Shown: positions 1 through 57,225 of the stretch, in pieces
Position numbering within the stretch: the first letter of the stretch is position 1
How the letters are laid out: each line of letters starts with the position of its first letter
Source: Bacillus sp. 123MFChir2
GTDB taxonomy: Bacteria; Bacillota; Bacilli; Bacillales; Bacillaceae_G
Assembly: GCF_000383235.1 (NCBI RefSeq)
Contig: NZ_KB910949.1
Location: forward strand, 1-57,225
DNA: 57,225 nucleotides
Direction of reading: 5' to 3'
Made by a program: the position numbers and the translations under genes
The notes under the pieces: model-generated
Seen by the model: the letters and a program-made list of their open reading frames with translations, nothing else
Databases searched by the model: none
What the model was told of the DNA's origin: nothing

Positions 1-143
1 CAATATTTACTTTTCAGTTCCTCTAAAACAAAAGAAAAATCTACCATTTCATTAAATTGACGGAGCATATTATCTTTTGGTATGACGATATCGTAAATCG
101 CCATGAATGGGCTAAGGTTAAGAGATTGTTGTTTTGAAATCAT
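1..143 (-). CDS. IS1182-family transposase, N-terminal fragment (runs off the window)
   Basis: Only the first 47 codons are inside the window. The peptide begins MISKQQSLNLSPFMAIYD and continues with a segment rich in Asn, Glu and Lys. I recognise this as the usual N-terminus of IS1182-type DDE transposases in Bacillus. The ATG at 143 is preceded by AGGTGGTG, which fixes the start. The catalytic domain would lie to the left of base 1, so it cannot be judged whether the element is intact. A strong hairpin with A and T tails lies just upstream and may shield the gene from outside transcription. Confidence 0.7.
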   Translation of the reverse strand, partial: MISKQQSLNLSPFMAIYDIVIPKDNMLRQFNEMVDFSFVLEELKSKY

Positions 144-182
144 CCGAGACACCACCTAGAATTATTACAACTATTATACATG

Positions 183-231
183 AAAAAAACGAAAGCTTCC
201 TCGATTTCATCGAGGAAGCTTTCGTTTTTTC
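183..231. terminator. Bidirectional terminator-like hairpin
   Basis: A 16-17 bp perfect stem (left arm ACGAAAGCTTCCTCGAT) with a tiny loop is flanked by A7 on the left and T6 on the right, so it could end transcripts on either strand. It lies between the transposase start and the bcr1 copy that follows the DUF4240 gene. Confidence 0.75.
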
Positions 232-253
232 TATGAAGACTTTTTCAGTGGCC

Positions 254-438
254 TCTATATAAATCCACTTTGTTTTTTTTACATCTAAGTTACTACTACA
301 CAGAACAAAACATGACCACTAGTGGCTTTCTCTTTTTGTTTTAAACTTTGCACGTTTCTATGCATGGCCAGATGCTCTCGTCCTCCTCTAAAAAGAACGT
401 GGTTTTTATGTCATTTTTTCAATTTGTATGTATATATT
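254..438 (-). repeat. bcr1-type repeat copy A, central deletion
   Basis: Read on the minus strand it starts ATACAAATTGAAAAAATGAC and contains the GAGAGCATCTGGCCATGCATAG core, ending in GGATTTATATAG. Compared with the other copies it lacks about 22 bp of the centre (the GCGGTCAGGGCC arm). Its outer end overlaps the stop codon of the neighbouring DUF4240 gene. Confidence 0.8.
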
Positions 439-994
439 AACCTAATGGATCTTCACCAAAACGTTCCCATAGTTTTGGAAAACGATTAGCTAATTCATCC
501 TCATCTTCTTCCCAGTCAAATTCGATGTCTTGTTTAAATGACTCATAACCTTTTTCATCAAGTAACGATGAAAATTTGTTCCATATTTCATTATCCCACT
601 CTGTATCTCCTGTTTCTTTTAGGCTGAACGCTTCAAGTCCAGTACTTAACATTTCCTCAAGTTCTGGAATGAGTTCTTCCTCTTCATAATAAGCAGGAAT
701 TAAATTTGCTAGATTTTCAGGTTTTTGCAAAGCGGATTCAAATGTTTCTTTTCCACATGCGATGAGCCAACCTCTAAAGTAATCAAATGAATCATCGGAG
801 CATCCACCTAAAATAATATAAGCAGCTGCCCATAAAGAGGAAGTGTAGGATTGCCCTAATGCAGTTTGGAAATGCATTTCATAATCTGCAATTTCATCTG
901 CGGATTTTGCAGCTAACTGCTCAATTAACCATTCAACTGTTTCGTTTTTTGAATTCATATCTGAAATAAGTTGCCAAAATTGTTCCTGGTTCAT
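437..994 (-). CDS. DUF4240 domain protein
   Basis: A cytosolic acidic protein of about 185 aa. The N-terminal half (MNQEQFWQLISDMNSK, then YEMHFQTALGQSYTSSLWAAAYIILGG split over the next 60 residues) matches the DUF4240 pattern found in Bacillus and Streptomyces proteins of unknown function. The C-terminal third is rich in Glu and Asp. There is no signal peptide or membrane segment. I chose the ATG at 994 because AGAGGAG lies 8 bases upstream; a GTG at 1003 would overlap that site. The stop codon lies at the edge of bcr1 copy A, so the repeat probably inserted at or next to the end of this gene. No operon partner is seen. Function unknown. Confidence 0.75.
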   Translation of the reverse strand: MNQEQFWQLISDMNSKNETVEWLIEQLAAKSADEIADYEMHFQTALGQSYTSSLWAAAYIILGGCSDDSFDYFRGWLIACGKETFESALQKPENLANLIPAYYEEEELIPELEEMLSTGLEAFSLKETGDTEWDNEIWNKFSSLLDEKGYESFKQDIEFDWEEDEDELANRFPKLWERFGEDPLG

Positions 995-1109
995 TGCGAT
1001 CACTCCTCTAAAAAAGATGTTTTTAGTAGTGTAACACGTTTCTAATAATTTACCAGATAAAGAAGTGGATAAAAACCGACATAAAACGAATTGAATATTC
1101 TGTCTTATG

Positions 1110-1280
1110 TTATATAATATTTTTTAACACACAAGTCCCAGTCACGCCAAACAAAAGGAACCCGCACTCGTTGTCTCCCTTTGTTTTAATACCGCAAGTG
1201 GCAGAAAAAGGCCCTGACCGCTACTATGCATGGCCAGATGCTCTCGCCCATCTAAAAGAAAAGGGTTTTATAAAATTGTA
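1110..1280 (-). repeat. bcr1-type repeat copy B, degenerate and truncated
   Basis: The central portion (GGCAGAAAAAGGCCCTGACC, then CTATGCATGGCCAGATGCTC) is well preserved, but both ends are worn: the CATCTAAGT end is mutated and the CAATTTGCATCTATATA end is reduced to AAAATTG. It fills most of the 310 bp between the DUF4240 gene and the permease. It also creates a false 25-residue N-terminal extension of the permease frame. Confidence 0.75.
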
Positions 1281-1304
1281 CCTTACAAGAAACGAGATGA
1301 TGGT

Positions 1305-2801
1305 ATGGCAATACTACTGGCTCTTATTCCAATCATGATGATTTTCATTTGTTTATTTGTCTTCAAGCAAACATCGCTGAAAGCATCGATAATTTCTTAT
1401 GTCGTGTGCAGCGGAGTTGTTTTACTATCACCGCTATTTCGCCTGCAAATGGGGGAGATTGCCCATGCCACAATAAAGGGTGGTTTAATTTGTTTTATCG
1501 TTGGATATGTATTGTTTTTTGGTATTTTTTTATTTCACCTTATGAATAAAATGGGGTATATCGATCAAGTTGCTCGCTTTATGGAACATGTTACACATGA
1601 CCGTTTACTGCAAATGCTCCTTATGTGTTTTGGGATTTGTCCCCTTATTGAATCGGTAAGTGGTTTTGGAATTGGATTTATGGTGGCTGCTCCTATATTT
1701 CTTTCGCTCGGTTATAAGCCGTTTCAAGCCGTTTTACTTTCATTTATCGGTTTATTAGCAAGCTCATGGGGCGCAATGGCGACAGGAACGATTATTGGTT
1801 CGGGGCTAATTAATATGCCTTTAGTACAACTCGGTTCTGGTACAGCAGTATTAAGTGTGCCAATCTTTGCATATTTTATTATCCTTTCCTTGTATATAGT
1901 CGGCGGCTTTGCAGCAGTAAGACAAAAATGGAAAGAAGCAACAGGCCTTTTTCTATTATTTTCTTTTTCTATCTATTTATCTAGTACATATGTAAGTGTT
2001 GAATTAGCAGGAATTTTAAGTGCAATTGTAACGATAACGTTTGGGTTTGTCATTATTAAAATGACGGAAAAACAGCAAAAGGAAGTGTATTCAGAGCAAG
2101 CAGCTGCTGAGCAGAAAGAGGTATCCATTGTAAAAATAGTTAGCCCGTACTTATTTTTAACAGTATGCATCTTGCTTTCTCGCCTGATTCCGTCGTTTCA
2201 TAGTGCACTTCAATCATACGCTGTTATTAACTTACCATCGTACTCTTACAAGCTTGAATTATTGTATTCACCAGGATTTTGGCTTGGGGTTACATGTTTA
2301 TTTACCATTATTTTCTTCCGGATTCCTTCTATTATAATAATGCAGTCATTATTGCAAACGGTGAAACAGTGGATACCTTTTGCGATTACAACGACAATGT
2401 TTATTGCAATTTCAGAACTAATGAGTGCAGCGGGGATGCATGCTTTATTAGCGGAATCCGCTGGTCATATGTTTGGAACGATGTTTGTTTTCATCGCCCC
2501 GTTTATAGGTGGTATAGGCGGTTTTTTAACAGGAAGTAACGCTGGATCAAATGCGATGTTTATGAAACTGCAAATGCAAACGGCGCAGAACGTAGGACTC
2601 CCGTGGCAGTTTGTGACAATCGTGCAAAATACAAGTTCTTCTTTTGCGACAATTGCGTGTCCATCACGAATTACACTTGGTGCTTATTTATGTAACATTC
2701 CATTTCGGGAAAATGAGTTATTGAAGAAGACGACACTTATGATTTTCGTAGCGGTGTTAATTGTGGTGATGGAAGTTTTTGTGTGGCATTTTATTGTGTA
2801 A
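1305..2801 (+). CDS. L-lactate permease family (LctP-like) transporter
   Basis: An integral membrane protein of about 498 aa with 12 or more hydrophobic segments. The stretch around residues 110-180 (PLIESVSGFGIGFMVAAP, then SSWGAMATGTIIGSG) matches the conserved Gly-rich region of the LldP/LctP lactate and glycolate permeases. The C-terminal part carries GGFLTGSNAGSNAMF, the second family signature. Family length is about 540-560, so this is a rather short member. The frame opens earlier at 1230, but those 25 codons are translated bcr1 repeat; MAILLALIP at 1305 gives the expected membrane start, although its ribosome site (AACGAGATGATGG) is weak. Substrate within the family (lactate, glycolate or other) cannot be told. 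It is followed by its own terminator. Confidence 0.8.
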   Translation: MAILLALIPIMMIFICLFVFKQTSLKASIISYVVCSGVVLLSPLFRLQMGEIAHATIKGGLICFIVGYVLFFGIFLFHLMNKMGYIDQVARFMEHVTHDRLLQMLLMCFGICPLIESVSGFGIGFMVAAPIFLSLGYKPFQAVLLSFIGLLASSWGAMATGTIIGSGLINMPLVQLGSGTAVLSVPIFAYFIILSLYIVGGFAAVRQKWKEATGLFLLFSFSIYLSSTYVSVELAGILSAIVTITFGFVIIKMTEKQQKEVYSEQAAAEQKEVSIVKIVSPYLFLTVCILLSRLIPSFHSALQSYAVINLPSYSYKLELLYSPGFWLGVTCLFTIIFFRIPSIIIMQSLLQTVKQWIPFAITTTMFIAISELMSAAGMHALLAESAGHMFGTMFVFIAPFIGGIGGFLTGSNAGSNAMFMKLQMQTAQNVGLPWQFVTIVQNTSSSFATIACPSRITLGAYLCNIPFRENELLKKTTLMIFVAVLIVVMEVFVWHFIV

Positions 2802-2803
2802 AG

Positions 2804-2837
2804 AAACATTTCTCTTATAGGAGAAGTGTTTTTGTTT
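2804..2837 (+). terminator. Rho-independent terminator after the permease
   Basis: AAACATTTCTC pairs with GAGAAGTGTTT across a short loop and is followed by TTTTGTTT, three bases after the permease stop codon. Confidence 0.7.
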
Positions 2838-2881
2838 GTAGAAATAAGTAATTTTATAAAAAGAGAAAGAGTGAGCGTAAA

Positions 2882-3352
2882 ATGACTATTAATTTAAGAG
2901 ATATTACAAATGAGAATTGGATAGAGTGTATATTCTTAACTACAAATAAAGAAGACAAGCACTTTGTTTGCGAAGAGTTTGTAGCTTCAAATGCATTATC
3001 ATTGGCACAGTCAAAAATTCAAAAAGGTTGGATTACAAAGGCAATATACAGTGATGAAACAATGGTTGGCTTTACAATGTATGGATATTGTGAACAACAT
3101 AATTTTTTTGAAATATGTAGGCTCATGATTGATCATAAACACCAAGGAAAAGGGTATGGGAAAACGGCACTTTTATACGTAATAGATGAGATGAGAAAAG
3201 ATGCGAATTGTCATGAGATTTTTCTGTCTTTTGAACCGAATAATATTGTTGCAAAACAGCTGTATGAAAGCATTGGTTTTGAAGATACAGGTAGAACAGT
3301 TGATGGGGAATGTTTATATAAGTTACCATTTAAGAAGGATGAAGGGAGATAA
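2882..3352 (+). CDS. GNAT family N-acetyltransferase, BltD-like
   Basis: A soluble protein of 156 aa with the GNAT fold. The acetyl-CoA loop is visible as HQGKGYGKTALLYVI around residue 90, preceded by the CRLMI strand and followed by FEPNNIVAKQLYESIGFED (about residues 117-135). The whole pattern, including the N-terminal LRDITNENW, resembles the spermidine/spermine acetyltransferase BltD group, so a polyamine or small amine is a reasonable but unproven substrate. The ribosome site is poor (AGAAAGAGTGAGCG). It is transcribed alone or with the flavoprotein 65 bp downstream, since no terminator separates them. Confidence 0.8.
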   Translation: MTINLRDITNENWIECIFLTTNKEDKHFVCEEFVASNALSLAQSKIQKGWITKAIYSDETMVGFTMYGYCEQHNFFEICRLMIDHKHQGKGYGKTALLYVIDEMRKDANCHEIFLSFEPNNIVAKQLYESIGFEDTGRTVDGECLYKLPFKKDEGR

Positions 3353-3417
3353 AAACCTCCATAATGATTGATAAATGCACAAGATGGGAATTGTAAACGA
3401 TAGAAGGGAGTGAGACG

Positions 3418-4752
3418 ATGAAATATATTATTATAGGCGGAGATGCAGCTGGAATGAGTGCGGCTATGCAAATTGTCCGCAACGACCAAGAAGCAAATGT
3501 AATCACTTTAGAAAAAGGCGAAATCTATTCATATGCACAGTGCGGTCTTCCTTATGCGATTAGCGGGGTCATTGCCTCTACTGAAAAGTTAATTGCTAGA
3601 AGCGTTGATACGTTTCGGAATAAATATCATATTGATGCGAAAGTGAATCATGAAGTGACACGTGTAGATCCAGCAAGTAAAAAAGTATATGGCATACATA
3701 CGCAAACATCAGAACCATTTGAATTCGAATATGATCGTTTATTAATTGCAACGGGAGTGCGACCAGTTATGCCGAACTGGAAAGGCAGTGATCTGCAAGG
3801 CGTTCATCTATTAAAAACGATCCCGGATGCAGAGCGCATTATGGAGACGCTTCGAAATAAGAAGGTTGAACATGTTACTATTATTGGCGGCGGAGCAATT
3901 GGTATAGAAATGGCGGAAACATTTGTAGAGCTTGGAAAAAAAGTGCGCATGATTGAGCGGAATGATCATGTCGGTACCGTTTTCGATAAGGATATGGCAG
4001 CATACATTCATGAAGAAGCAACAAAACATAACATTGAAATTCTGACAAATGAAAATGTGAAAGCGTTTCAAGGAAAAGAACAAGTTGAGTTTGTGGAAAC
4101 AGAGAAAGGAATGTATGAAACAGATCTTGTTTTAGTATCAGTTGGAGTGAAATCGAACACTGATTTTCTAGAAGGAACAGAGATTATCAAAAATCCAAAA
4201 GGTGCGATCCAAGTTAACGCTTATATGCAAACAAATATAGAGGGCATTTATGCGGCAGGAGACTGCGCTACGCAGTACCATATTATAAAAGAAAAACATG
4301 ACCATATTCCGCTTGGAACAACGGCAAACAAACAAGGAAGAATTGCTGGACTGAACATGGTGAATAAACGAAGAGCGTTTAAAGGGATTGTCGGAACAGC
4401 GGTTATGAAATTTATGGACATCACATTAGGACGAACGGGTTTAAATGAAAAAGAAGCAGAGCAATTACAGTTGCCATATGAAATTGTAAAAATAGATTCG
4501 ACAAACATAGCGGGATATTATCCAAGTAAGAAACCACTTCACGTGAAATTATTGTATCGCAAGGACACGAAACAATTGTTAGGCGGACAAGTAATCGGCG
4601 AACAGGGCGTAGATAAACGAATAGACGTCCTCGCGATGGCATTGTTTCATAAAATGACGATTCATGATTTAGAAGACGTGGACTTAAGTTATTCTCCGCC
4701 GTTCAACAGTGTATGGGATCCGTTGCAGCAAGCAGCGAGAAGAGGGGAATAA
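3418..4752 (+). CDS. CoA-disulfide reductase-like FAD/NAD(P)H oxidoreductase
   Basis: A 444 aa class of pyridine nucleotide-disulfide oxidoreductase. The N-terminal FAD loop is [13 protein letters not shown] (residues 4-16). A single active-site cysteine, Cys42 in [14 protein letters not shown], replaces the CxxxxC pair of glutathione reductase-type enzymes and is typical of CoA-disulfide reductases and NADH oxidases. The NAD(P)H loop [13 protein letters not shown] lies near residue 156 and the second FAD motif GIYAAGDCA near 280. The C-terminal dimerisation domain includes DLSYSPPF. Bacilli use CoA and bacillithiol as thiols, so reducing CoA disulfide is the likely job. There is no rhodanese domain. 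A good ribosome site (GAAGGGAGTG) precedes the ATG. Confidence 0.85.
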
Positions 4753-4796
4753 AGTGAAACTTCCATCAGTTGGGTCTCATCCCCAGCTGATGGATA
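4752..4796 (+). repeat. Hairpin repeat (AAAGTGAAACTTCCATCAG family)
   Basis: AAAGTGAAACTTCCATCAGT begins immediately at the stop codon, and CCATCAGTTGGG pairs with CCCAGCTGATGG. Related copies occur near 13126, 15687, 38196 and 46796. It probably also ends the flavoprotein transcript, although the T-run is missing. Confidence 0.6.
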
Positions 4797-4800
4797 GGAT

Positions 4801-5394
4801 CTAAGCAGAGAAATCATGAATAATTTCTACCACTTCAATTTTTCCGTTAATCAAAAGCTCGGGAAGTTCATTTGTTACATTACCGTTCCAATATTCTTTA
4901 GCTTGTTCAATTTTTTGAGAGAAAGGAGCTCCATCTTCTTTTGGTAAAAGGTTTCCATCGCCCTCAAAAGAATTCCCAATCACTCGAAGCTTAACAATCT
5001 GCAAAATATTCCGATTGTAAGAATCAAATAATTCTTTCCATTTCAAAGCGTCCTCATAGGTTTTCGCGGCGTATAAGCAAGACAATCTTGAAGGGTATTC
5101 AGGATATTCTTGTAATCTAACCATTTCTACGATCACCTCTCGAATCGCTCTAATTGTTTGATCTACATATTTAAGAGCTACTTCGGTATTTTCTTTATTC
5201 AAGTTCAATCCTTCATTTGTATCATGACCTTGTAAAATCCGAATGAAGTCTTCACCTTTAGAATTCAATTGTTCTCTCTCAAAAAAGAAGCGATATAAAG
5301 CATTATTTTGATTCTCGTTAAAGTTAATGATTTGTCCAAGACTCATTTTTTTCCTAGTAACAATATGATAAACATACAATTCATTTTTTCTCAT
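4801..5394 (-). CDS. DUF2441 family protein
   Basis: A soluble 197 aa protein. The opening [19 protein letters not shown], the central [18 protein letters not shown] and the closing [14 protein letters not shown] fit the DUF2441 family of firmicute proteins, which has been linked to the ADP-ribosyltransferase-like fold; no activity is established. No signal peptide or membrane segment is visible. The start is supported by AGGAGG six bases before the ATG. It is transcribed toward the flavoprotein and ends 48 bp from it with the hairpin repeat in between. Genes of this family are often found alone, as here, so context gives no role. Confidence 0.75.
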
Positions 5395-5503
5395 GGTCTG
5401 CCTCCTGTTGGTTATATCATTTCATACACCATATTATACCAACGAAAGGATGCAAGAAGGTGAAAATTTCTGATTATTCTATATTCATGTAAGGATGATC
5501 TAT

Positions 5504-6328
5504 CTACATTTTTTTAATTCGATAAAAGATATAACTTATCACCACAGTAATACAAGAAAATAAAATAGCAATGCTAGAAAAAGCGAGCAAGTAAGCATTA
5601 TATTTTGCTATATTTGCGATCATTGCATGGCTATCAAAATGAAGAAGACCTCCTATAACGTTGAAGAGAAATAGGAATAAGAAGATGGTGATCAGTCCAT
5701 CTAATGCACCTTGTATGTCAGGCTTACTTAAAGCAATATGCGTAGAGATGCAAATTGCTAGGATCAGAAAGAGCCAAAAATACGGATTTAATAGATTGCT
5801 AATTGTAAAAATGCTTTTTAATAGTAGCAGTGAAGATAAAGCAGTGTGTTTGATAATATCATTCATAGCGCCGCCGGGCTGAATATTTGTATCAACACCA
5901 TTCATAAATACTGAGTATGAGTGGGGGATAAAGAAATACATTAATCCAACTAATGCGGCAATTCCTGAAAAAATAGGAGCAATACCAATAAAGAAATTAC
6001 CTGTTTTTTGATAAATACTTTTCGGATTATATTGGTGTTGCACATATCCTAAATACCCGTTACTTGTATTCGTTGGAAACCATTGAATATTTACGATTTT
6101 ATGCCGAAATAAGATGCACATAAAGGCATGGCCAAATTCGTGAATAGGTGTTCCAATCCATGAAGTTAAGAGGAAGCCATTTCTTCCGAAAGCTCGTGTC
6201 CAATATGTCCGCGAACGATTTTCTAAATATCCTAATAGAAATCCAACTACAATAATACATCCTACTAATGAAGCTAACTGCATAAAGGTTGTTATAAGCG
6301 TTGTAAAAAAGAAGTTTCCTAATTCCAT
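5504..6328 (-). CDS. Membrane protein with HEXXH motif (M50-like putative metalloprotease)
   Basis: A 274 aa protein with about six hydrophobic segments. The first segment spans residues 9-33. It is followed by an R/N-rich loop and then GTPIHEFGHAFMCILF (about residues 59-74), where HEFGH is a zinc-binding HEXXH sequence placed at the start of a membrane helix, as in M50 site-2-type proteases and related chaperone-like membrane proteins. The usual M50 second motif (NxxPxxxLDG) is not evident, so activity is uncertain. A ribosome site AAGGTGAC precedes the ATG, but bcr1 copy C begins only about 13 bases upstream, leaving no room for a normal promoter unless it lies inside or beyond the repeat. 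Confidence 0.6.
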   Translation of the reverse strand: MELGNFFFTTLITTFMQLASLVGCIIVVGFLLGYLENRSRTYWTRAFGRNGFLLTSWIGTPIHEFGHAFMCILFRHKIVNIQWFPTNTSNGYLGYVQHQYNPKSIYQKTGNFFIGIAPIFSGIAALVGLMYFFIPHSYSVFMNGVDTNIQPGGAMNDIIKHTALSSLLLLKSIFTISNLLNPYFWLFLILAICISTHIALSKPDIQGALDGLITIFLFLFLFNVIGGLLHFDSHAMIANIAKYNAYLLAFSSIAILFSCITVVISYIFYRIKKM

Positions 6329-6341
6329 TTTGTCACCTTTT

Positions 6342-6541
6342 CTATATAAATCAAAATTTTAAAAAACGACATAAAAACCATTCTTTTCGATGGGAGAGAG
6401 CATCTGGCCGCGCGTAGAAGCGGTCAGGGCCTTTTTCTGTCACATGCGAAGTAAAAACATAGAAAGAAAGCGAGTGAGGGCTCTTTATTCCTACATAGCA
6501 GCAATCTGTATGTCAAAAGATCAAAATGGATTCATATATAT
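6342..6541 (+). repeat. bcr1-type repeat copy C
   Basis: It begins CTATATAAATCAAAATTTT, contains GGGAGAGAGCATCTGGCCGC and GCGGTCAGGGCCTTTTTCTG, and ends GGATTCATATATATG. It fills the space between the HEXXH gene and the odhB terminator. Confidence 0.85.
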
Positions 6542-6619
6542 GTTTTTTATAAGTAGTAGATTACATGAATTCCATAGCAATAGTCTACTATTATTTTTGG
6601 TATGGAAGTAGAAACAAAG

Positions 6620-6650
6620 AAAACCCTCTTGCAAATGCAAGAGGGTTCTT
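6620..6650 (-). terminator. Terminator of the odhAB operon
   Basis: AACCCTCTTGCA pairs with TGCAAGAGGGTT around a two-base loop. On the minus strand it is followed by TTTTCTTTG, 16 bp beyond the odhB stop codon. Confidence 0.85.
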
Positions 6651-6665
6651 CGATTGATAAAAGAA

Positions 6666-7907
6666 TCAACCTTCTAATAATAATGATTTTGGATCTTCAA
6701 GCATTTCTTTAACCGCAACTAGGAAGCTAACAGCCTCTTTTCCGTCTACGATACGGTGATCGTAAGAAAGGGCGATGTACATCATTGGACGGTTTTCCAT
6801 GCGCTCTGCATCGATTGCAACAGGGCGTAATTGGATTTTATGCATACCAAGGATACCTACTTGTGGGCTGTTTAGGATTGGTGTTGACATAAGAGAACCG
6901 AACACGCCTCCGTTTGTAATTGTAAATGTACCACCTTGTAGTTCTTTCAGTGTAAGTTTGTTATCACGAGCTTTTTTACCAAGATTACTAATTTCGCTCT
7001 CAATTTCAGCGAAGTTTAATTGGTTTGCATCACGTACAACAGGAACAACTAATCCATCTGGAGCTGCTACAGCGATTCCGATATCGTAGAATTTCTTAAT
7101 GATAAGTTCATCACCTTGAATTTCAGCATTTAATAATGGGAATTGTTTTAATGCTGCTACAACTGCTTTTGTGAAGAATGACATGAAGCCAAGACGAGCA
7201 CCATGTTTCTTTTCGAACGCATCTTTACGTTCTTTACGTAATTCCATGATAGCTGTCATATCAACTTCGTTAAATGTTGTTAACATTGCAGATGTTTGTT
7301 GAACTTCTACAAGACGTTTTGCAATTGTTTGACGGCGGCGGGACATTTTTACGCGCTCAACTGGTTTTTCAAACTCAGTAGTTGCAGCTGGTTTTGGACT
7401 TTGTTTTTCTTGTTTTGGCTCTGCTTTTGGCGCAGTAGCATGTGCTTGAACATCATGCGGTCTAACGCGGCCAAGTGGATCAGTGCTGCGTACGTCATTT
7501 AAGTCGATTCCTAATTCACGTGCCATTTTTCTAGCAGCAGGTGATGCGATCGGACGATCCGTATTTGGAAGACCTTGCATCGGTGCTTTATTTGGCGCTG
7601 CAGCTTCAGCTTTTGGTGCTTCTGTAACTTCTTGTTTTGCTGCCGGGGCAGGTGTGTTTACTGCTGCCGCTCCGTTTACATCTAAAACTGCGATAACATC
7701 GCCGATTTCAACTGTATCTCCAGGTTCTCCTAGTAATTGTGATACAATACCTGAATCTTCTGCAATGATTTCTACATTGACTTTATCTGTTTCTAGCTCA
7801 ACAACGCTTGCGCCTTTCTCAACTTTGTCACCTACGTTGATAAGCCATTGTGAAATAGTTCCTTCTGTAATAGATTCTGCAAGCTCAGGTACTTTAATTT
7901 CGATCAT
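6666..7907 (-). CDS. odhB: 2-oxoglutarate dehydrogenase E2, dihydrolipoyllysine succinyltransferase
   Basis: This 413 aa protein transfers the succinyl group from lipoate to CoA as the core of the 2-oxoglutarate dehydrogenase complex of the TCA cycle. The lipoyl domain (residues 1-75) carries the modified lysine at Lys42 in [11 protein letters not shown]. An Ala/Pro/Lys linker follows, then the peripheral subunit binding domain ([15 protein letters not shown], about 120-150), a second linker, and the catalytic domain ending in SYDHRIVDG with His384 and Asp388. Full length for the family. The GGGGAGGAC ribosome site fixes the start. It is cotranscribed with odhA 110 bp upstream. The E3 subunit is not encoded here and is normally shared with pyruvate dehydrogenase. 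Confidence 0.97.
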
Positions 7908-7980
7908 TTTAAATGTCCTCCCCTATTTTGCCTAACAATTGATTTGGTATGGTTGTATAAATAATCTTCTCTAACCGTGA

Positions 7981-7998
7981 ATGGGGGAGACCCCCCAT
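7981..7998 (-). other. GC-rich intercistronic hairpin between odhA and odhB
   Basis: ATGGGGG and CCCCCAT form a tight 7 bp stem with a 4-base loop just after odhA. It has no T-run on the minus strand, so it looks like an RNA stability or processing element and not a terminator. Confidence 0.45.
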
Positions 7999-8017
7999 CC
8001 GCAGGAAGTTAACAGTA

Positions 8018-10861
8018 TTACTTATTGTGAACAAATTCTTGTTCTTGTTGTAATTTGAAATTGATATTAAGCGTTTGATTAATAATCAATTCTTGTTCTT
8101 TTCTATGAACATGAGGATCGCCGCCTGATGGACTTGAACGGTCTGGACGTCCAATATAGTTCACTTTCACTTTGTCTGTAGCAAGTTCGAATAGAATTGG
8201 TGCGATATAATGCCATGCACCCATATTTCTTGGTTCTTCTTGTACCCATACGATTTCTTCCAAGTTTTCAAAACGCTCAGCGATCGCTTGGATTTTCTCA
8301 GTAGAGAATGGATATAACTGTTCAACGCGAACGATATGCACTTCATCAAGTGTATGTTCTTTCTTATTTGATTCAACATCTACTGCTAAATCGATTGCCA
8401 TCTTACCTGTCGTTAATACAAGACGCTTCACTTTACTTGTTTCTGTTCCAAGGTTCGGCTCTTCTACAACTGTTTGGAAGCTGCCCTCACTTAACTCAGA
8501 AGCAGGTGAAGATGTAAGTGGATGACGTAATAAGCTCTTTGGCGTCATAATTACTAACGGTCTTACATAATCAGTTCCAAGACTTGCTGCTTGGCGGCGC
8601 AGGATATGGAAATATTGCGCTGCACTTGTTAAGTTTGCAACTGTCCAGTTATTTTCTGCAGCAAGCTGTAAGAAACGTTCTGGACGAGCGCTAGAATGCT
8701 CAGGACCTTGCCCTTCATAACCGTGCGGAAGAAGTAAAACAAGTCCGGATTTTTGACCCCATTTTGCTCTTCCTGCTGAAACGAACTGGTCAAACAATGC
8801 TTGCGCTGTATTTGAGAAGTCTCCGTATTGTGCTTCCCACATTGTTAATGTTTCAGGAGAAAATACGTTATATCCATACTCAAATCCTACAACAGCAGCT
8901 TCAGAAAGCGGACTATTATGAACCGCGAAAGAAGCGCGTGCTTGTGGCAGACGGTGCATTGGCGAATACGTTTCGTTCGTTTCTGTATCATGTAATACAA
9001 CGTGGCGCTGTGCGAATGTACCGCGCTCTGAATCCTGTCCTGTCAGACGGATTGGCGTACCATCTTGTAAAATTGATGCAAACGCTAACGCTTCGGCATT
9101 TGCCCATTCTAGCTTACCGCCATCTTTAAATGCGTTCTCACGGCGTTCAAGGATTTTCTTTAATTTTGGATATACGTTAAAACCTTCTGGCCACTCAAGA
9201 AGACTTGTATTTAATTCTTTAAGTGTTTCTAATGGAACACCTGTCATCATTTTTGGAATGCCATTTGCAACTACTTCTGGAACTGCAACATTTGCAGATA
9301 CTTCTTTTTTATCAGAAGAAACTTGATTATATTCAGCTTTTAAATGCTCTTGTATAAATTGCGTAATTGTTTCTACTTCTTCAGCATTTAGAATGCCCTT
9401 TGTCTGTAACTCTTCAGCATATAAAGCTCTTACAGTCGGATGCTTGCTAACCTTTTTGTATACTTTCGGTTGTGTAACTGCTGGGTCATCCATTTCGTTA
9501 TGACCATAGCGGCGATATCCAATTAAGTCAATTAGGAAATCCTTTTTGAATAGCGTACGGTATTGGAAAGCAAGAGTAGCTGCAATGAGACAAGCTTCAG
9601 GATCATCAGCATTTACGTGCACAATCGGAATATCAAATCCTTTTGCAAGGTCACTTGAATATCTTGTTGAACGGGAATCATAGCTATCAGTTGTAAAGCC
9701 GACTGCATTATTCGCAATAACATGAATCGTTCCGCCTGTTTGATAACCTTTCAGCCTGCTTAAGTTCAGTGTTTCAGGTACGATACCTTGACCAGGGAAC
9801 GCAGCATCACCGTGTACTAAAATTGCGAAAGATTTAGAAACATCTTGCGTTGGATAACCTGCTTGTTCGCGATTTTCCTGAGCAGCACGTGCAAATCCTT
9901 CTACAACTGGATCTACAAATTCAAGGTGACTTGGGTTATTTGCTAAAGTAACTCGTGTAAGAGCTCCTTCAGATCCAACTAATTGCTCTTTACCTAAGTG
10001 ATACTTCACATCGCCAGTCCAGCCGATATTGTTCTTATCAGTGCCCTGCATCGGTGCTGAATGTTTAAATTCAGTGAACATGTGACTATATGGTTTTTCT
10101 AATGTATGAGCGAGTACGCTAAGACGTCCGCGGTGAGCCATCCCGATCATAATATCTTTCACGCCGCCCTTAGCGCCTTCAGAAACCATTTCATCAAGCA
10201 TAGGAACTAGCATATCAACGCCTTCGATAGAAAAGCGTTTTTGCCCAACAAATGTCTTATGCAAAAATTGCTCGAAACCTTCAACTGCTGTCAATCGTTT
10301 TAAAACAGCAATGCGTTTTTCATTTGATAGTGGGTGATACAAGGAAGTTGATTCAACCATTTGTTGTAGCCATGCACGCTCTTCACTATCTTGAACATGA
10401 GCGAACTCATAAGCTAAAGATTTTGAATAAATCTCTTTTAATCTATTAACAGCATCAAACGCTGTTTGTACATCTGCAGGTGCATCTGCCCAAACCATTT
10501 TAGCTGAAATCGCTTTCAAATCATTTTCACCTAGTCCCTCTAAAGAAAACTGCCCATCCACTTTTTCTTCAAGCGGATTAATATGTGCAGAAAGGTGACC
10601 ATAAGAACGAATATTTTCTAAAACCTTTGCGATTTTTAGAACTTTTTCTATATCTGTATTGTTTGGAGAAGAAAAATGCGAGTCCTCTGTAAAATCTGCA
10701 TGAAAAGGAGGAGCACCCCATCTTGCGAAAAGCTCTTCTAACTCTGGATCAACAGAACCTTCCCCGGCTACAAAACGATCGTACTGTTCAATGACATAGC
10801 CAAGGTTAGGACCATGGAACTTAGCCCAAGGGCTGTTTGTATTTGTATTCTTCGTCGTCAT
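8018..10861 (-). CDS. odhA: 2-oxoglutarate dehydrogenase E1 component
   Basis: A thiamine-diphosphate-dependent decarboxylase of about 947 aa that oxidatively decarboxylates 2-oxoglutarate and succinylates the E2 lipoyl arm. Visible family signatures are [18 protein letters not shown] at the N-terminus, [15 protein letters not shown], the ThDP region [19 protein letters not shown] with [28 protein letters not shown], and [15 protein letters not shown] near the end. The frame opens 14 codons earlier, but ATG 10861 (MTTKNTN) has AGGAGG at the right distance. It is the first gene of odhAB. A 430 bp upstream region holds a promoter candidate with a CcpA site. Length is normal for Bacillus OdhA. 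Confidence 0.97.
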
Positions 10862-11166
10862 TTGACAAAACCTCCTACTCGTTAGAACCAGTAACGAGTG
10901 CAATTCATTTTATATTCTTATGTTATTACGATAATTTACATAATACAAAACGTTATTACTTATCTGTTTTGTAAAAAAACATTCACAATTACTTATCACC
11001 CAGAAATTTACTATGATTACCAAGTAAAACTTTTACAATAAAACCATTGAAAATAGTAGGACAAGTTCAATCTAGGGATAAAATGGAAAAATAATTACTA
11101 CTTATAAAATGTGTAGGAAATTAAGAATGTTCAAGTAAAAACGTTTTAAATTATGTATATTACAAT

Positions 11167-11191
11167 AATAAGCGCTTTCAAAAATATTATA
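11167..11191 (-). promoter_or_regulatory. odhA promoter candidate with cre (CcpA) site
   Basis: On the minus strand TATAAT (11191-11186) is followed by TGAAAGCGCTTATT (11180-11167), which fits the cre consensus and would overlap the transcription start. No good -35 box is visible at 17-18 bp. The rest of the 10862-11332 intergenic region is AT-rich with no further gene seen. Confidence 0.5.
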
Positions 11192-11332
11192 CAACAATAT
11201 CACAGTGGATAATAGGAAAAAAGATAAAATTGTGAATTTATTATCAATTCCGTTTATTAAAAGAGAAGATAGTAGAGTAGAAGGAAGCTTTTCTTAGAAA
11301 ATAAAAGATAGAACAGTATTTCTTACTATATT

Positions 11333-12217
11333 TTATATATTTTTCTTATAACTTAGCTTTAATAAACTTTTCAAATCTAGTTCAGCAACTAATACACTTA
11401 ATAAAATAAGTGTTGCACCTAAGTAACCTTTCAATGTGAGAGTTTCACCTGTGAAAAAGAAAGCGAACCCTGCAGAAAATACAGGTTCTAATGAAAAAAT
11501 AAGACCTGCATGTGTAGGAGTCGTGTGTTGCTGCGCAATGACTTGGACAATGAAAGCCATTGCTGTACAAAATATGCTTAATACTAAAATGGAAAACCAT
11601 GATTCCAAAGTGTTAGGAAGTTTTGGGGTTTCCATAAACATGGAGAAAATGATACTAAATAAGCCGACAAAACCGAGCTGTAACACGCCAAGAGCAATGG
11701 AATTCACATGCTTAGTCATAGTTCCAGTAACGATGATATGAACGGCATAAAATAAAGCGCATAAGATGCATAAGATATCACCGTAACCGATCTTTAATTC
11801 ACTATTGATTGTTAATAGTCCGATTCCTACTATCGTTAAAACAATTGCCAATACAACTTGTTTTTCAGGCTGTTGTTTTAAAAAGATAGATGATAGTATC
11901 GGGATGAATATAACGGTGAGACTCATTAAGAAACCAGCATTCGAAACCGTTGTATACTTTGTACCAAAAGTCGCACAAATATAAACGATAAATAAAATAG
12001 AAGCTAATATAAACGCATATTTTACAGTTTGAAAATCAATTTTGATTACATGTTTGTAAAATACGATGCCTGATAAAAGAAAGGCAATGATAAAACGTAA
12101 TGCGATTAAATTATATTCTTGTATGTAAGTGAGTCCGACCTTTGTAAGCAAGATGGAGGCACCCCAAAAAAATGTAACTAGTAGTAGCATTAAATCAGCT
12201 TTCAATTGAAGTTTCAT
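11333..12217 (-). CDS. EamA family (DMT) transporter
   Basis: A 294 aa membrane protein with about ten transmembrane segments arranged as two EamA repeats. The N-terminal repeat opens LLLVTFFWGASILLTKVGL, a strong family signature, and the second repeat has GYGDILCILCALFYAVHIIVTG and ends with EPVFSAGFAFFFTGE. Members export or import amino acids, metabolites or drugs, and the substrate cannot be read from sequence. GAGGA upstream of the ATG supports the start. The gene is convergent with nothing; it is read toward the odhA promoter, with no clear terminator before 11280. Confidence 0.85.
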   Translation of the reverse strand: MKLQLKADLMLLLVTFFWGASILLTKVGLTYIQEYNLIALRFIIAFLLSGIVFYKHVIKIDFQTVKYAFILASILFIVYICATFGTKYTTVSNAGFLMSLTVIFIPILSSIFLKQQPEKQVVLAIVLTIVGIGLLTINSELKIGYGDILCILCALFYAVHIIVTGTMTKHVNSIALGVLQLGFVGLFSIIFSMFMETPKLPNTLESWFSILVLSIFCTAMAFIVQVIAQQHTTPTHAGLIFSLEPVFSAGFAFFFTGETLTLKGYLGATLILLSVLVAELDLKSLLKLSYKKNI

Positions 12218-12343
12218 CTTTATTTCCTCGTAAGCTATAAATTATTTTGTAATCTTCAAGAACATGATTCTAAGAAATTATTAAACTATGATACCTTGGA
12301 AAATAAAACGAAAAAATCAGCTATTAACCTCCAATCTTTTTTA

Positions 12344-12535
12344 TTTATATAGATGCAAATTGAAAAACTAACATAAACCCCCTTTTCTTTTTCGATGGGC
12401 GAGAGCAACTGGTCATGGATAGAATCGATCAGGGCCTATTTCTGCCACATGCGCAGCGAAAACCAAAAAGAGCAAACAAGCGCAGTTTCATTTTTTTATA
12501 GTAGCAATCTATATGTGAAAAATGAATTTATATAT
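12344..12535 (+). repeat. bcr1-type repeat copy D
   Basis: Left end TTTATATAGATGCAAATTG and right end AATGAATTTATATA carry matching TTTATATA flanks, as expected for a TTTAT target duplication. The body is nearly the same as copy F at 26294, including the GTAGCAATCTATATGT tail, so these two are close relatives. Confidence 0.88.
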
Positions 12536-12706
12536 AATTCAATACAATCTTATTAATATTCATTTTAATATCAATTCTGAATATTTAAAACAAAAATCTT
12601 CTATGGACATGTAACATGAACTATCATAATTGGGAATTGTTTCTTCACGGATTCGTGGTTCTTTTCATTTCGTAAAACATACCTAAATAAGTATTGCGAA
12701 AAACTA

Positions 12707-12736
12707 TTGACAGAATATTAATGCAACCCCTATAAT
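12707..12736 (+). promoter_or_regulatory. Sigma-A promoter for the T-box/permease transcript
   Basis: TTGACA, an 18 bp spacer and TATAAT lie about 45 bp before the first T-box. This is the best-looking sigma-A promoter in the neighbourhood. Confidence 0.7.
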
Positions 12737-12777
12737 ACAAAACATACTTATAAAAGAGTCATATAAATTAAAATATA

Positions 12778-13035
12778 ATTGAGCAATGAAGGGAATTTTA
12801 GTAGTGCTTATCTCACTGTTTTAGAGAGCTGATGGAAGGTGCAAATCAGTACAAAGATAAGGATGAATTTCGATCCCGGAGCATCTTTTTCGAAGTAAAG
12901 GAAGACCTTTATGAGGGAAAGACGGTCAAATATGAGATCGTTATCAAAGTTGAGAGGCAGACGCAGTCTGCAATTAGGGTGGTAACGCGATATATTCGTC
13001 CCTACTGATATAATCAGTAGGGACTTTTTTATTAT
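12778..13035 (+). promoter_or_regulatory. T-box riboswitch 1 (probable Phe specifier)
   Basis: Stem I elements are visible: AGTAG on the 5' side of the specifier loop, AGAGAGCTGATGG, and GAATTTCGATCCCGGAGC on the 3' side. The T-box sequence appears as AGGGTGGTAACGCG at 12976-12989. The terminator hairpin GTCCCTACTGAT / ATCAGTAGGGAC with T6 runs from 12998 to 13032. Aligned with T-box 2, both loops keep TTC followed by a purine (12869-12871 here), so uncharged tRNA-Phe is the likely ligand. The canonical ACCGCG of the T-box reads AACGCG, which may weaken the antiterminator. Confidence 0.85.
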
Positions 13036-13186
13036 CCCGCTATTCGTGGGCAGTAACCCCCATTTCAAAAGTTAAAAAGAAACAAGGAAGATAGGTGGGG
13101 GATAATGGCTCGTAAAAGCCCGATTGGTTCAACTAACCATCAGTGGGAATAAAAAAATCCCCACTGATGGTTAGTTGAACCTTATA
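13036..13186 (+). repeat. Dispersed structured repeat inserted between the T-boxes
   Basis: It shares CCCGCTATTCGTGGGCAGTAA-like and CGTAAAAGCCCGATTGGT blocks with the copy inside bcr1 copy I (46796-46918, opposite strand). It ends in a perfect 22 bp inverted repeat (13126-13147 with 13160-13181) whose inner part is the CCATCAGTG hairpin of the second repeat family. No coding capacity. Confidence 0.7.
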
Positions 13187-13189
13187 CAG

Positions 13190-13442
13190 AAAACATAATA
13201 TTGGAAATGCAATGAAAGGAATACAGTAATACTTATTTCCCTGTTTCAGAGAGCTGATGGAAGGTGTGAATCAGTACATAAATAAGTGTGAAATTCAATC
13301 CCGGAGCATCTCTTTCCTTTATAAAGGAAAGGGCGGTCAATAGATCGTTAACAAAATGAAGAGGCAGACTTTAGTTTGCAATTAGGGTGGTACCGCGGTG
13401 TGAATCGTCCCTGTCATGTAGGACAGGGATGATTTTTTTTTT
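13190..13442 (+). promoter_or_regulatory. T-box riboswitch 2 (probable Phe specifier)
   Basis: It has the same architecture as T-box 1: CAGTAATAC, AGAGAGCTGATGG, GAAATTCAATCCCGGAGC with TTC at 13294-13296, and the canonical AGGGTGGTACCGCGG. The terminator CGTCCCTGTC / GGACAGGGATG is followed by a long T-run (13404-13442). It lies 80 bp before the permease start, so charged tRNA stops transcription before the gene and uncharged tRNA lets it through. Confidence 0.9.
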
Positions 13443-13519
13443 ATTAAAAGAAAAACTACAATTGATCCTATAAAATCTTTTGTAATATTAAAATCTTATA
13501 TAAACGAGAGGAGAACATC

Positions 13520-14848
13520 ATGGAATTACAAAAAAAGTTATTGCCGCGGCATGTCCGTTTGATGGCACTCGGAGGAGCAATCGGTACAGGGATATTTAAA
13601 GGAACTTCTGAAACAGTATCAATAGCGGGGCCAGCAGTTATTTTTTCTTATCTGTTTGCAGGATTATTGCTTCTTGTTGTCATGAGTGCAATCGCAGAGA
13701 TGGCTATCGCTTATCCTGGGATGAATATGAAAGGGTTTATTCGTAAAGCATTTGGATCAAACGTGTCGTTTGTAATTGGATGGATGTACTGTTTCATGTT
13801 ATTAGTTGTATGCGTCATTGAAGTAATCGCTGCCGGAAGCTTTCTGCAATATTGGTTTCCTTCCATGTCTTTATGGTCTTTAAGCTTTATTAGTGCAATT
13901 TTCATTGTGGCTATTAATTTTATGAATGTAAAACATTACGGCGAGTTTGAATTTTGGTTTGCCGGAATTAAAATTACGATGATTGTTCTATTTCTTATTT
14001 TAGGCGGGGCTATTTTATTCGGAGTAATTCCAAGTAATGAAGCAAACTATATGCAAAACTACGTACAGCATCAGGGATTCTTCCCGCACGGCTGGTCAGG
14101 AGTATTTTCTGCATTATTAATCGTTATTTTTTCTTACGGTGGTTCCGAACTAATCGGATTGACTGTAACGGAAATGAAGGATACAGAGAAAGTATTGCCT
14201 AGAGTGATTAAAGGAGTATTTTGGAGAATCGTATTATTCTATACACTTCCAATTCTTATCATTTGTGGATTAATTCCATGGAATGAAATTGGCAACCAAG
14301 CAAGTCCGTTTGTACAAGTGTTATCTGTAGTTGGATTTAAAGGATCAGCTCATATTATGAACTTTGTTCTGATCACAGCAGTATTGTCTGCGGCAAACTC
14401 TGGTATTTACGGATGCACACGTATGCTGCATTCCTTAGCGGCAGAAGGAGAAGCGCCGAAACAATTTTCATTTGTTGCAAAGAACGGTGTTCCAGTATAT
14501 AGCGTTATATTGAGCTCTATTGTTCTTATTAGTGGGACATTTGTCGCATACGTTTCACCTGACCGTGTGTTTGGGTACTTAATGGCAATTCCAGGATTTA
14601 CAGTATCAGTGGTGTGGACATGTATATGTTTAGCACAACTGAAGCTTCGCAAAACATATACAAAATTGCCGCATTTTAAAGTATGGGCATTTCCATATGC
14701 AACTTTATTTACTGCAGTCACATTAAGTATTTGCTGCGTGGCATTTACATTCAGCGATCAAAATAGAGCGAGTATTTTTGTTTGTTTAGGCATTTTAATG
14801 ATCTTAATTCTATGTTCTATTTTTGTAGGAAAAAAGAAAAACGTATAG
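13520..14848 (+). CDS. Amino acid permease, APC superfamily (AAT type)
   Basis: A 442 aa membrane protein with 12 predicted transmembrane segments. The opening LLPRHVRLMALGGAIGTGIFKGTSE and the GSELIGLTVTEMKD stretch after helix 5-6 are signatures of the AAT group (2.A.3.1), which includes aromatic and other amino acid importers such as AroP, PheP and YvbW-like proteins. Two tandem T-boxes control it. Their shared TTC suggests phenylalanine limitation induces it, making phenylalanine or aromatic amino acids the likely cargo; this is inference. GAGAGGAG precedes the ATG. A terminator follows at once, so it is monocistronic. Confidence 0.88.
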   Translation: MELQKKLLPRHVRLMALGGAIGTGIFKGTSETVSIAGPAVIFSYLFAGLLLLVVMSAIAEMAIAYPGMNMKGFIRKAFGSNVSFVIGWMYCFMLLVVCVIEVIAAGSFLQYWFPSMSLWSLSFISAIFIVAINFMNVKHYGEFEFWFAGIKITMIVLFLILGGAILFGVIPSNEANYMQNYVQHQGFFPHGWSGVFSALLIVIFSYGGSELIGLTVTEMKDTEKVLPRVIKGVFWRIVLFYTLPILIICGLIPWNEIGNQASPFVQVLSVVGFKGSAHIMNFVLITAVLSAANSGIYGCTRMLHSLAAEGEAPKQFSFVAKNGVPVYSVILSSIVLISGTFVAYVSPDRVFGYLMAIPGFTVSVVWTCICLAQLKLRKTYTKLPHFKVWAFPYATLFTAVTLSICCVAFTFSDQNRASIFVCLGILMILILCSIFVGKKKNV

Positions 14849-14855
14849 TAATACT

Positions 14856-14885
14856 AAAGGCAGACCGTTGTATGGTCTGCCTTTA
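14856..14885 (+). terminator. Terminator after the permease
   Basis: AAAGGCAGACC pairs with GGTCTGCCTTT around a 7-base loop, 8 bp beyond the stop codon. Confidence 0.8.
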
Positions 14886-15032
14886 TAGTGTAAGAAAGTA
14901 TAAGCGACCACTCTTACAGACATTTTTCTATTAATAAGGTACACTTTATTGGAAGTAATGTAGTGATCAAGTGCAATGATTGAATAGAAAAGAACTTAAA
15001 CTGTAATAAACTTAAAAATTAAGGAGCTTGTC

Positions 15033-15686
15033 ATGACAATTATTGATAAATTAAAACTAACGAAATTCAAAAACATGACCGTAATTAATCAACCAAGCGA
15101 CTACAAGATCTTTACGGAACAAAAAACGACCCTTTCAAAAGAACATGATGCGATTTTCATTTTTGTAGAAACACTGGATGAGATGGTTACGCACACAAAT
15201 AATATCCTAAACAATGACCAACTTCTACTTGAAAAAGGCTATATATTTTTTGCATATCCGAAAAAAGGGAATAAGCGTTATGAAACCTTTATTCACAGAG
15301 ATGAAATGTTCCCAGCAATGAACGTTGGTGAAGACGGATATATAGGAAGTAGCGATATCAAGTTCGCACGTATGGTAAGCATGGATGACGTTTTCACTGT
15401 AGTCGGACTAAAACGCGAAAAAAAGAAAGAAAAGAAAACAGCAGCTGTGAGCCAGTGCGTTGCAGATTATGAGAACAATGTAAAAGATGTCGAAGCATTA
15501 CTAGCCGACCATCCAAACGAACTGAAGTTTTACCAAAGCTTAACCCATGGATATCAAAAAGACTGGGCACGTCACATCTTCTCGGCAAAGCAACAACAAA
15601 CACGCGACAAGCGTTATCAACAAATGGTTGATATCCTTTCGCAAGGGTATAAAACACTTGATTTATTCCGTAGGGGGAAGAAATAA
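15033..15686 (+). CDS. YdeI/OmpD-associated (OmdA) family protein
   Basis: A soluble 217 aa protein. The C-terminal 60 residues (FYQSLTHGYQKDWARHIFSA, then QQQTRDKRYQQMVDILSQGY) form the OmdA/YdeI module, a small helical domain linked in enterobacteria to bacteriocin or peptide stress. The N-terminal 130 residues resemble a DUF3052-like region (HDAIFIFVETLDEMV, KGYIFFAYPKKGNKRYETFIHRD split). A Lys-rich linker (KREKKKEKK) joins them. AAGGAG precedes the ATG. No partner gene is adjacent. The name reflects homology only; the role in Bacillus is not known. Confidence 0.7.
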   Translation: MTIIDKLKLTKFKNMTVINQPSDYKIFTEQKTTLSKEHDAIFIFVETLDEMVTHTNNILNNDQLLLEKGYIFFAYPKKGNKRYETFIHRDEMFPAMNVGEDGYIGSSDIKFARMVSMDDVFTVVGLKREKKKEKKTAAVSQCVADYENNVKDVEALLADHPNELKFYQSLTHGYQKDWARHIFSAKQQQTRDKRYQQMVDILSQGYKTLDLFRRGKK

Positions 15687-15737
15687 ACTGAAGCATTCAT
15701 CAGTGGGGATTTTCTTCATTCTCCATTGATGGAAATC
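15687..15737 (+). repeat. Hairpin repeat, degenerate member
   Basis: ACTGAAGCATTCATCAGTGG, a loop, then CTCCATTGATGGAA is a worn copy of the AAAGTGAAACTTCCATCAG family. As at 4752 it starts at the stop codon of the preceding gene. Confidence 0.5.
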
Positions 15738-15865
15738 GCACAGCACCGCTAAACTGTAAGACGTAGGAGCGCGATATTGTTTCTTTTTATGATTAATTTC
15801 TGCGTCCGATCTTTCAGTGTATTTTTAGATATTACTTTTGCGACAAGTCAAGCATACGAAGGAAA

Positions 15866-15893
15866 GGAGCGTCCAAATACGGACGCTCTTTTT
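15866..15893 (+). terminator. Strong terminator in a 315 bp intergenic stretch with no gene
   Basis: GAGCGTCC pairs with GGACGCTC, followed by T5. The 120 bp before it (15740-15865) contain no convincing ORF, so it may end an unrecognised small RNA or be the remote terminator of the OmdA gene. Confidence 0.7.
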
Positions 15894-16003
15894 ACTTATT
15901 TTAACATGCTGGTTTATATGGTGTTTTTGATCAAATGTTATTTAAGAGCTATAACTACAAAAGGATTTGGGATTGAGGGGCATAAATATTTATTGATCTA
16001 AAT

Positions 16004-16531
16004 CTAATTTTCTTTCGTTATATCATACTTTAACAATTGTCGTTGGTCGTAAAACTTCTCATAAATAATACCCATTAAATAGAAAAATATTAGACCAAAA
16101 CAAATGTGAATGAGTGTAAATTTAGCTCCAAATGAAGCAAATTCATACACCATAACAGGTAATTTTGCAGTTGTCCAAACTCCTAGAAAAAATACAATGT
16201 ATCGTATGCTCGCTCCTTTTTTTAATAAAAGTGCCGCGATTGGAAAAGCAACATAGAGGGGGCCAGCTGCAATCCCTCCTAATAATAGGGAGAACAAGAT
16301 GCCATAGATACCAGATTTTTTTCCCATATATTTAATTAATGTTTCTTTCTTCACCCACTGGTCAAGCAACCCTACGAATAGTAAGACAGGGGGAAGTAGA
16401 AACAGCATATCTAAAATACTTTTTCCTGTTAATTGAAATGCATTCCATCCCAGCGATTGGTTTACAAAAGTTAGTATAATGAGTCCAAATAGTAAAATGA
16501 AAAAGAAACGATATCTTCTTAATTCATTCAT
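16004..16531 (-). CDS. Half-size DUF318 (ArsP-like) permease subunit B
   Basis: A 175 aa membrane protein with about five helices. The core LLLGGIAAGPLYVAFPIAALLLKKGA (about residues 84-109) is the repeated motif of the DUF318/ArsP_1 permease family (Gly-Gly, AGP, then a Phe-Pro-Ile). Full family members are about 300-350 aa and contain this motif twice, so this is one half. ATG 16531 overlaps the stop of subunit A by ATGA, and the ribosome site GGTGGTGAT lies in the end of that gene, indicating translational coupling. With subunit A it probably forms a heterodimeric transporter; the cargo is unknown. Confidence 0.75.
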   Translation of the reverse strand: MNELRRYRFFFILLFGLIILTFVNQSLGWNAFQLTGKSILDMLFLLPPVLLFVGLLDQWVKKETLIKYMGKKSGIYGILFSLLLGGIAAGPLYVAFPIAALLLKKGASIRYIVFFLGVWTTAKLPVMVYEFASFGAKFTLIHICFGLIFFYLMGIIYEKFYDQRQLLKYDITKEN

Positions 16532-17010
16532 GCCATCACCACCCAAATAATATATGAAAATATGAGAGACATTAACAATGCAGATGCATTACGAGAATAA
16601 GCAAAACTTCGCCCAAATATCTTTTGTTCCATCGGTAAAGTTGTGATTCCTACTGACATTAATGTAGACATTAATGCCGCAACTTGAGGAAGGCCCGCAC
16701 CATTTTGAACTAATGTATTTCCAAGAGGAAACACAATAAAGCTTGGAATGAGTGCAACAGAGCCAATTATTGCTGAATAAACAATACCGATAAATCCAGA
16801 TTTTTCCCCAATGATGGAAGAAATGAAGGAAGGAGTTAATATAGAGAGTGATAGTCCAACGAACAGCATAATCGATAATATAGAAGGGATAAGATTACGA
16901 AACATGTTCCATGACTTTAATAGAGCATCTTTTGTTTTATTTCGATCTTTTATAAAAGAAATACTGGTAAGAATAATAGCTATAGTGTAAAGGATAGTAC
17001 CATTAATCAT
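16528..17010 (-). CDS. Half-size DUF318 (ArsP-like) permease subunit A
   Basis: A 160 aa membrane protein with about five helices. Residues around 79-105 (IIGSVALIPSFIVFPLGNTLVQNGAG) are the counterpart of the core motif in subunit B, with the sequence IPSFIVFPLG in place of AGPLYVAFPI. The two proteins together reconstruct one DUF318 permease. I chose ATG 17010 (MINGTILY) because GGAAGGGG lies upstream; an earlier in-frame codon at 17034 has none. It overlaps the padR stop by 8 bp and the subunit B start by 4 bp, so the three genes form a tight operon. Confidence 0.75.
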   Translation of the reverse strand: MINGTILYTIAIILTSISFIKDRNKTKDALLKSWNMFRNLIPSILSIMLFVGLSLSILTPSFISSIIGEKSGFIGIVYSAIIGSVALIPSFIVFPLGNTLVQNGAGLPQVAALMSTLMSVGITTLPMEQKIFGRSFAYSRNASALLMSLIFSYIIWVVMA

Positions 17011-17344
17011 GATTATACCCCTTCCATTTTTCATATTTATTTAAGAAAAATGATAAATTCTTAATTTTTTCTTCAATATCCATTTGAAAATCTTCTAATG
17101 TTCTTTTCCCAACGGTAGTAATTTTGTACATTTTTATCGGCTTATCTTGATCAGATGTATCCAAATAAGACTCAACAGCACCCTCTTTTTCTAATTTCTT
17201 AAGTGTGCGATAGATGATGGCACTATCGATTGGATTGACGGGAAGCTCTTCTTCACATTTCTGCAGAAGTTTCCCTCCATAGCTATCTCCCTCTGTTAAA
17301 AACAGCAAAAGAAATGCAGCTGTATGTCTCCCTGTATGTTTCAT
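17003..17344 (-). CDS. PadR family transcriptional regulator
   Basis: A 113 aa repressor-type protein. The winged-helix domain shows LLLFLTEGDSYGGKLLQKCEE and then IIYRTLKKLEKEGAVES, the PadR recognition helix and wing, with a short C-terminal helix (about 85-110) for dimerisation. It is the first gene of an operon with two half permeases, so it probably controls them in response to their cargo. A 49 bp near-perfect palindrome lies 66 bp upstream of its ATG and is the obvious operator for self-control. CAGGAGGAG precedes the start. Confidence 0.88.
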   Translation of the reverse strand: MKHTGRHTAAFLLLFLTEGDSYGGKLLQKCEEELPVNPIDSAIIYRTLKKLEKEGAVESYLDTSDQDKPIKMYKITTVGKRTLEDFQMDIEEKIKNLSFFLNKYEKWKGYNHD

Positions 17345-17409
17345 GAAATATATCTCCTCCTGAATGAAATGTAAAAAATATTTTTTGTCATCATAACATT
17401 AAAATTATT

Positions 17410-17458
17410 ACTGTTAGTAACATATTACTGTCATTGACAGTGATATGTTACTAACAGT
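17410..17458. promoter_or_regulatory. Large palindromic operator of the PadR operon
   Basis: Two 23-base arms (17410-17432 and 17436-17458) match except for one base around an ATT spacer. The inner part contains AACATAT and ATATGTT half-sites of the ATGT/ACAT type used by PadR proteins. There is no T-run. It lies just upstream of a TATGAT -10 candidate for padR. Confidence 0.75.
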
Positions 17459-17825
17459 ATAAAATCAATATAATGTCATGTCAATTCTGAAAATAAATAA
17501 CATGCTTTTTTATCTTTCTGATAACACGAATTCAATTGCAAATACTACCGAAAAATTAACAAAATCAACAGAAGGGAATGCGATGTTATCTTAGTGAAAA
17601 AATGCCAAGAAAAACAAGAGTGATTTAAAGGATAATAAGTTCCTTTATTTTTTGAAGCATAGTATGTAAAAGGCTATGGAAAAGTAGGTGAAAACATGCG
17701 GTTAGGTTCGCAACGTATTATAGGTTTTCCAGGCATAGGGGATTCCCAGGGATAAGATAAGCTATATTTAGTTAGGCAGAGAAGTAAAGGTTAAGTAGAT
17801 TAAATTGAATATGAACCAGGAATGC

Positions 17826-17865
17826 AAAAAGCCTCAATCCATTTAAAAAAGGATTGAGGCTTTTT
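17826..17865. terminator. Bidirectional terminator
   Basis: AAAAAGCCTCAATCC pairs with GGATTGAGGCTTTTT around a 10-base loop. It can end the BclA-like gene on the minus strand. On the plus strand the preceding 350 bp have no clear gene; a possible 19-codon frame opens at 17696 with little support. Confidence 0.8.
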
Positions 17866-17979
17866 GTCTCGTATGATTACGACAACTTCGAACAAGCAAT
17901 CTAATAGTTATTTTGTCGCTTTTATATATTGAATGTGAACCACTTTTTTAAGTATTTATTCTGCTGAACAAATACTTTA

Positions 17980-18417
17980 CTAGTTAAGCTTCTCAATTGT
18001 TAATGATGCAGCGTTAACTTTCTGTCCAGTTAAAATTGGTAGTAACACATCGGTAGTTAATCCTATATTTCTAAGTTGGAGTGTTGAACGTCTAGGAATA
18101 TGGATAATAGCTTGTCCAGTGAGCATCAGACTTGCACCAGTAACTTGTCTTTGTATTCCATAATTAGTAAGTCGCTCACCTACTAAAGAATTATTTAAAA
18201 TTAAACCATATACAGAAGTAGAAGCAGGGCCATCAATTAATAAGATAAATTCGATTTTATAGTCTCCCGCTCTAGGAATAAATAAAGTGTCACTAGGAGG
18301 ATTAAACACTATATGATTTAATGGACCGTTTCTATTAAACTTTATGTTTTCACCTGATCTGACTCCTATAGGATTGCTACCAACAAGTGTAACGTAACCA
18401 TAGGCTGGTTTTGGCAT
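17980..18417 (-). CDS. Stand-alone BclA C-terminal / ExsF-like TNF-fold protein
   Basis: A 145 aa protein without signal peptide or collagen repeats. The pattern FNPPSDTLFIPRAGDYKIEF (about residues 37-56), LILNNSLVGERL and the closing NAASLTIEKLN matches the trimeric C1q/TNF-like domain at the C-terminus of the exosporium glycoprotein BclA and in ExsF/BxpB, where a similar AALTVAQ ending occurs. Such proteins decorate the spore surface or act as tip-anchoring factors. The first Met of the frame is 18435, but ATG 18417 has GAGGAGGTG six bases ahead. It is monocistronic; a sigma-K promoter was not identified. Spore-surface location is inferred from family only. Confidence 0.7.
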   Translation of the reverse strand: MPKPAYGYVTLVGSNPIGVRSGENIKFNRNGPLNHIVFNPPSDTLFIPRAGDYKIEFILLIDGPASTSVYGLILNNSLVGERLTNYGIQRQVTGASLMLTGQAIIHIPRRSTLQLRNIGLTTDVLLPILTGQKVNAASLTIEKLN

Positions 18418-18507
18418 GATTATGCACCTCCTCATTTACTCTTATTATCATTGTATGTGATTGAGAGAGAAGGGAGTGTGTGCTTGTCTAGGAAAAATGA
18501 ATTGTGT

Positions 18508-18687
18508 ATATATAAATACAAATTGAAAAAATGATATAAAAACCACCTTTTTTTAGGGAAGGAGATCAGAGTAACTGGCCATGCATAGCAGCGGTCAGGG
18601 CCTTTTCCTACCACGTGCAAAGTTTAAAACAAAGGTAGAAAGCAAGTAGCGACTTAGATGTTAAAAAGTCACCTTGTATTTATATAT
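18508..18687 (+). repeat. bcr1-type repeat copy E with perfect terminal inverted repeats
   Basis: The ends ATATATAAATACAA (18508-18521) and TTGTATTTATATAT (18674-18687) are exact inverted repeats. Compared with copy K it lacks 26 bp between two AGCG repeats near the middle. It fills most of the 427 bp between its neighbours; 18690-18844 holds nothing recognisable. Confidence 0.88.
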
Positions 18688-18844
18688 TTTTGAACTGCGG
18701 TGAAGAACGATTTTTCGAGTGGAATGTTACAGTGAGAGGACACAGTTGGAATAGCAGGGCCCATAGCTAGAAATTGAAAGATGACAGCGCTAGTTTCGTG
18801 TTGGTAGTTGAAAGATGTCCCTTTAACTGGTACAAACATTATGA

Positions 18845-19234
18845 TCAGATAGCTTTTAATGCTTTCCTTACTTTTTTGGCAAAAGTAAGTGGTTCTTCAA
18901 CAGATTCGATATTAACATAAACTAAGCGTGGGTTATCGAATAACCATTCATTGTGGATAGACGAAACTATTATTTCTTGAGCACGAATTACAGTAATAAA
19001 TGGCTCCACTTCATTTTGTAAAAGTGCTACTCTTCCTAAACATAAAGCTTTGCCACTTAAACTATCTATTGATTCGAATGAGAAAGAAGAAGTCACCCCA
19101 AATCTTTTTTTCAAAATCGTTGCACTTATTTGATCTCGAGATATTGTAGCGACACACTTTCCACCCGCAAATCCCGATTGACCGCCTATAATTTTTGCAA
19201 ACTTACGACAAAGTGTTTCTTCATTGTTTACCAT
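18845..19234 (-). CDS. DUF1259 family protein
   Basis: A 129 aa cytosolic protein, one module of the DUF1259 (LppY/LpqO) family. Segments LGRVALLQNEVEPFITVIRAQEII and SIHNEWLFDNPRLVYVNIES carry the family core, and the C-terminus ends in a helix (LTFAKKVRKALKAI). Many family proteins contain two such modules and are secreted; this one has no signal peptide. The residue pattern with His in SIHNEW is the feature usually noted in the family. ATG 19234 with AAGGTG upstream was chosen over a GTG at 19246. Function unknown. Confidence 0.7.
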   Translation of the reverse strand: MVNNEETLCRKFAKIIGGQSGFAGGKCVATISRDQISATILKKRFGVTSSFSFESIDSLSGKALCLGRVALLQNEVEPFITVIRAQEIIVSSIHNEWLFDNPRLVYVNIESVEEPLTFAKKVRKALKAI

Positions 19235-19533
19235 TTTATTTATCACCTTCTTTACACTTTATTTTGTTTTTTACAATTTTCTTCTTTCTGCTTGAAACCG
19301 TAATGAATGATCTGTAACTAGAAGAGCTGGAACTTCCAGACTTGCCCTTCAGAATATCTTATTAAAATTCAATTAAAGTTGTACAGGCAGTTGTAGTAGG
19401 GAAGTTGTGAATTTATTAAGGATGGTATAAGTTGACCTTAAAGCAACGGGTAGATTTTTTGAAATAGGAATATAACATAAAGTACGTTAGAGTAAATAAA
19501 ATAGAATTAAGTGGCTTAGATAGATAAATGAAG

Positions 19534-19563
19534 AAATCCGGCTCTTGTGAGTCGGATTTTCTT
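19534..19563 (+). terminator. Terminator-like hairpin; region 19235-19723 otherwise without a clear gene
   Basis: AAATCCGGCTC pairs with GAGTCGGATTT (one mismatch), followed by TTCTTT. The plus strand from 19565 to about 19720 reads DGTDTTLPRRLEKRIELAMQ and more without a start, which may be the tail of a lost gene. Nothing else is recognised here. Confidence 0.55.
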
Positions 19564-19723
19564 TAACTTAATTAAGGACGGGACAGATACTACCCTACCA
19601 CGGCGATTAGAGAAGCGGATAGAACTAGCGATGCAACGTGGTTATTTAAATGGTAAAAAGTATTCTTTAATGTATAAAAATTGGTCAATTCCTAAAGAGA
19701 GGATATTATCGTTAAATTCATAC

Positions 19724-22357
19724 TTATATTTTTTTCATTGCTAGAAAAGGTTTTACACGCACGGCTACTTCTCCAGGAATAAGAGCGCCGAGCATTCCTA
19801 CCGTAATTGGGATAATAATCGTGATAGACATTATTGGCAATGATTCTAGTGGAAAAATGCCATACATTGCATAAACGCCGATAATAGAGAACATGAAGCC
19901 AAGCAATCCTGCCAAAAAGCCAAGAAGGGCTCCTTCCAATACGACGAGAAGTCGGACTGAACTGTTCGTCCACCCAATTGACTTTAACACTGAAATTTCT
20001 GGTTTGCGCTCCGAAATATTTTGCCATAGCATTTCTGCAGTTGTTACAACCGCTACACAAATTGCAATACCCATTGTAATATAATGCGTGCTATCTACCT
20101 TCATGGCTACATACTGACCGAGCCAAGACGTATATAGAATCCCCTTTAGACGAAAGGTTACAAATAAGTAAAAGGAGAGTAGTGTCGTCGGTAATGCAAT
20201 AGATAGAATAGATAATATATTTCGCTGCCATTTTGCCAATACTTGATTTCCAACCATCATGAACATGTTCGTTGTACGCATCCATCGTTTTGTTTTTGTG
20301 GAAATTTCTCCTTGGCGCATCGTCTCGTAGGGAGTGATTTTTGTTAACAAAAAGGCTGGAATTAAGGTGCCAAGTAGGTAAATTAATATACTACAAATTG
20401 CAATCAGTAATAACTTCCCAATCAGAAATGTTCCCGTTTGTAAATACATGATGCCTTCTACGACACAAGAAACAAGGATGACGATGCTACATAAAATTGC
20501 AGATTCAAAAAACAGCATCTTTATCAAATGCTTTGCTTGCCAACCAAGGGCTAACAATACTGCCATTTCTTTGCGCCTTGCGAGCAAAGAAACTATATTT
20601 GTCGCTAGAACATACAAAATCGCAACTCCAATTAAGACAATCAATACCCCAGAATATCCAAGGGTTGTTTCTTTTAAAATTGTAATCGCAGCTCCTAAGT
20701 TAATCCAAGGCTGCTCCATCCATCCAAGTGTTTTTCCTTCTTTTTTTACTTCTATTAGAACAGGCTGCGGTGAAGATCCGCGCGTAATATCTGTTACAAG
20801 TCCTGTAGCTTCTTCAATCTGTTTTGCTACTGCTTCTAGCTTTTTTTGCGAACTCTCGTTGAAACTTTCAACACCTTTCACTTTCAAGCGAATCGCAGAA
20901 ATGGCATTATCACCCATCACCGTTTGGGAGGCTTGAATCGTCGTCAGCATATTGGGTGGATTCGTGAGTAGTCCAGCAGGATGACCAATTCCTGTAATGT
21001 CACGTGCAGGATTGATTGGGAGATTATTCTCATCTAATACTAAACTCGCTTTGGCTGGTCGATACGTTTCAAGCGGGAGTTCATTTAATGGATCCTTCGA
21101 AACGGATAATTCACTAGGGTTATAAAAACCAACAACTCGGTACGTAATTGCAGGGAATATAGGCACTTTGCTCTCATCGACTGTATGTTTAGTAAATTCT
21201 ATTGCCCGAAATCCACTCTTTGGTATGTAACCATCTATCATATCGTCTTGCATTTTACTAAGTGGGTGTTCTTCAATTTGAAAAGCCTTTTCCCACTGTT
21301 CTTGGTAAGGACTTTTTGTTTCTTTGTAAGACAACGGTGTTGGCTTAAATACGATATGAGATTCCTCGAACACTTTAGCATTCTTTTTTGAATCCACTTG
21401 ACTCGTTGATCCTGTCTCTGGATTCATTCCAAAAATAGAACTGTAATATACTTCTTCTACTTCTTTACTTGTTGTTGAAGTTTCTTCAATTTGTTTCCCT
21501 TTTGCTTGTGCTAAAGAGGAATCATCTTCTTTTCTGTCTTTGGTAGATTTTATTTGTTCGATTGTTTGTTGTTGCTGCTCTTTCGTTTCAAACGGAAGAG
21601 ACAATTTTTCCAATGTTGTTGTTTGTTTACTATTGCTAAAGCTAGCTGCGTTTATAATGATAGGAATCTCGATATGATCTTGCACTTCAGTTCGTCTTAA
21701 CAATTTTGGCGCATCTTCTTTATCAAAATAGCGACTTTGAGGTAGAGAAGCTGTTACTTTATCTAAGCCAACAAGTTTCGCTTCTTGTTCAGGATCTATT
21801 CCGACAATTAACATCGGATCAGAGAATCCTTTTCCACGATCATATACATTATCACATGTAAATTGTGCATCTGTTGTTTCTTTTCCTTGAATACAATAGT
21901 TCGTCGATTCATTCATAACAGTTTGTTGTAAACCATTATTTTGAGCCCTCTTCGTATGGACACGATATATCCCCGGTTCTAACTTAGGTTCATTACTTTC
22001 ATTTTTCCAAAACGCTCCGATATACCCATAACCCATTACCGCGATAGGGGCTGCCACATCAATTTCTTGCATCTTTTGAATCGTTTCATATTGTGCCTGC
22101 GTAATCCCGCCCGCAATTCCGTTTAAATAGTTTGGTTCTAATAAATTTTGGACGTCTTTCTTTGTTCCGGCTGGGCGTACTACAATATCATACGCACTCG
22201 ACCATTTTTTTCCTAATGTTTCTTCAACTGTTCCTTGGTTTGTCTCTGTTAACCCTAATAAATAATTCAGTCCAGAACTCATTAAAAGTACACCAATTAA
22301 CAGGAGAAGAAAGCGCTCTTTTTGTCGTTTCCAATTATTCCATATTAAGCGAAGCAC
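19724..22357 (-). CDS. ABC transporter permease, MacB/FtsX type
   Basis: An 877 aa protein with an N-terminal membrane anchor (residues 12-33), a very large extracytoplasmic region (about 34-540) containing a Gln/Glu/Ser/Thr-rich hydrophilic segment, then seven or so C-terminal helices forming two FtsX modules (IVSLLARRKEMAVLLALGWQ and the later ISERKPEISVLKSIGWTNSSV). The RRKEMAVLLALGW and RKPEISVLKSIGW loops are the coupling helices that contact the ATPase. It overlaps the ATPase gene by 13 bp. Such exporters move peptides or lipoproteins or release them from the membrane. It ends with no clear terminator before 19720. Confidence 0.85.
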   Translation of the reverse strand: MLRLIWNNWKRQKERFLLLLIGVLLMSSGLNYLLGLTETNQGTVEETLGKKWSSAYDIVVRPAGTKKDVQNLLEPNYLNGIAGGITQAQYETIQKMQEIDVAAPIAVMGYGYIGAFWKNESNEPKLEPGIYRVHTKRAQNNGLQQTVMNESTNYCIQGKETTDAQFTCDNVYDRGKGFSDPMLIVGIDPEQEAKLVGLDKVTASLPQSRYFDKEDAPKLLRRTEVQDHIEIPIIINAASFSNSKQTTTLEKLSLPFETKEQQQQTIEQIKSTKDRKEDDSSLAQAKGKQIEETSTTSKEVEEVYYSSIFGMNPETGSTSQVDSKKNAKVFEESHIVFKPTPLSYKETKSPYQEQWEKAFQIEEHPLSKMQDDMIDGYIPKSGFRAIEFTKHTVDESKVPIFPAITYRVVGFYNPSELSVSKDPLNELPLETYRPAKASLVLDENNLPINPARDITGIGHPAGLLTNPPNMLTTIQASQTVMGDNAISAIRLKVKGVESFNESSQKKLEAVAKQIEEATGLVTDITRGSSPQPVLIEVKKEGKTLGWMEQPWINLGAAITILKETTLGYSGVLIVLIGVAILYVLATNIVSLLARRKEMAVLLALGWQAKHLIKMLFFESAILCSIVILVSCVVEGIMYLQTGTFLIGKLLLIAICSILIYLLGTLIPAFLLTKITPYETMRQGEISTKTKRWMRTTNMFMMVGNQVLAKWQRNILSILSIALPTTLLSFYLFVTFRLKGILYTSWLGQYVAMKVDSTHYITMGIAICVAVVTTAEMLWQNISERKPEISVLKSIGWTNSSVRLLVVLEGALLGFLAGLLGFMFSIIGVYAMYGIFPLESLPIMSITIIIPITVGMLGALIPGEVAVRVKPFLAMKKI

Positions 22358-23046
22358 GGTACTTCCCCCTGACTGTCACGGATGATATAACCATCTTTCA
22401 TTTCAATCACCCGATCCGCCTCCGCAGCCAAGCTTAAGTCATGCGTAACAAATAATACACTACAGCCTTTTTCTTTATTTAGCTGCTGGATCAACTCGAA
22501 AACAATTTTACCGTTCTCTGTATCCAAATTTCCTGTCGGTTCATCAGCTAGAATCCAACTCGGTTCGTTCACTAATGCCCGAGCAATTGCAACGCGCTGT
22601 TGTTGTCCTCCAGATAATTGGGACGGTAAAGCATGTAATTTATTAGCTAAGCCCACTTGTTCTAACAATTGAATAGCGCGTTCCTTTTTAGCAAACGAAA
22701 CACTCCGTGAAAATAAAGGTGCCATTACATTTTCAAGCGCGGTTAACGTCGGCAGCAAATAAAACTGTTGAAAAATAAAACCGATTGCCTCAAAGCGAAA
22801 ATTAGCCAGTTGCTTCGCATTCATTTTTGTAATGTCTTGGTCTCCGTACAAAATCTCTCCCGCTGTTGGTTGATCTAATGTGCCAATTAAACTTAATAAA
22901 GTAGATTTTCCTGATCCTGAAGGTCCAACGATGGAAGTAAACTTCTTTTTTTCAATGGTTAAGTTTAAATTATGTAATACCGGCGTTATAACGCCATCTC
23001 CTGTAAATTGTTTTTGAACGTTTTTGAGTTGAATTGATTGGTTCAT
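22345..23046 (-). CDS. ABC transporter ATP-binding protein, LolD/MacB type
   Basis: A 233 aa ATPase with Walker A GPSGSGKST at residues 41-49, the Q-loop in FIFQQFYLLP, the signature [15 protein letters not shown] and Walker B WILADEPTGNLD, followed by VLFVTHDLSLA. The ADEPTGNLD sequence is characteristic of the MacB/LolD/FtsE subfamily that pairs with FtsX-type permeases such as the next gene. AAGGAAG precedes the ATG. It is the first gene of a two-gene operon; upstream on the minus strand TATACT may be a -10 box near 23125. Confidence 0.93.
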   Translation of the reverse strand: MNQSIQLKNVQKQFTGDGVITPVLHNLNLTIEKKKFTSIVGPSGSGKSTLLSLIGTLDQPTAGEILYGDQDITKMNAKQLANFRFEAIGFIFQQFYLLPTLTALENVMAPLFSRSVSFAKKERAIQLLEQVGLANKLHALPSQLSGGQQQRVAIARALVNEPSWILADEPTGNLDTENGKIVFELIQQLNKEKGCSVLFVTHDLSLAAEADRVIEMKDGYIIRDSQGEVPCFA

Positions 23047-23202
23047 ATAATACTTCCTTTCTATGTCAAACGGTTGCTAAAAACTAATTTTCATATAAAC
23101 CTTGAGGCTAGTTCAATGCACAAGTATAGCAAGTGCCATTGGAAGTTTTACGTCAGGTCCCTGAATATGATTGACGTGCTGTAGTTTAATAACAATAGTT
23201 AA

Positions 23203-24141
23203 TTAAAAATTCAGAATAGAGTAATTGTGTTCAATCCTTATTCTAAAGTGGTTCATTATTCGTATTTGGTCTTCAGTTAACCTCTCTTTATTCCAGTACA
23301 TATGCATTAAATTATATTCAAAAATTTCCTTTAACTTAATAAATAGAGAAAGTTTTCCTAACATCTCTGGAGATATATCATTTTCCTCTTGATATCCGTC
23401 GATTATTGCTTTCGTAATAGAACGCCCATAGTCAACTATGTTGCCATTCCCTACAAACGAATACTCCAACGCACTATATATCGGAACAGCCAAATCAAAT
23501 ATATAATAATGTTTTTCACAATCTTGAAAATCAACCATTGTCAATTTCGAATCACTATCTACTAATATATTTTCTAACCATAAATCCCCATGTAGTAAAC
23601 CATATGTAGAATGACATTTTGGCAAATTTTTAATTGTAGATAAAACATTATGTGCAATTTCTCTAATCGTACTTTCTTCTTTAGGGATATATTTATAAAA
23701 ATCATATTCCTCATTATCATGCCAATCGTTAATATATTTAGTCGGCATTATACTTTCAAATTTCCTTGATAAACGATGTAATCTACCAATTTGCCGACCT
23801 AATTCTTTTAATACATTGGCATTCCATTGACTTCTTGGTAAGTGTACACCGGAAGCTGTATTATATAAAACAGTTAAAACGTCCTTATCAAGTGTTATCT
23901 TTTCTACTAAATTACCGTTTAAAGAAGATATGGCAGGTGAGACTCCAAATCCTTCATTATATAAAAAGTTTGTATATGTAACCTCTTCTAACTGTTCATC
24001 ATATGTTTTATAGTTTGTTATTCTAGCGAAGAAATCACCTTGTTTTGCAGTACACCGATACATTTCATTTGTTACTGATTCAACTTTAATAAAATTCACT
24101 GGATATATTTCGTTAAGTAATTCAAGTATCTTTTGTTCCAT
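23203..24141 (-). CDS. Aminoglycoside phosphotransferase (APH) family kinase-like protein
   Basis: A soluble 312 aa protein with the APH/choline-kinase fold. Catalytic loop LLHGDLWLENILVDSDSKL lies near residues 181-199, with the Asp of HGDLW and the Asn of EN as expected, and VDFQDC follows as the metal-binding DFG equivalent. The N-terminal lobe has CTAKQGDFFARITN where the ATP-binding lysine is replaced or displaced, as in some family members. Related proteins phosphorylate small hydroxylated compounds such as homoserine, fructosamine or antibiotics; nothing here points to a specific substrate. GGAGGAATT precedes the ATG. Confidence 0.8.
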   Translation of the reverse strand: MEQKILELLNEIYPVNFIKVESVTNEMYRCTAKQGDFFARITNYKTYDEQLEEVTYTNFLYNEGFGVSPAISSLNGNLVEKITLDKDVLTVLYNTASGVHLPRSQWNANVLKELGRQIGRLHRLSRKFESIMPTKYINDWHDNEEYDFYKYIPKEESTIREIAHNVLSTIKNLPKCHSTYGLLHGDLWLENILVDSDSKLTMVDFQDCEKHYYIFDLAVPIYSALEYSFVGNGNIVDYGRSITKAIIDGYQEENDISPEMLGKLSLFIKLKEIFEYNLMHMYWNKERLTEDQIRIMNHFRIRIEHNYSILNF

Positions 24142-24232
24142 ATACGTTTTAATTCCTCCAATTCATCTAGCTTCAAAAAAACCTCATTCATACTTAATAG
24201 TATATCGAATGTGGTTAATTTTTCCATAAAAA

Positions 24233-24261
24233 TTTACAAAATATGCTGTATATTTTGTAAA
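24233..24261. other. AT-rich perfect inverted repeat
   Basis: TTTACAAAATAT and ATATTTTGTAAA flank GCTGT. It lies between the APH gene and the decayed integrase region. It could be an operator or a weak terminator; the 24142-24480 gap has no other feature besides one copy of a 15 bp direct repeat. Confidence 0.35.
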
Positions 24262-24356
24262 TACTAGACCACCCCATATATAGGCCCTCGTCCCCTGTGC
24301 TGCTCTCATGCCTCACTCATATGTTTTGAGTTATGATTGATAGTTTCCATAAAAAA

Positions 24357-24715
24357 AGTGTCATAACTTAAGTGCTACGGAACTGTTTAGCACAAGAAGG
24401 AGAATAAATAAAAACATCCAATCCTTAAAGAGAGTGGTGAATTTTTGAAAATATCATAAAGAATTTAGGTGCTAAATTTATTGAAAACATTATTTGGTAT
24501 ATTTCTTTTTTTATTGGGAAGCTTTTTGATTAGTTTAACAGTTGATAGTCTTGGGGACATAGGCAACACCCTAATGAAAATAATAGGAATTGTATGTGTT
24601 GCATTAGGAATCAAAACAGCAATAAAAAAGCATAATAAATGAAACTAAACTCAATTACTCAAGAACAGGACTGTCAATAGATGGTCTTTTTTTCGGTTTA
24701 AGTGTCATAACTTAA
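24357..24715. repeat. 15 bp direct repeats AGTGTCATAACTTAA flanking a small gene
   Basis: Identical 15-mers lie at 24357-24371 and 24701-24715, 344 bp apart, with the small membrane protein gene between them and the integrase remnant right after the second. They may be remains of an insertion or attachment event. Confidence 0.5.
24481..24642 (+). CDS. Small two-helix membrane protein, TTG start
   Basis: A 53 aa frame beginning at TTG: LKTLFGIFLFLLGSFLISLT, a short polar turn with VDSLGDIGNTL, then MKIIGIVCVALGIKTAI and a basic tail KKHNK. The pattern of two hydrophobic helices with a lysine-rich C-terminus looks like a genuine Bacillus small membrane protein. AGGTG lies about nine bases upstream of the TTG. 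It sits between 15 bp direct repeats inside a decayed integrative element. No family name is recognised. Confidence 0.5.
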   Translation: MKTLFGIFLFLLGSFLISLTVDSLGDIGNTLMKIIGIVCVALGIKTAIKKHNK

Positions 24716-25446
24716 TAGATTTGGAGCTAATTCCTAAAGGTGTTGCAGCTAAGAATAAATTGTCTAAAGCTGATAAAGAAGAATTAACGGTGTGGAACGA
24801 ACAGGAAGTACAGTTGTTCTTAAAAGCTGCGAAGGAAAGCAGGTATTCTATTGTCTTTCATATGGCTCTTGTAACTGGAATGCGACAAGGTGAATTGCTA
24901 GGGTTACGGTAGAAAGATGTTGATTTAGAAAAGGGACATTTAACCATTAGCCAAACATTAAGCCATGATGGGAAGTCGTTTTTGCTTGAAGGAAAGACGA
25001 AATCAAGTTTAAGAAAGATACTATTGCCTGCATCAACAATAGCAAAGCTAAAGAAACATAGAGCAGTCGTATTAAAAGAGAAGCTGAGTCAAGGTGAGGA
25101 ATACCAAGATAATGACTTGGTGATGTGTACTCTTTCTGGAAAGCCAATCAATCCTGCTACTGTTAGAAGAAGTTTAAACGCTTTGATTGAGAAAGCGGCT
25201 GTGCCAAAGATTAGGTTTCATGATTTACGTTATACACATGCAACTCTACTACTAGCTAAAGATGTGAATGTGATTTCTGGGCGTTTAGAACGTAGTAACA
25301 TCAAAATTACATTAGACACTTATTTACATGTACTGCTAACGATGCAAGAGGATGCAGTTAACAAAATAGAAGAGACTGATTTTGCGGAGTATGAGAGTAC
25401 ACAAATAAAAACCGCATCAAACGTTAATTTGACACGGTTTCTATAA
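24716..25446 (+). pseudogene. Phage-type tyrosine integrase, decayed
   Basis: One reading frame gives the middle and C-terminal parts of an Int/XerC-like integrase: NEQEVQLFLKAAKE, HMALVTGMRQGELLGLR (containing the first catalytic Arg), then an in-frame TAG at 24910 where the family has Trp (GLRWKDVDLEKG), then KSSLRKILLP, KIRFHDLRYTHATLLL and TLDTYLHVL with the tyrosine. The N-terminal arm-binding and SAM-like domains are missing. HDLRH has become HDLRY and the usual RLGHS is RLERS, so the active site is damaged too. It ends three bases from the 3' end of tRNA-Val, a classic integration site. Confidence 0.85.
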
Positions 25447-25449
25447 CTA

Positions 25450-25522
25450 TGATCCCGACTGGGTTCGAACCAGCGACCTCCACCCTGTCAAGGTGGCGCT
25501 CTCCCTGCTGAGCTACGGGATC
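25450..25522 (-). tRNA. tRNA-Val (anticodon GAC)
   Basis: On the minus strand GATCCCG pairs with CGGGATC as the acceptor stem, GCTC/GAGC form the D stem, CCACC TTGACAG GGTGG the anticodon arm with GAC, and GCTGG TTCGAAC CCAGT the T arm. Discriminator A is followed by TAG, so CCA is not encoded. It stands alone, outside the usual rRNA-linked tRNA clusters. Confidence 0.92.
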
Positions 25523-25755
25523 ATGATAAATGGTGATGGATAAACATCTTTGTTATTTTATGGTTTCTATTATAAATGAAATGATGTAAACTCTACAAGA
25601 CTTTTTATTTGAAAATTTCAAATAAAAACCAAAAGGGTGCTGCTTTTCATTTTACTTCATTATATATGTTCTACACAATAAGGTAGGAAAAGGTATATTC
25701 TAGAAAATATGATATGATGGAAATCAATAGGATACGGATGTATAGGGGGAGCATG

Positions 25756-26313
25756 ATGTTTAAAAAGGGGATTGTATTTGTTGTTGGCAGCCTTGTTTTA
25801 GTAGGAGTCATATTTGGCGGCTTGAAGTTGTTTTATAAAACAGATCAACAAGAAAGTAAAATTGAGAAGGCTGAACAAATAAAAGAAGAGGATCTATTAA
25901 AGAATGTTCCGCACAAAATAACAGCGATACATAGTGATTTAAATAATATAACAGGCTGGGAGAAGTATGAAAAATATGAAGATGTGAACAGTCCGTCATG
26001 GGAAGATTCTAAAAGTTCTTTTGAGTTAATTGCTGTTACGCTGAAGGAAGCTGCTTCTTTGTCTGAGGGTGGGTTGAAGGAGGATTTGGAACGAGCTGAG
26101 AAGTTACAAGATATTGCAGTGAAACATCATGATACTGAGGCTTTAAGATATGCTCATCGTATTGTTCATGACCTTGATATTAAAATAAATGAATTGGACG
26201 TGAAGGATGTTAAGGTTTTTAATAGTGCAAGGGCTGGAGCGGGGAATGGTAGCGAAGTGCCTGTTTACGATGAATATATTAAACAGCACGGCAAATATAT
26301 AGATGCAAATTGA
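25756..26313 (+). CDS. Hypothetical membrane-anchored protein, C-terminus rewritten by bcr1
   Basis: About 185 aa with an N-terminal anchor (KGIVFVVGSLVLVGVIFGGL) and an extracellular, mostly helical, charged domain containing HKITAIHSDLNNITGWEKYE and EALRYAHRIVHDLDIKINEL. I do not recognise a named family. ATG 25756 was chosen because GGGGGA is five bases upstream; an earlier ATG at 25714 lacks a site. The last six residues (YIDAN after GK) and the stop codon are encoded by bcr1 copy F, so the repeat has inserted at the end of the gene and replaced the original terminus. Confidence 0.6.
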   Translation: MFKKGIVFVVGSLVLVGVIFGGLKLFYKTDQQESKIEKAEQIKEEDLLKNVPHKITAIHSDLNNITGWEKYEKYEDVNSPSWEDSKSSFELIAVTLKEAASLSEGGLKEDLERAEKLQDIAVKHHDTEALRYAHRIVHDLDIKINELDVKDVKVFNSARAGAGNGSEVPVYDEYIKQHGKYIDAN

Positions 26314-26490
26314 AAAACTAACATAAAAACCCTTTTCTTTTTCGGTGGGCGAGAGCAACTGGCCATGCATAGAATCGGTTAGGACCTATTTCTGCCACAT
26401 GCGCAGCGAAAACCAAAAAGGGAAAACAAGTGCAGGTTCCTTTTTTTATAGTAGCAATCTATATGTAAAAAAATAAATTGGATTTATATA
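26294..26490 (+). repeat. bcr1-type repeat copy F
   Basis: Left end ATATATAGATGCAAATTG, core GAGAGCAACTGGCCATGCAT, right end GGATTTATATA. It is the closest relative of copy D. Together with AT-rich sequence to 26660 it fills the 350 bp before the next gene. Confidence 0.9.
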
Positions 26491-26667
26491 AATACGATAT
26501 TGGTACATAAGTCACTCTCTTTTCCTCTTAAATAGAAAGAAGTTTTCAATATAAATAGTAGTTTTTGAGGCATATAAAGAGTTCATTTTTTACCATTTTA
26601 TTAATATATTATACAAAGGAATAATTAATATGTTTATAAGAATATATATATGAATGAAGGGGTGTAA

Positions 26668-26895
26668 ATGGTAAGAAGGGTTTATAAAATGTATGTGCCG
26701 AGATTTAGAACGATTTCTATTACTGGAGCAGTTTTAGATGTAGATGTGTCTCAGGAAGAATTTGCAACTGAGTTTTTGAAGTGGGTGGAGTCAAAGGATT
26801 GGTCATTTATTGGGGTGACGGAGGAGATAACGGAAGAGGAAGCGAAAAAAAGGTTTATGGATCTTTTTAGTGATGAGGAAGATAAGGAGGAGTGA
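26668..26895 (+). CDS. Small acidic hypothetical protein
   Basis: A 75 aa protein: a basic start (MVRRVYKMYVPRFR), a beta-rich middle (TISITGAVLDVDVSQEEFATEFLKWVES) and a very acidic tail (EEEAKKRFMDLFSDEEDKEE). AAGGGGTG precedes the ATG, and a terminator whose stem uses the end of the gene follows at once, both of which support a real gene. No family name is recognised; the EEFATEFLKWVESKDW part resembles short Bacillus proteins of unknown function. Confidence 0.6.
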   Translation: MVRRVYKMYVPRFRTISITGAVLDVDVSQEEFATEFLKWVESKDWSFIGVTEEITEEEAKKRFMDLFSDEEDKEE

Positions 26896-26911
26896 TTCCT
26901 CCTATTTTTTA
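26885..26911 (+). terminator. Terminator overlapping the preceding stop codon
   Basis: AGGAGGA pairs with TCCTCCT around GTGAT, followed by ATTTTTTAT. Confidence 0.75.
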
Positions 26912-27044
26912 TCCATTGTTTTTCTGTCTTTTTTTGTAAAATTATGATATACTGGAAAACGGTAAATAAAAGGTAGTGTCGTATTCCTTTTGATTTTTAT
27001 AATAGAGAACGTATACATATAGAGTTAAGAAAAAGGAGAAGTGT

Positions 27045-28280
27045 ATGTTTAATTACAAGAAAATTTCGGCTCTTATTATTGTGAGTTTGTTATTTTTACT
27101 TTCGCCTGTTAAGTTGTATGCAGAGAGTGTACCAGCGCCGGAGGTATTTGGACAGTTTGCGGTGTCAATTGATGCGAAAACAGGTGATGTTTTATATGAT
27201 AAGAATGCGCATCAACACGCTTTTCCAGCTAGTATAACGAAAGTGTTGACGGGTATTTTGTTGATGGAGAATGTACAGCCTGGAGAGCAAATTGCTTTTT
27301 CTCAAAAAGCTCTTGAACAGGATAAAAGTAATTATCAAATTGAATTTCAACCAGGTGAAACGATAGATCGTGATACGGCGCTTATGATTTTGATGGTGCT
27401 GAGTGCAAATGATGTAGCATATGCGATTGCGGAGCATGTGGCAGGAAGTCCGGAAAATTTTGCTAAGATGATGAATGAGAAGGCAGTGCAGTTAGGTGCA
27501 AAGGATAGTCATTTTGTTACGCCAAATGGTCTTCATGATCCAAATCATTATACAACGGCATATGATATGGCGATGATTACAAGGGGTGTGATGAAGCATC
27601 CAGAAATTATGAAGGCAATGAATACGAAGCGAACAAATGTTACAACGTCAAGACAAAGTGCGTCTATTTTTAATAAAGGACAATATTTTGAAAATCCAAA
27701 TTGTATTGGCGGGAAAACGGGTTTTACAAATGAGGCGCGTAATACACTTGTACAAATGAATGAAAAAGATGGAAATCGTATTGTGAATGTCGTAATGGCT
27801 TCACAAAGGCCAGAAATTTATGAAGATATGAGAAAGCTTGCTGATTATGCATTTCCGCAGTTTGCAAAGCAGCAAGTGTTAGATAAAAACAATTGGACAA
27901 AGCAAATGCTTTACTTGAATAAATCAGTAGATGGTGAGTTGGAGCGAAGCGTTGATCTTGAATTAAAACAAGGGGAAGCGAAAAATGTCCAAGCTGTTTT
28001 TAAAGAAAAGCATGTCGATGAAGCGAATTTATATAAAACAGGTCTTCACCGTGGTGATGTGATTGGGACTGTAGATTTGAAAAAGAATGATCAAACGATA
28101 GAAAGTATTAATGTTCTTTCGAAAGAAGATGTTGCGTTTGAGAAGCCAAAAGCGAATATTATAACAAAATCTACTTTTTCGTATGAGCTAATAGCTGGCA
28201 TTGGCGCAGTTATTCTTATTATTATTAGTATTGGGGTATTTCTTTGGAATCGTAAGAGACAGAAGATGTTGTCGCGATGA
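27045..28280 (+). CDS. D-alanyl-D-alanine carboxypeptidase (low-mass PBP, DacF/DacA-like)
   Basis: A 411 aa exported peptidoglycan carboxypeptidase that trims the terminal D-Ala of the pentapeptide. A signal peptide (residues 1-26, ending LYAES) precedes the S11 domain: Ser63 and Lys66 in FPASITKVLTG, SAN at 120-122 in LSANDVAYA, and GGKTGFTNEA with the KTG triad near 226. A PBP5-like beta domain follows (about 280-370). A C-terminal membrane helix (AGIGAVILIIISIGVFLW) ends in RKRQKMLSR; this transmembrane ending is unlike the amphipathic anchor of classical DacA. AAGGAG precedes the ATG. It is not in an operon with sporulation genes. Confidence 0.92.
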   Translation: MFNYKKISALIIVSLLFLLSPVKLYAESVPAPEVFGQFAVSIDAKTGDVLYDKNAHQHAFPASITKVLTGILLMENVQPGEQIAFSQKALEQDKSNYQIEFQPGETIDRDTALMILMVLSANDVAYAIAEHVAGSPENFAKMMNEKAVQLGAKDSHFVTPNGLHDPNHYTTAYDMAMITRGVMKHPEIMKAMNTKRTNVTTSRQSASIFNKGQYFENPNCIGGKTGFTNEARNTLVQMNEKDGNRIVNVVMASQRPEIYEDMRKLADYAFPQFAKQQVLDKNNWTKQMLYLNKSVDGELERSVDLELKQGEAKNVQAVFKEKHVDEANLYKTGLHRGDVIGTVDLKKNDQTIESINVLSKEDVAFEKPKANIITKSTFSYELIAGIGAVILIIISIGVFLWNRKRQKMLSR

Positions 28281-28311
28281 AAATAGGCAAATTCATTTTG
28301 CCTATTTTTTA
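28280..28311 (+). terminator. Terminator after the carboxypeptidase gene
   Basis: AAATAGGCAAA pairs with TTTGCCTATTT around a short loop, followed by TTTT, directly at the stop codon. Confidence 0.8.
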
Positions 28312-28332
28312 TTGTGTTTTTTGAATATTCGT

Positions 28333-28364
28333 TATAATATAGTTGTGAGTTCTTTAAAAAGAAC
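28333..28364 (+). promoter_or_regulatory. sipW promoter region with SinR box
   Basis: TATAAT at 28333-28338 is followed by GTTCTTTAAAAAGAAC (28349-28364), two inverted copies of the SinR recognition heptamer GTTCTTT. Placement just downstream of the start point suits repression of sipW-tasA by SinR. Confidence 0.75.
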
Positions 28365-28430
28365 GTCGAATATGAATGTTTTTTGCGATTTGCTTATATA
28401 AAGACGAAATAAAAGAAAGGAAGGAAACAG

Positions 28431-29006
28431 ATGAAGTTAGTATGGAAAGTGATTAGTAATATCATTTCTTTTGTTTTGTTTACGATTATGGTTGTTTTAG
28501 CGTTTGTTGTTATTTCGTCAAAGGCGAGTGGCAGTGATCCAACGGTGATGGGATACCAATTCAAAGCGGTATTATCAGGATCGATGGAACCTACGTTTTT
28601 AACAGGATCTGTTATTGCAATTGAACCGACAAAAGATGGTTCAAAGTATAAAAAAGGCGATGTTATTACGTTTAAAGAGAAAGATAACAAGATTGTGACG
28701 CACCGCATTATTGATGTGAAAAATATAAATGGAAAAGTGGCCTATGAAACAAAAGGAGACAATAATAATGGTCCTGATTTAAACCCGGTTCTTCCTGAAA
28801 ATGTAATCGGAAAATATGCGGATATTACTGCTCCGTATGTTGGTTATTTATTAAGTTATGCAAATTCAAAAGCCGGGGCAGCATTGTTATTAATTATTCC
28901 AGGGGTTTTATTGTTAGGATATTCTGTGGTTACTATTTTTGGAGCAATACGCAACATTGATTCTGAAAAGAAAAGCAAGTCTTCCGATGCAGGGCAATCA
29001 GTATAG
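28431..29006 (+). CDS. sipW: Signal peptidase I, SipW type
   Basis: A 191 aa ER-type signal peptidase that processes TasA-family precursors in Bacillus. Catalytic Ser51 lies in VLSGSMEPTF and His91 in KIVTHRI replaces the lysine of ordinary bacterial signal peptidases; GDNNNGPD (about 105-112) is the third conserved box. An N-terminal helix (residues 11-29) and a C-terminal helix (LLLIIPGVLLLGYSVV) anchor it. It is followed 65 bp later by tasA, its expected substrate gene. A SinR box overlaps the promoter region. AAAGGAAGG precedes the ATG. Confidence 0.95.
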   Translation: MKLVWKVISNIISFVLFTIMVVLAFVVISSKASGSDPTVMGYQFKAVLSGSMEPTFLTGSVIAIEPTKDGSKYKKGDVITFKEKDNKIVTHRIIDVKNINGKVAYETKGDNNNGPDLNPVLPENVIGKYADITAPYVGYLLSYANSKAGAALLLIIPGVLLLGYSVVTIFGAIRNIDSEKKSKSSDAGQSV

Positions 29007-29071
29007 AATGGTTATACTCTTCAATTATTGAAGGTTAACAATATATGTAGAGCTTAGGGGGGAGAAGTGGA

Positions 29072-29644
29072 GTGACATTAAAAAAGAAGTTAGGAATAGG
29101 CGTAGCGTCAGCAGTACTTGGAGCAGCACTGGTTGGCGGAGGAACATTTGCGTACTTTAGTGACAAAGAAGTATCAAATAATACGTTTGCAGCAGGTACG
29201 CTTGATTTAGTAGCAAATCCAACGACAATTGTTAATGTAGACAATCTTAAACCTGGTGATACAATTAAACGTGATTTTAAACTAGAGAATAAAGGTTCTT
29301 TAGATATTAAAAAAGTACTACTTCAAACAGATTATAGTGTAGTAGATACAAAGGGAGATAATAAAGAGGACTTTGGTAAACATATTAAAGTTATTTTCTT
29401 AAAAAATGTTGATAAACATGAAACAGTCGTGAAAGAAACAACGTTAGATAAATTAAAGAACGACACGAATGATCTTATTGCCTGGTTTTGGGATGAGAAA
29501 GGTATTTCTGCGGGGAATTCTGATAAATTCACTGTGAAATTTGAATTTGTTGATAATGGCAAGAATCAAAATGAATTCCAAGGCGATAAACTTCAATTGA
29601 AATGGACTTTTGATGCGCAGCAAACTGCTGGTGAGGAAAGGTAA
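29072..29644 (+). CDS. tasA: TasA, biofilm matrix fibre protein (camelysin family)
   Basis: A 190 aa secreted protein of the TasA/CalY (peptidase M73) family. The N-terminal export segment (LGIGVASAVLGAALVGGGTFAYFSD) ends in the FAYFSDKE sequence recognised by SipW. It is followed by the conserved NTFAAGTLDLVANP, NVDNLKPGDTIKRDF and the closing NEFQGDKLQLKWTFDAQQT. TasA-family proteins assemble into matrix fibres; the metalloprotease activity once claimed for camelysin is not obvious from any HEXXH motif. Start is GTG after GGGGGGAGAAG. Placement right after sipW marks it as the TasA orthologue; calY lies 2 kb on. Confidence 0.93.
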   Translation: MTLKKKLGIGVASAVLGAALVGGGTFAYFSDKEVSNNTFAAGTLDLVANPTTIVNVDNLKPGDTIKRDFKLENKGSLDIKKVLLQTDYSVVDTKGDNKEDFGKHIKVIFLKNVDKHETVVKETTLDKLKNDTNDLIAWFWDEKGISAGNSDKFTVKFEFVDNGKNQNEFQGDKLQLKWTFDAQQTAGEER

Positions 29645-29660
29645 AGTTTAAGGAATCCAC

Positions 29661-29709
29661 AAGACTATCTTTACTAGATGGTCTTGTTCTTTATAAAGAA
29701 TGTTATAAT
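29661..29709 (+). promoter_or_regulatory. tasA terminator overlapping a SinR box and promoter
   Basis: AAGACTATCT pairs with AGATGGTCTT as the sipW-tasA terminator. Its T-rich tail is part of GTTCTTTATAAAGAAT (29686-29701), a SinR box with one mismatch. TATAAT at 29704-29709 would be the -10 of the next gene, so SinR would sit just upstream of the -10. Confidence 0.6.
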
Positions 29710-29751
29710 CCTTTATAAGGAATATAAATTCATCTAATGGCAGGTGTGAAT

Positions 29752-30495
29752 ATGAAAAAATCATCAAGGAAAGTAAGGAATATACTTATATTACCATGTA
29801 TCGGTTCTATAGCTTTTTATATGGGATCTCAAGTTGTGACACATACAGAAGCATCTTATGTAAGTCAGCCAAAAGTAGAGGCAACCTTATCAACTGCGAT
29901 AGTTTTTCCGAAAACAATTGAAAAGTTAACAGGGGAAGCAAAGCAACATAAAGAAGCGATTTTCAATCATTTCAATGCGATCAATCATGAAGGAAAAGGA
30001 ACAGTTGCAGAATTAGATGGGAAGCTCGCTCTATGGAAGCAGCACCGCGAAGCAATCAAGACGGAAATCGCAGCGCTGCAAGCTAATTTTACGGAGATCG
30101 ATTCCTATTATAAAACAGCAGTAGAAGGTGTAAAGAAAAATAAAGAGAGTTCTGCACAAGAAGTATTGAAATATGTCCAAACTGGTTTTAATGAAGTGCA
30201 AAGTATTCGCAGTGAAGTTGAGAAACAAGCAGTTTTACAAAAAGTAGATGAACGCATTGGAGCATTAGAAAAACAAATAAATGAAGAGAAAAAGAAACAA
30301 GCAAACAGTGTTCAAATCATATCACCTGTACAACCTTCAAATTCTTCTCAGCAAACAGAGCAGCTTCCAAAACAAGAAGAGAAAAAGCAGGAGAATCATT
30401 CAAATGAAGAGCAGTTGAAACAAAAACAACCAGTTACCCCGCCAGCGCAACCTGAGGAAAAGAAAGAAGGATCAGTTACAGAAACAAAGCAGTAA
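29752..30495 (+). CDS. DUF4047 family secreted protein
   Basis: A 247 aa protein, found next to tasA in the B. cereus group. An N-terminal hydrophobic stretch (ILILPCIGSIAFYMG) is followed by HTEASYVSQPKVEATLSTA, whose EASYVSQ resembles the SipW-type export region. A long helical segment rich in Lys, Glu and Gln follows (about 55-185), then a disordered Gln/Pro/Glu/Lys tail. I recall the equivalent gene in the type strain being reported to affect biofilm; the mechanism is not evident from sequence. ATG 29752 with GGCAGGTGTG upstream was preferred to 29737. A SinR box lies in its promoter, in line with a matrix role. Confidence 0.8.
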   Translation: MKKSSRKVRNILILPCIGSIAFYMGSQVVTHTEASYVSQPKVEATLSTAIVFPKTIEKLTGEAKQHKEAIFNHFNAINHEGKGTVAELDGKLALWKQHREAIKTEIAALQANFTEIDSYYKTAVEGVKKNKESSAQEVLKYVQTGFNEVQSIRSEVEKQAVLQKVDERIGALEKQINEEKKKQANSVQIISPVQPSNSSQQTEQLPKQEEKKQENHSNEEQLKQKQPVTPPAQPEEKKEGSVTETKQ

Positions 30496-30637
30496 CACAT
30501 ACTTGTAAGGAAAGGCTAAAAAAATAGATTTCACGCGAATGTAGATACGACTAAAAATACCTTCCAAGATGAAAACTGAATTTCAGATGTACATTCCATA
30601 CATTGATAAGATACAGGCAAAGATAGCGTTGTTAATT

Positions 30638-30660
30638 GAAAAGGCGAGTTGCCTTTTCTT
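30638..30660 (+). terminator. Terminator after the DUF4047 gene; degenerate stretch before it
   Basis: AAAAGGC and GCCTTTT flank a 5-base loop and are followed by CTTATTT. From 30525 to 30600 one frame reads FHANVDTTKNTFQDEN before a stop, with no start codon, and could be a small coding remnant. Confidence 0.6.
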
Positions 30661-30685
30661 ATTTCATATTTTATGAGGGATGATT

Positions 30686-31339
30686 ATGAAACGGAAAAAG
30701 CTGTGGTATATCGTGATCGTATATTGTATAGTTGCATTCATCATTGGGATTACAACAAGTATGGAAAAAGTGCTCGCTAAGGAGCGTAAGGAAATTGATT
30801 TAAGTTTAACACCAAAAGAGATGCTATTTGATGTAACGAAGGATATGAAGCCTGGGGACTGGGCGAAGCGGAGCATCCGTGTGAATAATGACGGGGCAGC
30901 GGGATTTTTATATACGATGTCTGCTGAGTTTACAGAAGGATCGAAAAAGCTATATGATGGATTAACATTAGAGATAAAGGATCAGCAAGAACAGGTTCTT
31001 TATAAAGGGAATTTAAGTGGTTTTACAAAGCTAAAAGGACGTACATTATCTGCGGGGCAGAGTGAACAATTACAATATATTGTGCGCTTTCCTGAGGAAT
31101 TAGGAAATGAGTATCAAGGATTAGAAACACAAGTTAAGTTTGTATTTTATGCTGAAGAAGACGGTGGTCATATTGGCGAACCGAAAGATTCTAATGGCAG
31201 TACGAATGGAAATGATTCAGAAAATCATATAAAACTATTACCGCGTACAGGTGCTGATTATATGTATTCCGTTTTAATCGGAATTGGAATGATGGTGATG
31301 GGATTCTTTGTGTATGGAAAACGAATGAAGCGAAAATAA
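30686..31339 (+). CDS. LPXTG wall-anchored protein with TasA/CalY-like domain
   Basis: A 217 aa surface protein. A signal segment (IVIVYCIVAFIIGITTSME, residues 8-26) leads to KERKEIDLSLTPKEM. The ectodomain (about 35-155) follows the layout of its neighbours TasA and CalY: DMKPGDWAKRSIRVNNDGAAGF here against NLKPGDTIKRDFKLENKGSLDI there, and GNEYQGLETQVKFVFYAEE against NEFQGDKLQLKWTFDAQ. A Gly/Asn/Ser linker is followed by the sortase signal LPRTGADYM, a membrane helix and KRMKRK. It could tie matrix fibres to peptidoglycan, a part played by TapA in B. subtilis; this is inference. ATG 30686 with GAGGG upstream was preferred to 30680. Confidence 0.75.
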   Translation: MKRKKLWYIVIVYCIVAFIIGITTSMEKVLAKERKEIDLSLTPKEMLFDVTKDMKPGDWAKRSIRVNNDGAAGFLYTMSAEFTEGSKKLYDGLTLEIKDQQEQVLYKGNLSGFTKLKGRTLSAGQSEQLQYIVRFPEELGNEYQGLETQVKFVFYAEEDGGHIGEPKDSNGSTNGNDSENHIKLLPRTGADYMYSVLIGIGMMVMGFFVYGKRMKRK

Positions 31340-31469
31340 AAGAAAGTATTATATATGTATAAAAAAAGAGAAATTGTAAGGAAAGTGACGGAAAAGAAAG
31401 AAAAGTAAATTAAAACGTTAAAAAAACAGAAAATACAGAACTTTTTGAGGTTTTATTTTTACACTTCAT

Positions 31470-31485
31470 GTTCTTTATAATGAAC
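31470..31485 (+). promoter_or_regulatory. SinR box overlapping the calY -10 region
   Basis: GTTCTTTATAATGAAC contains a full GTTCTTT heptamer and a partial inverted partner. TATAAT (31476-31481) lies inside it, so SinR binding would block RNA polymerase. A small hairpin CTCTTAT/ATAAGAG (31580-31597) sits in the roughly 140 base leader. Confidence 0.7.
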
Positions 31486-31630
31486 GAAAGAGACTTAGTA
31501 AAGAACATACATGGAGCAATTTTGGTAGCAGACGTGCAACGATTATGTCGAAACGAAGCAATTATTTTATTAGTTACATCTCTTATCTACATAAGAGCTA
31601 ACAATAAAAAGAAAATTGGGGGAATTTAGA

Positions 31631-32224
31631 ATGGGTCTTAAGAAAAAGTTAGGCATGGGAGTAGCATCAGCAGCATTAGGGTTATCTTTAATCGGTGGAG
31701 GAACGTTTGCATACTTTAGCGATAAAGAAGTATCTAACAATACATTTGCGGCAGGTACGTTAGATCTTGCGCTTAATCCAAAAACTATCGTTGATATCGA
31801 CAACTTAAAACCTGGCGATTCCGTGAAAAAAGAATTTTTATTACAAAATAAAGGTTCATTAGCAATTAAAGATGTAAAGTTAGCAACTAAATATGCAGTA
31901 ATCGATAGCAAAGGCGATAATAATGGTGAAGATTTTGGTAAGCACATTAAAGTGAAGTTTATCTGGAACTGGGATAAACAAAGCGAGCCAGTCTATGAAA
32001 CTACGTTAGCTGATCTGCAAAACGCAGATCCAGATGTAATTGCAAAAGATGTATTTGCTCCTGAATGGGCTGAAGAAGGCGGCTTAAAAGCTGGTACAGA
32101 GGATTATTTATGGGTACAATTCGTTTTCGAAGATAATGGACAAGACCAAAACATCTTCCAAGGCGATAAATTGAACTTAGAATGGACTTTCAATGCTTCA
32201 CAAACTGATGGTGAAGAGAAGTAA
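31631..32224 (+). CDS. calY: Camelysin CalY
   Basis: A 197 aa cell-surface and matrix protein of the TasA family, about 60 percent like the tasA product here by eye. It has the same export segment (LGMGVASAALGLSLIGGGTF, then AYFSDKE), DIDNLKPGDSVKKEF and the ending NIFQGDKLNLEWTFNASQT. In B. cereus CalY contributes to biofilm and is a surface adhesin and virulence-linked protein. ATG 31631 follows GGGGG; a TTG frame start at 31616 is spurious. It has its own SinR-controlled promoter and terminator. Confidence 0.95.
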   Translation: MGLKKKLGMGVASAALGLSLIGGGTFAYFSDKEVSNNTFAAGTLDLALNPKTIVDIDNLKPGDSVKKEFLLQNKGSLAIKDVKLATKYAVIDSKGDNNGEDFGKHIKVKFIWNWDKQSEPVYETTLADLQNADPDVIAKDVFAPEWAEEGGLKAGTEDYLWVQFVFEDNGQDQNIFQGDKLNLEWTFNASQTDGEEK

Positions 32225-32233
32225 GTAATATAA

Positions 32234-32262
32234 TAAAAGCGGAGGATTTCCTCCGCTTTTTA
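32234..32262 (+). terminator. calY terminator
   Basis: AAAAGCGGAGGA pairs with TCCTCCGCTTTT around a tiny loop, followed by T residues, 10 bp after the stop. Confidence 0.85.
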
Positions 32263-32283
32263 TAATACAAATAAAAAGAGCAC

Positions 32284-32471
32284 TTATATATATGAATCCA
32301 TTTTGATTTTCCGACATATAGATGGCTGCTATGCAGAAAAAAAGGAGCTTCCACTCGCTTTCTGACTTTGTTTAAACTGCGCATGTGGCAGTAAAAGGCC
32401 CTGACCGCTTCTATGCATGGGCCCACCTAAAAAGATGGTTTTATGTCAGTTTTTTAATTTGGATTTATATA
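32284..32471 (-). repeat. bcr1-type repeat copy G
   Basis: On the minus strand it runs from TATATAAATCCAAATTAAAA to GGATTCATATATATAAG. About 13 bp (CCAGATGCTCTCG) are missing after CTATGCATGG. It splits a sequence that is continuous in the second copy of the sinR-inhA duplication (35334-35373). Confidence 0.85.
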
Positions 32472-32485
32472 GAAAGTACCTTTCC

Positions 32486-32672
32486 CGCATCATTTTTGTT
32501 TCTGTTTCCACTTATTAAACTCTAAAAATTTACGAAATTGTTCTTTTAATTCCATGCCTCAAAATATTAGATACTTCCGCACTGCTCATATTCATATCTA
32601 AAGCTTATTACAATAAATCAATCTATTCTGAATCAAGTATTTTTTGCTATCCGTTTGCACAAATGACGCCTT
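32486..32672 (-). pseudogene. Remnant of a second sinR-sinI pair
   Basis: Plus-strand 32486-32557 matches the 3' end of sinR (TTTCCACTTATTAAACTCTA and on to GTTCTTTTAA). It is fused directly to 32563-32672, which matches most of sinI (TCATATTCATATCTAAAGCT, then CCGTTTGCACAAATGACGCC). Nearly all of sinR is deleted. In the sinI part one base is lost after codon 6, the TGG codon is TAG and the GGAGG site is AAAGG. It lies between calY and inhA, where intact sinR-sinI sit in reference B. cereus genomes as I remember them. Confidence 0.9.
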
Positions 32673-32827
32673 TATTTCATTGATATTAGCTAATTTGTAT
32701 ATATATTTATCTGGAAAAAACGTAATTTTTCAAAAATATTACAAATTGAGACGATATATTGCAAAATAATAGAATTTTCTTTATTATCAAAACATTGGTA
32801 CATATTTTAATTTGGGGAGGAATAGGG

Positions 32828-35215
32828 ATGAAGAAAAAGCCTTTTAAAGTGCTGTCTACGCTTGCGGCGACAGCTGTACTTAGTTGCACATTTGGGTTTG
32901 GTAGTCAATCTGTTTATGCGGCAACACCGTCTAATGTAGGATCTTTAAGTCCAATCGACGATCATTTAATTCCAGACGATCGTTTAGCAGACGCACTCAA
33001 GAAACGCGGTGTAATTAGTGAATCTGCGTCGAAAGAAGACACATTAAAAGCTGTTGAAAAATACGTAGAGAAGAAAAAAGGTGAAAATGCTGGGAAAGAA
33101 CCAGCAGCAGGGGATAGTGTTACACGAGAAGCGTCTGACTTTTTGAAAAAGGTGAAAGATGCAAAAGCAGATGCGAAAGAAAAAGCAGATCAACCTGCTG
33201 GAGGGCCAGCAGCTGGGCAAGCTCCGGTTAAAGGGGGATTAAACGGAAAAGTACCAACTAGTTCAGCGAAGCAAAAAGGATATAATGGTGATGTTCGTAA
33301 AGATAAAGTACTTGTATTACTAGTAGAATATGCTGATTTTAAACATAACAATATTGATCAAGAACCAGGTTATATGTATTCAAACGATTTTAATCAAGAA
33401 CATTATCAAAAAATGTTATTTGGTGATGAGCCATTTACACTCTTTGATGGCTCAAAAATCCCAACATTTAAACACTATTATGAAGAGCAATCTGGTGGTA
33501 GTTATTCGGTCGATGGAACAGTAACAAAGTGGTTGACAGTTCCAGGTAAAGCAGCGGATTACGGTGCAGATGCTGGCGATGGCGGCCATGATAATAAAGG
33601 ACCAAAAGGACCACGCGATCTTGTAAAAGATGCATTAAAAGCAGCTGTAGATAGCGGTATTGATTTATCTGAATTTGACCAATTTGATCAATACGATGTC
33701 AATCAAGACGGAAATAAAGATCAGCCAGATGGTCTTATTGATCATTTAATGATTCTTCACGCTGGAGTTGGGCAAGAAGCAGGCGGTGGTAAATTAGGTG
33801 ATGACGCAATTTGGTCACATCGCTGGAATCTTGGAAAACCATATCCAATTGATGGCACAAAGGCAAAAGTTGATAACTGGGGCGGTAAAATGGCTGCATA
33901 CGATTATACAGTTGAGCCAGAAGACGGAGCAGTCGGCGTATTTGCACATGAATATGGTCATGATTTAGGTCTTCCAGATGAATATGATACAAAGTATTCT
34001 GGTGCAGGTGAGCCAATTCAATCTTGGTCTATTATGAGTGGCGGCAGCTGGGCAGGTAACATTGCAGGTACAACACCAACAAGTTTCTCACCGCAAAATA
34101 AAGAGTTTTTCCAAAAAACAATCGGTGGGAACTGGGCAAATATTGTTGAAGTCGATTATGATAAGTTAAATAAAGGTATTGGTTATGCAACATTCTTAGA
34201 TCAAAGTGTAACGAAATCAGCTCGTCCTGGTATGATTCGTGTTAACTTACCAGACAAAGATGTAAAAGGTATTCAGCCTGCATTTGGTAAGAAATATTAC
34301 TATAGTACAAAAGGTGATGACCTTCATACGACACTAGAAACGCCAGTATTTGATTTAACAAATGCGACAAATGCGAAGTTTGATTACAAATCATTGTATG
34401 AAATTGAAACTGGTTATGACTTCCTTGAAGTACATGCAGTGACAGAAAATGGTGCAAAAACGTTAGTGGATCGAATTGGCGAAAAGAATGTGAAAAATGG
34501 TATGGATACAACAGATGGTAAATGGGTAGATAAGTCATATGACTTAAGCCAATTTAAAGGTCAAAAAGTAAAACTAGTATTCGAATACATTACAGATGGT
34601 GGTTTAGCACCAAACGGTTTTACTCTTGATAATGCGGCATTAACTGTTGATGGAAATGTTGTGTTCTCTGATGATGCAGAAGGCGAAACAAAATTGAAAT
34701 TAAACGGTTTCGTTGTAGCAGATGGTTTTGATAAGAAGAAACATAACTACTATTTAGAGTGGAGAAACTACGCTGGTGCAGATGAAGCATTAAAACATGC
34801 TCGTGGTCCAGTGTACAATACAGGTCTTGTTGTATGGTATGCAGACACTAGTTACACAGATAACTGGGTTGGTGTTCACCCAGGAGATGGATTCTTAGGT
34901 GTTGTTGATTCTCATCCAGAGGCAATTGTGGGAACAGTAAACGGCAAACCAACTGTTGCAAATAGCACACGTTATCAAATTGCAGATGCTGCGTTCTCCT
35001 TTAACCAAACGCCAGCATGGAAAGTTGCATCTCCATCACGCGGAACATTTGATTACAAAGGGTTACCAGGTGTAGCGAAGTTTGATGATTCTAAAACGTA
35101 TATGAACAATTTAATCCCAGATGCAGGACGTAAAGTACCAAAGCTTGGATTGAAATTTGAAGTAGTTGGACAAGCAGATGATAATTCTGCAGGTGCAGTT
35201 CGTTTATATCGTTAA
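32828..35215 (+). CDS. inhA: Immune inhibitor A metalloprotease (InhA1-type, M6 family)
   Basis: A 795 aa secreted zinc protease that cleaves insect antibacterial peptides, matrix proteins and other secreted toxins and is found on the exosporium. A signal peptide (residues 1-34) is followed by a charged propeptide, then the M6 catalytic domain with His374-Glu375 and His378 in [17 protein letters not shown] later Met-turn region has [11 protein letters not shown]. The C-terminal part has MAM-like and beta domains ([30 protein letters not shown]). ATG 32828 has GGGGAGGAA upstream, while the frame is open to 32759. Length matches the family. No SinR box is seen near it, although SinR is known to influence inhA1. 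Confidence 0.95.
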
Positions 35216-35223
35216 TGATAGAA

Positions 35224-35262
35224 AAGCTGTTGAAGGGGATTCCTTTCAACAGCTTGTTTTTA
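35224..35262 (+). terminator. inhA terminator
   Basis: AAGCTGTTGAA pairs with TTCAACAGCTT and is followed by TGTTTTTAT. The same hairpin is repeated after the inhA remnant at 36562-36596. Confidence 0.85.
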
Positions 35263-35269
35263 TGTCTGA

Positions 35270-35333
35270 ACCTCTTTTTTATCTGTCCGCATTGATAAAA
35301 AAGAGGTTGGTTTTTCAATTTGCATTTATATAT
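35270..35333. terminator. Second hairpin joined to a solo bcr1 end
   Basis: AACCTCTTTTTTATC pairs with GATAAAAAAGAGGTT, then TTTTTCAATTTGCATTTATA follows, which is the outer end of bcr1 on the minus strand without its body. The same arrangement occurs at 48724-48778. Confidence 0.65.
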
Positions 35334-35373
35334 AAATAAAAAGAGCACCTTCATTGAAAGCACTCTTCCTGCA

Positions 35374-35697
35374 TCATTTTTTTTGTTGTTTCCACTTATT
35401 AAACTCTAAAAATTCACGAAATTGCTCTTTTGAAACACCGGAATGCATGGCCTCTTTAACGAGTTTAATCCACTCAGAGTCCATTGTATGTTCCTTAGTT
35501 GGTTCATCATGAAGAAGTACATCAACAGGAACGTGCAGAACGTTAGAAATCTTTTCGAGAAATTGGATCGAAGGATTTTTTTGTAAGTTTCGTTCAATGG
35601 AACTAATATATGACTTTGCAACGCCTGCTTTTTCGGCAAGTTCTGTTAAGGAGATGCCTCTTTGTAGACGCAGTCGTTTTATACGTTCTCCAATCAT
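35374..35697 (-). CDS. sinR: SinR, master repressor of biofilm genes
   Basis: A 107 aa XRE-family repressor. The HTH (residues 1-60) has IKRLRLQRGISLTELAEKAG and AKSYISSIERN, and the C-terminal part (EWIKLVKEAMHSGVSKEQFREFLEFNKW) is the helical hook that forms tetramers and is bound by SinI. It represses sipW-tasA, calY and its own promoter through GTTCTTT boxes found in this window. AAAGGTGCG precedes the ATG. It lies downstream of sinI in the same direction with an internal promoter between them. Confidence 0.96.
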   Translation of the reverse strand: MIGERIKRLRLQRGISLTELAEKAGVAKSYISSIERNLQKNPSIQFLEKISNVLHVPVDVLLHDEPTKEHTMDSEWIKLVKEAMHSGVSKEQFREFLEFNKWKQQKK

Positions 35698-35742
35698 ATT
35701 AGCGCACCTTTCTTACTGTATGTATTCGACTTAAGATGTAAA

Positions 35743-35773
35743 TTATTATAACACATTTTTCTCTAAAAAGAAC
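35743..35773 (-). promoter_or_regulatory. sinR internal promoter with SinR half-site
   Basis: On the minus strand GTTCTTT (35773-35767) overlaps a -35-like TTCTTT, 16 bp before TATAAT near 35750. It implies negative self-control of sinR. Confidence 0.6.
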
Positions 35774-35781
35774 AATGTCGG

Positions 35782-35913
35782 TTAGTTCTGTGAGGGTTGA
35801 CTTCCGTGTTGCAAAAAGTTAGATACCTCTGAACTGGTCATATTCATATCTAAAGCTTCTAATAATAAATCAATCCATTCTGAATCAAGTATTTCTTTGT
35901 TATCCGTTTGCAC
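35782..35913 (-). CDS. sinI: SinI, antagonist of SinR
   Basis: A 43 aa protein that binds SinR and removes it from DNA, releasing matrix gene repression. It consists almost only of the SinR-binding helical hook: LDSEWIDLLLEALDMNMTSS and EVSNFLQHG, mirroring the C-terminus of SinR. The GTG at 35913 has GGGAGGCG at the right distance; the open frame continues upstream to 35970 without a site. A bcr1 copy begins 45 bp upstream, close enough to affect its promoter. Confidence 0.92.
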   Translation of the reverse strand: MQTDNKEILDSEWIDLLLEALDMNMTSSEVSNFLQHGSQPSQN

Positions 35914-35957
35914 AAATGACGCCTCCCTAATAATTGCGGTTATAAAAGCTAGAAAAC

Positions 35958-36162
35958 TATATATATCCAAATTAAAAAAACGACATAAAAAACCTCTTCC
36001 TTTTTAGGGGAGGACGAGAGCATCTGGCCGTGCATAGAAGCGGTCAGGGCCTTTTCCTGCCACATACGATGTTTTAAAACAAAGGGCGCAAGCAAGTGCA
36101 GGTCGTGTTGCAGTCTGCATAACAGCAACTTATATGTCGAAAGATTAAAGTTGATTTATATA
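35958..36162 (+). repeat. bcr1-type repeat copy H, upstream of sinI
   Basis: It starts ATATATATCCAAATTAAAAA and ends GTTGATTTATATAA. Near its right end it contains TGTCGAA, a perfect Spo0A box, in place of the TGTNAAA seen in the other copies. The following 36163-36355 is AT-rich with nothing recognised. Confidence 0.88.
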
Positions 36163-36354
36163 ATTCATTAACACTATCATAAGTATGGAAAAATAAAATC
36201 ACGTTAAAATAATGAAAAATTTGTATATTTCTAGAAATTTAATCAAGTAGGACTAATATTTTGCAATTACATACAGAAATTTTAATAGTTTTATCAAATT
36301 TTATCAATATTTTCTGAAAACATTGTTAAATCCGAATATATATCAATCTAAAAT

Positions 36355-36596
36355 AAAGGATTTTTTTCAAAAATATTACAAGTTAAGATGATATATCGCA
36401 AATCCATTAAATTTTCTTTATTATCTAAACGTTGGAATGTATTTGATGTTAGGGAGGAATAGGGATAAAGAAAAGGCCTTTTAAGGTGCTGTCTACGCTC
36501 ACGGCGACAGCTGGGCAGGTAGAATTGCGGGTGCAGTCGTTTATATCGTTAATGATGGAGAAGCTGTTGAAGGGGATTCCTTTCAACAGTTTTTTT
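36355..36596 (+). pseudogene. Gutted second copy of inhA
   Basis: 36361-36520 matches the inhA upstream region and first codons (AAAATATTACAA, GGGAGGAATAGGGAT, CTGTCTACGCTC) except that ATG has become ATA. It then jumps, through CAGCTG, to the segment encoding SWAGNIAG near residue 403, and again, through GCAGGTGCAG-like sequence, to the last codons and the inhA terminator. About 2.2 kb of coding sequence is gone. Confidence 0.9.
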
Positions 36597-36723
36597 ATAG
36601 GAACATATAGTTTAAGCTATTAATAAAATAATATATAATAAAATTTTACATATCAGTTCATTTTTAATAAGAAAAAACAAGAAATGTATTATAATATATG
36701 ATGAAGTAAAGGGGGGAAGCTTT

Positions 36724-38091
36724 ATGACGATTGCTTCTATTGTGGAACGACAAAAATCCTATTTTTATAGTGGGAAGACAAGAGGAATAGAGGAAAGAAG
36801 GAAACAGTTGCGCGCGTTATATGAAAGTATTCAGCGCTATGAGTCTGAAATTTTTGAAGCGCTAAAGCTGGATTTAAATAAATCAGAGCATGAATCGTAT
36901 ACAACAGAGATTGGTTATACATTAAAAGAGATTTCTTTTATGATAAAAAATCTTTCGAAATGGAGTAAACCAAAGCGCGTGAAAACGGCAATGACTCATA
37001 TTGGATCAACAGGGAAAATTATCCCAGAGCCGTATGGCGTAACGTTAGTAATTGCTCCGTGGAATTATCCGTTTCAACTAGCGATTGCTCCTTTAGTTGG
37101 AGCAATTGCGGCTGGAAATACAGTTGTCTTAAAGCCTTCAGAGTTAACACCCAATGTTTCGAGCGTTCTTGCAAAAATGTTAACGGAGTTATTTCCACCA
37201 GAGTTTGTCGCTGTGATTGAAGGCGGCGCCGAGGTGAGCACAGCTTTACTGAAGGAACCGTTTGATTATATTTTCTTTACTGGTAGTGTCGGAGTTGGAA
37301 AAATTGTTATGGAGGCAGCTGCAAAACAATTAACGCCCCTTACACTTGAGCTTGGTGGCAAAAGTCCGTGTATTGTACATAAAGATGCAAAGCTTGATGT
37401 TACAGCGCGGCGAATTGTCTGGGGGAAATTTTTAAATGCGGGGCAAACGTGCGTGGCACCTGATTATGTATACGTTCATTCTTCAATTAAAGATCAATTT
37501 ATAGAAGCGATAAGAAAAACTGTGCATGAACAATACGGAGAGAAGCCACTGCAAAATGAGAAATATGTTCGGATTGTGAGCAGGCGGCATTTTGAAAGGT
37601 TATGTTCATTTTTAGAAGATGGTCAGGCTGTCGTAGGCGGGAATTATGATCAAGATAAACTAGTAATTGAACCAACAGTACTTACAGATGTAACATGGAA
37701 TGATGCTGTTATGGAAGATGAGATTTTTGGTCCCATTTTACCATTATTAGAGTATGAGAATATAGAAGATTTGATAACAACTGTTCAGCGTCATCCGAAA
37801 CCGCTTGCACTGTATGTTTTCTCTGAAGCACGAGATGTGCAAAAGCAAGTAACGCAATCCATTTCCTATGGAGGCGGTTGTATTAATGATGTTGTATATC
37901 ATCTAGCAACGCCGTATTTACCGTTTGGCGGTGTTGGCCAAAGTGGACTGGGGAGTTATCACGGAGAGCAGAGTTTTCAAACATTTTCACATTATAAAAG
38001 CATTTTGTCTCAATCGACAGCATTTGATATGAAAATCCGCTATTCTTCTACAAAAAGTGCTTTAAAATTCATCCGAAAATTGTTAAAATGA
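36724..38091 (+). CDS. NAD(P)-dependent aldehyde dehydrogenase
   Basis: A 455 aa class 3-like aldehyde dehydrogenase that oxidises aldehydes to acids. The cofactor site shows IAPWNYPFQLAI and FTGSVGVGKIVMEAAAK, the general base is Glu in LELGGKSPCIV, and the nucleophile is Cys in NAGQTCVAPDYV. EIFGPILPLLEYE is the conserved substrate-side motif. The C-terminus (YSSTKSALKFIRKLLK) is basic and amphipathic and could bind membrane, as in fatty aldehyde dehydrogenases. A GGGGGGAAG ribosome site precedes the ATG. It is monocistronic with its own terminator. Confidence 0.92.
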   Translation: MTIASIVERQKSYFYSGKTRGIEERRKQLRALYESIQRYESEIFEALKLDLNKSEHESYTTEIGYTLKEISFMIKNLSKWSKPKRVKTAMTHIGSTGKIIPEPYGVTLVIAPWNYPFQLAIAPLVGAIAAGNTVVLKPSELTPNVSSVLAKMLTELFPPEFVAVIEGGAEVSTALLKEPFDYIFFTGSVGVGKIVMEAAAKQLTPLTLELGGKSPCIVHKDAKLDVTARRIVWGKFLNAGQTCVAPDYVYVHSSIKDQFIEAIRKTVHEQYGEKPLQNEKYVRIVSRRHFERLCSFLEDGQAVVGGNYDQDKLVIEPTVLTDVTWNDAVMEDEIFGPILPLLEYENIEDLITTVQRHPKPLALYVFSEARDVQKQVTQSISYGGGCINDVVYHLATPYLPFGGVGQSGLGSYHGEQSFQTFSHYKSILSQSTAFDMKIRYSSTKSALKFIRKLLK

Positions 38092-38128
38092 TGATGGTGT
38101 TTATCAATTGGTTCGTCCGTATGATAAA

Positions 38129-38155
38129 AGCCCCTTCAACACGAAGGGGTTTTTC
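38129..38155 (+). terminator. Terminator after the aldehyde dehydrogenase gene
   Basis: AAGCCCCTTC pairs with GAAGGGGTTT around AACAC, followed by TTTCT. Confidence 0.85.
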
Positions 38156-38195
38156 TATTCAAGGTATGTATCGCACGAAATGAAACCGAACATAT

Positions 38196-38245
38196 TACAT
38201 AAAGTGAAGCTTCTATCAGTGGTGGGCATCCACCATTCATCACGT
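38196..38245 (+). repeat. Hairpin repeat (AAAGTGAAGCTTCTATCAG member)
   Basis: AAAGTGAAGCTTCTATCAGT is followed by GGTGGGCATCCACC, a short stem-loop. It belongs to the same family as the copies at 4752 and 46796. Confidence 0.55.
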
Positions 38246-38290
38246 TTACATTACGTGATCAAACATCATTTTTGTTTAAATTGAAACAAA
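38239..38290 (+). promoter_or_regulatory. Two palindromes before potA
   Basis: ATCACGT-N7-ACGTGAT (38239-38259) and TTTGTTT-AAATTG-AAACAAA (38271-38290) are perfect inverted repeats. The second overlaps a possible TTGAAA -35 box, so it may be the operator of the pot operon. No regulator gene is adjacent. Confidence 0.5.
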
Positions 38291-38356
38291 GTTATTGTAT
38301 ATAGAATACTTGGTTATTTATGAATATCAAAAATATGAGGTAGATAGGAAGAGAAG

Positions 38357-39340
38357 ATGAAAAATATTATTAAAGTCGAAGCAGTAGAAAAACATTTTGG
38401 GGATCAAGTTATTATTCCGCCGCTTTCGTTAGACATTAAAGAAGGTGAGTTTGTAACGATCCTTGGTCCGAGTGGTTGTGGGAAAACGACGTTACTTCGT
38501 ATGATTGCTGGTTTTGAAAAACCGACAAAAGGTGTAATTTCGCTCGATGATGAAACGATTAACGATTTACCCCCTTATAAACGTCATATGAACTTAGTGT
38601 TTCAGCATTATGCATTGTTTCCACATATGACTGTTGAGAAGAATATTCGCTTTGGAATGAAGATGCAAAAGGTTTCTGAAGCAGAGCAACAAGAACGTGC
38701 TGATGAAGCGATGCGTTTAACACAGTTAACAGAATTCCGTAATCGGAAACCATCTAAACTTTCTGGCGGGCAACAGCAGCGCGTGGCGATTGCACGTGCA
38801 ATCGTGAATAATCCTCGTGTGTTGTTATTAGATGAGCCGCTAGGAGCACTAGATTTTAAGCTTCGAAAAGATTTGCAGCGTGAATTGAAAAACTTACAAC
38901 GTAATCTGGGTATTACGTTCATATATGTGACGCATGATCAAGAAGAAGCGATGAGTATGAGTGATCGCATTGTGGTTATGAACAAAGGTCACATTGAACA
39001 AATTGGAACGCCAAAAGAAATTTATCATAAACCAAAAACGTTGTTCGTTGCGACGTTTATTGGAGAAAATAATATTGTTCAAACAGGGGAAACATACGTA
39101 GCAGTACGACCGGAAAATGTGAAAGTACGTTCCGTGGAAGATTCGTCTAATGAGGGATATCACTTTGGTCATATTGAGGATATTGAATTTGTCGGAAATA
39201 TGGAGAAGCTTTATATTCGCGATGAGAAAACAGGCGAGTTGTTTATGGCGTATCAAAGTGCAGACGAAGCGATGCAGTGGAACATTGGCGACAATGTGTC
39301 TGTAGGCTGGGAAAAAGAGGATGAGGTGACCTTAAATTGA
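38357..39340 (+). CDS. potA: Spermidine/putrescine ABC transporter ATPase PotA
   Basis: A 327 aa importer ATPase. Walker [10 protein letters not shown] lies near residue 37, the Q-loop in [12 protein letters not shown], the signature [15 protein letters not shown] and Walker [13 protein letters not shown] follow, then [12 protein letters not shown]. The C-terminal TOBE region ([10 protein letters not shown]-like [12 protein letters not shown], about 250-325) is typical of PotA/MalK proteins. It is the first of four genes; its stop overlaps the TTG start of potB. Confidence 0.93.
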
Positions 39341-40182
39341 AAAAAGGGAAATTACTTGCATTACCTACAGTTGCTTGGTTGCTGATCTTCTTCTTAGTAC
39401 CTCTCTTGTTTGTGTTAGCTTTTGCATTTTTGCAGCGCGGGACGTATGGAACAGTTGAAATGAGCTTTACCTTAGAAAATATTAAACGTGTATTTGATCC
39501 CCTCTATATGGAGACGTTATGGGAAACAGTAAAAATTGCCGTTATAACAACAGTACTTTGTTTATTGATTGGATATCCGTTCGCCTATACGGTGACAATT
39601 GTTGATCGTAAATGGCGTTCTCTTTTACTGCTTCTTGCTACAATCCCGTTTTGGATTAACTTTTTAGTCCGTTCATATGCTTGGATTGTTATTTTACGTT
39701 CGCAGGGGCTTGTCAATACACTATTGCTTAAATTGGGTATTATTAGTGAACCTTTAAACTTACTATACAATATACCATCTGTTATTCTAGGGATGGTATA
39801 TTCACTCTTACCATTTATGATTTTGCCTGTATATGCAGCGATTGAACAACTTGACAAGAGAAAATTAGAAGCGGCATATGATTTAGGAGCAACACCGCTT
39901 AAAGCGTTTTGGCATGTAACAGTTCCAATGACGATGTCAGGAATCGCGACAGGATCGATTTTAGTATTTGTGTCGTCTATTGGTATGTTTGTTGTATCAG
40001 ACGTTATGGGTGGTTCGAAAGTTGCATTAATCGGAAATGTGATTCAAAATCAGTTTTTAGGTGCACGCGATTGGCCGTTTGGCTCAGCGCTATCTATGAT
40101 TGTTGTGTTATTCTCCGTTCTGTTAATTTACTTATATTATCGAGCTACGAAAGTATATAACTATGGAAACGGAGGGGAATAA
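39337..40182 (+). CDS. potB: Spermidine/putrescine ABC transporter permease PotB
   Basis: A 281 aa permease with six helices. The EAA loop [20 protein letters not shown] (about residues 178-197) contacts PotA. The opening [21 protein letters not shown] is typical of PotB. Start is TTG at 39337, overlapping potA by four bases with GATGAGGTGACC upstream, so translation is coupled. Confidence 0.92.
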
Positions 40183-40188
40183 ACGAAG

Positions 40189-40989
40189 ATGAAAAAGTTT
40201 TTAGTCACTTATTCTTGGCTAATTTTATTGTTTCTTTATTTACCAATGATGGTACTTATGCTGTTTTCGTTTAATGACTCACGTATTAATGCGGAGTGGA
40301 AAGGCTTTACATTTCATTGGTATACAGATTTATTTCAAAGACAAGATGTAATTGATGCGCTTATCAACAGTTTAACGATTGCAGTTGTCACGACAATTGT
40401 CTCTACACTGTTAGGTGTGTTAATCGCAATTGCTTTACATCGTTATAAATATCGTTTTGAAGGTGCAATTAACGGACTTGTTTATTTACCAATTCTCATT
40501 CCAGATATTTTAATGGGATTATCGCTTTTAATCTTGTTTAGTCAACTTGGTATTGAACTTGGACAAATGACAATTATTATTGCCCACATTACATTTAGTA
40601 TTTCATTTGTCGTTGTTGTTTTATCAGCAAGACTTTCGGGTATGGGGCGCGACTTAGAAGAAGCAGCAAATGATTTAGGAGCAACGCCGTGGCAAACGTT
40701 TCGTTATGTCACGCTACCAGGGCTCGCACCAGGTATTATTTCAGCGGCATTATTAACATTCACATTATCTATTGATGACTTTGTGATAAGTTTCTTTGTA
40801 TCAGGTCCAGGATCAACAACATTGCCACTGTATATTTACAGTATGGTAAAACGTGGTATATCTCCTGAAATTAATGCATTGTCGACAATTTTGATTGTTG
40901 TAATTGTCGGATTAATGCTCGCTTCTGAAATGTTCCGTAGCAAAGGTGCAGATGGCGAGGAAAATAAAGGCGGCCATCTTCCGTTGTAA
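40189..40989 (+). CDS. potC: Spermidine/putrescine ABC transporter permease PotC
   Basis: A 266 aa permease with six helices and the EAA loop EEAANDLGATPWQTFRYVTLP (about residues 160-180). PotC-type features include YLPMMVLMLFSFNDS at the start and LSIDDFVISFFVSGPGSTTL later. It begins six bases after potB and is followed by potD after 53 bp; with PotB it forms the membrane channel. Confidence 0.92.
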   Translation: MKKFLVTYSWLILLFLYLPMMVLMLFSFNDSRINAEWKGFTFHWYTDLFQRQDVIDALINSLTIAVVTTIVSTLLGVLIAIALHRYKYRFEGAINGLVYLPILIPDILMGLSLLILFSQLGIELGQMTIIIAHITFSISFVVVVLSARLSGMGRDLEEAANDLGATPWQTFRYVTLPGLAPGIISAALLTFTLSIDDFVISFFVSGPGSTTLPLYIYSMVKRGISPEINALSTILIVVIVGLMLASEMFRSKGADGEENKGGHLPL

Positions 40990-41042
40990 TAAATGACCGA
41001 GTAAAAGGTGAAGGATTAAGTTCAAACTAGGAGGGAATGCAA

Positions 41043-42095
41043 ATGAAATGGATGAAAGTAGTCGCAAGTACTGCACTTACTTTCGGAATTGCTGCTGGTG
41101 TGTTAGCTGGATGCGGCGAAAAGAAAGAAGAATTAAATATTTACAGCTGGGCTGATAACTTTGATGAGCAAGTCATTAAAGACTTTGAAAAGAAATATGA
41201 CGTGAAAGTAAATTATGATAAATATGCAAGTAATGAAGAAATGCTTGCGAAATTACAAGCAGGCGGTGCAAAGTATGATTTAGTTCAACCGTCTGATTAT
41301 ATGGTAAAAACAATGACAAAAATGGATTTGTTAGAACCATTAGATAAAAAGAACATTCCGAATGTAGGGAATCTCGTTTCAAACTTTAAGACACCTCCGT
41401 TTGATCCGGAAAATAAGTATTCAATCGTGTATACATGGGGTGTAACGGGCATTGCTTATAATAAAAAATATGTAAAAGAAGCACCAACAAGTTGGAATGA
41501 TTTATGGAATGAAAAATATAAAGGCCACGTCGCATTATTAAATGATTCTCGTGAAGTTCTTGGCATGGGGCTGAAGAAAAATGGGTTTTCAAATAGCGCA
41601 AAAAATGATGCGGAGTTAAAAACAGCTTTTACAGATATTCAAAAATTATTACCAAACTTATTAGCGTTTGATACAGATAATATTAAACAACAATTTATTA
41701 CTGAAGAGGCATGGATCGGTACTGTATGGTCCGGAGATGCGGCATACATTGCAAAAGAAAATAAAGATGTTGGATATGTCGTTCCAAAAGAAGGCAGCAC
41801 AATTTGGGCAGATACATTAGCAATTCCAAAAGGTGCAAAACATAAAGAGCTTGCAGAGAAATTTATTAACTACTTAATGGATCCAAAAGTCAGCGTGAAA
41901 AACTATGAATCCATTGGATATAGTAATCCGAATGAAAAGGCTCGTCCTCTTCACAGTAAAGATTATCAAAACAATCATATGATTTTCTTAACAAAAGAAG
42001 AGCTAGATCGTACAGAATGGCTTGTTGATGTGGATGGAAAATTAAAAGATTATGATCGTTACTGGACAGAACTGAAGACGGGAAAAGAAAAGTAA
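41043..42095 (+). CDS. potD: Spermidine/putrescine-binding lipoprotein PotD
   Basis: A 350 aa periplasmic-binding-type protein tethered as a lipoprotein. The lipobox LAGC has its cysteine at 24. ELNIYSWADNFDEQVIKDFE, KYDLVQPSDYMVKTM and GTVWSGDAAYIAKENKDVGY are family signatures of polyamine-binding PotD/PotF. It delivers spermidine or putrescine to PotABC. ATG 41043 has AGGAGGG seven bases ahead; an upstream ATG at 41037 is too close to it. A strong terminator ends the operon. Confidence 0.92.
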   Translation: MKWMKVVASTALTFGIAAGVLAGCGEKKEELNIYSWADNFDEQVIKDFEKKYDVKVNYDKYASNEEMLAKLQAGGAKYDLVQPSDYMVKTMTKMDLLEPLDKKNIPNVGNLVSNFKTPPFDPENKYSIVYTWGVTGIAYNKKYVKEAPTSWNDLWNEKYKGHVALLNDSREVLGMGLKKNGFSNSAKNDAELKTAFTDIQKLLPNLLAFDTDNIKQQFITEEAWIGTVWSGDAAYIAKENKDVGYVVPKEGSTIWADTLAIPKGAKHKELAEKFINYLMDPKVSVKNYESIGYSNPNEKARPLHSKDYQNNHMIFLTKEELDRTEWLVDVDGKLKDYDRYWTELKTGKEK

Positions 42096-42097
42096 TA

Positions 42098-42133
42098 AAA
42101 AGCGCGATTTCTTAGCGGAAATCGCGCTTTTTT
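42098..42133 (+). terminator. potABCD terminator
   Basis: AAAAGCGCGATTTC pairs with GAAATCGCGCTTTT, followed by TTTAT. Confidence 0.88.
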
Positions 42134-42153
42134 ATAGCAGGAGGAACGGAAGG

Positions 42154-42780
42154 TTGAAAAAGAAACTACATCTGTATGAGATTGTATGCATCGCACTTTT
42201 GCTTTGTGCATTTAGCCTCATTGCGTGGAGAGTACATTCTGGCGGAGTAACGGCAGTTGATGAATATGTGAAGGGAATGGTAACAGGACTGCAAACAGAA
42301 TCATCACTTACGTTTTTTCGTTATGTGACAAAACTTGGTTCTGGAAGTGGGATGGCCATTGTGTTAGCAATAAGCTTGTTCTGTCTATGGAAGAAACGTT
42401 ATTACGTAGCAATGGTTATATATCCTCTTTCTATTCTTAGTACACATCTTATTAATAAAGGAATTAAAGCGATTGTGAAAAGAGATCGGCCGACTCTTAA
42501 TGAGGCGCTAGATGCGCTCGGGTATAGTTTTCCAAGTGGACATGCGATGTTATCGATTGTTACGTATGGATTTCTTGCCTATATAATCGCAGCAAACGTA
42601 AAAAGTGTAGCAGCAAAATACTTTGTAACGATAGCAGCCATTGTACTCATTGTTTTAATTGGACTAAGCCGAATTATTTTATCTGTGCATTATCCAACTG
42701 ATGTTTTAGCAGGCTATTGCATGAGCGGTGTATTACTTATTATCGCAATCTATTTACACCGTTTCTATTCAGCGCGTTAA
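42154..42780 (+). CDS. PAP2 family phosphatase
   Basis: A 208 aa membrane phosphatase with about six helices. The three catalytic boxes of the type 2 phosphatidic acid phosphatases are present: KAIVKRDRP (about residues 105-113), YSFPSGHAM (128-136) and SRIILSVHYPTDVLAGY (172-188). Such enzymes dephosphorylate phosphatidylglycerol phosphate or undecaprenyl pyrophosphate, and the choice cannot be made here. Start is TTG with AGGAGGAA upstream. It lies 20 bp behind the pot terminator and has its own terminator. Confidence 0.9.
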   Translation: MKKKLHLYEIVCIALLLCAFSLIAWRVHSGGVTAVDEYVKGMVTGLQTESSLTFFRYVTKLGSGSGMAIVLAISLFCLWKKRYYVAMVIYPLSILSTHLINKGIKAIVKRDRPTLNEALDALGYSFPSGHAMLSIVTYGFLAYIIAANVKSVAAKYFVTIAAIVLIVLIGLSRIILSVHYPTDVLAGYCMSGVLLIIAIYLHRFYSAR

Positions 42781-42819
42781 AAAAAGCTATCCTTTTTGAT
42801 AAAAGGATAGCTTTTTTCA
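42780..42819 (+). terminator. Terminator after the PAP2 gene
   Basis: AAAAAGCTATCCTTTT pairs with AAAAGGATAGCTTTTT around TGAT. Confidence 0.88.
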
Positions 42820-42884
42820 TGAACGAAAGAGTGGATATGATACACTAAGAGAAAGAATATGAGAAGAGGAGTAGGTGGGACTCT

Positions 42885-45080
42885 GTGAAAACTACTGTAC
42901 ATAAAGTAGATATGTGGGGGAAAATTGGCGCTTTGTTATATCGATTCCGATATACAACGATTGCGCTATTAATATTATTAGCTGCGCTACTTGGGATATT
43001 TGCACCGAAGCTTCCTGGTGTATTAGGCGGAGATGGATTTCAAACACAAGGTGATTATCAAACGACAAAAAAGATACTCGATAAAGATTTTAAACAGTCA
43101 CAAGATGCATTGTTACTCGTCTTTCAAAAAGAGAAAGGTGTATCTCAGCAAAAATTTATTGAGAGAATTGATGAGGTTGTAAAAAAAATTCAAAGAGAAG
43201 AAACGTACGAGTCTTTTCATGAACCGATCGAAAATAAAACAATGCTGAAGGAAGATATTGCTTATGCTACAATTTTATTTTCCGGGAAAACAAGCAAAGA
43301 GCGGATGGAAAAAACGTTAGCATTTGCAAAGGATATTCAAAAAGAAAGTAACGGAGAGGTCAAAGTATCTCCAACTGGATATCCAGTTATTAATGATGAA
43401 ATCAATACGAGAACACAAAATGATTTGAAAGTAGCAGAAATGATTGGGCTGCCAATTGCATTTTTAGTGTTATTACTTTCTTTTGGCAGCTTCTTTGCAT
43501 CCGTTTTGCCTATTTTAAACGGAGCACTAAGTGTCATTAGTACGATGGGGATTTTATATTTTGTAGGAGAACAAAAGGAACTTTCTATTTTTGTACTGAA
43601 CGTGGCGCCGATGATTGGGCTTGCTTTATCCATTGATTTTGCTTTATTATTTGTGAATCGTTTCCGAGAAGAGTTGGCACATCATTCTGTTAAAGAAGCC
43701 ATTATGGTTACTTATCAAACGGCGGGACGTGCCATTATTTTTTCAGGTTTATGTGTATTTGTTGGTTTGTCCGGCTTGTTCTTTTTCAAAATTGATTATA
43801 TTCAAGCTGTCGCCATTAGCGGGATGATTGTTGTAATCATGAGCATATTATTTTCACTGACGATGCTTCCAGCCCTGTTAGCTTTAATGGGGAAACGTAT
43901 ATTAGGAAAGAACCAAAATATTCAGCGCACAGCACCGATGTGGCGTAAATTTGCACAGTTTGTAATGAAATATCCAATTGTAATGACGATTGTGGCATTT
44001 ACATTTATTGTTATTTGTTTATTGCCGCTTCGAGGTGCGGATTTACAGTTTCCTGGTGTAGAAGCATTGCCTGAGAAAAGCGAGGCACGCATTGCCTTTG
44101 AACGTTATGAAGATGCATTTAATAAAACGATAAAAACTCATGCAGATGTGACGCTTGTCATAGAGACAAAAGGAAAGGTAACAGAAAAAGAGAATTTACA
44201 GACGTTGCAAAAGGTTGTGCAGAAACTAAAGAATGATAAAGATGTATATGAAGTGAAAAGTATATATGAACAACTTGGAAATATGTCTGCAGAACAACTG
44301 ACAGCAATGTTGCAATCGCCAAATCGTGCACAAGTAGAGCCGGCATTAGAGGCGTATGTGAAGGGGAATAAGACAACGATTGGAATTGTTTTAGGTGCAT
44401 TGCCAAGAACAGAAAAAGCAAAGCAATGGGTCCGAGAGTTTAAAACGAACTATAAAACGGAAGATATAACATATTATCTAGGCGGAATGACAACTTTCCA
44501 GCAAGAATTAGAAGATGAAATTAAAGATAAAGTTGTTGTGGGGATGTCTGTTATTTTTGCGTCAACGTTTTTGATTTTATTACTAGCATTTCGTTCGCTC
44601 CTGATTCCAATTAAAGCAATTGTGATGAATGTACTTAGTTTAAGTGCAACCATAGGCATTATCATTTGGCTTTTTGAAGGAGGTCATTTTGGATTAGAAC
44701 AAAGCTCGGTATTATTTGTATTGCCGATATTTATCTTTGGATTAGTATTCGGGTTAAGTATGGACTATGAAGTATTTCTTATTTCACGTATTCATGAATT
44801 GTACGGAGAGACGAGAGACAACAACTATGCAACGTTAGAAGGATTAGTATCAACAAGCCGGATTATTACGTCAGCTGCGTTAATTATGATTGTTGTTACT
44901 GGGGCATTTGCTTTTACTGATATTTTGCCAGTGAAACAGATGGGACTTGGCGTTGCGCTAGCCATATTCCTTGATGCAACTATTATTCGGTTAATCCTTG
45001 TACCAAGTTTAATGAAAATGTTTGGTGAGTGGAACTGGTGGCTTCCATTTGGCAAAAGGAAACAGAAAAACATGGAGTAA
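42885..45080 (+). CDS. MMPL family (RND) transporter
   Basis: A 731 aa transporter with about twelve helices in two halves, each preceded by a large extracytoplasmic domain. The helix pairs carry IGLALSIDFALLFVNRFREEL (about residues 243-263) and FGLVFGLSMDYEVFLISRIHEL (about 621-642); the SID and SMDYE motifs are the proton-relay positions of MmpL/YdfJ proteins. Members move lipids, siderophores or toxic compounds out of the cell. The start is GTG after GAGGAGTAGGTGGG. A short hairpin AGCTCTCA/TGAGAGCT at 45089-45113 follows the stop and belongs to the AAAGTG hairpin family. Confidence 0.9.
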   Translation: MKTTVHKVDMWGKIGALLYRFRYTTIALLILLAALLGIFAPKLPGVLGGDGFQTQGDYQTTKKILDKDFKQSQDALLLVFQKEKGVSQQKFIERIDEVVKKIQREETYESFHEPIENKTMLKEDIAYATILFSGKTSKERMEKTLAFAKDIQKESNGEVKVSPTGYPVINDEINTRTQNDLKVAEMIGLPIAFLVLLLSFGSFFASVLPILNGALSVISTMGILYFVGEQKELSIFVLNVAPMIGLALSIDFALLFVNRFREELAHHSVKEAIMVTYQTAGRAIIFSGLCVFVGLSGLFFFKIDYIQAVAISGMIVVIMSILFSLTMLPALLALMGKRILGKNQNIQRTAPMWRKFAQFVMKYPIVMTIVAFTFIVICLLPLRGADLQFPGVEALPEKSEARIAFERYEDAFNKTIKTHADVTLVIETKGKVTEKENLQTLQKVVQKLKNDKDVYEVKSIYEQLGNMSAEQLTAMLQSPNRAQVEPALEAYVKGNKTTIGIVLGALPRTEKAKQWVREFKTNYKTEDITYYLGGMTTFQQELEDEIKDKVVVGMSVIFASTFLILLLAFRSLLIPIKAIVMNVLSLSATIGIIIWLFEGGHFGLEQSSVLFVLPIFIFGLVFGLSMDYEVFLISRIHELYGETRDNNYATLEGLVSTSRIITSAALIMIVVTGAFAFTDILPVKQMGLGVALAIFLDATIIRLILVPSLMKMFGEWNWWLPFGKRKQKNME

Positions 45081-45191
45081 TAAAGTGCAGCTCTCATCTA
45101 GTAGGTGAGAGCTACTTGTATGAATAGCTTGCCCCCCTTTTAGCGAATAGTATGAGATAAGGAGATTACATATAAGAGTGGGGGGAAGGCA

Positions 45192-45602
45192 ATGTTTCGT
45201 TATTTTAAATTTAAATTGAATGATACTGTACAATTTGCAGAAAATGATGGGCATATGTACCGCATTGTCGGCTATCGGTTAGAAAAAGGTTTTTATTCAA
45301 AGGAGGCACATATTATTTATGAATTACTGCGCGAGTTCGATGGATATACACTCGATGCAGAAGAAGCTGAGCTTGTGAAAGTGATTCAAGTAGAAGAGGA
45401 GTATTATAAAATTCGTGATATGGGGGAATATCGTTATCCTGTTAAGCTAAAAACACCGCTGAAAAAAAATAATCATAAAACGATAGACCAATTATTAGAT
45501 GCTTATAATGATTACAAGCGGCTAGCTGAATTTTTTAAAGATTTATCATATGAAAGAAAGGCGGAAGAAATGCTTTTGGAAATGAAAAGGATTCATGCAT
45601 AA
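45192..45602 (+). CDS. Conserved hypothetical protein, 136 aa
   Basis: A soluble protein with an SH3-like beta-rich start (MFRYFKFKLNDTVQFAENDG, HMYRIVGYRLEKGFY), a Glu-rich middle (YTLDAEEAELVKVIQVEEEYY) and a helical end (LLDAYNDYKRLAEFFKDLSYE). I do not recognise a named family. GGGGGAAGG precedes the ATG, and a terminator (AGACAGTTC/GAACTGTCT, 45615-45641) follows, which supports a separate transcription unit. Confidence 0.65.
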   Translation: MFRYFKFKLNDTVQFAENDGHMYRIVGYRLEKGFYSKEAHIIYELLREFDGYTLDAEEAELVKVIQVEEEYYKIRDMGEYRYPVKLKTPLKKNNHKTIDQLLDAYNDYKRLAEFFKDLSYERKAEEMLLEMKRIHA

Positions 45603-45614
45603 AGTGATAATGAG

Positions 45615-45641
45615 AGACAGTTCAAGTGCGAACTGTCTTTC
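45615..45641 (+). terminator. Terminator after the 136 aa gene
   Basis: AGACAGTTC pairs with GAACTGTCT around AAGTGC and is followed by TTCGTTAT. Confidence 0.65.
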
Positions 45642-45702
45642 GTTATGCAAGAGAAGCGATTTTCCGTTACAATAAGAAAATGAATAGGAATAAGGTGATG
45701 AT

Positions 45703-46623
45703 ATGAAAGTGAAGAAAATGGGAGAATGGTGTGAAATTACGGTTCCTTCTGAATGGGCTGGGCGAACGATAGATTCTATTTTGAAAGAAGAATGGCAAGT
45801 TCCCAAAAAATTATTACATAAATATCGTATGGAAAAAAGTATTCTTGTGAATGGAGAAGGAAAACGGTGGAGTGAACAACTGCAAAAAGAAGATAAATTG
45901 CAAGTTCATATGTTTATGCAAGAAGAGTATGATGTAGAACCGGAGTTTTATGATATAGAAGTTATATATGAAGATGATCATGTATTAATTGTTAATAAAC
46001 CCATTCAAGTAGACACACATCCTGTCAATAAAGGCGGGACAGGCACGTTAGCAAACTATGTAGCCTTTCATTTACAAATGCAAGGAATTGAAACAAAGGT
46101 GCGTCACATTCACCGATTAGATAAGGACACGACAGGAGGAGTCGTTTTTGCGAAGCACGCTTTAGCCGGTGTGATTATGGACCGATTATTAACAGAGCGT
46201 AAAATTAAGAGAACATATATGGCACTTGTTGAAGGGAAAGTACAAAAGAAGCGGGGGACAATAGATGCTCCAATTGGACGAGATCGTCATCATGCATCAA
46301 GGCGCCGTGTTTCTCCAAAAGGTGACCGTGCTGTAACACATTACGAGGTCATGCAGTATTCGAAAGAGAGTAACATAACGCTTGTTAAAGTTCAATTAGA
46401 AACGGGAAGGACGCATCAAATACGCGTTCATATGAGTTATCTCGGTCATCCGCTTATTGGCGATGTATTATATGGTGGTAAAACGAGGCTGCTTTCTCGT
46501 CAAGCATTGCATGCTACTCATATTACAATGTTACATCCAATTACAAAACAGAAAATGGAAGCAGAAATCTCTCTTCCTCACGATTTTTCGCGTGTTTTAC
46601 ATTCTTGTATGAATGCAAAATAA
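45703..46623 (+). CDS. RluA family pseudouridine synthase
   Basis: A 306 aa enzyme that isomerises uridine to pseudouridine in rRNA or tRNA. The catalytic Asp140 lies in HIHRLDKDTTGGVVFAK. VLIVNKPIQVDTHP (about residues 96-109) and ETGRTHQIRVHMSYLGHPLIGD (about 233-254) are the other RluA boxes. An S4-like N-terminal region is reduced (WAGRTIDSILKEEWQVPKKLL). It resembles the YhcT/YjbO/YlyB group of Bacillus RluA paralogues, but the target position cannot be told. AAGGTGAT precedes the ATG. Confidence 0.9.
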   Translation: MKVKKMGEWCEITVPSEWAGRTIDSILKEEWQVPKKLLHKYRMEKSILVNGEGKRWSEQLQKEDKLQVHMFMQEEYDVEPEFYDIEVIYEDDHVLIVNKPIQVDTHPVNKGGTGTLANYVAFHLQMQGIETKVRHIHRLDKDTTGGVVFAKHALAGVIMDRLLTERKIKRTYMALVEGKVQKKRGTIDAPIGRDRHHASRRRVSPKGDRAVTHYEVMQYSKESNITLVKVQLETGRTHQIRVHMSYLGHPLIGDVLYGGKTRLLSRQALHATHITMLHPITKQKMEAEISLPHDFSRVLHSCMNAK

Positions 46624-46677
46624 AGAGGGGCTAACCTCAAAAGGCACTTATGTGCCTTTTAGGTCAGCCCCTTTATT
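46624..46677 (+). terminator. Long terminator after the pseudouridine synthase gene
   Basis: AGGGGCTAACCTCAAAAGGC pairs with GCCTTTTAGGTCAGCCCCT, followed by TTATTTTG. Confidence 0.85.
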
Positions 46678-46739
46678 TTGTTATTTACGGGCTCCCCTAT
46701 CTCCAAATGAAGTAAAAAGAAAGTTCAATTGGTTTCATT

Positions 46740-47062
46740 ACATAAATCGCTGCTATGCAGAACAAACCATGACCACTACATGCTGTCATGAAGATAAAGT
46801 GAAACTTCCATCAGTGACGCTTTCCTCACTGATGGAAAGCTCTCACCAATCGGGCTTTTACGGGCAGTTTTCTTCCCCGTACTTCCCCAGTCTTTACTGC
46901 CCACGAATAGCGGGGTAAAAATGGACATACACCTTGTTACCTGTCTTTGTTTTAAAACTTTGCGCGTGGCAAAAAAAGGCCCTAACCGCTGCTATGCATG
47001 GCCAGATGCTCTCGCTCACCTAAAAAGAAAGAGGTTCTTAGGTCTGATTTTCAATATGTATA
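46740..47062 (-). repeat. bcr1-type repeat copy I, interrupted by another repeat
   Basis: The outer parts are bcr1: AATCGCTGCTATGCAGAACA at 46746-46765 and, after the break, CTGTCTTTGTTTTAAAACTT through TCTATAT-type sequence near 47050. Bases 46790-46920 are foreign to bcr1 and belong to the second repeat family. The GGCCAGATGCTCTCG core lies near 47000. Confidence 0.75.
46796..46918 (-). repeat. Second repeat family, full-length copy nested in bcr1
   Basis: Read on the minus strand it has CCCCGCTATTCGTGGGCAGT, GCCCGTAAAAGCCCGATTGG, then the TTTCCATCAGTGAGGAAAG and GTCACTGATGGAAGTTTCAC hairpin. It shares these blocks with the copy at 13036-13186. Confidence 0.75.
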
Positions 47063-47169
47063 TAATAAAATAATCGTAACTATTCAGCCATACATTGCAT
47101 GTAGAAGTTTAGTAGGTGGGATAACTCCAGCAGAAATACGCTTACCTATAATTGTTGTTATGAAGGTGA

Positions 47170-47300
47170 AAATGGTAATGCACCTCGCTACCTTTCTCTG
47201 TTTTAAAACTTTGCACGTGGTAGGAAAAGGCCCTGACCGCTACTATGCACGGCCAGTCCCTCTCTACCGTCTAAAAAAATGCTTTTCTTTTTTTTACAGA
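47170..47300 (-). repeat. bcr1-type repeat copy J, partial
   Basis: It contains GTTTTAAAACTTTGCACGTG, GGCCCTGACCGCTACTATGC and the altered ACGGCCAGTCCCTCTC. The CATCTAAG end is missing. The stretch 47065-47165 between copies I and J holds no clear gene. Confidence 0.7.
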
Positions 47301-47320
47301 GTAACTGAGTAGTTACAAAT

Positions 47321-47349
47321 AATCAATGGGGCGAACCCCATTGATTAAA
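47321..47349 (-). terminator. Terminator of the CAP-domain gene
   Basis: AATCAATGGGG pairs with CCCCATTGATT around CGAA; on the minus strand it follows the stop codon within a few bases. Confidence 0.75.
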
Positions 47350-47352
47350 GTC

Positions 47353-48324
47353 TTACTTCGACATAAATTCTTGTGTCCAGTAGTTTCCGTTTTCTACGTA
47401 ACCAACACCGATATGTGTGTATCCGCTATTTAAAATATTTGCACGGTGACCTGCACTATTCATCCAAGCTTGTACAACTTCTTCAGGAGTACGTTGTCCT
47501 TGTGCAATGTTTTCACCAGCAGATTTATATGAAATACCAAACTGTTTCATCATATCAAACGGAGAACCGTATGTTGGGCTAGTGTGATCGAAGTAATGAT
47601 TTTTTTGCATATCTTCTGATTTAATACGAGCTACTTTGCTTAACTGAGCGTCTACTTTTAATGCTGGTAAACCTTGTTTTGCACGTTCAGCATTTGTTAA
47701 ATCAACAACTTTTTGTTCAAATGCGCTTAATGAACCTTTTGACTCTTCAGCTGGCTTGTCAGCAGGCTTAGTTGTTTGGTTATTGTCGGCAGGTTTATTA
47801 GCAGGTTTGTCAGCAGGCTTAGTTGCTTGGTTGTTGTCAGCAGGTTTATTAACCGGTTTGTCAGCAGGCTTAGTTGCTTGGTTGTTTTCGGCAGGTTTAT
47901 TAGCAGGTTTGTCAGCAGGCTTAGTTGCTTGGTTGCTGTCAGCAGGTTTATCTTCTGGCTTAGCTGCTGCGTTGTTATCAGCAGGTTTATCTTCCGGCTT
48001 AGTTGTTTCATCGTTGTTAACTGGGTTTGTAATTACAATATTCCCCCAAGGAGTTGTAATTGTTGTGTAAGTCGGTTGGCCAGGAATAACACAGTTGCCT
48101 GGTTGAAAAGCACCTACATTCCATTTTGCATATGAATTAAAAAGAGATGTGAAGAAAGATTGAAAGTCTTGTTGATTCATATATTGCATAAATAATGGAG
48201 AATGCGAAATGTTTTGAACTTTTGATGTTGATGGTTGCATTGTTTCTGCTTTCGCAGTATGTGTTGTTACTCCAAGAGTAAGAGCAGTTGCTGCTACTAC
48301 AGATAGTAAAGCACGTTTTTTCAT
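47353..48324 (-). CDS. Secreted CAP/SCP-domain protein (YkwD-like)
   Basis: A 323 aa exported protein. The signal peptide (MKKRALLSVVAATALTLGVT, cleaved after AKA) is followed by a segment with QQDFQSFFTSLFNSYAKWNV and a Pro/Lys/Ala/Asn linker built of 17-residue repeats (ATKPADKPANKPADNNQ, at least three tandem units). The C-terminal CAP domain (about 200-323) contains VDLTNAERAKQGLPALK, HYFDHTSPTYGSPFDMM, SAGENIAQGQRTPEEVVQAW, NSAGHRANILNSGYTHIGVG. Function of Bacillus CAP proteins is poorly known; wall association is likely. ATG 48324 has GGGGGAC upstream, and the 29 codons before it are not used. Confidence 0.9.
   Translation of the reverse strand: MKKRALLSVVAATALTLGVTTHTAKAETMQPSTSKVQNISHSPLFMQYMNQQDFQSFFTSLFNSYAKWNVGAFQPGNCVIPGQPTYTTITTPWGNIVITNPVNNDETTKPEDKPADNNAAAKPEDKPADSNQATKPADKPANKPAENNQATKPADKPVNKPADNNQATKPADKPANKPADNNQTTKPADKPAEESKGSLSAFEQKVVDLTNAERAKQGLPALKVDAQLSKVARIKSEDMQKNHYFDHTSPTYGSPFDMMKQFGISYKSAGENIAQGQRTPEEVVQAWMNSAGHRANILNSGYTHIGVGYVENGNYWTQEFMSK
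47735..48010 (-). repeat. 51 bp tandem coding repeats in the CAP-protein linker
   Basis: Units encode AxKPADKPxNKPAxNNQ (17 codons). About three full and two partial units are seen. Copy number may vary between strains by slippage. Confidence 0.75.
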
Positions 48325-48723
48325 TATAGTTGTCCCCCATGTAAGTATAGATTTATGATCAAACAGATTTGTTTTCGTTTGCCTGTTTGATTGACACACC
48401 CATCGTAGCACAGATTTTGTCGGAAAAAAGTTGGAAAAAAATTCATAGGTTACAAGATTTCCTTTTTTATCCTAACTACTCAAAGGGAACAAAATAACGG
48501 AATATTAGATGTCATAAGGGATAGTTAATATTTTAATAGTGGAAGAGTCATAGTGGCAATTGGATATATTTTCTATCTCAGGAGAAGGAGAATGGGATAA
48601 CACTAACGTTTATAGAAGAAAATTGAGGAATATTATGGATTGTTTTTAACACAATTGTAATCTTTTTGTCGTTCTTTTTTATTATACAGTAACATATTTT
48701 TAATGTTGTAGACTATAAAAAAG

Positions 48724-48778
48724 ACGGGCGTACCTTTAATCGAGAAAGGTACGCCCGTTTTTCAATTTGCATCTATAG
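48724..48778. terminator. Strong hairpin joined to a solo bcr1 end; region 48325-48870
   Basis: ACGGGCGTACCTTT pairs with AAAGGTACGCCCGT, then TTTTTCAATTTGCATCTATA follows, the bcr1 outer end. The rest of the 545 bp gap is AT-rich and must hold the CAP-gene promoter; no gene is seen. Confidence 0.75.
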
Positions 48779-48870
48779 ATTATATAGTAAGAAAAAAGAT
48801 TTCACACTTTCCTCACAATTATTTGCTATTTTACAAGTATAACGAAACTGTCCATAATGGAGGTAATCTT

Positions 48871-49842
48871 TTGAAAAGGTGGCTTATTTCACTTTGTATC
48901 GTACTATTACTTACAGGGTGCAAGGGAGGGGCATATCAATCTATTGATCCAAAAACCCCTCTTCTTATAACGACAAATATAAAAGAAGGAAGTATCAGTT
49001 TTATTGATACGGATACGAAAAAAACAATTACAACGTGGCATTTAAATGAAACAATTACAGGAACAACGTTGTTACCAGATAAGAATCGTCTACTTGTATA
49101 TGGAAAACAGCTTGAGTATATATATGTATATTCTTTGAAAGATGGAAAGCAACTTGAAAAATGGAATACAGGAAAAGGCATAGCCAATATCTTATTATCT
49201 GAAAATGGAAAAGAGTTATTTGCGGCGGATCAAGAACAGCAAAAGATTCGTATGTTTACAACCGCTGGAAAAGAGATAGAGAGCATTTCGGTTGGAAAGG
49301 GTCCGCTGACGATGGTTCAACATCATGATATGTTATATGTTCTTAATTTTTATGATACGAAATTGTCCAGTATTGATGTGAAACAAAAGAAGGTTGTGAA
49401 CTCTTTTATGATTCCACCAGCTTCAACAGGCGCTTTTCTTAGCGAAGATGGAAAGGACATATTTATTGGCGGACATGGTGACGGGAAACAAGTAAATGAA
49501 AAAGTGCTGGAGTATTCTGTACAAGATGGGCAGATGTTACAATCGTTACATGCACCGTTTATGCCGGTCAGCCTGTCTACAGATCAACGATTTATTTATG
49601 TAATTAGTCACGGGTCGAACACGCTGAGAAAATTTGATGGGAAAACATATAAAGAAGTAGGATCGCTAGAAGTAGGTTCGAATCCATTTGCATTTTGGCA
49701 AATTGGTAGTGAAGGGTATGTTGCAAGTTATGATAGCGATGAAGTGTATGTTTTAGATTTAAATGAAATGAAGATAAAACAGACAATTTCCGTTGGGAAA
49801 GGTCCATTTCAATTTACACAAAGAGTAGGGGAGAAGAAATGA
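48871..49842 (+). CDS. Lipoprotein with YncE-like beta-propeller
   Basis: A 323 aa lipoprotein. The lipobox LLLTGC puts the lipid cysteine near residue 17. The remainder is built of repeated blades with I-D-T-x-T and L-x-S-x-x-G-K patterns (ISFIDTDTKKTITTW, LLSENGKELFAADQEQQKI, LSSIDVKQKKVVNSF, VLDLNEMKIKQTISVG), as in YncE/surface-layer beta-propellers. The start is TTG at 48871 with GGAGG seven bases ahead; the frame is open to 48823. It overlaps the response regulator gene by four bases, so it is part of the sensory operon and could act as a ligand or stress-sensing accessory protein; this is inference. Confidence 0.78.
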   Translation: MKRWLISLCIVLLLTGCKGGAYQSIDPKTPLLITTNIKEGSISFIDTDTKKTITTWHLNETITGTTLLPDKNRLLVYGKQLEYIYVYSLKDGKQLEKWNTGKGIANILLSENGKELFAADQEQQKIRMFTTAGKEIESISVGKGPLTMVQHHDMLYVLNFYDTKLSSIDVKQKKVVNSFMIPPASTGAFLSEDGKDIFIGGHGDGKQVNEKVLEYSVQDGQMLQSLHAPFMPVSLSTDQRFIYVISHGSNTLRKFDGKTYKEVGSLEVGSNPFAFWQIGSEGYVASYDSDEVYVLDLNEMKIKQTISVGKGPFQFTQRVGEKK

Positions 49843-50510
49843 GTAAGTATAAAGTACTACTTGTTGATGATGAAAGTGATATGAGGCAGCTTGTCGGTAT
49901 GTATTTGGACAACTTCGGTTATGAGTGGAAAGAAGCTGAAAATGGAAAACAGGCGCTTTACATGCTTGAACTAGACAATTTTGATTTTGTTATTTTGGAT
50001 ATCATGATGCCAGAAATGGATGGGATTACAGTTTGTAAAGAAATCCGAAAAACATCCGATATTCCGATTATCTTTTTGACAGCAAAAGGAGAGGAATGGA
50101 ATCGTGTAAACGGATTGCGTACAGGGGCTGATGATTATATTGTTAAACCATTTAGTCCAGGAGAATTAATTGCACGTATGGAAGCAGTGTTAAGGAGATA
50201 TACGAAATATGAGGAACAAGAGGAAATAGAATTTGGATCAGTTGTTATTAATGAGAAAAGTCGCCGTGTTGAAATAGATGGCGAAGGTATTTCATTAACT
50301 GTGAAGGAATTTGATTTACTTTATTTTCTTTGTCAACATAGCGGCCAAGTATTTAGCCGGGAGCAGTTGCTCGAAAAAGTTTGGGGATATGATTACGCCG
50401 GTAGCACTCGAACAGTTGATACGCATGTGAAAACAATGCGCTTAAAGCTCGGAGAACGTGGAAATTGCATTCAAACTGTTTGGGGCGTAGGCTATAAATT
50501 TGAGGTGTAA
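49839..50510 (+). CDS. Response regulator, OmpR/PhoB family
   Basis: A 223 aa DNA-binding regulator. The receiver domain has the phospho-acceptor Asp54 in VILDIMMPEMDG, the acid pair at residues 10-11 (VDDE) and Lys83 in FLTAKGEE. The winged-helix domain includes LTVKEFDLLYFLCQHSGQ and TRTVDTHVKTMRLKLG, then WGVGYKFEV. Its ATG overlaps the lipoprotein gene and the kinase follows one base after its stop. Target genes are unknown. Confidence 0.93.
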   Translation: MSKYKVLLVDDESDMRQLVGMYLDNFGYEWKEAENGKQALYMLELDNFDFVILDIMMPEMDGITVCKEIRKTSDIPIIFLTAKGEEWNRVNGLRTGADDYIVKPFSPGELIARMEAVLRRYTKYEEQEEIEFGSVVINEKSRRVEIDGEGISLTVKEFDLLYFLCQHSGQVFSREQLLEKVWGYDYAGSTRTVDTHVKTMRLKLGERGNCIQTVWGVGYKFEV

Positions 50511-50511
50511 G

Positions 50512-51894
50512 ATGTTTACGATGGTACAAAAGTTATGGCTTACTATTGCGTGCGCGGTTTGTATAACAGTTTCGTTTTTATATTTTGTTTCATTATATTC
50601 GTATGAAAAATTATATGTCCAAAATATTGAAGACACATTAAAAGCAGAGGGAAACCGTCTTGTAGCGCAATATAGAGCAGATGAACCTATAGGTGTATTT
50701 GAGGAAAGAGTAAAATTATTCGATAAAATTGCGAGTGCTGATGTATTGTTTGTGAATAATCCGCGCGATTTAAGTGCATGTCTTCCATTTGATGTTCATT
50801 ACAATTCAATTATTAGCGAGGATGATCGGCAATCATTGTTAGAAGGAAAGACGATTACAAAGATGGGATATGAAGAGCATTTTCAGCGTAACATTATGGG
50901 TGTTGTTATTCCCGTACTAGATAATAAAAAACTGGTCGGTATTGTATATTCTTATATTCCTTTAAAGAGCATTAAAGATTTAATTTATGAAATGGGACTT
51001 ATTTTAGCACCTCTTGCTCTTGTCATGATTGTGTTAACTGTATGGATTGGCCGAAAGATTGTCATTGCCATTACAAAGCCGCTTTCACAAATGGAGCAGG
51101 TTGCGAATCATATGGCAAAAGGAGATTTTTCACAGCGAATTACAATTTCATCAGAGGATGAAATTGGTCGGCTTGGTAAAGCATTTAATAAGATGGCAAG
51201 TTCACTAGAAGAAGAGGATGTGCAGCGAAAAGAATTTTTAGCAAATGTGTCACATGAACTGCGAACTCCCCTTAGTTATATTAAAGGATATAGCGAAGCC
51301 ATTATTGACGGCGTAGCAAAAGGAGAGCAACAGCTAAAATTTACCGGGCTTGTTCATAAAGAAGCAGGACGCATGCAACGTCTTGTTCATGATTTATTAG
51401 ATTTAGCGCAGCTTGAAGGAGAACGTTTCCCTCTTAAAAAACAGCCGATTGTATTTGCGCAGTTAATTGAAGATGTACTGGAGACATATGAATTACAAGT
51501 GACGGAAAAACAAATTATATTGCAGACAACTCTTGATCCAGATGTCATTGTTAACATTGATGAAGATAGGATGCAACAAGTACTTCATAATATCATAGAT
51601 AATGCGATTCGCTACACAAGTGAGAATGGGACGATACATGTTCAATTAGAACAACAAGCAGGGCAATGTAAATTGCAAATGAAAGATACTGGGATTGGCA
51701 TTGGCGCTGAACATCTCGAAAAGTTAGGAGAACGTTTTTACCGAGTAGATAAAGCGAGAAGTCGTCACAACGGTGGAACGGGGCTTGGACTTGCGATTGT
51801 AAAACAAATTGTGCACATTCACGATGGAACGTGGCAAATTGAAAGTGAAGAAGGAAAAGGAACGACGATTTTGATTTATCTACCGGTTATATAG
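50512..51894 (+). CDS. Sensor histidine kinase, last codon at a bcr1 insertion
   Basis: A 460 aa membrane kinase. Two helices (about residues 8-28 and 160-182) bracket an extracytoplasmic domain of about 130 residues. A HAMP linker (ITKPLSQMEQVANHMAKGDF), H-box His248 in NVSHELRTPLSYIKGY, the N-box DNAIRYTSENG, G1 DTGIGIG and G2 GGTGLGLAIVKQIVHIH follow. ATG 50512 has GAGGTG upstream. The final TAG is part of the TTATATAG left end of bcr1 copy K, so the repeat inserted exactly at the gene's end. It phosphorylates the adjacent response regulator. Confidence 0.93.
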   Translation: MFTMVQKLWLTIACAVCITVSFLYFVSLYSYEKLYVQNIEDTLKAEGNRLVAQYRADEPIGVFEERVKLFDKIASADVLFVNNPRDLSACLPFDVHYNSIISEDDRQSLLEGKTITKMGYEEHFQRNIMGVVIPVLDNKKLVGIVYSYIPLKSIKDLIYEMGLILAPLALVMIVLTVWIGRKIVIAITKPLSQMEQVANHMAKGDFSQRITISSEDEIGRLGKAFNKMASSLEEEDVQRKEFLANVSHELRTPLSYIKGYSEAIIDGVAKGEQQLKFTGLVHKEAGRMQRLVHDLLDLAQLEGERFPLKKQPIVFAQLIEDVLETYELQVTEKQIILQTTLDPDVIVNIDEDRMQQVLHNIIDNAIRYTSENGTIHVQLEQQAGQCKLQMKDTGIGIGAEHLEKLGERFYRVDKARSRHNGGTGLGLAIVKQIVHIHDGTWQIESEEGKGTTILIYLPVI

Positions 51895-52087
51895 ATGCAA
51901 ATTGAAAAACTAACATAAAAACCCTTTTTTTAGATGGGCGAGAGCAACTGGCCATGCATAGAAGCGGTCAGGGCCTTTTCCTGCCACGTGCAAAGTTTAA
52001 AACAAAGGTAGAAAGCAAGTAGCGGCCATATTTTGTTCTGCATAGCAGCGACTTAGATGTTAAAAAGTCAACTTGTATTTATATATT
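51888..52087 (+). repeat. bcr1-type repeat copy K, full length
   Basis: Left end TTATATAGATGCAAATTGAA, core GGGCGAGAGCAACTGGCCAT and GCGGTCAGGGCC, centre GCGGCCATATTTTGTTCTGC, right end TTGTATTTATATAT. This is the most complete copy in the window and was used to judge deletions in the others. 52088-52348 holds no gene; it contains a weak hairpin repeat near 52228. Confidence 0.92.
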
Positions 52088-52348
52088 TCTTCAGAATCAT
52101 AATGAAGAGATATGGTTTTTCTTTTCTTGAAGTAGTGAGATAACTTTTTTTTGTCTATTTTATGAACAAAATGTTTGTACTTCTGTGCGTTTAGTTCTAA
52201 AATAGATAGGGATGCTATTTTCTGTATAAAGTGAAACTTTAGGTATCTCTTGCCTATCTTTTTTTACTTCTCAGAATCTTAAGGTGAGAGCTTTACTGTC
52301 CGTTAGCGCGGAATAAATTGTTGTCATTGTTGTTTGGATGATACTGGG

Positions 52349-53077
52349 GTGATACAACTGGAATACAAATCTATTAAACCAAAAAAAATTTACGAAGAAG
52401 TATCGGAAGCCATTTTAGGAATGATTAAAAATGGTACATTAAAGCCTGGTGACAAACTTCTTCCTGTTCATCAATTGGCAGAGCAGTTTCAAGTTGGTAG
52501 ATCTGCTGTGCGTGAAGCGTTAAGCGCATTGCGGGCAATGGGCTTAATTGAGATGAAGCAAGGTGAAGGTACGTATGTGAAGAATTTTAATGCCTCTTCA
52601 TTAACATCCTCACTAAATACAACGTTGCTAATGAAACAAGAAGATATTGTGAATTTATTGGAAGTGCGAAAAGTGCTGGAAGTAGGAGCGGTTGGTGCAG
52701 CAGCAGTAAAACGCACAGAAGGAAATTTACAAAATATGCAGCGTTGGTTAGATGAGATGCAAAAAGGGGCTGGAGATGAGCAAGCTGGTGAAAAAGCAGA
52801 TTTTCATTTCCATATGGCAATTGCGGAAGCTTCACATAACAATATTTTGTTAGAATTGATGAACCATGTTTCTGAAATGATTGCTGAAGCAATCGGTGAA
52901 ACAAGACGAATTATTTTATATGGTGAACAAACAACAGCAGAACGACTTCTAGAAGAGCATCGAAAAATTTATGAAGCAGTGTTAGAGAATGATGTTGCAG
53001 CAGCGCAACAAGCAATGCAAGATCACCTAACGAATGTAGAATGTATGGTCACAGGTATTGAAGAAACAAATTCGTAA
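52349..53077 (+). CDS. lutR: LutR, GntR/FadR-type regulator of lactate utilisation
   Basis: A repressor of about 242 aa. The N-terminal winged helix shows KIYEEVSEAILGMIKNGTLK, GDKLLPVHQLAEQFQVGRSA, VREALSALRAMGLIEMKQGEG, and the C-terminal FCD domain has DFHFHMAIAEASHNNILLEL with metal-binding acids and histidines. It lies next to lutABC, which it represses in B. subtilis until lactate is present. The start is uncertain: GTG 52349 (VIQLEYKSI) or TTG 52334, both with weak sites. A LutR-like palindrome and a cre site lie in the gap before lutA. Confidence 0.88.
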   Translation: MIQLEYKSIKPKKIYEEVSEAILGMIKNGTLKPGDKLLPVHQLAEQFQVGRSAVREALSALRAMGLIEMKQGEGTYVKNFNASSLTSSLNTTLLMKQEDIVNLLEVRKVLEVGAVGAAAVKRTEGNLQNMQRWLDEMQKGAGDEQAGEKADFHFHMAIAEASHNNILLELMNHVSEMIAEAIGETRRIILYGEQTTAERLLEEHRKIYEAVLENDVAAAQQAMQDHLTNVECMVTGIEETNS

Positions 53078-53121
53078 TTTTATGCTTTCAAAACTTTATT
53101 TGATAAAATAGAGAAAGTGTA

Positions 53122-53196
53122 AGAAAGCGTTTTCTAAAGGGGGAATAAGAGCAGTTCATGTCTTACTTCTTTCTTTTTTAACAAATCATCTGATGA
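53122..53196 (+). promoter_or_regulatory. lutABC control region: cre site and palindrome
   Basis: AGAAAGCGTTTTCT (53122-53135) fits a cre site and lies just downstream of a possible TAAAAT -10 (53102-53107). TCATCTGATGA (53186-53196) is a palindrome that could be the LutR operator. Both are placed to block or tune lutA transcription. Confidence 0.5.
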
Positions 53197-53239
53197 CCAT
53201 ATGAATGTTGGCTGAGTTGAAATGAGGGGGAACTATAAT

Positions 53240-53956
53240 ATGAAAGTTACATTGTTTGTTACATGCTTAGTCGATATGTTTGAAACAAATGTCGGCAAAG
53301 CGACGGTTGAAATTTTAGAGCGATTAGGTTGTGAAATTGAATTTCCGGAAGCGCAAGTTTGTTGTGGGCAACCTGCTTACAATAGTGGCCATGTAGAGGC
53401 GGCAAAAGAAGCAATGAAGCATATGATTAGCACATTTGAAAATGCTGAGTATATCGTTACACCTTCTGGTTCTTGTGCGACAATGTTTCACGAGTATCCA
53501 CATGTATTTAAAGATGATCCAGAATGGGCACCGCGTGCGCAAAAAGTAGCTGAAAAAACATATGAATTGACACAATTTATTGTTGATGTGCTAAAAGTTA
53601 CTGACGTTGGTGCTCGTTTGGATGGTGTAGCAACGGTCCATAAATCTTGTCACATGACGCGTATACTAGGAGTAAAAGAAGCTCCAGGTATTTTATTATC
53701 AAATGTGAAGGGCTTAGAAGTGAGAGAACTACCAAATGTACAAAATTGTTGTGGTTTTGGCGGAACGTTCTCGGTAAAAATGACGCCAATTTCTGAACAG
53801 ATGGTAGATGAAAAAGTTGATAGTGTCATGGAAACAGGTGCTGATTATTTAATTGGAGCAGATTGTGGGTGTTTGTTAAACATTGGCGGGCGTATAGAGC
53901 GTTTGGGAAAAAATGTAAAAGTAATGCATATTGCTGAAGTATTGAATAGCCGCTGA
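53240..53956 (+). CDS. lutA: Lactate utilisation protein A, Fe-S/CCG domain subunit
   Basis: A 238 aa protein with two CCG-type cysteine boxes: [15 protein letters not shown] (about residues 40-54) and [15 protein letters not shown] (about 170-184). Each binds an iron-sulfur cluster or its subunit interface. SCHMTRILG supports membership of the LutA/GlpC-like family. With LutB and LutC it oxidises L-lactate to pyruvate. ATG 53240 follows AGGGGG. Confidence 0.93.
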
Positions 53957-53974
53957 TGAAGGGGGAAGTAAGCT

Positions 53975-55396
53975 ATGTCTATGAAAACAAGTGATAAAAA
54001 ATTTAATGATCGTGTTGGTGAAAATCTTCAAGATTCGTTTATGCGCGGGGCAGTATCATCTGCACAAACGCGTTTATATACAAAACGTTTAGAAGCAGCT
54101 GAAGAGTTAGGTAACTGGGAAGAATGGCGAGATCTTGGTGAACAAATCCGTCAGCATACGCTAGAAAACTTAGATTATTATTTAATGCAACTAAGCGAAA
54201 ATGTATCAAAGCGAGGCGGTCATGTTTTCTTTGCGAAAACGAAAGAAGAAGCAGCTGAATATATTAAACAAGTAGCTGAAAAGAAACAAGCGAAAAAAGT
54301 TGTGAAATCAAAATCAATGGTAACAGAAGAGATTGGTATGAACCATGTTCTTCAAGAAATTGGCTGTGAAGTCGTTGAGAGTGACTTAGGAGAGTATATT
54401 TTACAAGTAGATAATGATCCGCCATCTCATATTGTTGCGCCAGCACTACATAAAAATAGAACGCAAATTCGTGATGTATTTAAAGAAAAATTAGGATATG
54501 AAAAATCGGATGATCCATATGAAATGACGAAATTTGTTCGTAAAATTCTTCGTGAAAAATTTATGGATGCAGAAATCGGAGTAACAGGATGTAACTTTGC
54601 AGTTGCTAACACAGGTTCTCTTTGTTTAGTAACAAATGAAGGAAACGCAGACCTTGTTATGTCTATTCCGAAAACACAAATTGCGGTAATGGGTATGGAA
54701 CGTATGGTTCCAACGATGGAAGAGCTTGATGTTCTTGTTGGTTTACTATGTCGCAGCGCTGTTGGTCAAAAACTAACAAGTTATATAACCGTAGCAGGAC
54801 CAATTCAAGAAGATGAAGTAGATGGACCGGAAGAGTTTCATTTAGTTGTTGTCGATAATGGCCGTTCTGAAATTTTAGGTTCTGAGTTCCGTGAAGTGCT
54901 GCAATGTATTCGCTGTGCAGCATGTATCAATGTATGTCCTGTATATCGTCATGTTGGTGGTCACTCTTACGGATCCATTTATCCTGGACCAATTGGTGCA
55001 GTATTAACACCGCTTCTAGGTGGATACGATGATTATAAAGAACTTCCATATGCATCTAGTTTATGCGGAGCATGTACAGAAGCTTGTCCAGTAAAAATTC
55101 CATTACATGACTTGTTATTAAAACACCGCCAAGTAATTGTGGAAAAAGAAGGACGTGCACCACTTGCAGAAAAGCTTGCGATGAAGATGTTTAGTATGGG
55201 TGCTTCGTCAGCTGCTTTATACAAAATGGGATCGAAAATGGCGCCAGCTGCAATGAGCCCATTCACATCCGGAAACCGCGTTTCTAAAGGTGTGGGACCG
55301 CTGAAAAATTGGACGGAAATTCGCGAGTTCCCAGCGCCAAGCAAAGAAAGATTCCGCGATTGGTATAAAGAGCATAAGAAAGGCGGGAATAACTAA
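53975..55396 (+). CDS. lutB: Lactate utilisation protein B, ferredoxin-type iron-sulfur subunit
   Basis: A 473 aa protein. The C-terminal half has two ferredoxin cysteine clusters: [19 protein letters not shown] (about residues 311-329) and [19 protein letters not shown] (about 362-380). The N-terminal half is a LutC-like DUF162 domain ([25 protein letters not shown] split). GGGGGAAG precedes the ATG. It is translationally linked to lutC, whose ATG shares the A of its TAA stop. Confidence 0.93.
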
Positions 55397-56106
55397 TGGC
55401 AGGAACGATTCAAAACCGCGATTCATTTTTAGAAAATATCGCAAAACAGCTTGGACGTGAACGCAAAACAGAAGGGGTACAGCGTCCTAAATGGAAAAAT
55501 AATATAAATGTAGAAACGTTAAATGATTACTCACAAGAGGAATTATTAGAAGTATTTAAAAAGCAATGTAACAACATTCATACGACTGTTGTTGAAACGA
55601 ATCGAAATGAATTAAGTGCTGCAATTAAGAGTGTTATCACTGAAAACGGCGGCGGCCCAATTATGTTATCTCAAGATGATCGTTTTGAAGAGTATGGACT
55701 TGGACAATTGTTTGAAACGGAACTTCCAGGTGAAAGCGTAGAAGTAAATACTTGGGATCCAGCAAAGAAAGAAGAAAACATGAAGTTAGCGGAAAAAGCA
55801 AATATCGGAATTTCGTTTAGTGATTATACATTAGCGGAATCAGGTACAATTGTTGTGCAAAGTCATAAAGGAAGAGGACGTTCCTTACACTTTTTACCGA
55901 CTATTTATGTAGCGATTATTCCACGTGAAACAATCGTGCCCCGTATCACACAAGCGGTATGTGATTTGAATAAACGTGTAGAAAATGGAGAGGCACCAGC
56001 TTCTTGTATTAATTTTATTACAGGGCCAAGTAACTCTGCTGACATTGAAATGAACCTAGTTGTTGGTGTGCATGGACCATTAAAAGCATTTTATTTTGTT
56101 GTATAA
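55396..56106 (+). CDS. lutC: Lactate utilisation protein C
   Basis: A 236 aa protein of the DUF162/LUD family. Signature segments are [20 protein letters not shown] and [20 protein letters not shown], both shared with the N-terminal half of LutB. It completes the L-lactate dehydrogenase complex. The ATG overlaps the lutB stop by one base (TAATG). A terminator follows the operon. Confidence 0.93.
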
Positions 56107-56114
56107 AATGGAAG

Positions 56115-56142
56115 GACAGGCCTAATAAGGGCCTGTTTTTTT
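56115..56142 (+). terminator. lutABC terminator
   Basis: ACAGGCC pairs with GGCCTGT around a short loop, followed by T7. Confidence 0.85.
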
Positions 56143-56218
56143 ATGAAGAAAGATACATTTTTGAAAATACAATGTGTTACCTTTTCCTGTTATACTAGGC
56201 GCGAAAGGGGAGGATGAA

Positions 56219-56929
56219 ATGCTATTTTATGTATATGCTTTTTTCACTGGTTTGATATTAGGTTCATTCTATCACGTTGTTGCTTATCGTATTCCACTCG
56301 GATATTCCATTATAAAACCACGCTCATATTGTTCTCATTGTTCCCACGTATTACAACTCAAAGAGTTGATCCCTATTTTATCATTTTGTATCCAAAAAGG
56401 AAGGTGCACGCATTGTAATATAAAAATCTCATATTTGCATCCTTTATTTGAAGGCATTGCAGGAATATTGTTTCTTCTTGCGGCAGTTTCTGTTGGTTTC
56501 AACGAGCAGCTCATTATCGTGTGGACGCTGCTATCACTTCTTTTCATTGTTTCCATTACAGATCTTCTTTATATGGTAATTCCAAATCGAATTTTATGCT
56601 TTTTTACAGGACTATTTCTAATAGAACGTTTTTTTATACAGCCCTCGCTATGGTGGGATGGATTGTTAGCAGCAATGGTTATGTTTATGCTCTTATATAT
56701 CATTCAAGCTATTTATCCAAACGGAATTGGAGGAGGGGATGTGAAATTATTTACTTTACTTGGGTTTGTCGTTGGAACAAAAATGATACTGTTGTCACTT
56801 TTTTTCTCATCCTTATTTGGTCTTTGTTTTCTTATCATTTTTATTATTCTTAAACGCATGACATATAACGAACCACTCCCCTTTGCACCTTTTATTGCGC
56901 TTGGTACAATATGTACATACAGTATGTAG
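56219..56929 (+). CDS. Type 4 prepilin peptidase (ComC/PilD family)
   Basis: A 236 aa membrane aspartic protease with about seven helices that trims prepilin-like proteins for competence or type IV pseudopili. The cytoplasmic domain has paired CxxC zinc sites (SYCSHCSH and GRCTHCN). The catalytic aspartates are in SITDLLYMVIPNRI and GIGGGDVKLFTLLG. ATG 56219 with GGGGAGGATG upstream was chosen over 56174. No com genes are adjacent in the window. It resembles the ComC of competence systems, although length alone cannot separate the types. Confidence 0.9.
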   Translation: MLFYVYAFFTGLILGSFYHVVAYRIPLGYSIIKPRSYCSHCSHVLQLKELIPILSFCIQKGRCTHCNIKISYLHPLFEGIAGILFLLAAVSVGFNEQLIIVWTLLSLLFIVSITDLLYMVIPNRILCFFTGLFLIERFFIQPSLWWDGLLAAMVMFMLLYIIQAIYPNGIGGGDVKLFTLLGFVVGTKMILLSLFFSSLFGLCFLIIFIILKRMTYNEPLPFAPFIALGTICTYSM

Positions 56930-56962
56930 AGGAGGTTTCGACAGTTTCAAAAAAATTTATAA

Positions 56963-57225
56963 AAGATAATAAAAACCATCACAGGAGAACAAAGGGAACA
57001 ACTTCTTGATTTGATTCGTACATTTGAAAGTGCTAAACGTTATAGTTTTAATCGTTTAACAGAAGGACATCACGATAAAGAATTGATCAAGAAATTACAA
57101 CATGTGTATTCCTTAAATAAACGTTATTGTGAAGATGCAGTTTTACAAGCACAAACCATCATTTCCTCTCAAAAAGAGCTCCTTCCTGTTTATGTAGAAA
57201 ACACTCAAAAAAAGTTAGAACAAAC
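56963..57225 (+). pseudogene. TnpB-like (IS200/IS605 OrfB) gene, start region disrupted, runs off the window
   Basis: From 56972 one frame reads KTITGEQREQLLDLIRTFES, AKRYSFNRLTEGHHDKELIK, KLQHVYSLNKRYCEDAVLQAQ and on to the window edge, a pattern typical of the N-terminus of OrfB/TnpB-type transposon proteins. The frame is closed upstream by TAA at 56960 and has no ATG, GTG or TTG. An upstream frame starting near a strong AGAGGAGG site (56928) reads TVSKKFIKDNK and would join it if one A were removed from the AAAAA run at 56971-56975. It is thus likely frameshifted or uses an unusual start. Confidence 0.55.

Follow-up and report, generated by a model that had tools for sequence, protein, structure and literature searches.

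How was the gene order calY-inhA-sinR-sinI reached at a locus where biofilm control meets a secreted protease? SinR and SinI belong to the former and inhA encodes the latter. Gene order changes fast in bacteria, and the steps of a rearrangement are rarely visible because the deleted copies disappear. In the tandem duplication-random loss (TDRL) model, a block is copied in tandem, one copy of each gene is lost and a new order results, with remnants left where they are expected. We analysed a 57,225-nucleotide stretch of the genome of Bacillus sp. 123MFChir2, hereafter the window, in which the intact genes of the locus are calY and inhA on the plus strand and sinR and sinI on the minus strand. 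Tandem duplication followed by complementary loss very probably explains their order. The type of event is already known; here it is unusually legible.

Two adjoining copies of one block

An earlier note on this DNA had described two units of the same order side by side and had proposed to align them. The alignment yields five pairs of co-linear and co-oriented blocks with 82-91% identity (Table 1). The note had named units without significant alignment as the outcome that would speak against it; the E values of the blocks range from 3e-5 to 1e-47. The 15-mer AAATAAAAAGAGCAC, said to open both units, occurs just twice in the whole window, both strands considered, at 32269 and at 35334. The two copies are 9-18% divergent over the blastn blocks, which rules out an assembly artefact. 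The region 28000-40000 has no Rfam match.

Table 1. Features of the locus (positions in the window; paired ranges are unit 1 / unit 2).
Feature	Position	Strand	Evidence or remark
calY (camelysin), left neighbour outside the duplication	31631-32224	+	Peptidase_M73, Pfam PF12389, 313 bits
Hairpin past calY, presumably the calY terminator	32235-32260		Reported on the minus strand by terminator scan
Unit 1 of the tandem duplication	32263-35262		Ends from direct repeats and blastn blocks
bcr1-like repeat in unit 1, at sinR terminator site	32286-32475	-	Five matches, 199-207 columns, 70-79% to other window copies
Block, sinR 3' end	32469-32547 / 35353-35431		87%, E 9e-24 (blastn)
sinR remnant, 3' stub only	32490-32548	-	blastn block and alignment
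Block, sinI	32560-32671 / 35812-35924		89%, E 2e-38 (blastn)
sinI remnant fused to sinR stub, frame broken	32560-32671	-	89% to intact sinI
Block, inhA putative promoter and first codons	32699-32876 / 36336-36513		82%, E 1e-47 (blastn)
Intact inhA, M6 metalloprotease, 795 aa	32828-35215	+	Peptidase_M6, Pfam PF05547, 435 bits; NCBIfam TIGR03296, 286 bits
Block, inner inhA scrap	34040-34072 / 36503-36535		85%, E 3e-5 (blastn)
Block, inhA end and terminator region	35188-35262 / 36526-36599		91%, E 3e-24 (blastn)
Terminator-like hairpin of intact inhA	35224-35255		Terminator scan
Junction spacer between units, 71 bp	35263-35333		Includes a perfect inverted repeat of 15 bp
Unit 2 of the tandem duplication	35334-36599		Ends from direct repeats and blastn blocks
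Intact sinR, 107 aa	35374-35697	-	Pfam HTH_3 and SinI
Intact sinI, 43 aa, GTG start	35782-35913	-	Pfam PF08671, 40.1 bits (cut-off 31.4)
bcr1-like repeat in unit 2, 43 bp upstream of sinI start codon	35957-36166	+	blastn to other window copies
inhA remnant, putative promoter region and first codons without the initiation codon	36336-36513	+	82% to unit 1, alignment
inhA remnant, inner scrap flanked by two deletion joins	36503-36535	+	85% to 34040-34072
inhA remnant, last codons and terminator region	36526-36599	+	91% to 35188-35262
aldH (aldehyde dehydrogenase), right neighbour outside the duplication	36724-38091	+	PDB sequence search

The losses are complementary, and one intact copy of each gene is present at the locus. 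In unit 1, inhA is complete and the sin genes are ruined, just as the note had it: all three minus-strand frames of 32490-32660 are interrupted (5, 5 and 7 stops), and no minus-strand frame of at least 30 aa occurs over 32430-32689. The region shared by sinI and inhA is reduced too: it measures 167 bp in unit 1, whereas three relatives have about 354, 354 and 487 bp (tblastn coordinates), a shortening of about 180 bp. The stretch 32286-32475 is not sinR but a bcr1-like repeat. This repeat, the one beside sinI and a repeat fragment at the junction had been overlooked.

Unit 2 shows the reverse pattern that had been reported, with both sin genes matching Pfam models and inhA reduced to three remnant blocks. 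The plus-strand frames of the inhA remnant at 36465-36555 hold 0, 4 and 1 stops; the open frame, clear of stops by chance, is the one that the lost start codon had set. Both inhA deletion joins lie in near-repeats, of 11 bp and 10 bp with one mismatch, and near-repeats of at least 10 were found at 38 of 40,000 random joins; such near-repeats are common in inhA (246 pairs of 10-mers with at least nine matches). Slipped-strand deletion is the probable route of inhA loss. A 15-pair terminator-like hairpin is retained at the sinR terminator site of unit 2.

Ancestral order in relatives

A single unit, sinR-sinI-inhA-aldH followed by an ABC ATPase gene, is present in the three outgroup loci with inhA adjoining sinR, which come from Ectobacillus antri and two other relatives. 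In each of them sinR, sinI, inhA and the inhA 3' piece have one match apiece, and no second unit or remnant was detected. The right neighbour is the aldehyde dehydrogenase gene, as in the window, and a calY-like gene adjoins the unit in two of the three. Between tblastn match ends, the inhA-aldH gaps are 218, 226 and 136 bp, and sinR lies 26 bp from the next gene in two loci (L113 and L115, the latter that of E. antri). The E. antri neighbourhood resembles the window in having sipW, a calY-like gene, sinR-sinI-inhA-aldH and the ABC ATPase gene; it differs in having one unit, and the 20 kb examined contain neither a further copy or remnant nor any bcr-like repeat. The divergent sinI/inhA intergenic region is present in Ectobacillus as well.

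The order calY-sinR-sinI-inhA, which the earlier note had given for reference strains, is borne out by these loci and by Bacillus cereus ATCC 14579. In published accounts of that strain, the same genes carry the consecutive tags BC1281 (calY), BC1282 (sinR), BC1283 (sinI) and BC1284 (inhA1), an order read from locus tags alone and unlike that of the window (PMC3909190, PMC10722173). Because both the outgroups and these tags show sinR-sinI-inhA, the order calY-inhA-sinR-sinI is derived.

The single ancestral block was found in outgroups only, and these are distant, with 68-79% DNA identity in the sinR region among family genomes. The best hit to the window's sinR in a contig scan is that of E. 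antri (81% amino acid identity; best 80 of 316 confirmed loci). No B. cereus group title occurs among those best 80 of 316 loci (at least 594 pattern matches), nor is a close-group genome recognisable by name among the 19 family genomes searched, and no intermediate state was seen. Plasmid searches returned 10 records with distant matches within inhA, and viral contigs three weak SinR relatives.

Direction of decay

Differences between the units were polarised by parsimony against the relatives. In the sinR and sinI coding parts, unit 1 carries 12 changes and unit 2 carries 3; in the ribosome-binding site and coding part of inhA, unit 1 carries 2 and unit 2 carries 8. In either part, most substitutions lie on the copy that decayed (Fisher p = 0.005, for small numbers and a subset whose limits were set after the wider set was known). 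With promoter, flanks and terminator included, the counts become 18:9 and 19:36 (p = 0.009), the wider inhA set including 19 changes on the retained copy. Polarisation is noisy with such distant outgroups: in the coding subset 6 of the 31 differences were ambiguous, and in the wider set 14 were. An excess of this kind in both parts is what in-situ duplication with complementary loss would be expected to leave.

bcr1-like repeats

The window holds 11 copies of a divergent repeat of about 120-210 bp. Compared with 67 frames, six copies overlap none, four overlap frame ends (by 5-67 nt) and the remaining one lies inside a 104-aa frame (46998-47312). Published accounts describe bcr1-bcr3 of the B. 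cereus group as short, multi-copy, largely intergenic elements with a TTTAT motif (PMC6542083, PMC3446304). The window copies are likewise short, multi-copy and mostly intergenic, with TTTAT near the ends of several; they are called bcr1-like by these features. The copy at the sinR terminator site of unit 1 has no counterpart at the equivalent site of unit 2. Repeats like the one beside sinI are present in one family genome, and phage sequences searched with the repeat gave no match. The right end of the junction spacer, to about 35336, corresponds to a bcr-like tip (23 of 24 nt matching tips at 18509 and 26296, E 1e-7).

Origin of the arrangement

The locus is best read as the note had it, as a tandem duplication with reciprocal decay. 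From an ancestral block calY-sinR(-)-sinI(-)-inhA(+)-aldH, an in-place duplication would have spanned the DNA from just past the calY hairpin to just past the inhA terminator. A single working copy per function being sufficient, each unit would have been free to shed what the other retained. In unit 1 the greater part of sinR would have gone, the sinI frame would have been broken, and the sinI-inhA intergenic region would have shrunk by about 180 bp. In unit 2, inhA would have been lost through a pair of deletions, each between short near-repeats, and its start codon would have disappeared as well. This would have split sinI and inhA, a divergent pair, in two and given the order calY-inhA-sinR-sinI. 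The duplication probably joined where the calY and inhA hairpins end in T-rich tails, a site later hit by a bcr-like insertion. The join itself is masked by the 71-bp spacer, a point against this account.

Recombination might instead have placed a unit from a different strain or species next to the native one, with complementary loss afterwards. The divergence of the matched blocks would suit such an import, and so would the fact that 3 of the 15 sin changes and 2 of the 10 inhA changes lie on copies under constraint. However, the excess on the decayed copies accounts for most of the divergence by itself, and the units nearly touch, so that import seems improbable and an origin in situ more plausible. 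It is scarcely more probable that the remnants were retained as terminators, spacers or regulatory DNA of the split genes, an idea compatible with duplication and loss. They are readable despite many substitutions, and no block is better conserved than the one at the inhA end (91%); yet changes concentrate on the remnants, the scan gives no terminator in the unit 2 copy of that block (36526-36599), and promoter-like matches in the region show no excess (20 versus 20.5 in shuffles).

A driving role of the repeats in the rearrangement, whether through unequal crossing-over or through transport of sinR-sinI to another site, is very improbable, even though co-oriented pieces occur both within unit 1 (32286-32475) and around the junction (35310-35336). 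The repeat lies inside the 15-mer boundary in unit 1 but outside it at the junction, an arrangement that crossing-over between them does not yield; repeat-mediated unequal crossing-over was rejected on this ground. Relocated sinR-sinI genes would leave no inhA scraps, no repeat match occurs between 36599 and 46742 (blastn), and two of the repeats, searched at E 1e-3, matched nothing in outgroup loci L112 to L116.

Implications and comparison with known systems

It is possible, if doubtful, that duplication and complementary loss rewired regulation in this lineage, separating control of the protease from that of the biofilm switch. If so, inhA would rely on its proximal 130-170 bp only, co-directional behind calY, and sinI would be read from behind a mobile repeat of 210 bp that lies 43 bp away from the start codon. 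A regulator pair split from its co-located gene would offer a natural test of the importance of their shared intergenic region. With both complementary halves legible and the ancestral order found in relatives, the duplicate-then-lose route can be read directly. A search by title of the openly licensed literature found no account of this arrangement of the sin-inhA locus, and we make no claim that it is unpublished.

A close parallel is the TDRL of animal mitochondrial gene order, in which a block is copied, one copy of each gene is lost and a new order with remnants results, as in the window. Unlike those cases, the present one concerns a bacterial chromosome; its block is a divergent regulator and target that share an intergenic region, and the remnants of both complementary losses can still be read.

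Anatomy of the two units

Two co-linear sinR-sinI-inhA units lie side by side between calY and the aldehyde dehydrogenase gene (aldH). Five block pairs align between them in the same order and orientation, with 82-91% identity and E values of 3e-5 to 1e-47, and the 15-mer described earlier as opening both units is found at the two unit starts and at no other position in the window. These alignments and the reading frames bear out the earlier note's observation of two units with reciprocal decay. Within the unit 1 proposed there, a bcr1-like repeat (32286-32475) occupies the site of the sinR terminator, where unit 2 has retained a terminator-like hairpin of 15 pairs (terminator scan).

Features of the window
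Feature	Position	Length	Description
Unit 1	32263-35262		sinR 3' stub joined to broken sinI; inhA intact
Unit 2	35334-36599		sinR and sinI intact; inhA reduced to scraps
InhA, intact		795 aa	Peptidase_M6, 435 bits
SinR, intact		107 aa	HTH_3 and SinI domain
SinI, intact		43 aa	PF08671, 40.1 bits (cut-off 31.4)
DUF4047 protein, CapP/BC1280-like	one of 29737-30495 and 30680-31339		between tasA and calY
Protein with LPXTG anchor	the other of these two frames		partial camelysin match
bcr1-like copies outside the units (nine)	256-436, 1121-1269, 6342-6538, 12346-12544, 18509-18689, 26296-26499, 46914-47064, 47165-47286, 51888-52088

In the sin region of unit 1, no minus-strand frame of at least 30 aa was found at 32430-32689, and all three minus-strand frames contain stops (5, 5 and 7) at 32490-32660. 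In unit 2, inhA is missing the initiation codon as well as two internal segments of ~1.17 and ~1.13 kb. Its remnant at 36465-36555 has 0, 4 and 1 stops per frame; the original frame is therefore open by chance in this short sequence. The remnant is also crossed by a GTG-initiated frame of 45 aa (36486-36623), in phase with the lost start codon and probably fortuitous.

Both inhA deletion joins fall in near-repeats (11 and 10 bp, each with a single mismatch), which the intact copy shows at 32866/34040 and 34063/35188. Because each join sits in a near-repeat, slipped-strand deletion is suggested. Joins placed at random in this sequence reached a stretch of at least 10 in 38 of 40000 cases and of at least 11 in 15; near-repeat sites are not scarce there, with 246 10-mer pairs sharing at least nine matches.

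Gene order in relatives and direction of decay

Single copies in the order sinR(-) sinI(-) inhA(+) aldH(+), with an ABC ATPase gene, were found in Ectobacillus antri and two other genomes, G004 and G018 (tblastn, E 1e-4), i.e. in three of the five neighbourhoods examined from 19 family genomes. In E. antri and G004 the opposite side of the unit carries sipW and a calY-like gene; G018 has sipW there, and no calY match was seen at its locus at the same threshold. The gaps between match ends where remnants would sit are 26 and 218 bp in E. antri and 26 and 226 bp in G004, and the inhA-aldH gap in G018 is 136 bp. According to PMC3909190 and PMC10722173, the tags of ATCC 14579 follow each other as calY BC1281, sinR BC1282, sinI BC1283 and inhA1 BC1284. 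Given this tag order and the single-unit loci, the window's gene order is derived.

InhA was matched in 16 of the 19 genomes, which include the three with the single unit; in the other 13 of these 16, its matches and the sinR-like match are separated by over 0.5 Mb or lie on different contigs, and in the latter case may still be neighbours across contig breaks. The other two neighbourhoods, in G003 and G019, have sinI-sinR without inhA within the fetched 20 kb. In G003 the pair lies between D-Ala-D-Ala carboxypeptidase and ABC-ATPase genes. The absence of sipW, calY, inhA and aldH matches at this locus, and of any InhA match genome-wide, suggests a separate loss from this same position.

Changes were polarised by parsimony, the unit differing from the outgroup majority taking the change. 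The coding sequences of sinR and sinI have 12 changes in unit 1 and 3 in unit 2 (2 ambiguous), and the inhA ribosome-binding site, first codons and inner scrap have 2 and 8, respectively (4 ambiguous; Fisher p = 0.005, with coding limits picked after the wider set was seen). In that wider set, which adds promoter, flanks and terminator, the ratios are 18:9 (5 ambiguous) for sin and 19:36 (9 ambiguous) for inhA (p = 0.009). As the outgroups are distant and single assignments uncertain, the evidence is the contrast between the two sides, which complementary relaxation after in-situ duplication predicts.

The sinI-inhA distance is ~354, ~354 and ~487 bp in the outgroups (tblastn coordinates), 551 bp in unit 2 (~341 bp once its 210-bp repeat is subtracted) and 167 bp in unit 1, which has therefore lost ~180 bp on the sinI side. 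Thus, unit 2 retained the sinI flank and unit 1 the inhA proximal flank, the latter also still recognisable in unit 2 (82%). A promoter scan of the region performed no better than shuffles. PMC3909190 mentions reports that inhA1 depends on SinR in B. anthracis and, from earlier work, in strain 407, but microarray analysis did not confirm this there. These mixed reports bear on the weight to be given to the sinI/inhA split.

Repeats, junction and neighbouring genes

Self-comparison of the 57 kb revealed 11 copies of bcr-like repeats, putatively of the bcr1 type, plus a junction fragment. Set against all 67 frames, six of the 11 copies are free of overlap, four extend 5-67 nt into the end of a frame, and one (47165-47286) is contained in a frame of 104 aa. 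G003 also has these repeats, with at least 42 matches to one of those in the window. Other local direct repeats, of 75-83% identity, occur at 47749-47990 and 12783-13412. According to PMC6542083, which also describes TTTAT motifs, bcr1 copies per genome number 39 on average and up to 130; relative to these counts, obtained with different thresholds, the density in the window looks high.

The 71-bp spacer between the units contains a 15-bp perfect inverted repeat, and its right end is a bcr-like tip (23 of 24 nt identical to the copies at 18509 and 26296). TTTTTAT forms the tail of both the calY hairpin and the inhA terminator. The duplication may have joined these two tails, and a bcr-like element would have entered the join afterwards. 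Relative to the 15-mer boundary, the repeat of unit 1 is internal and the junction fragment external, so crossing-over between repeats was rejected as the cause of the duplication.

tasA (29072-29644) and calY (31631-32224) are paralogues, with 71% DNA identity over 317 columns. In the 20-kb loci of G004 and E. antri, both queries match one same gene; the window's lineage has therefore probably seen a duplication of the matrix genes as well. The ATCC 14579 tags allow only one gene between tasA and calY, unlike the two frames of the window. Judged by its genes, the window probably derives from the Bacillus cereus group or from close to it.

Comparison with known systems

The derived order and the direction of decay support the earlier interpretation of a tandem duplication with reciprocal decay. 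The event is a tandem duplication-random loss, a process reported from mitochondrial genomes and found here apparently in a bacterial chromosome. In contrast to the mitochondrial cases, both complementary sets of remnants are still legible in the window.
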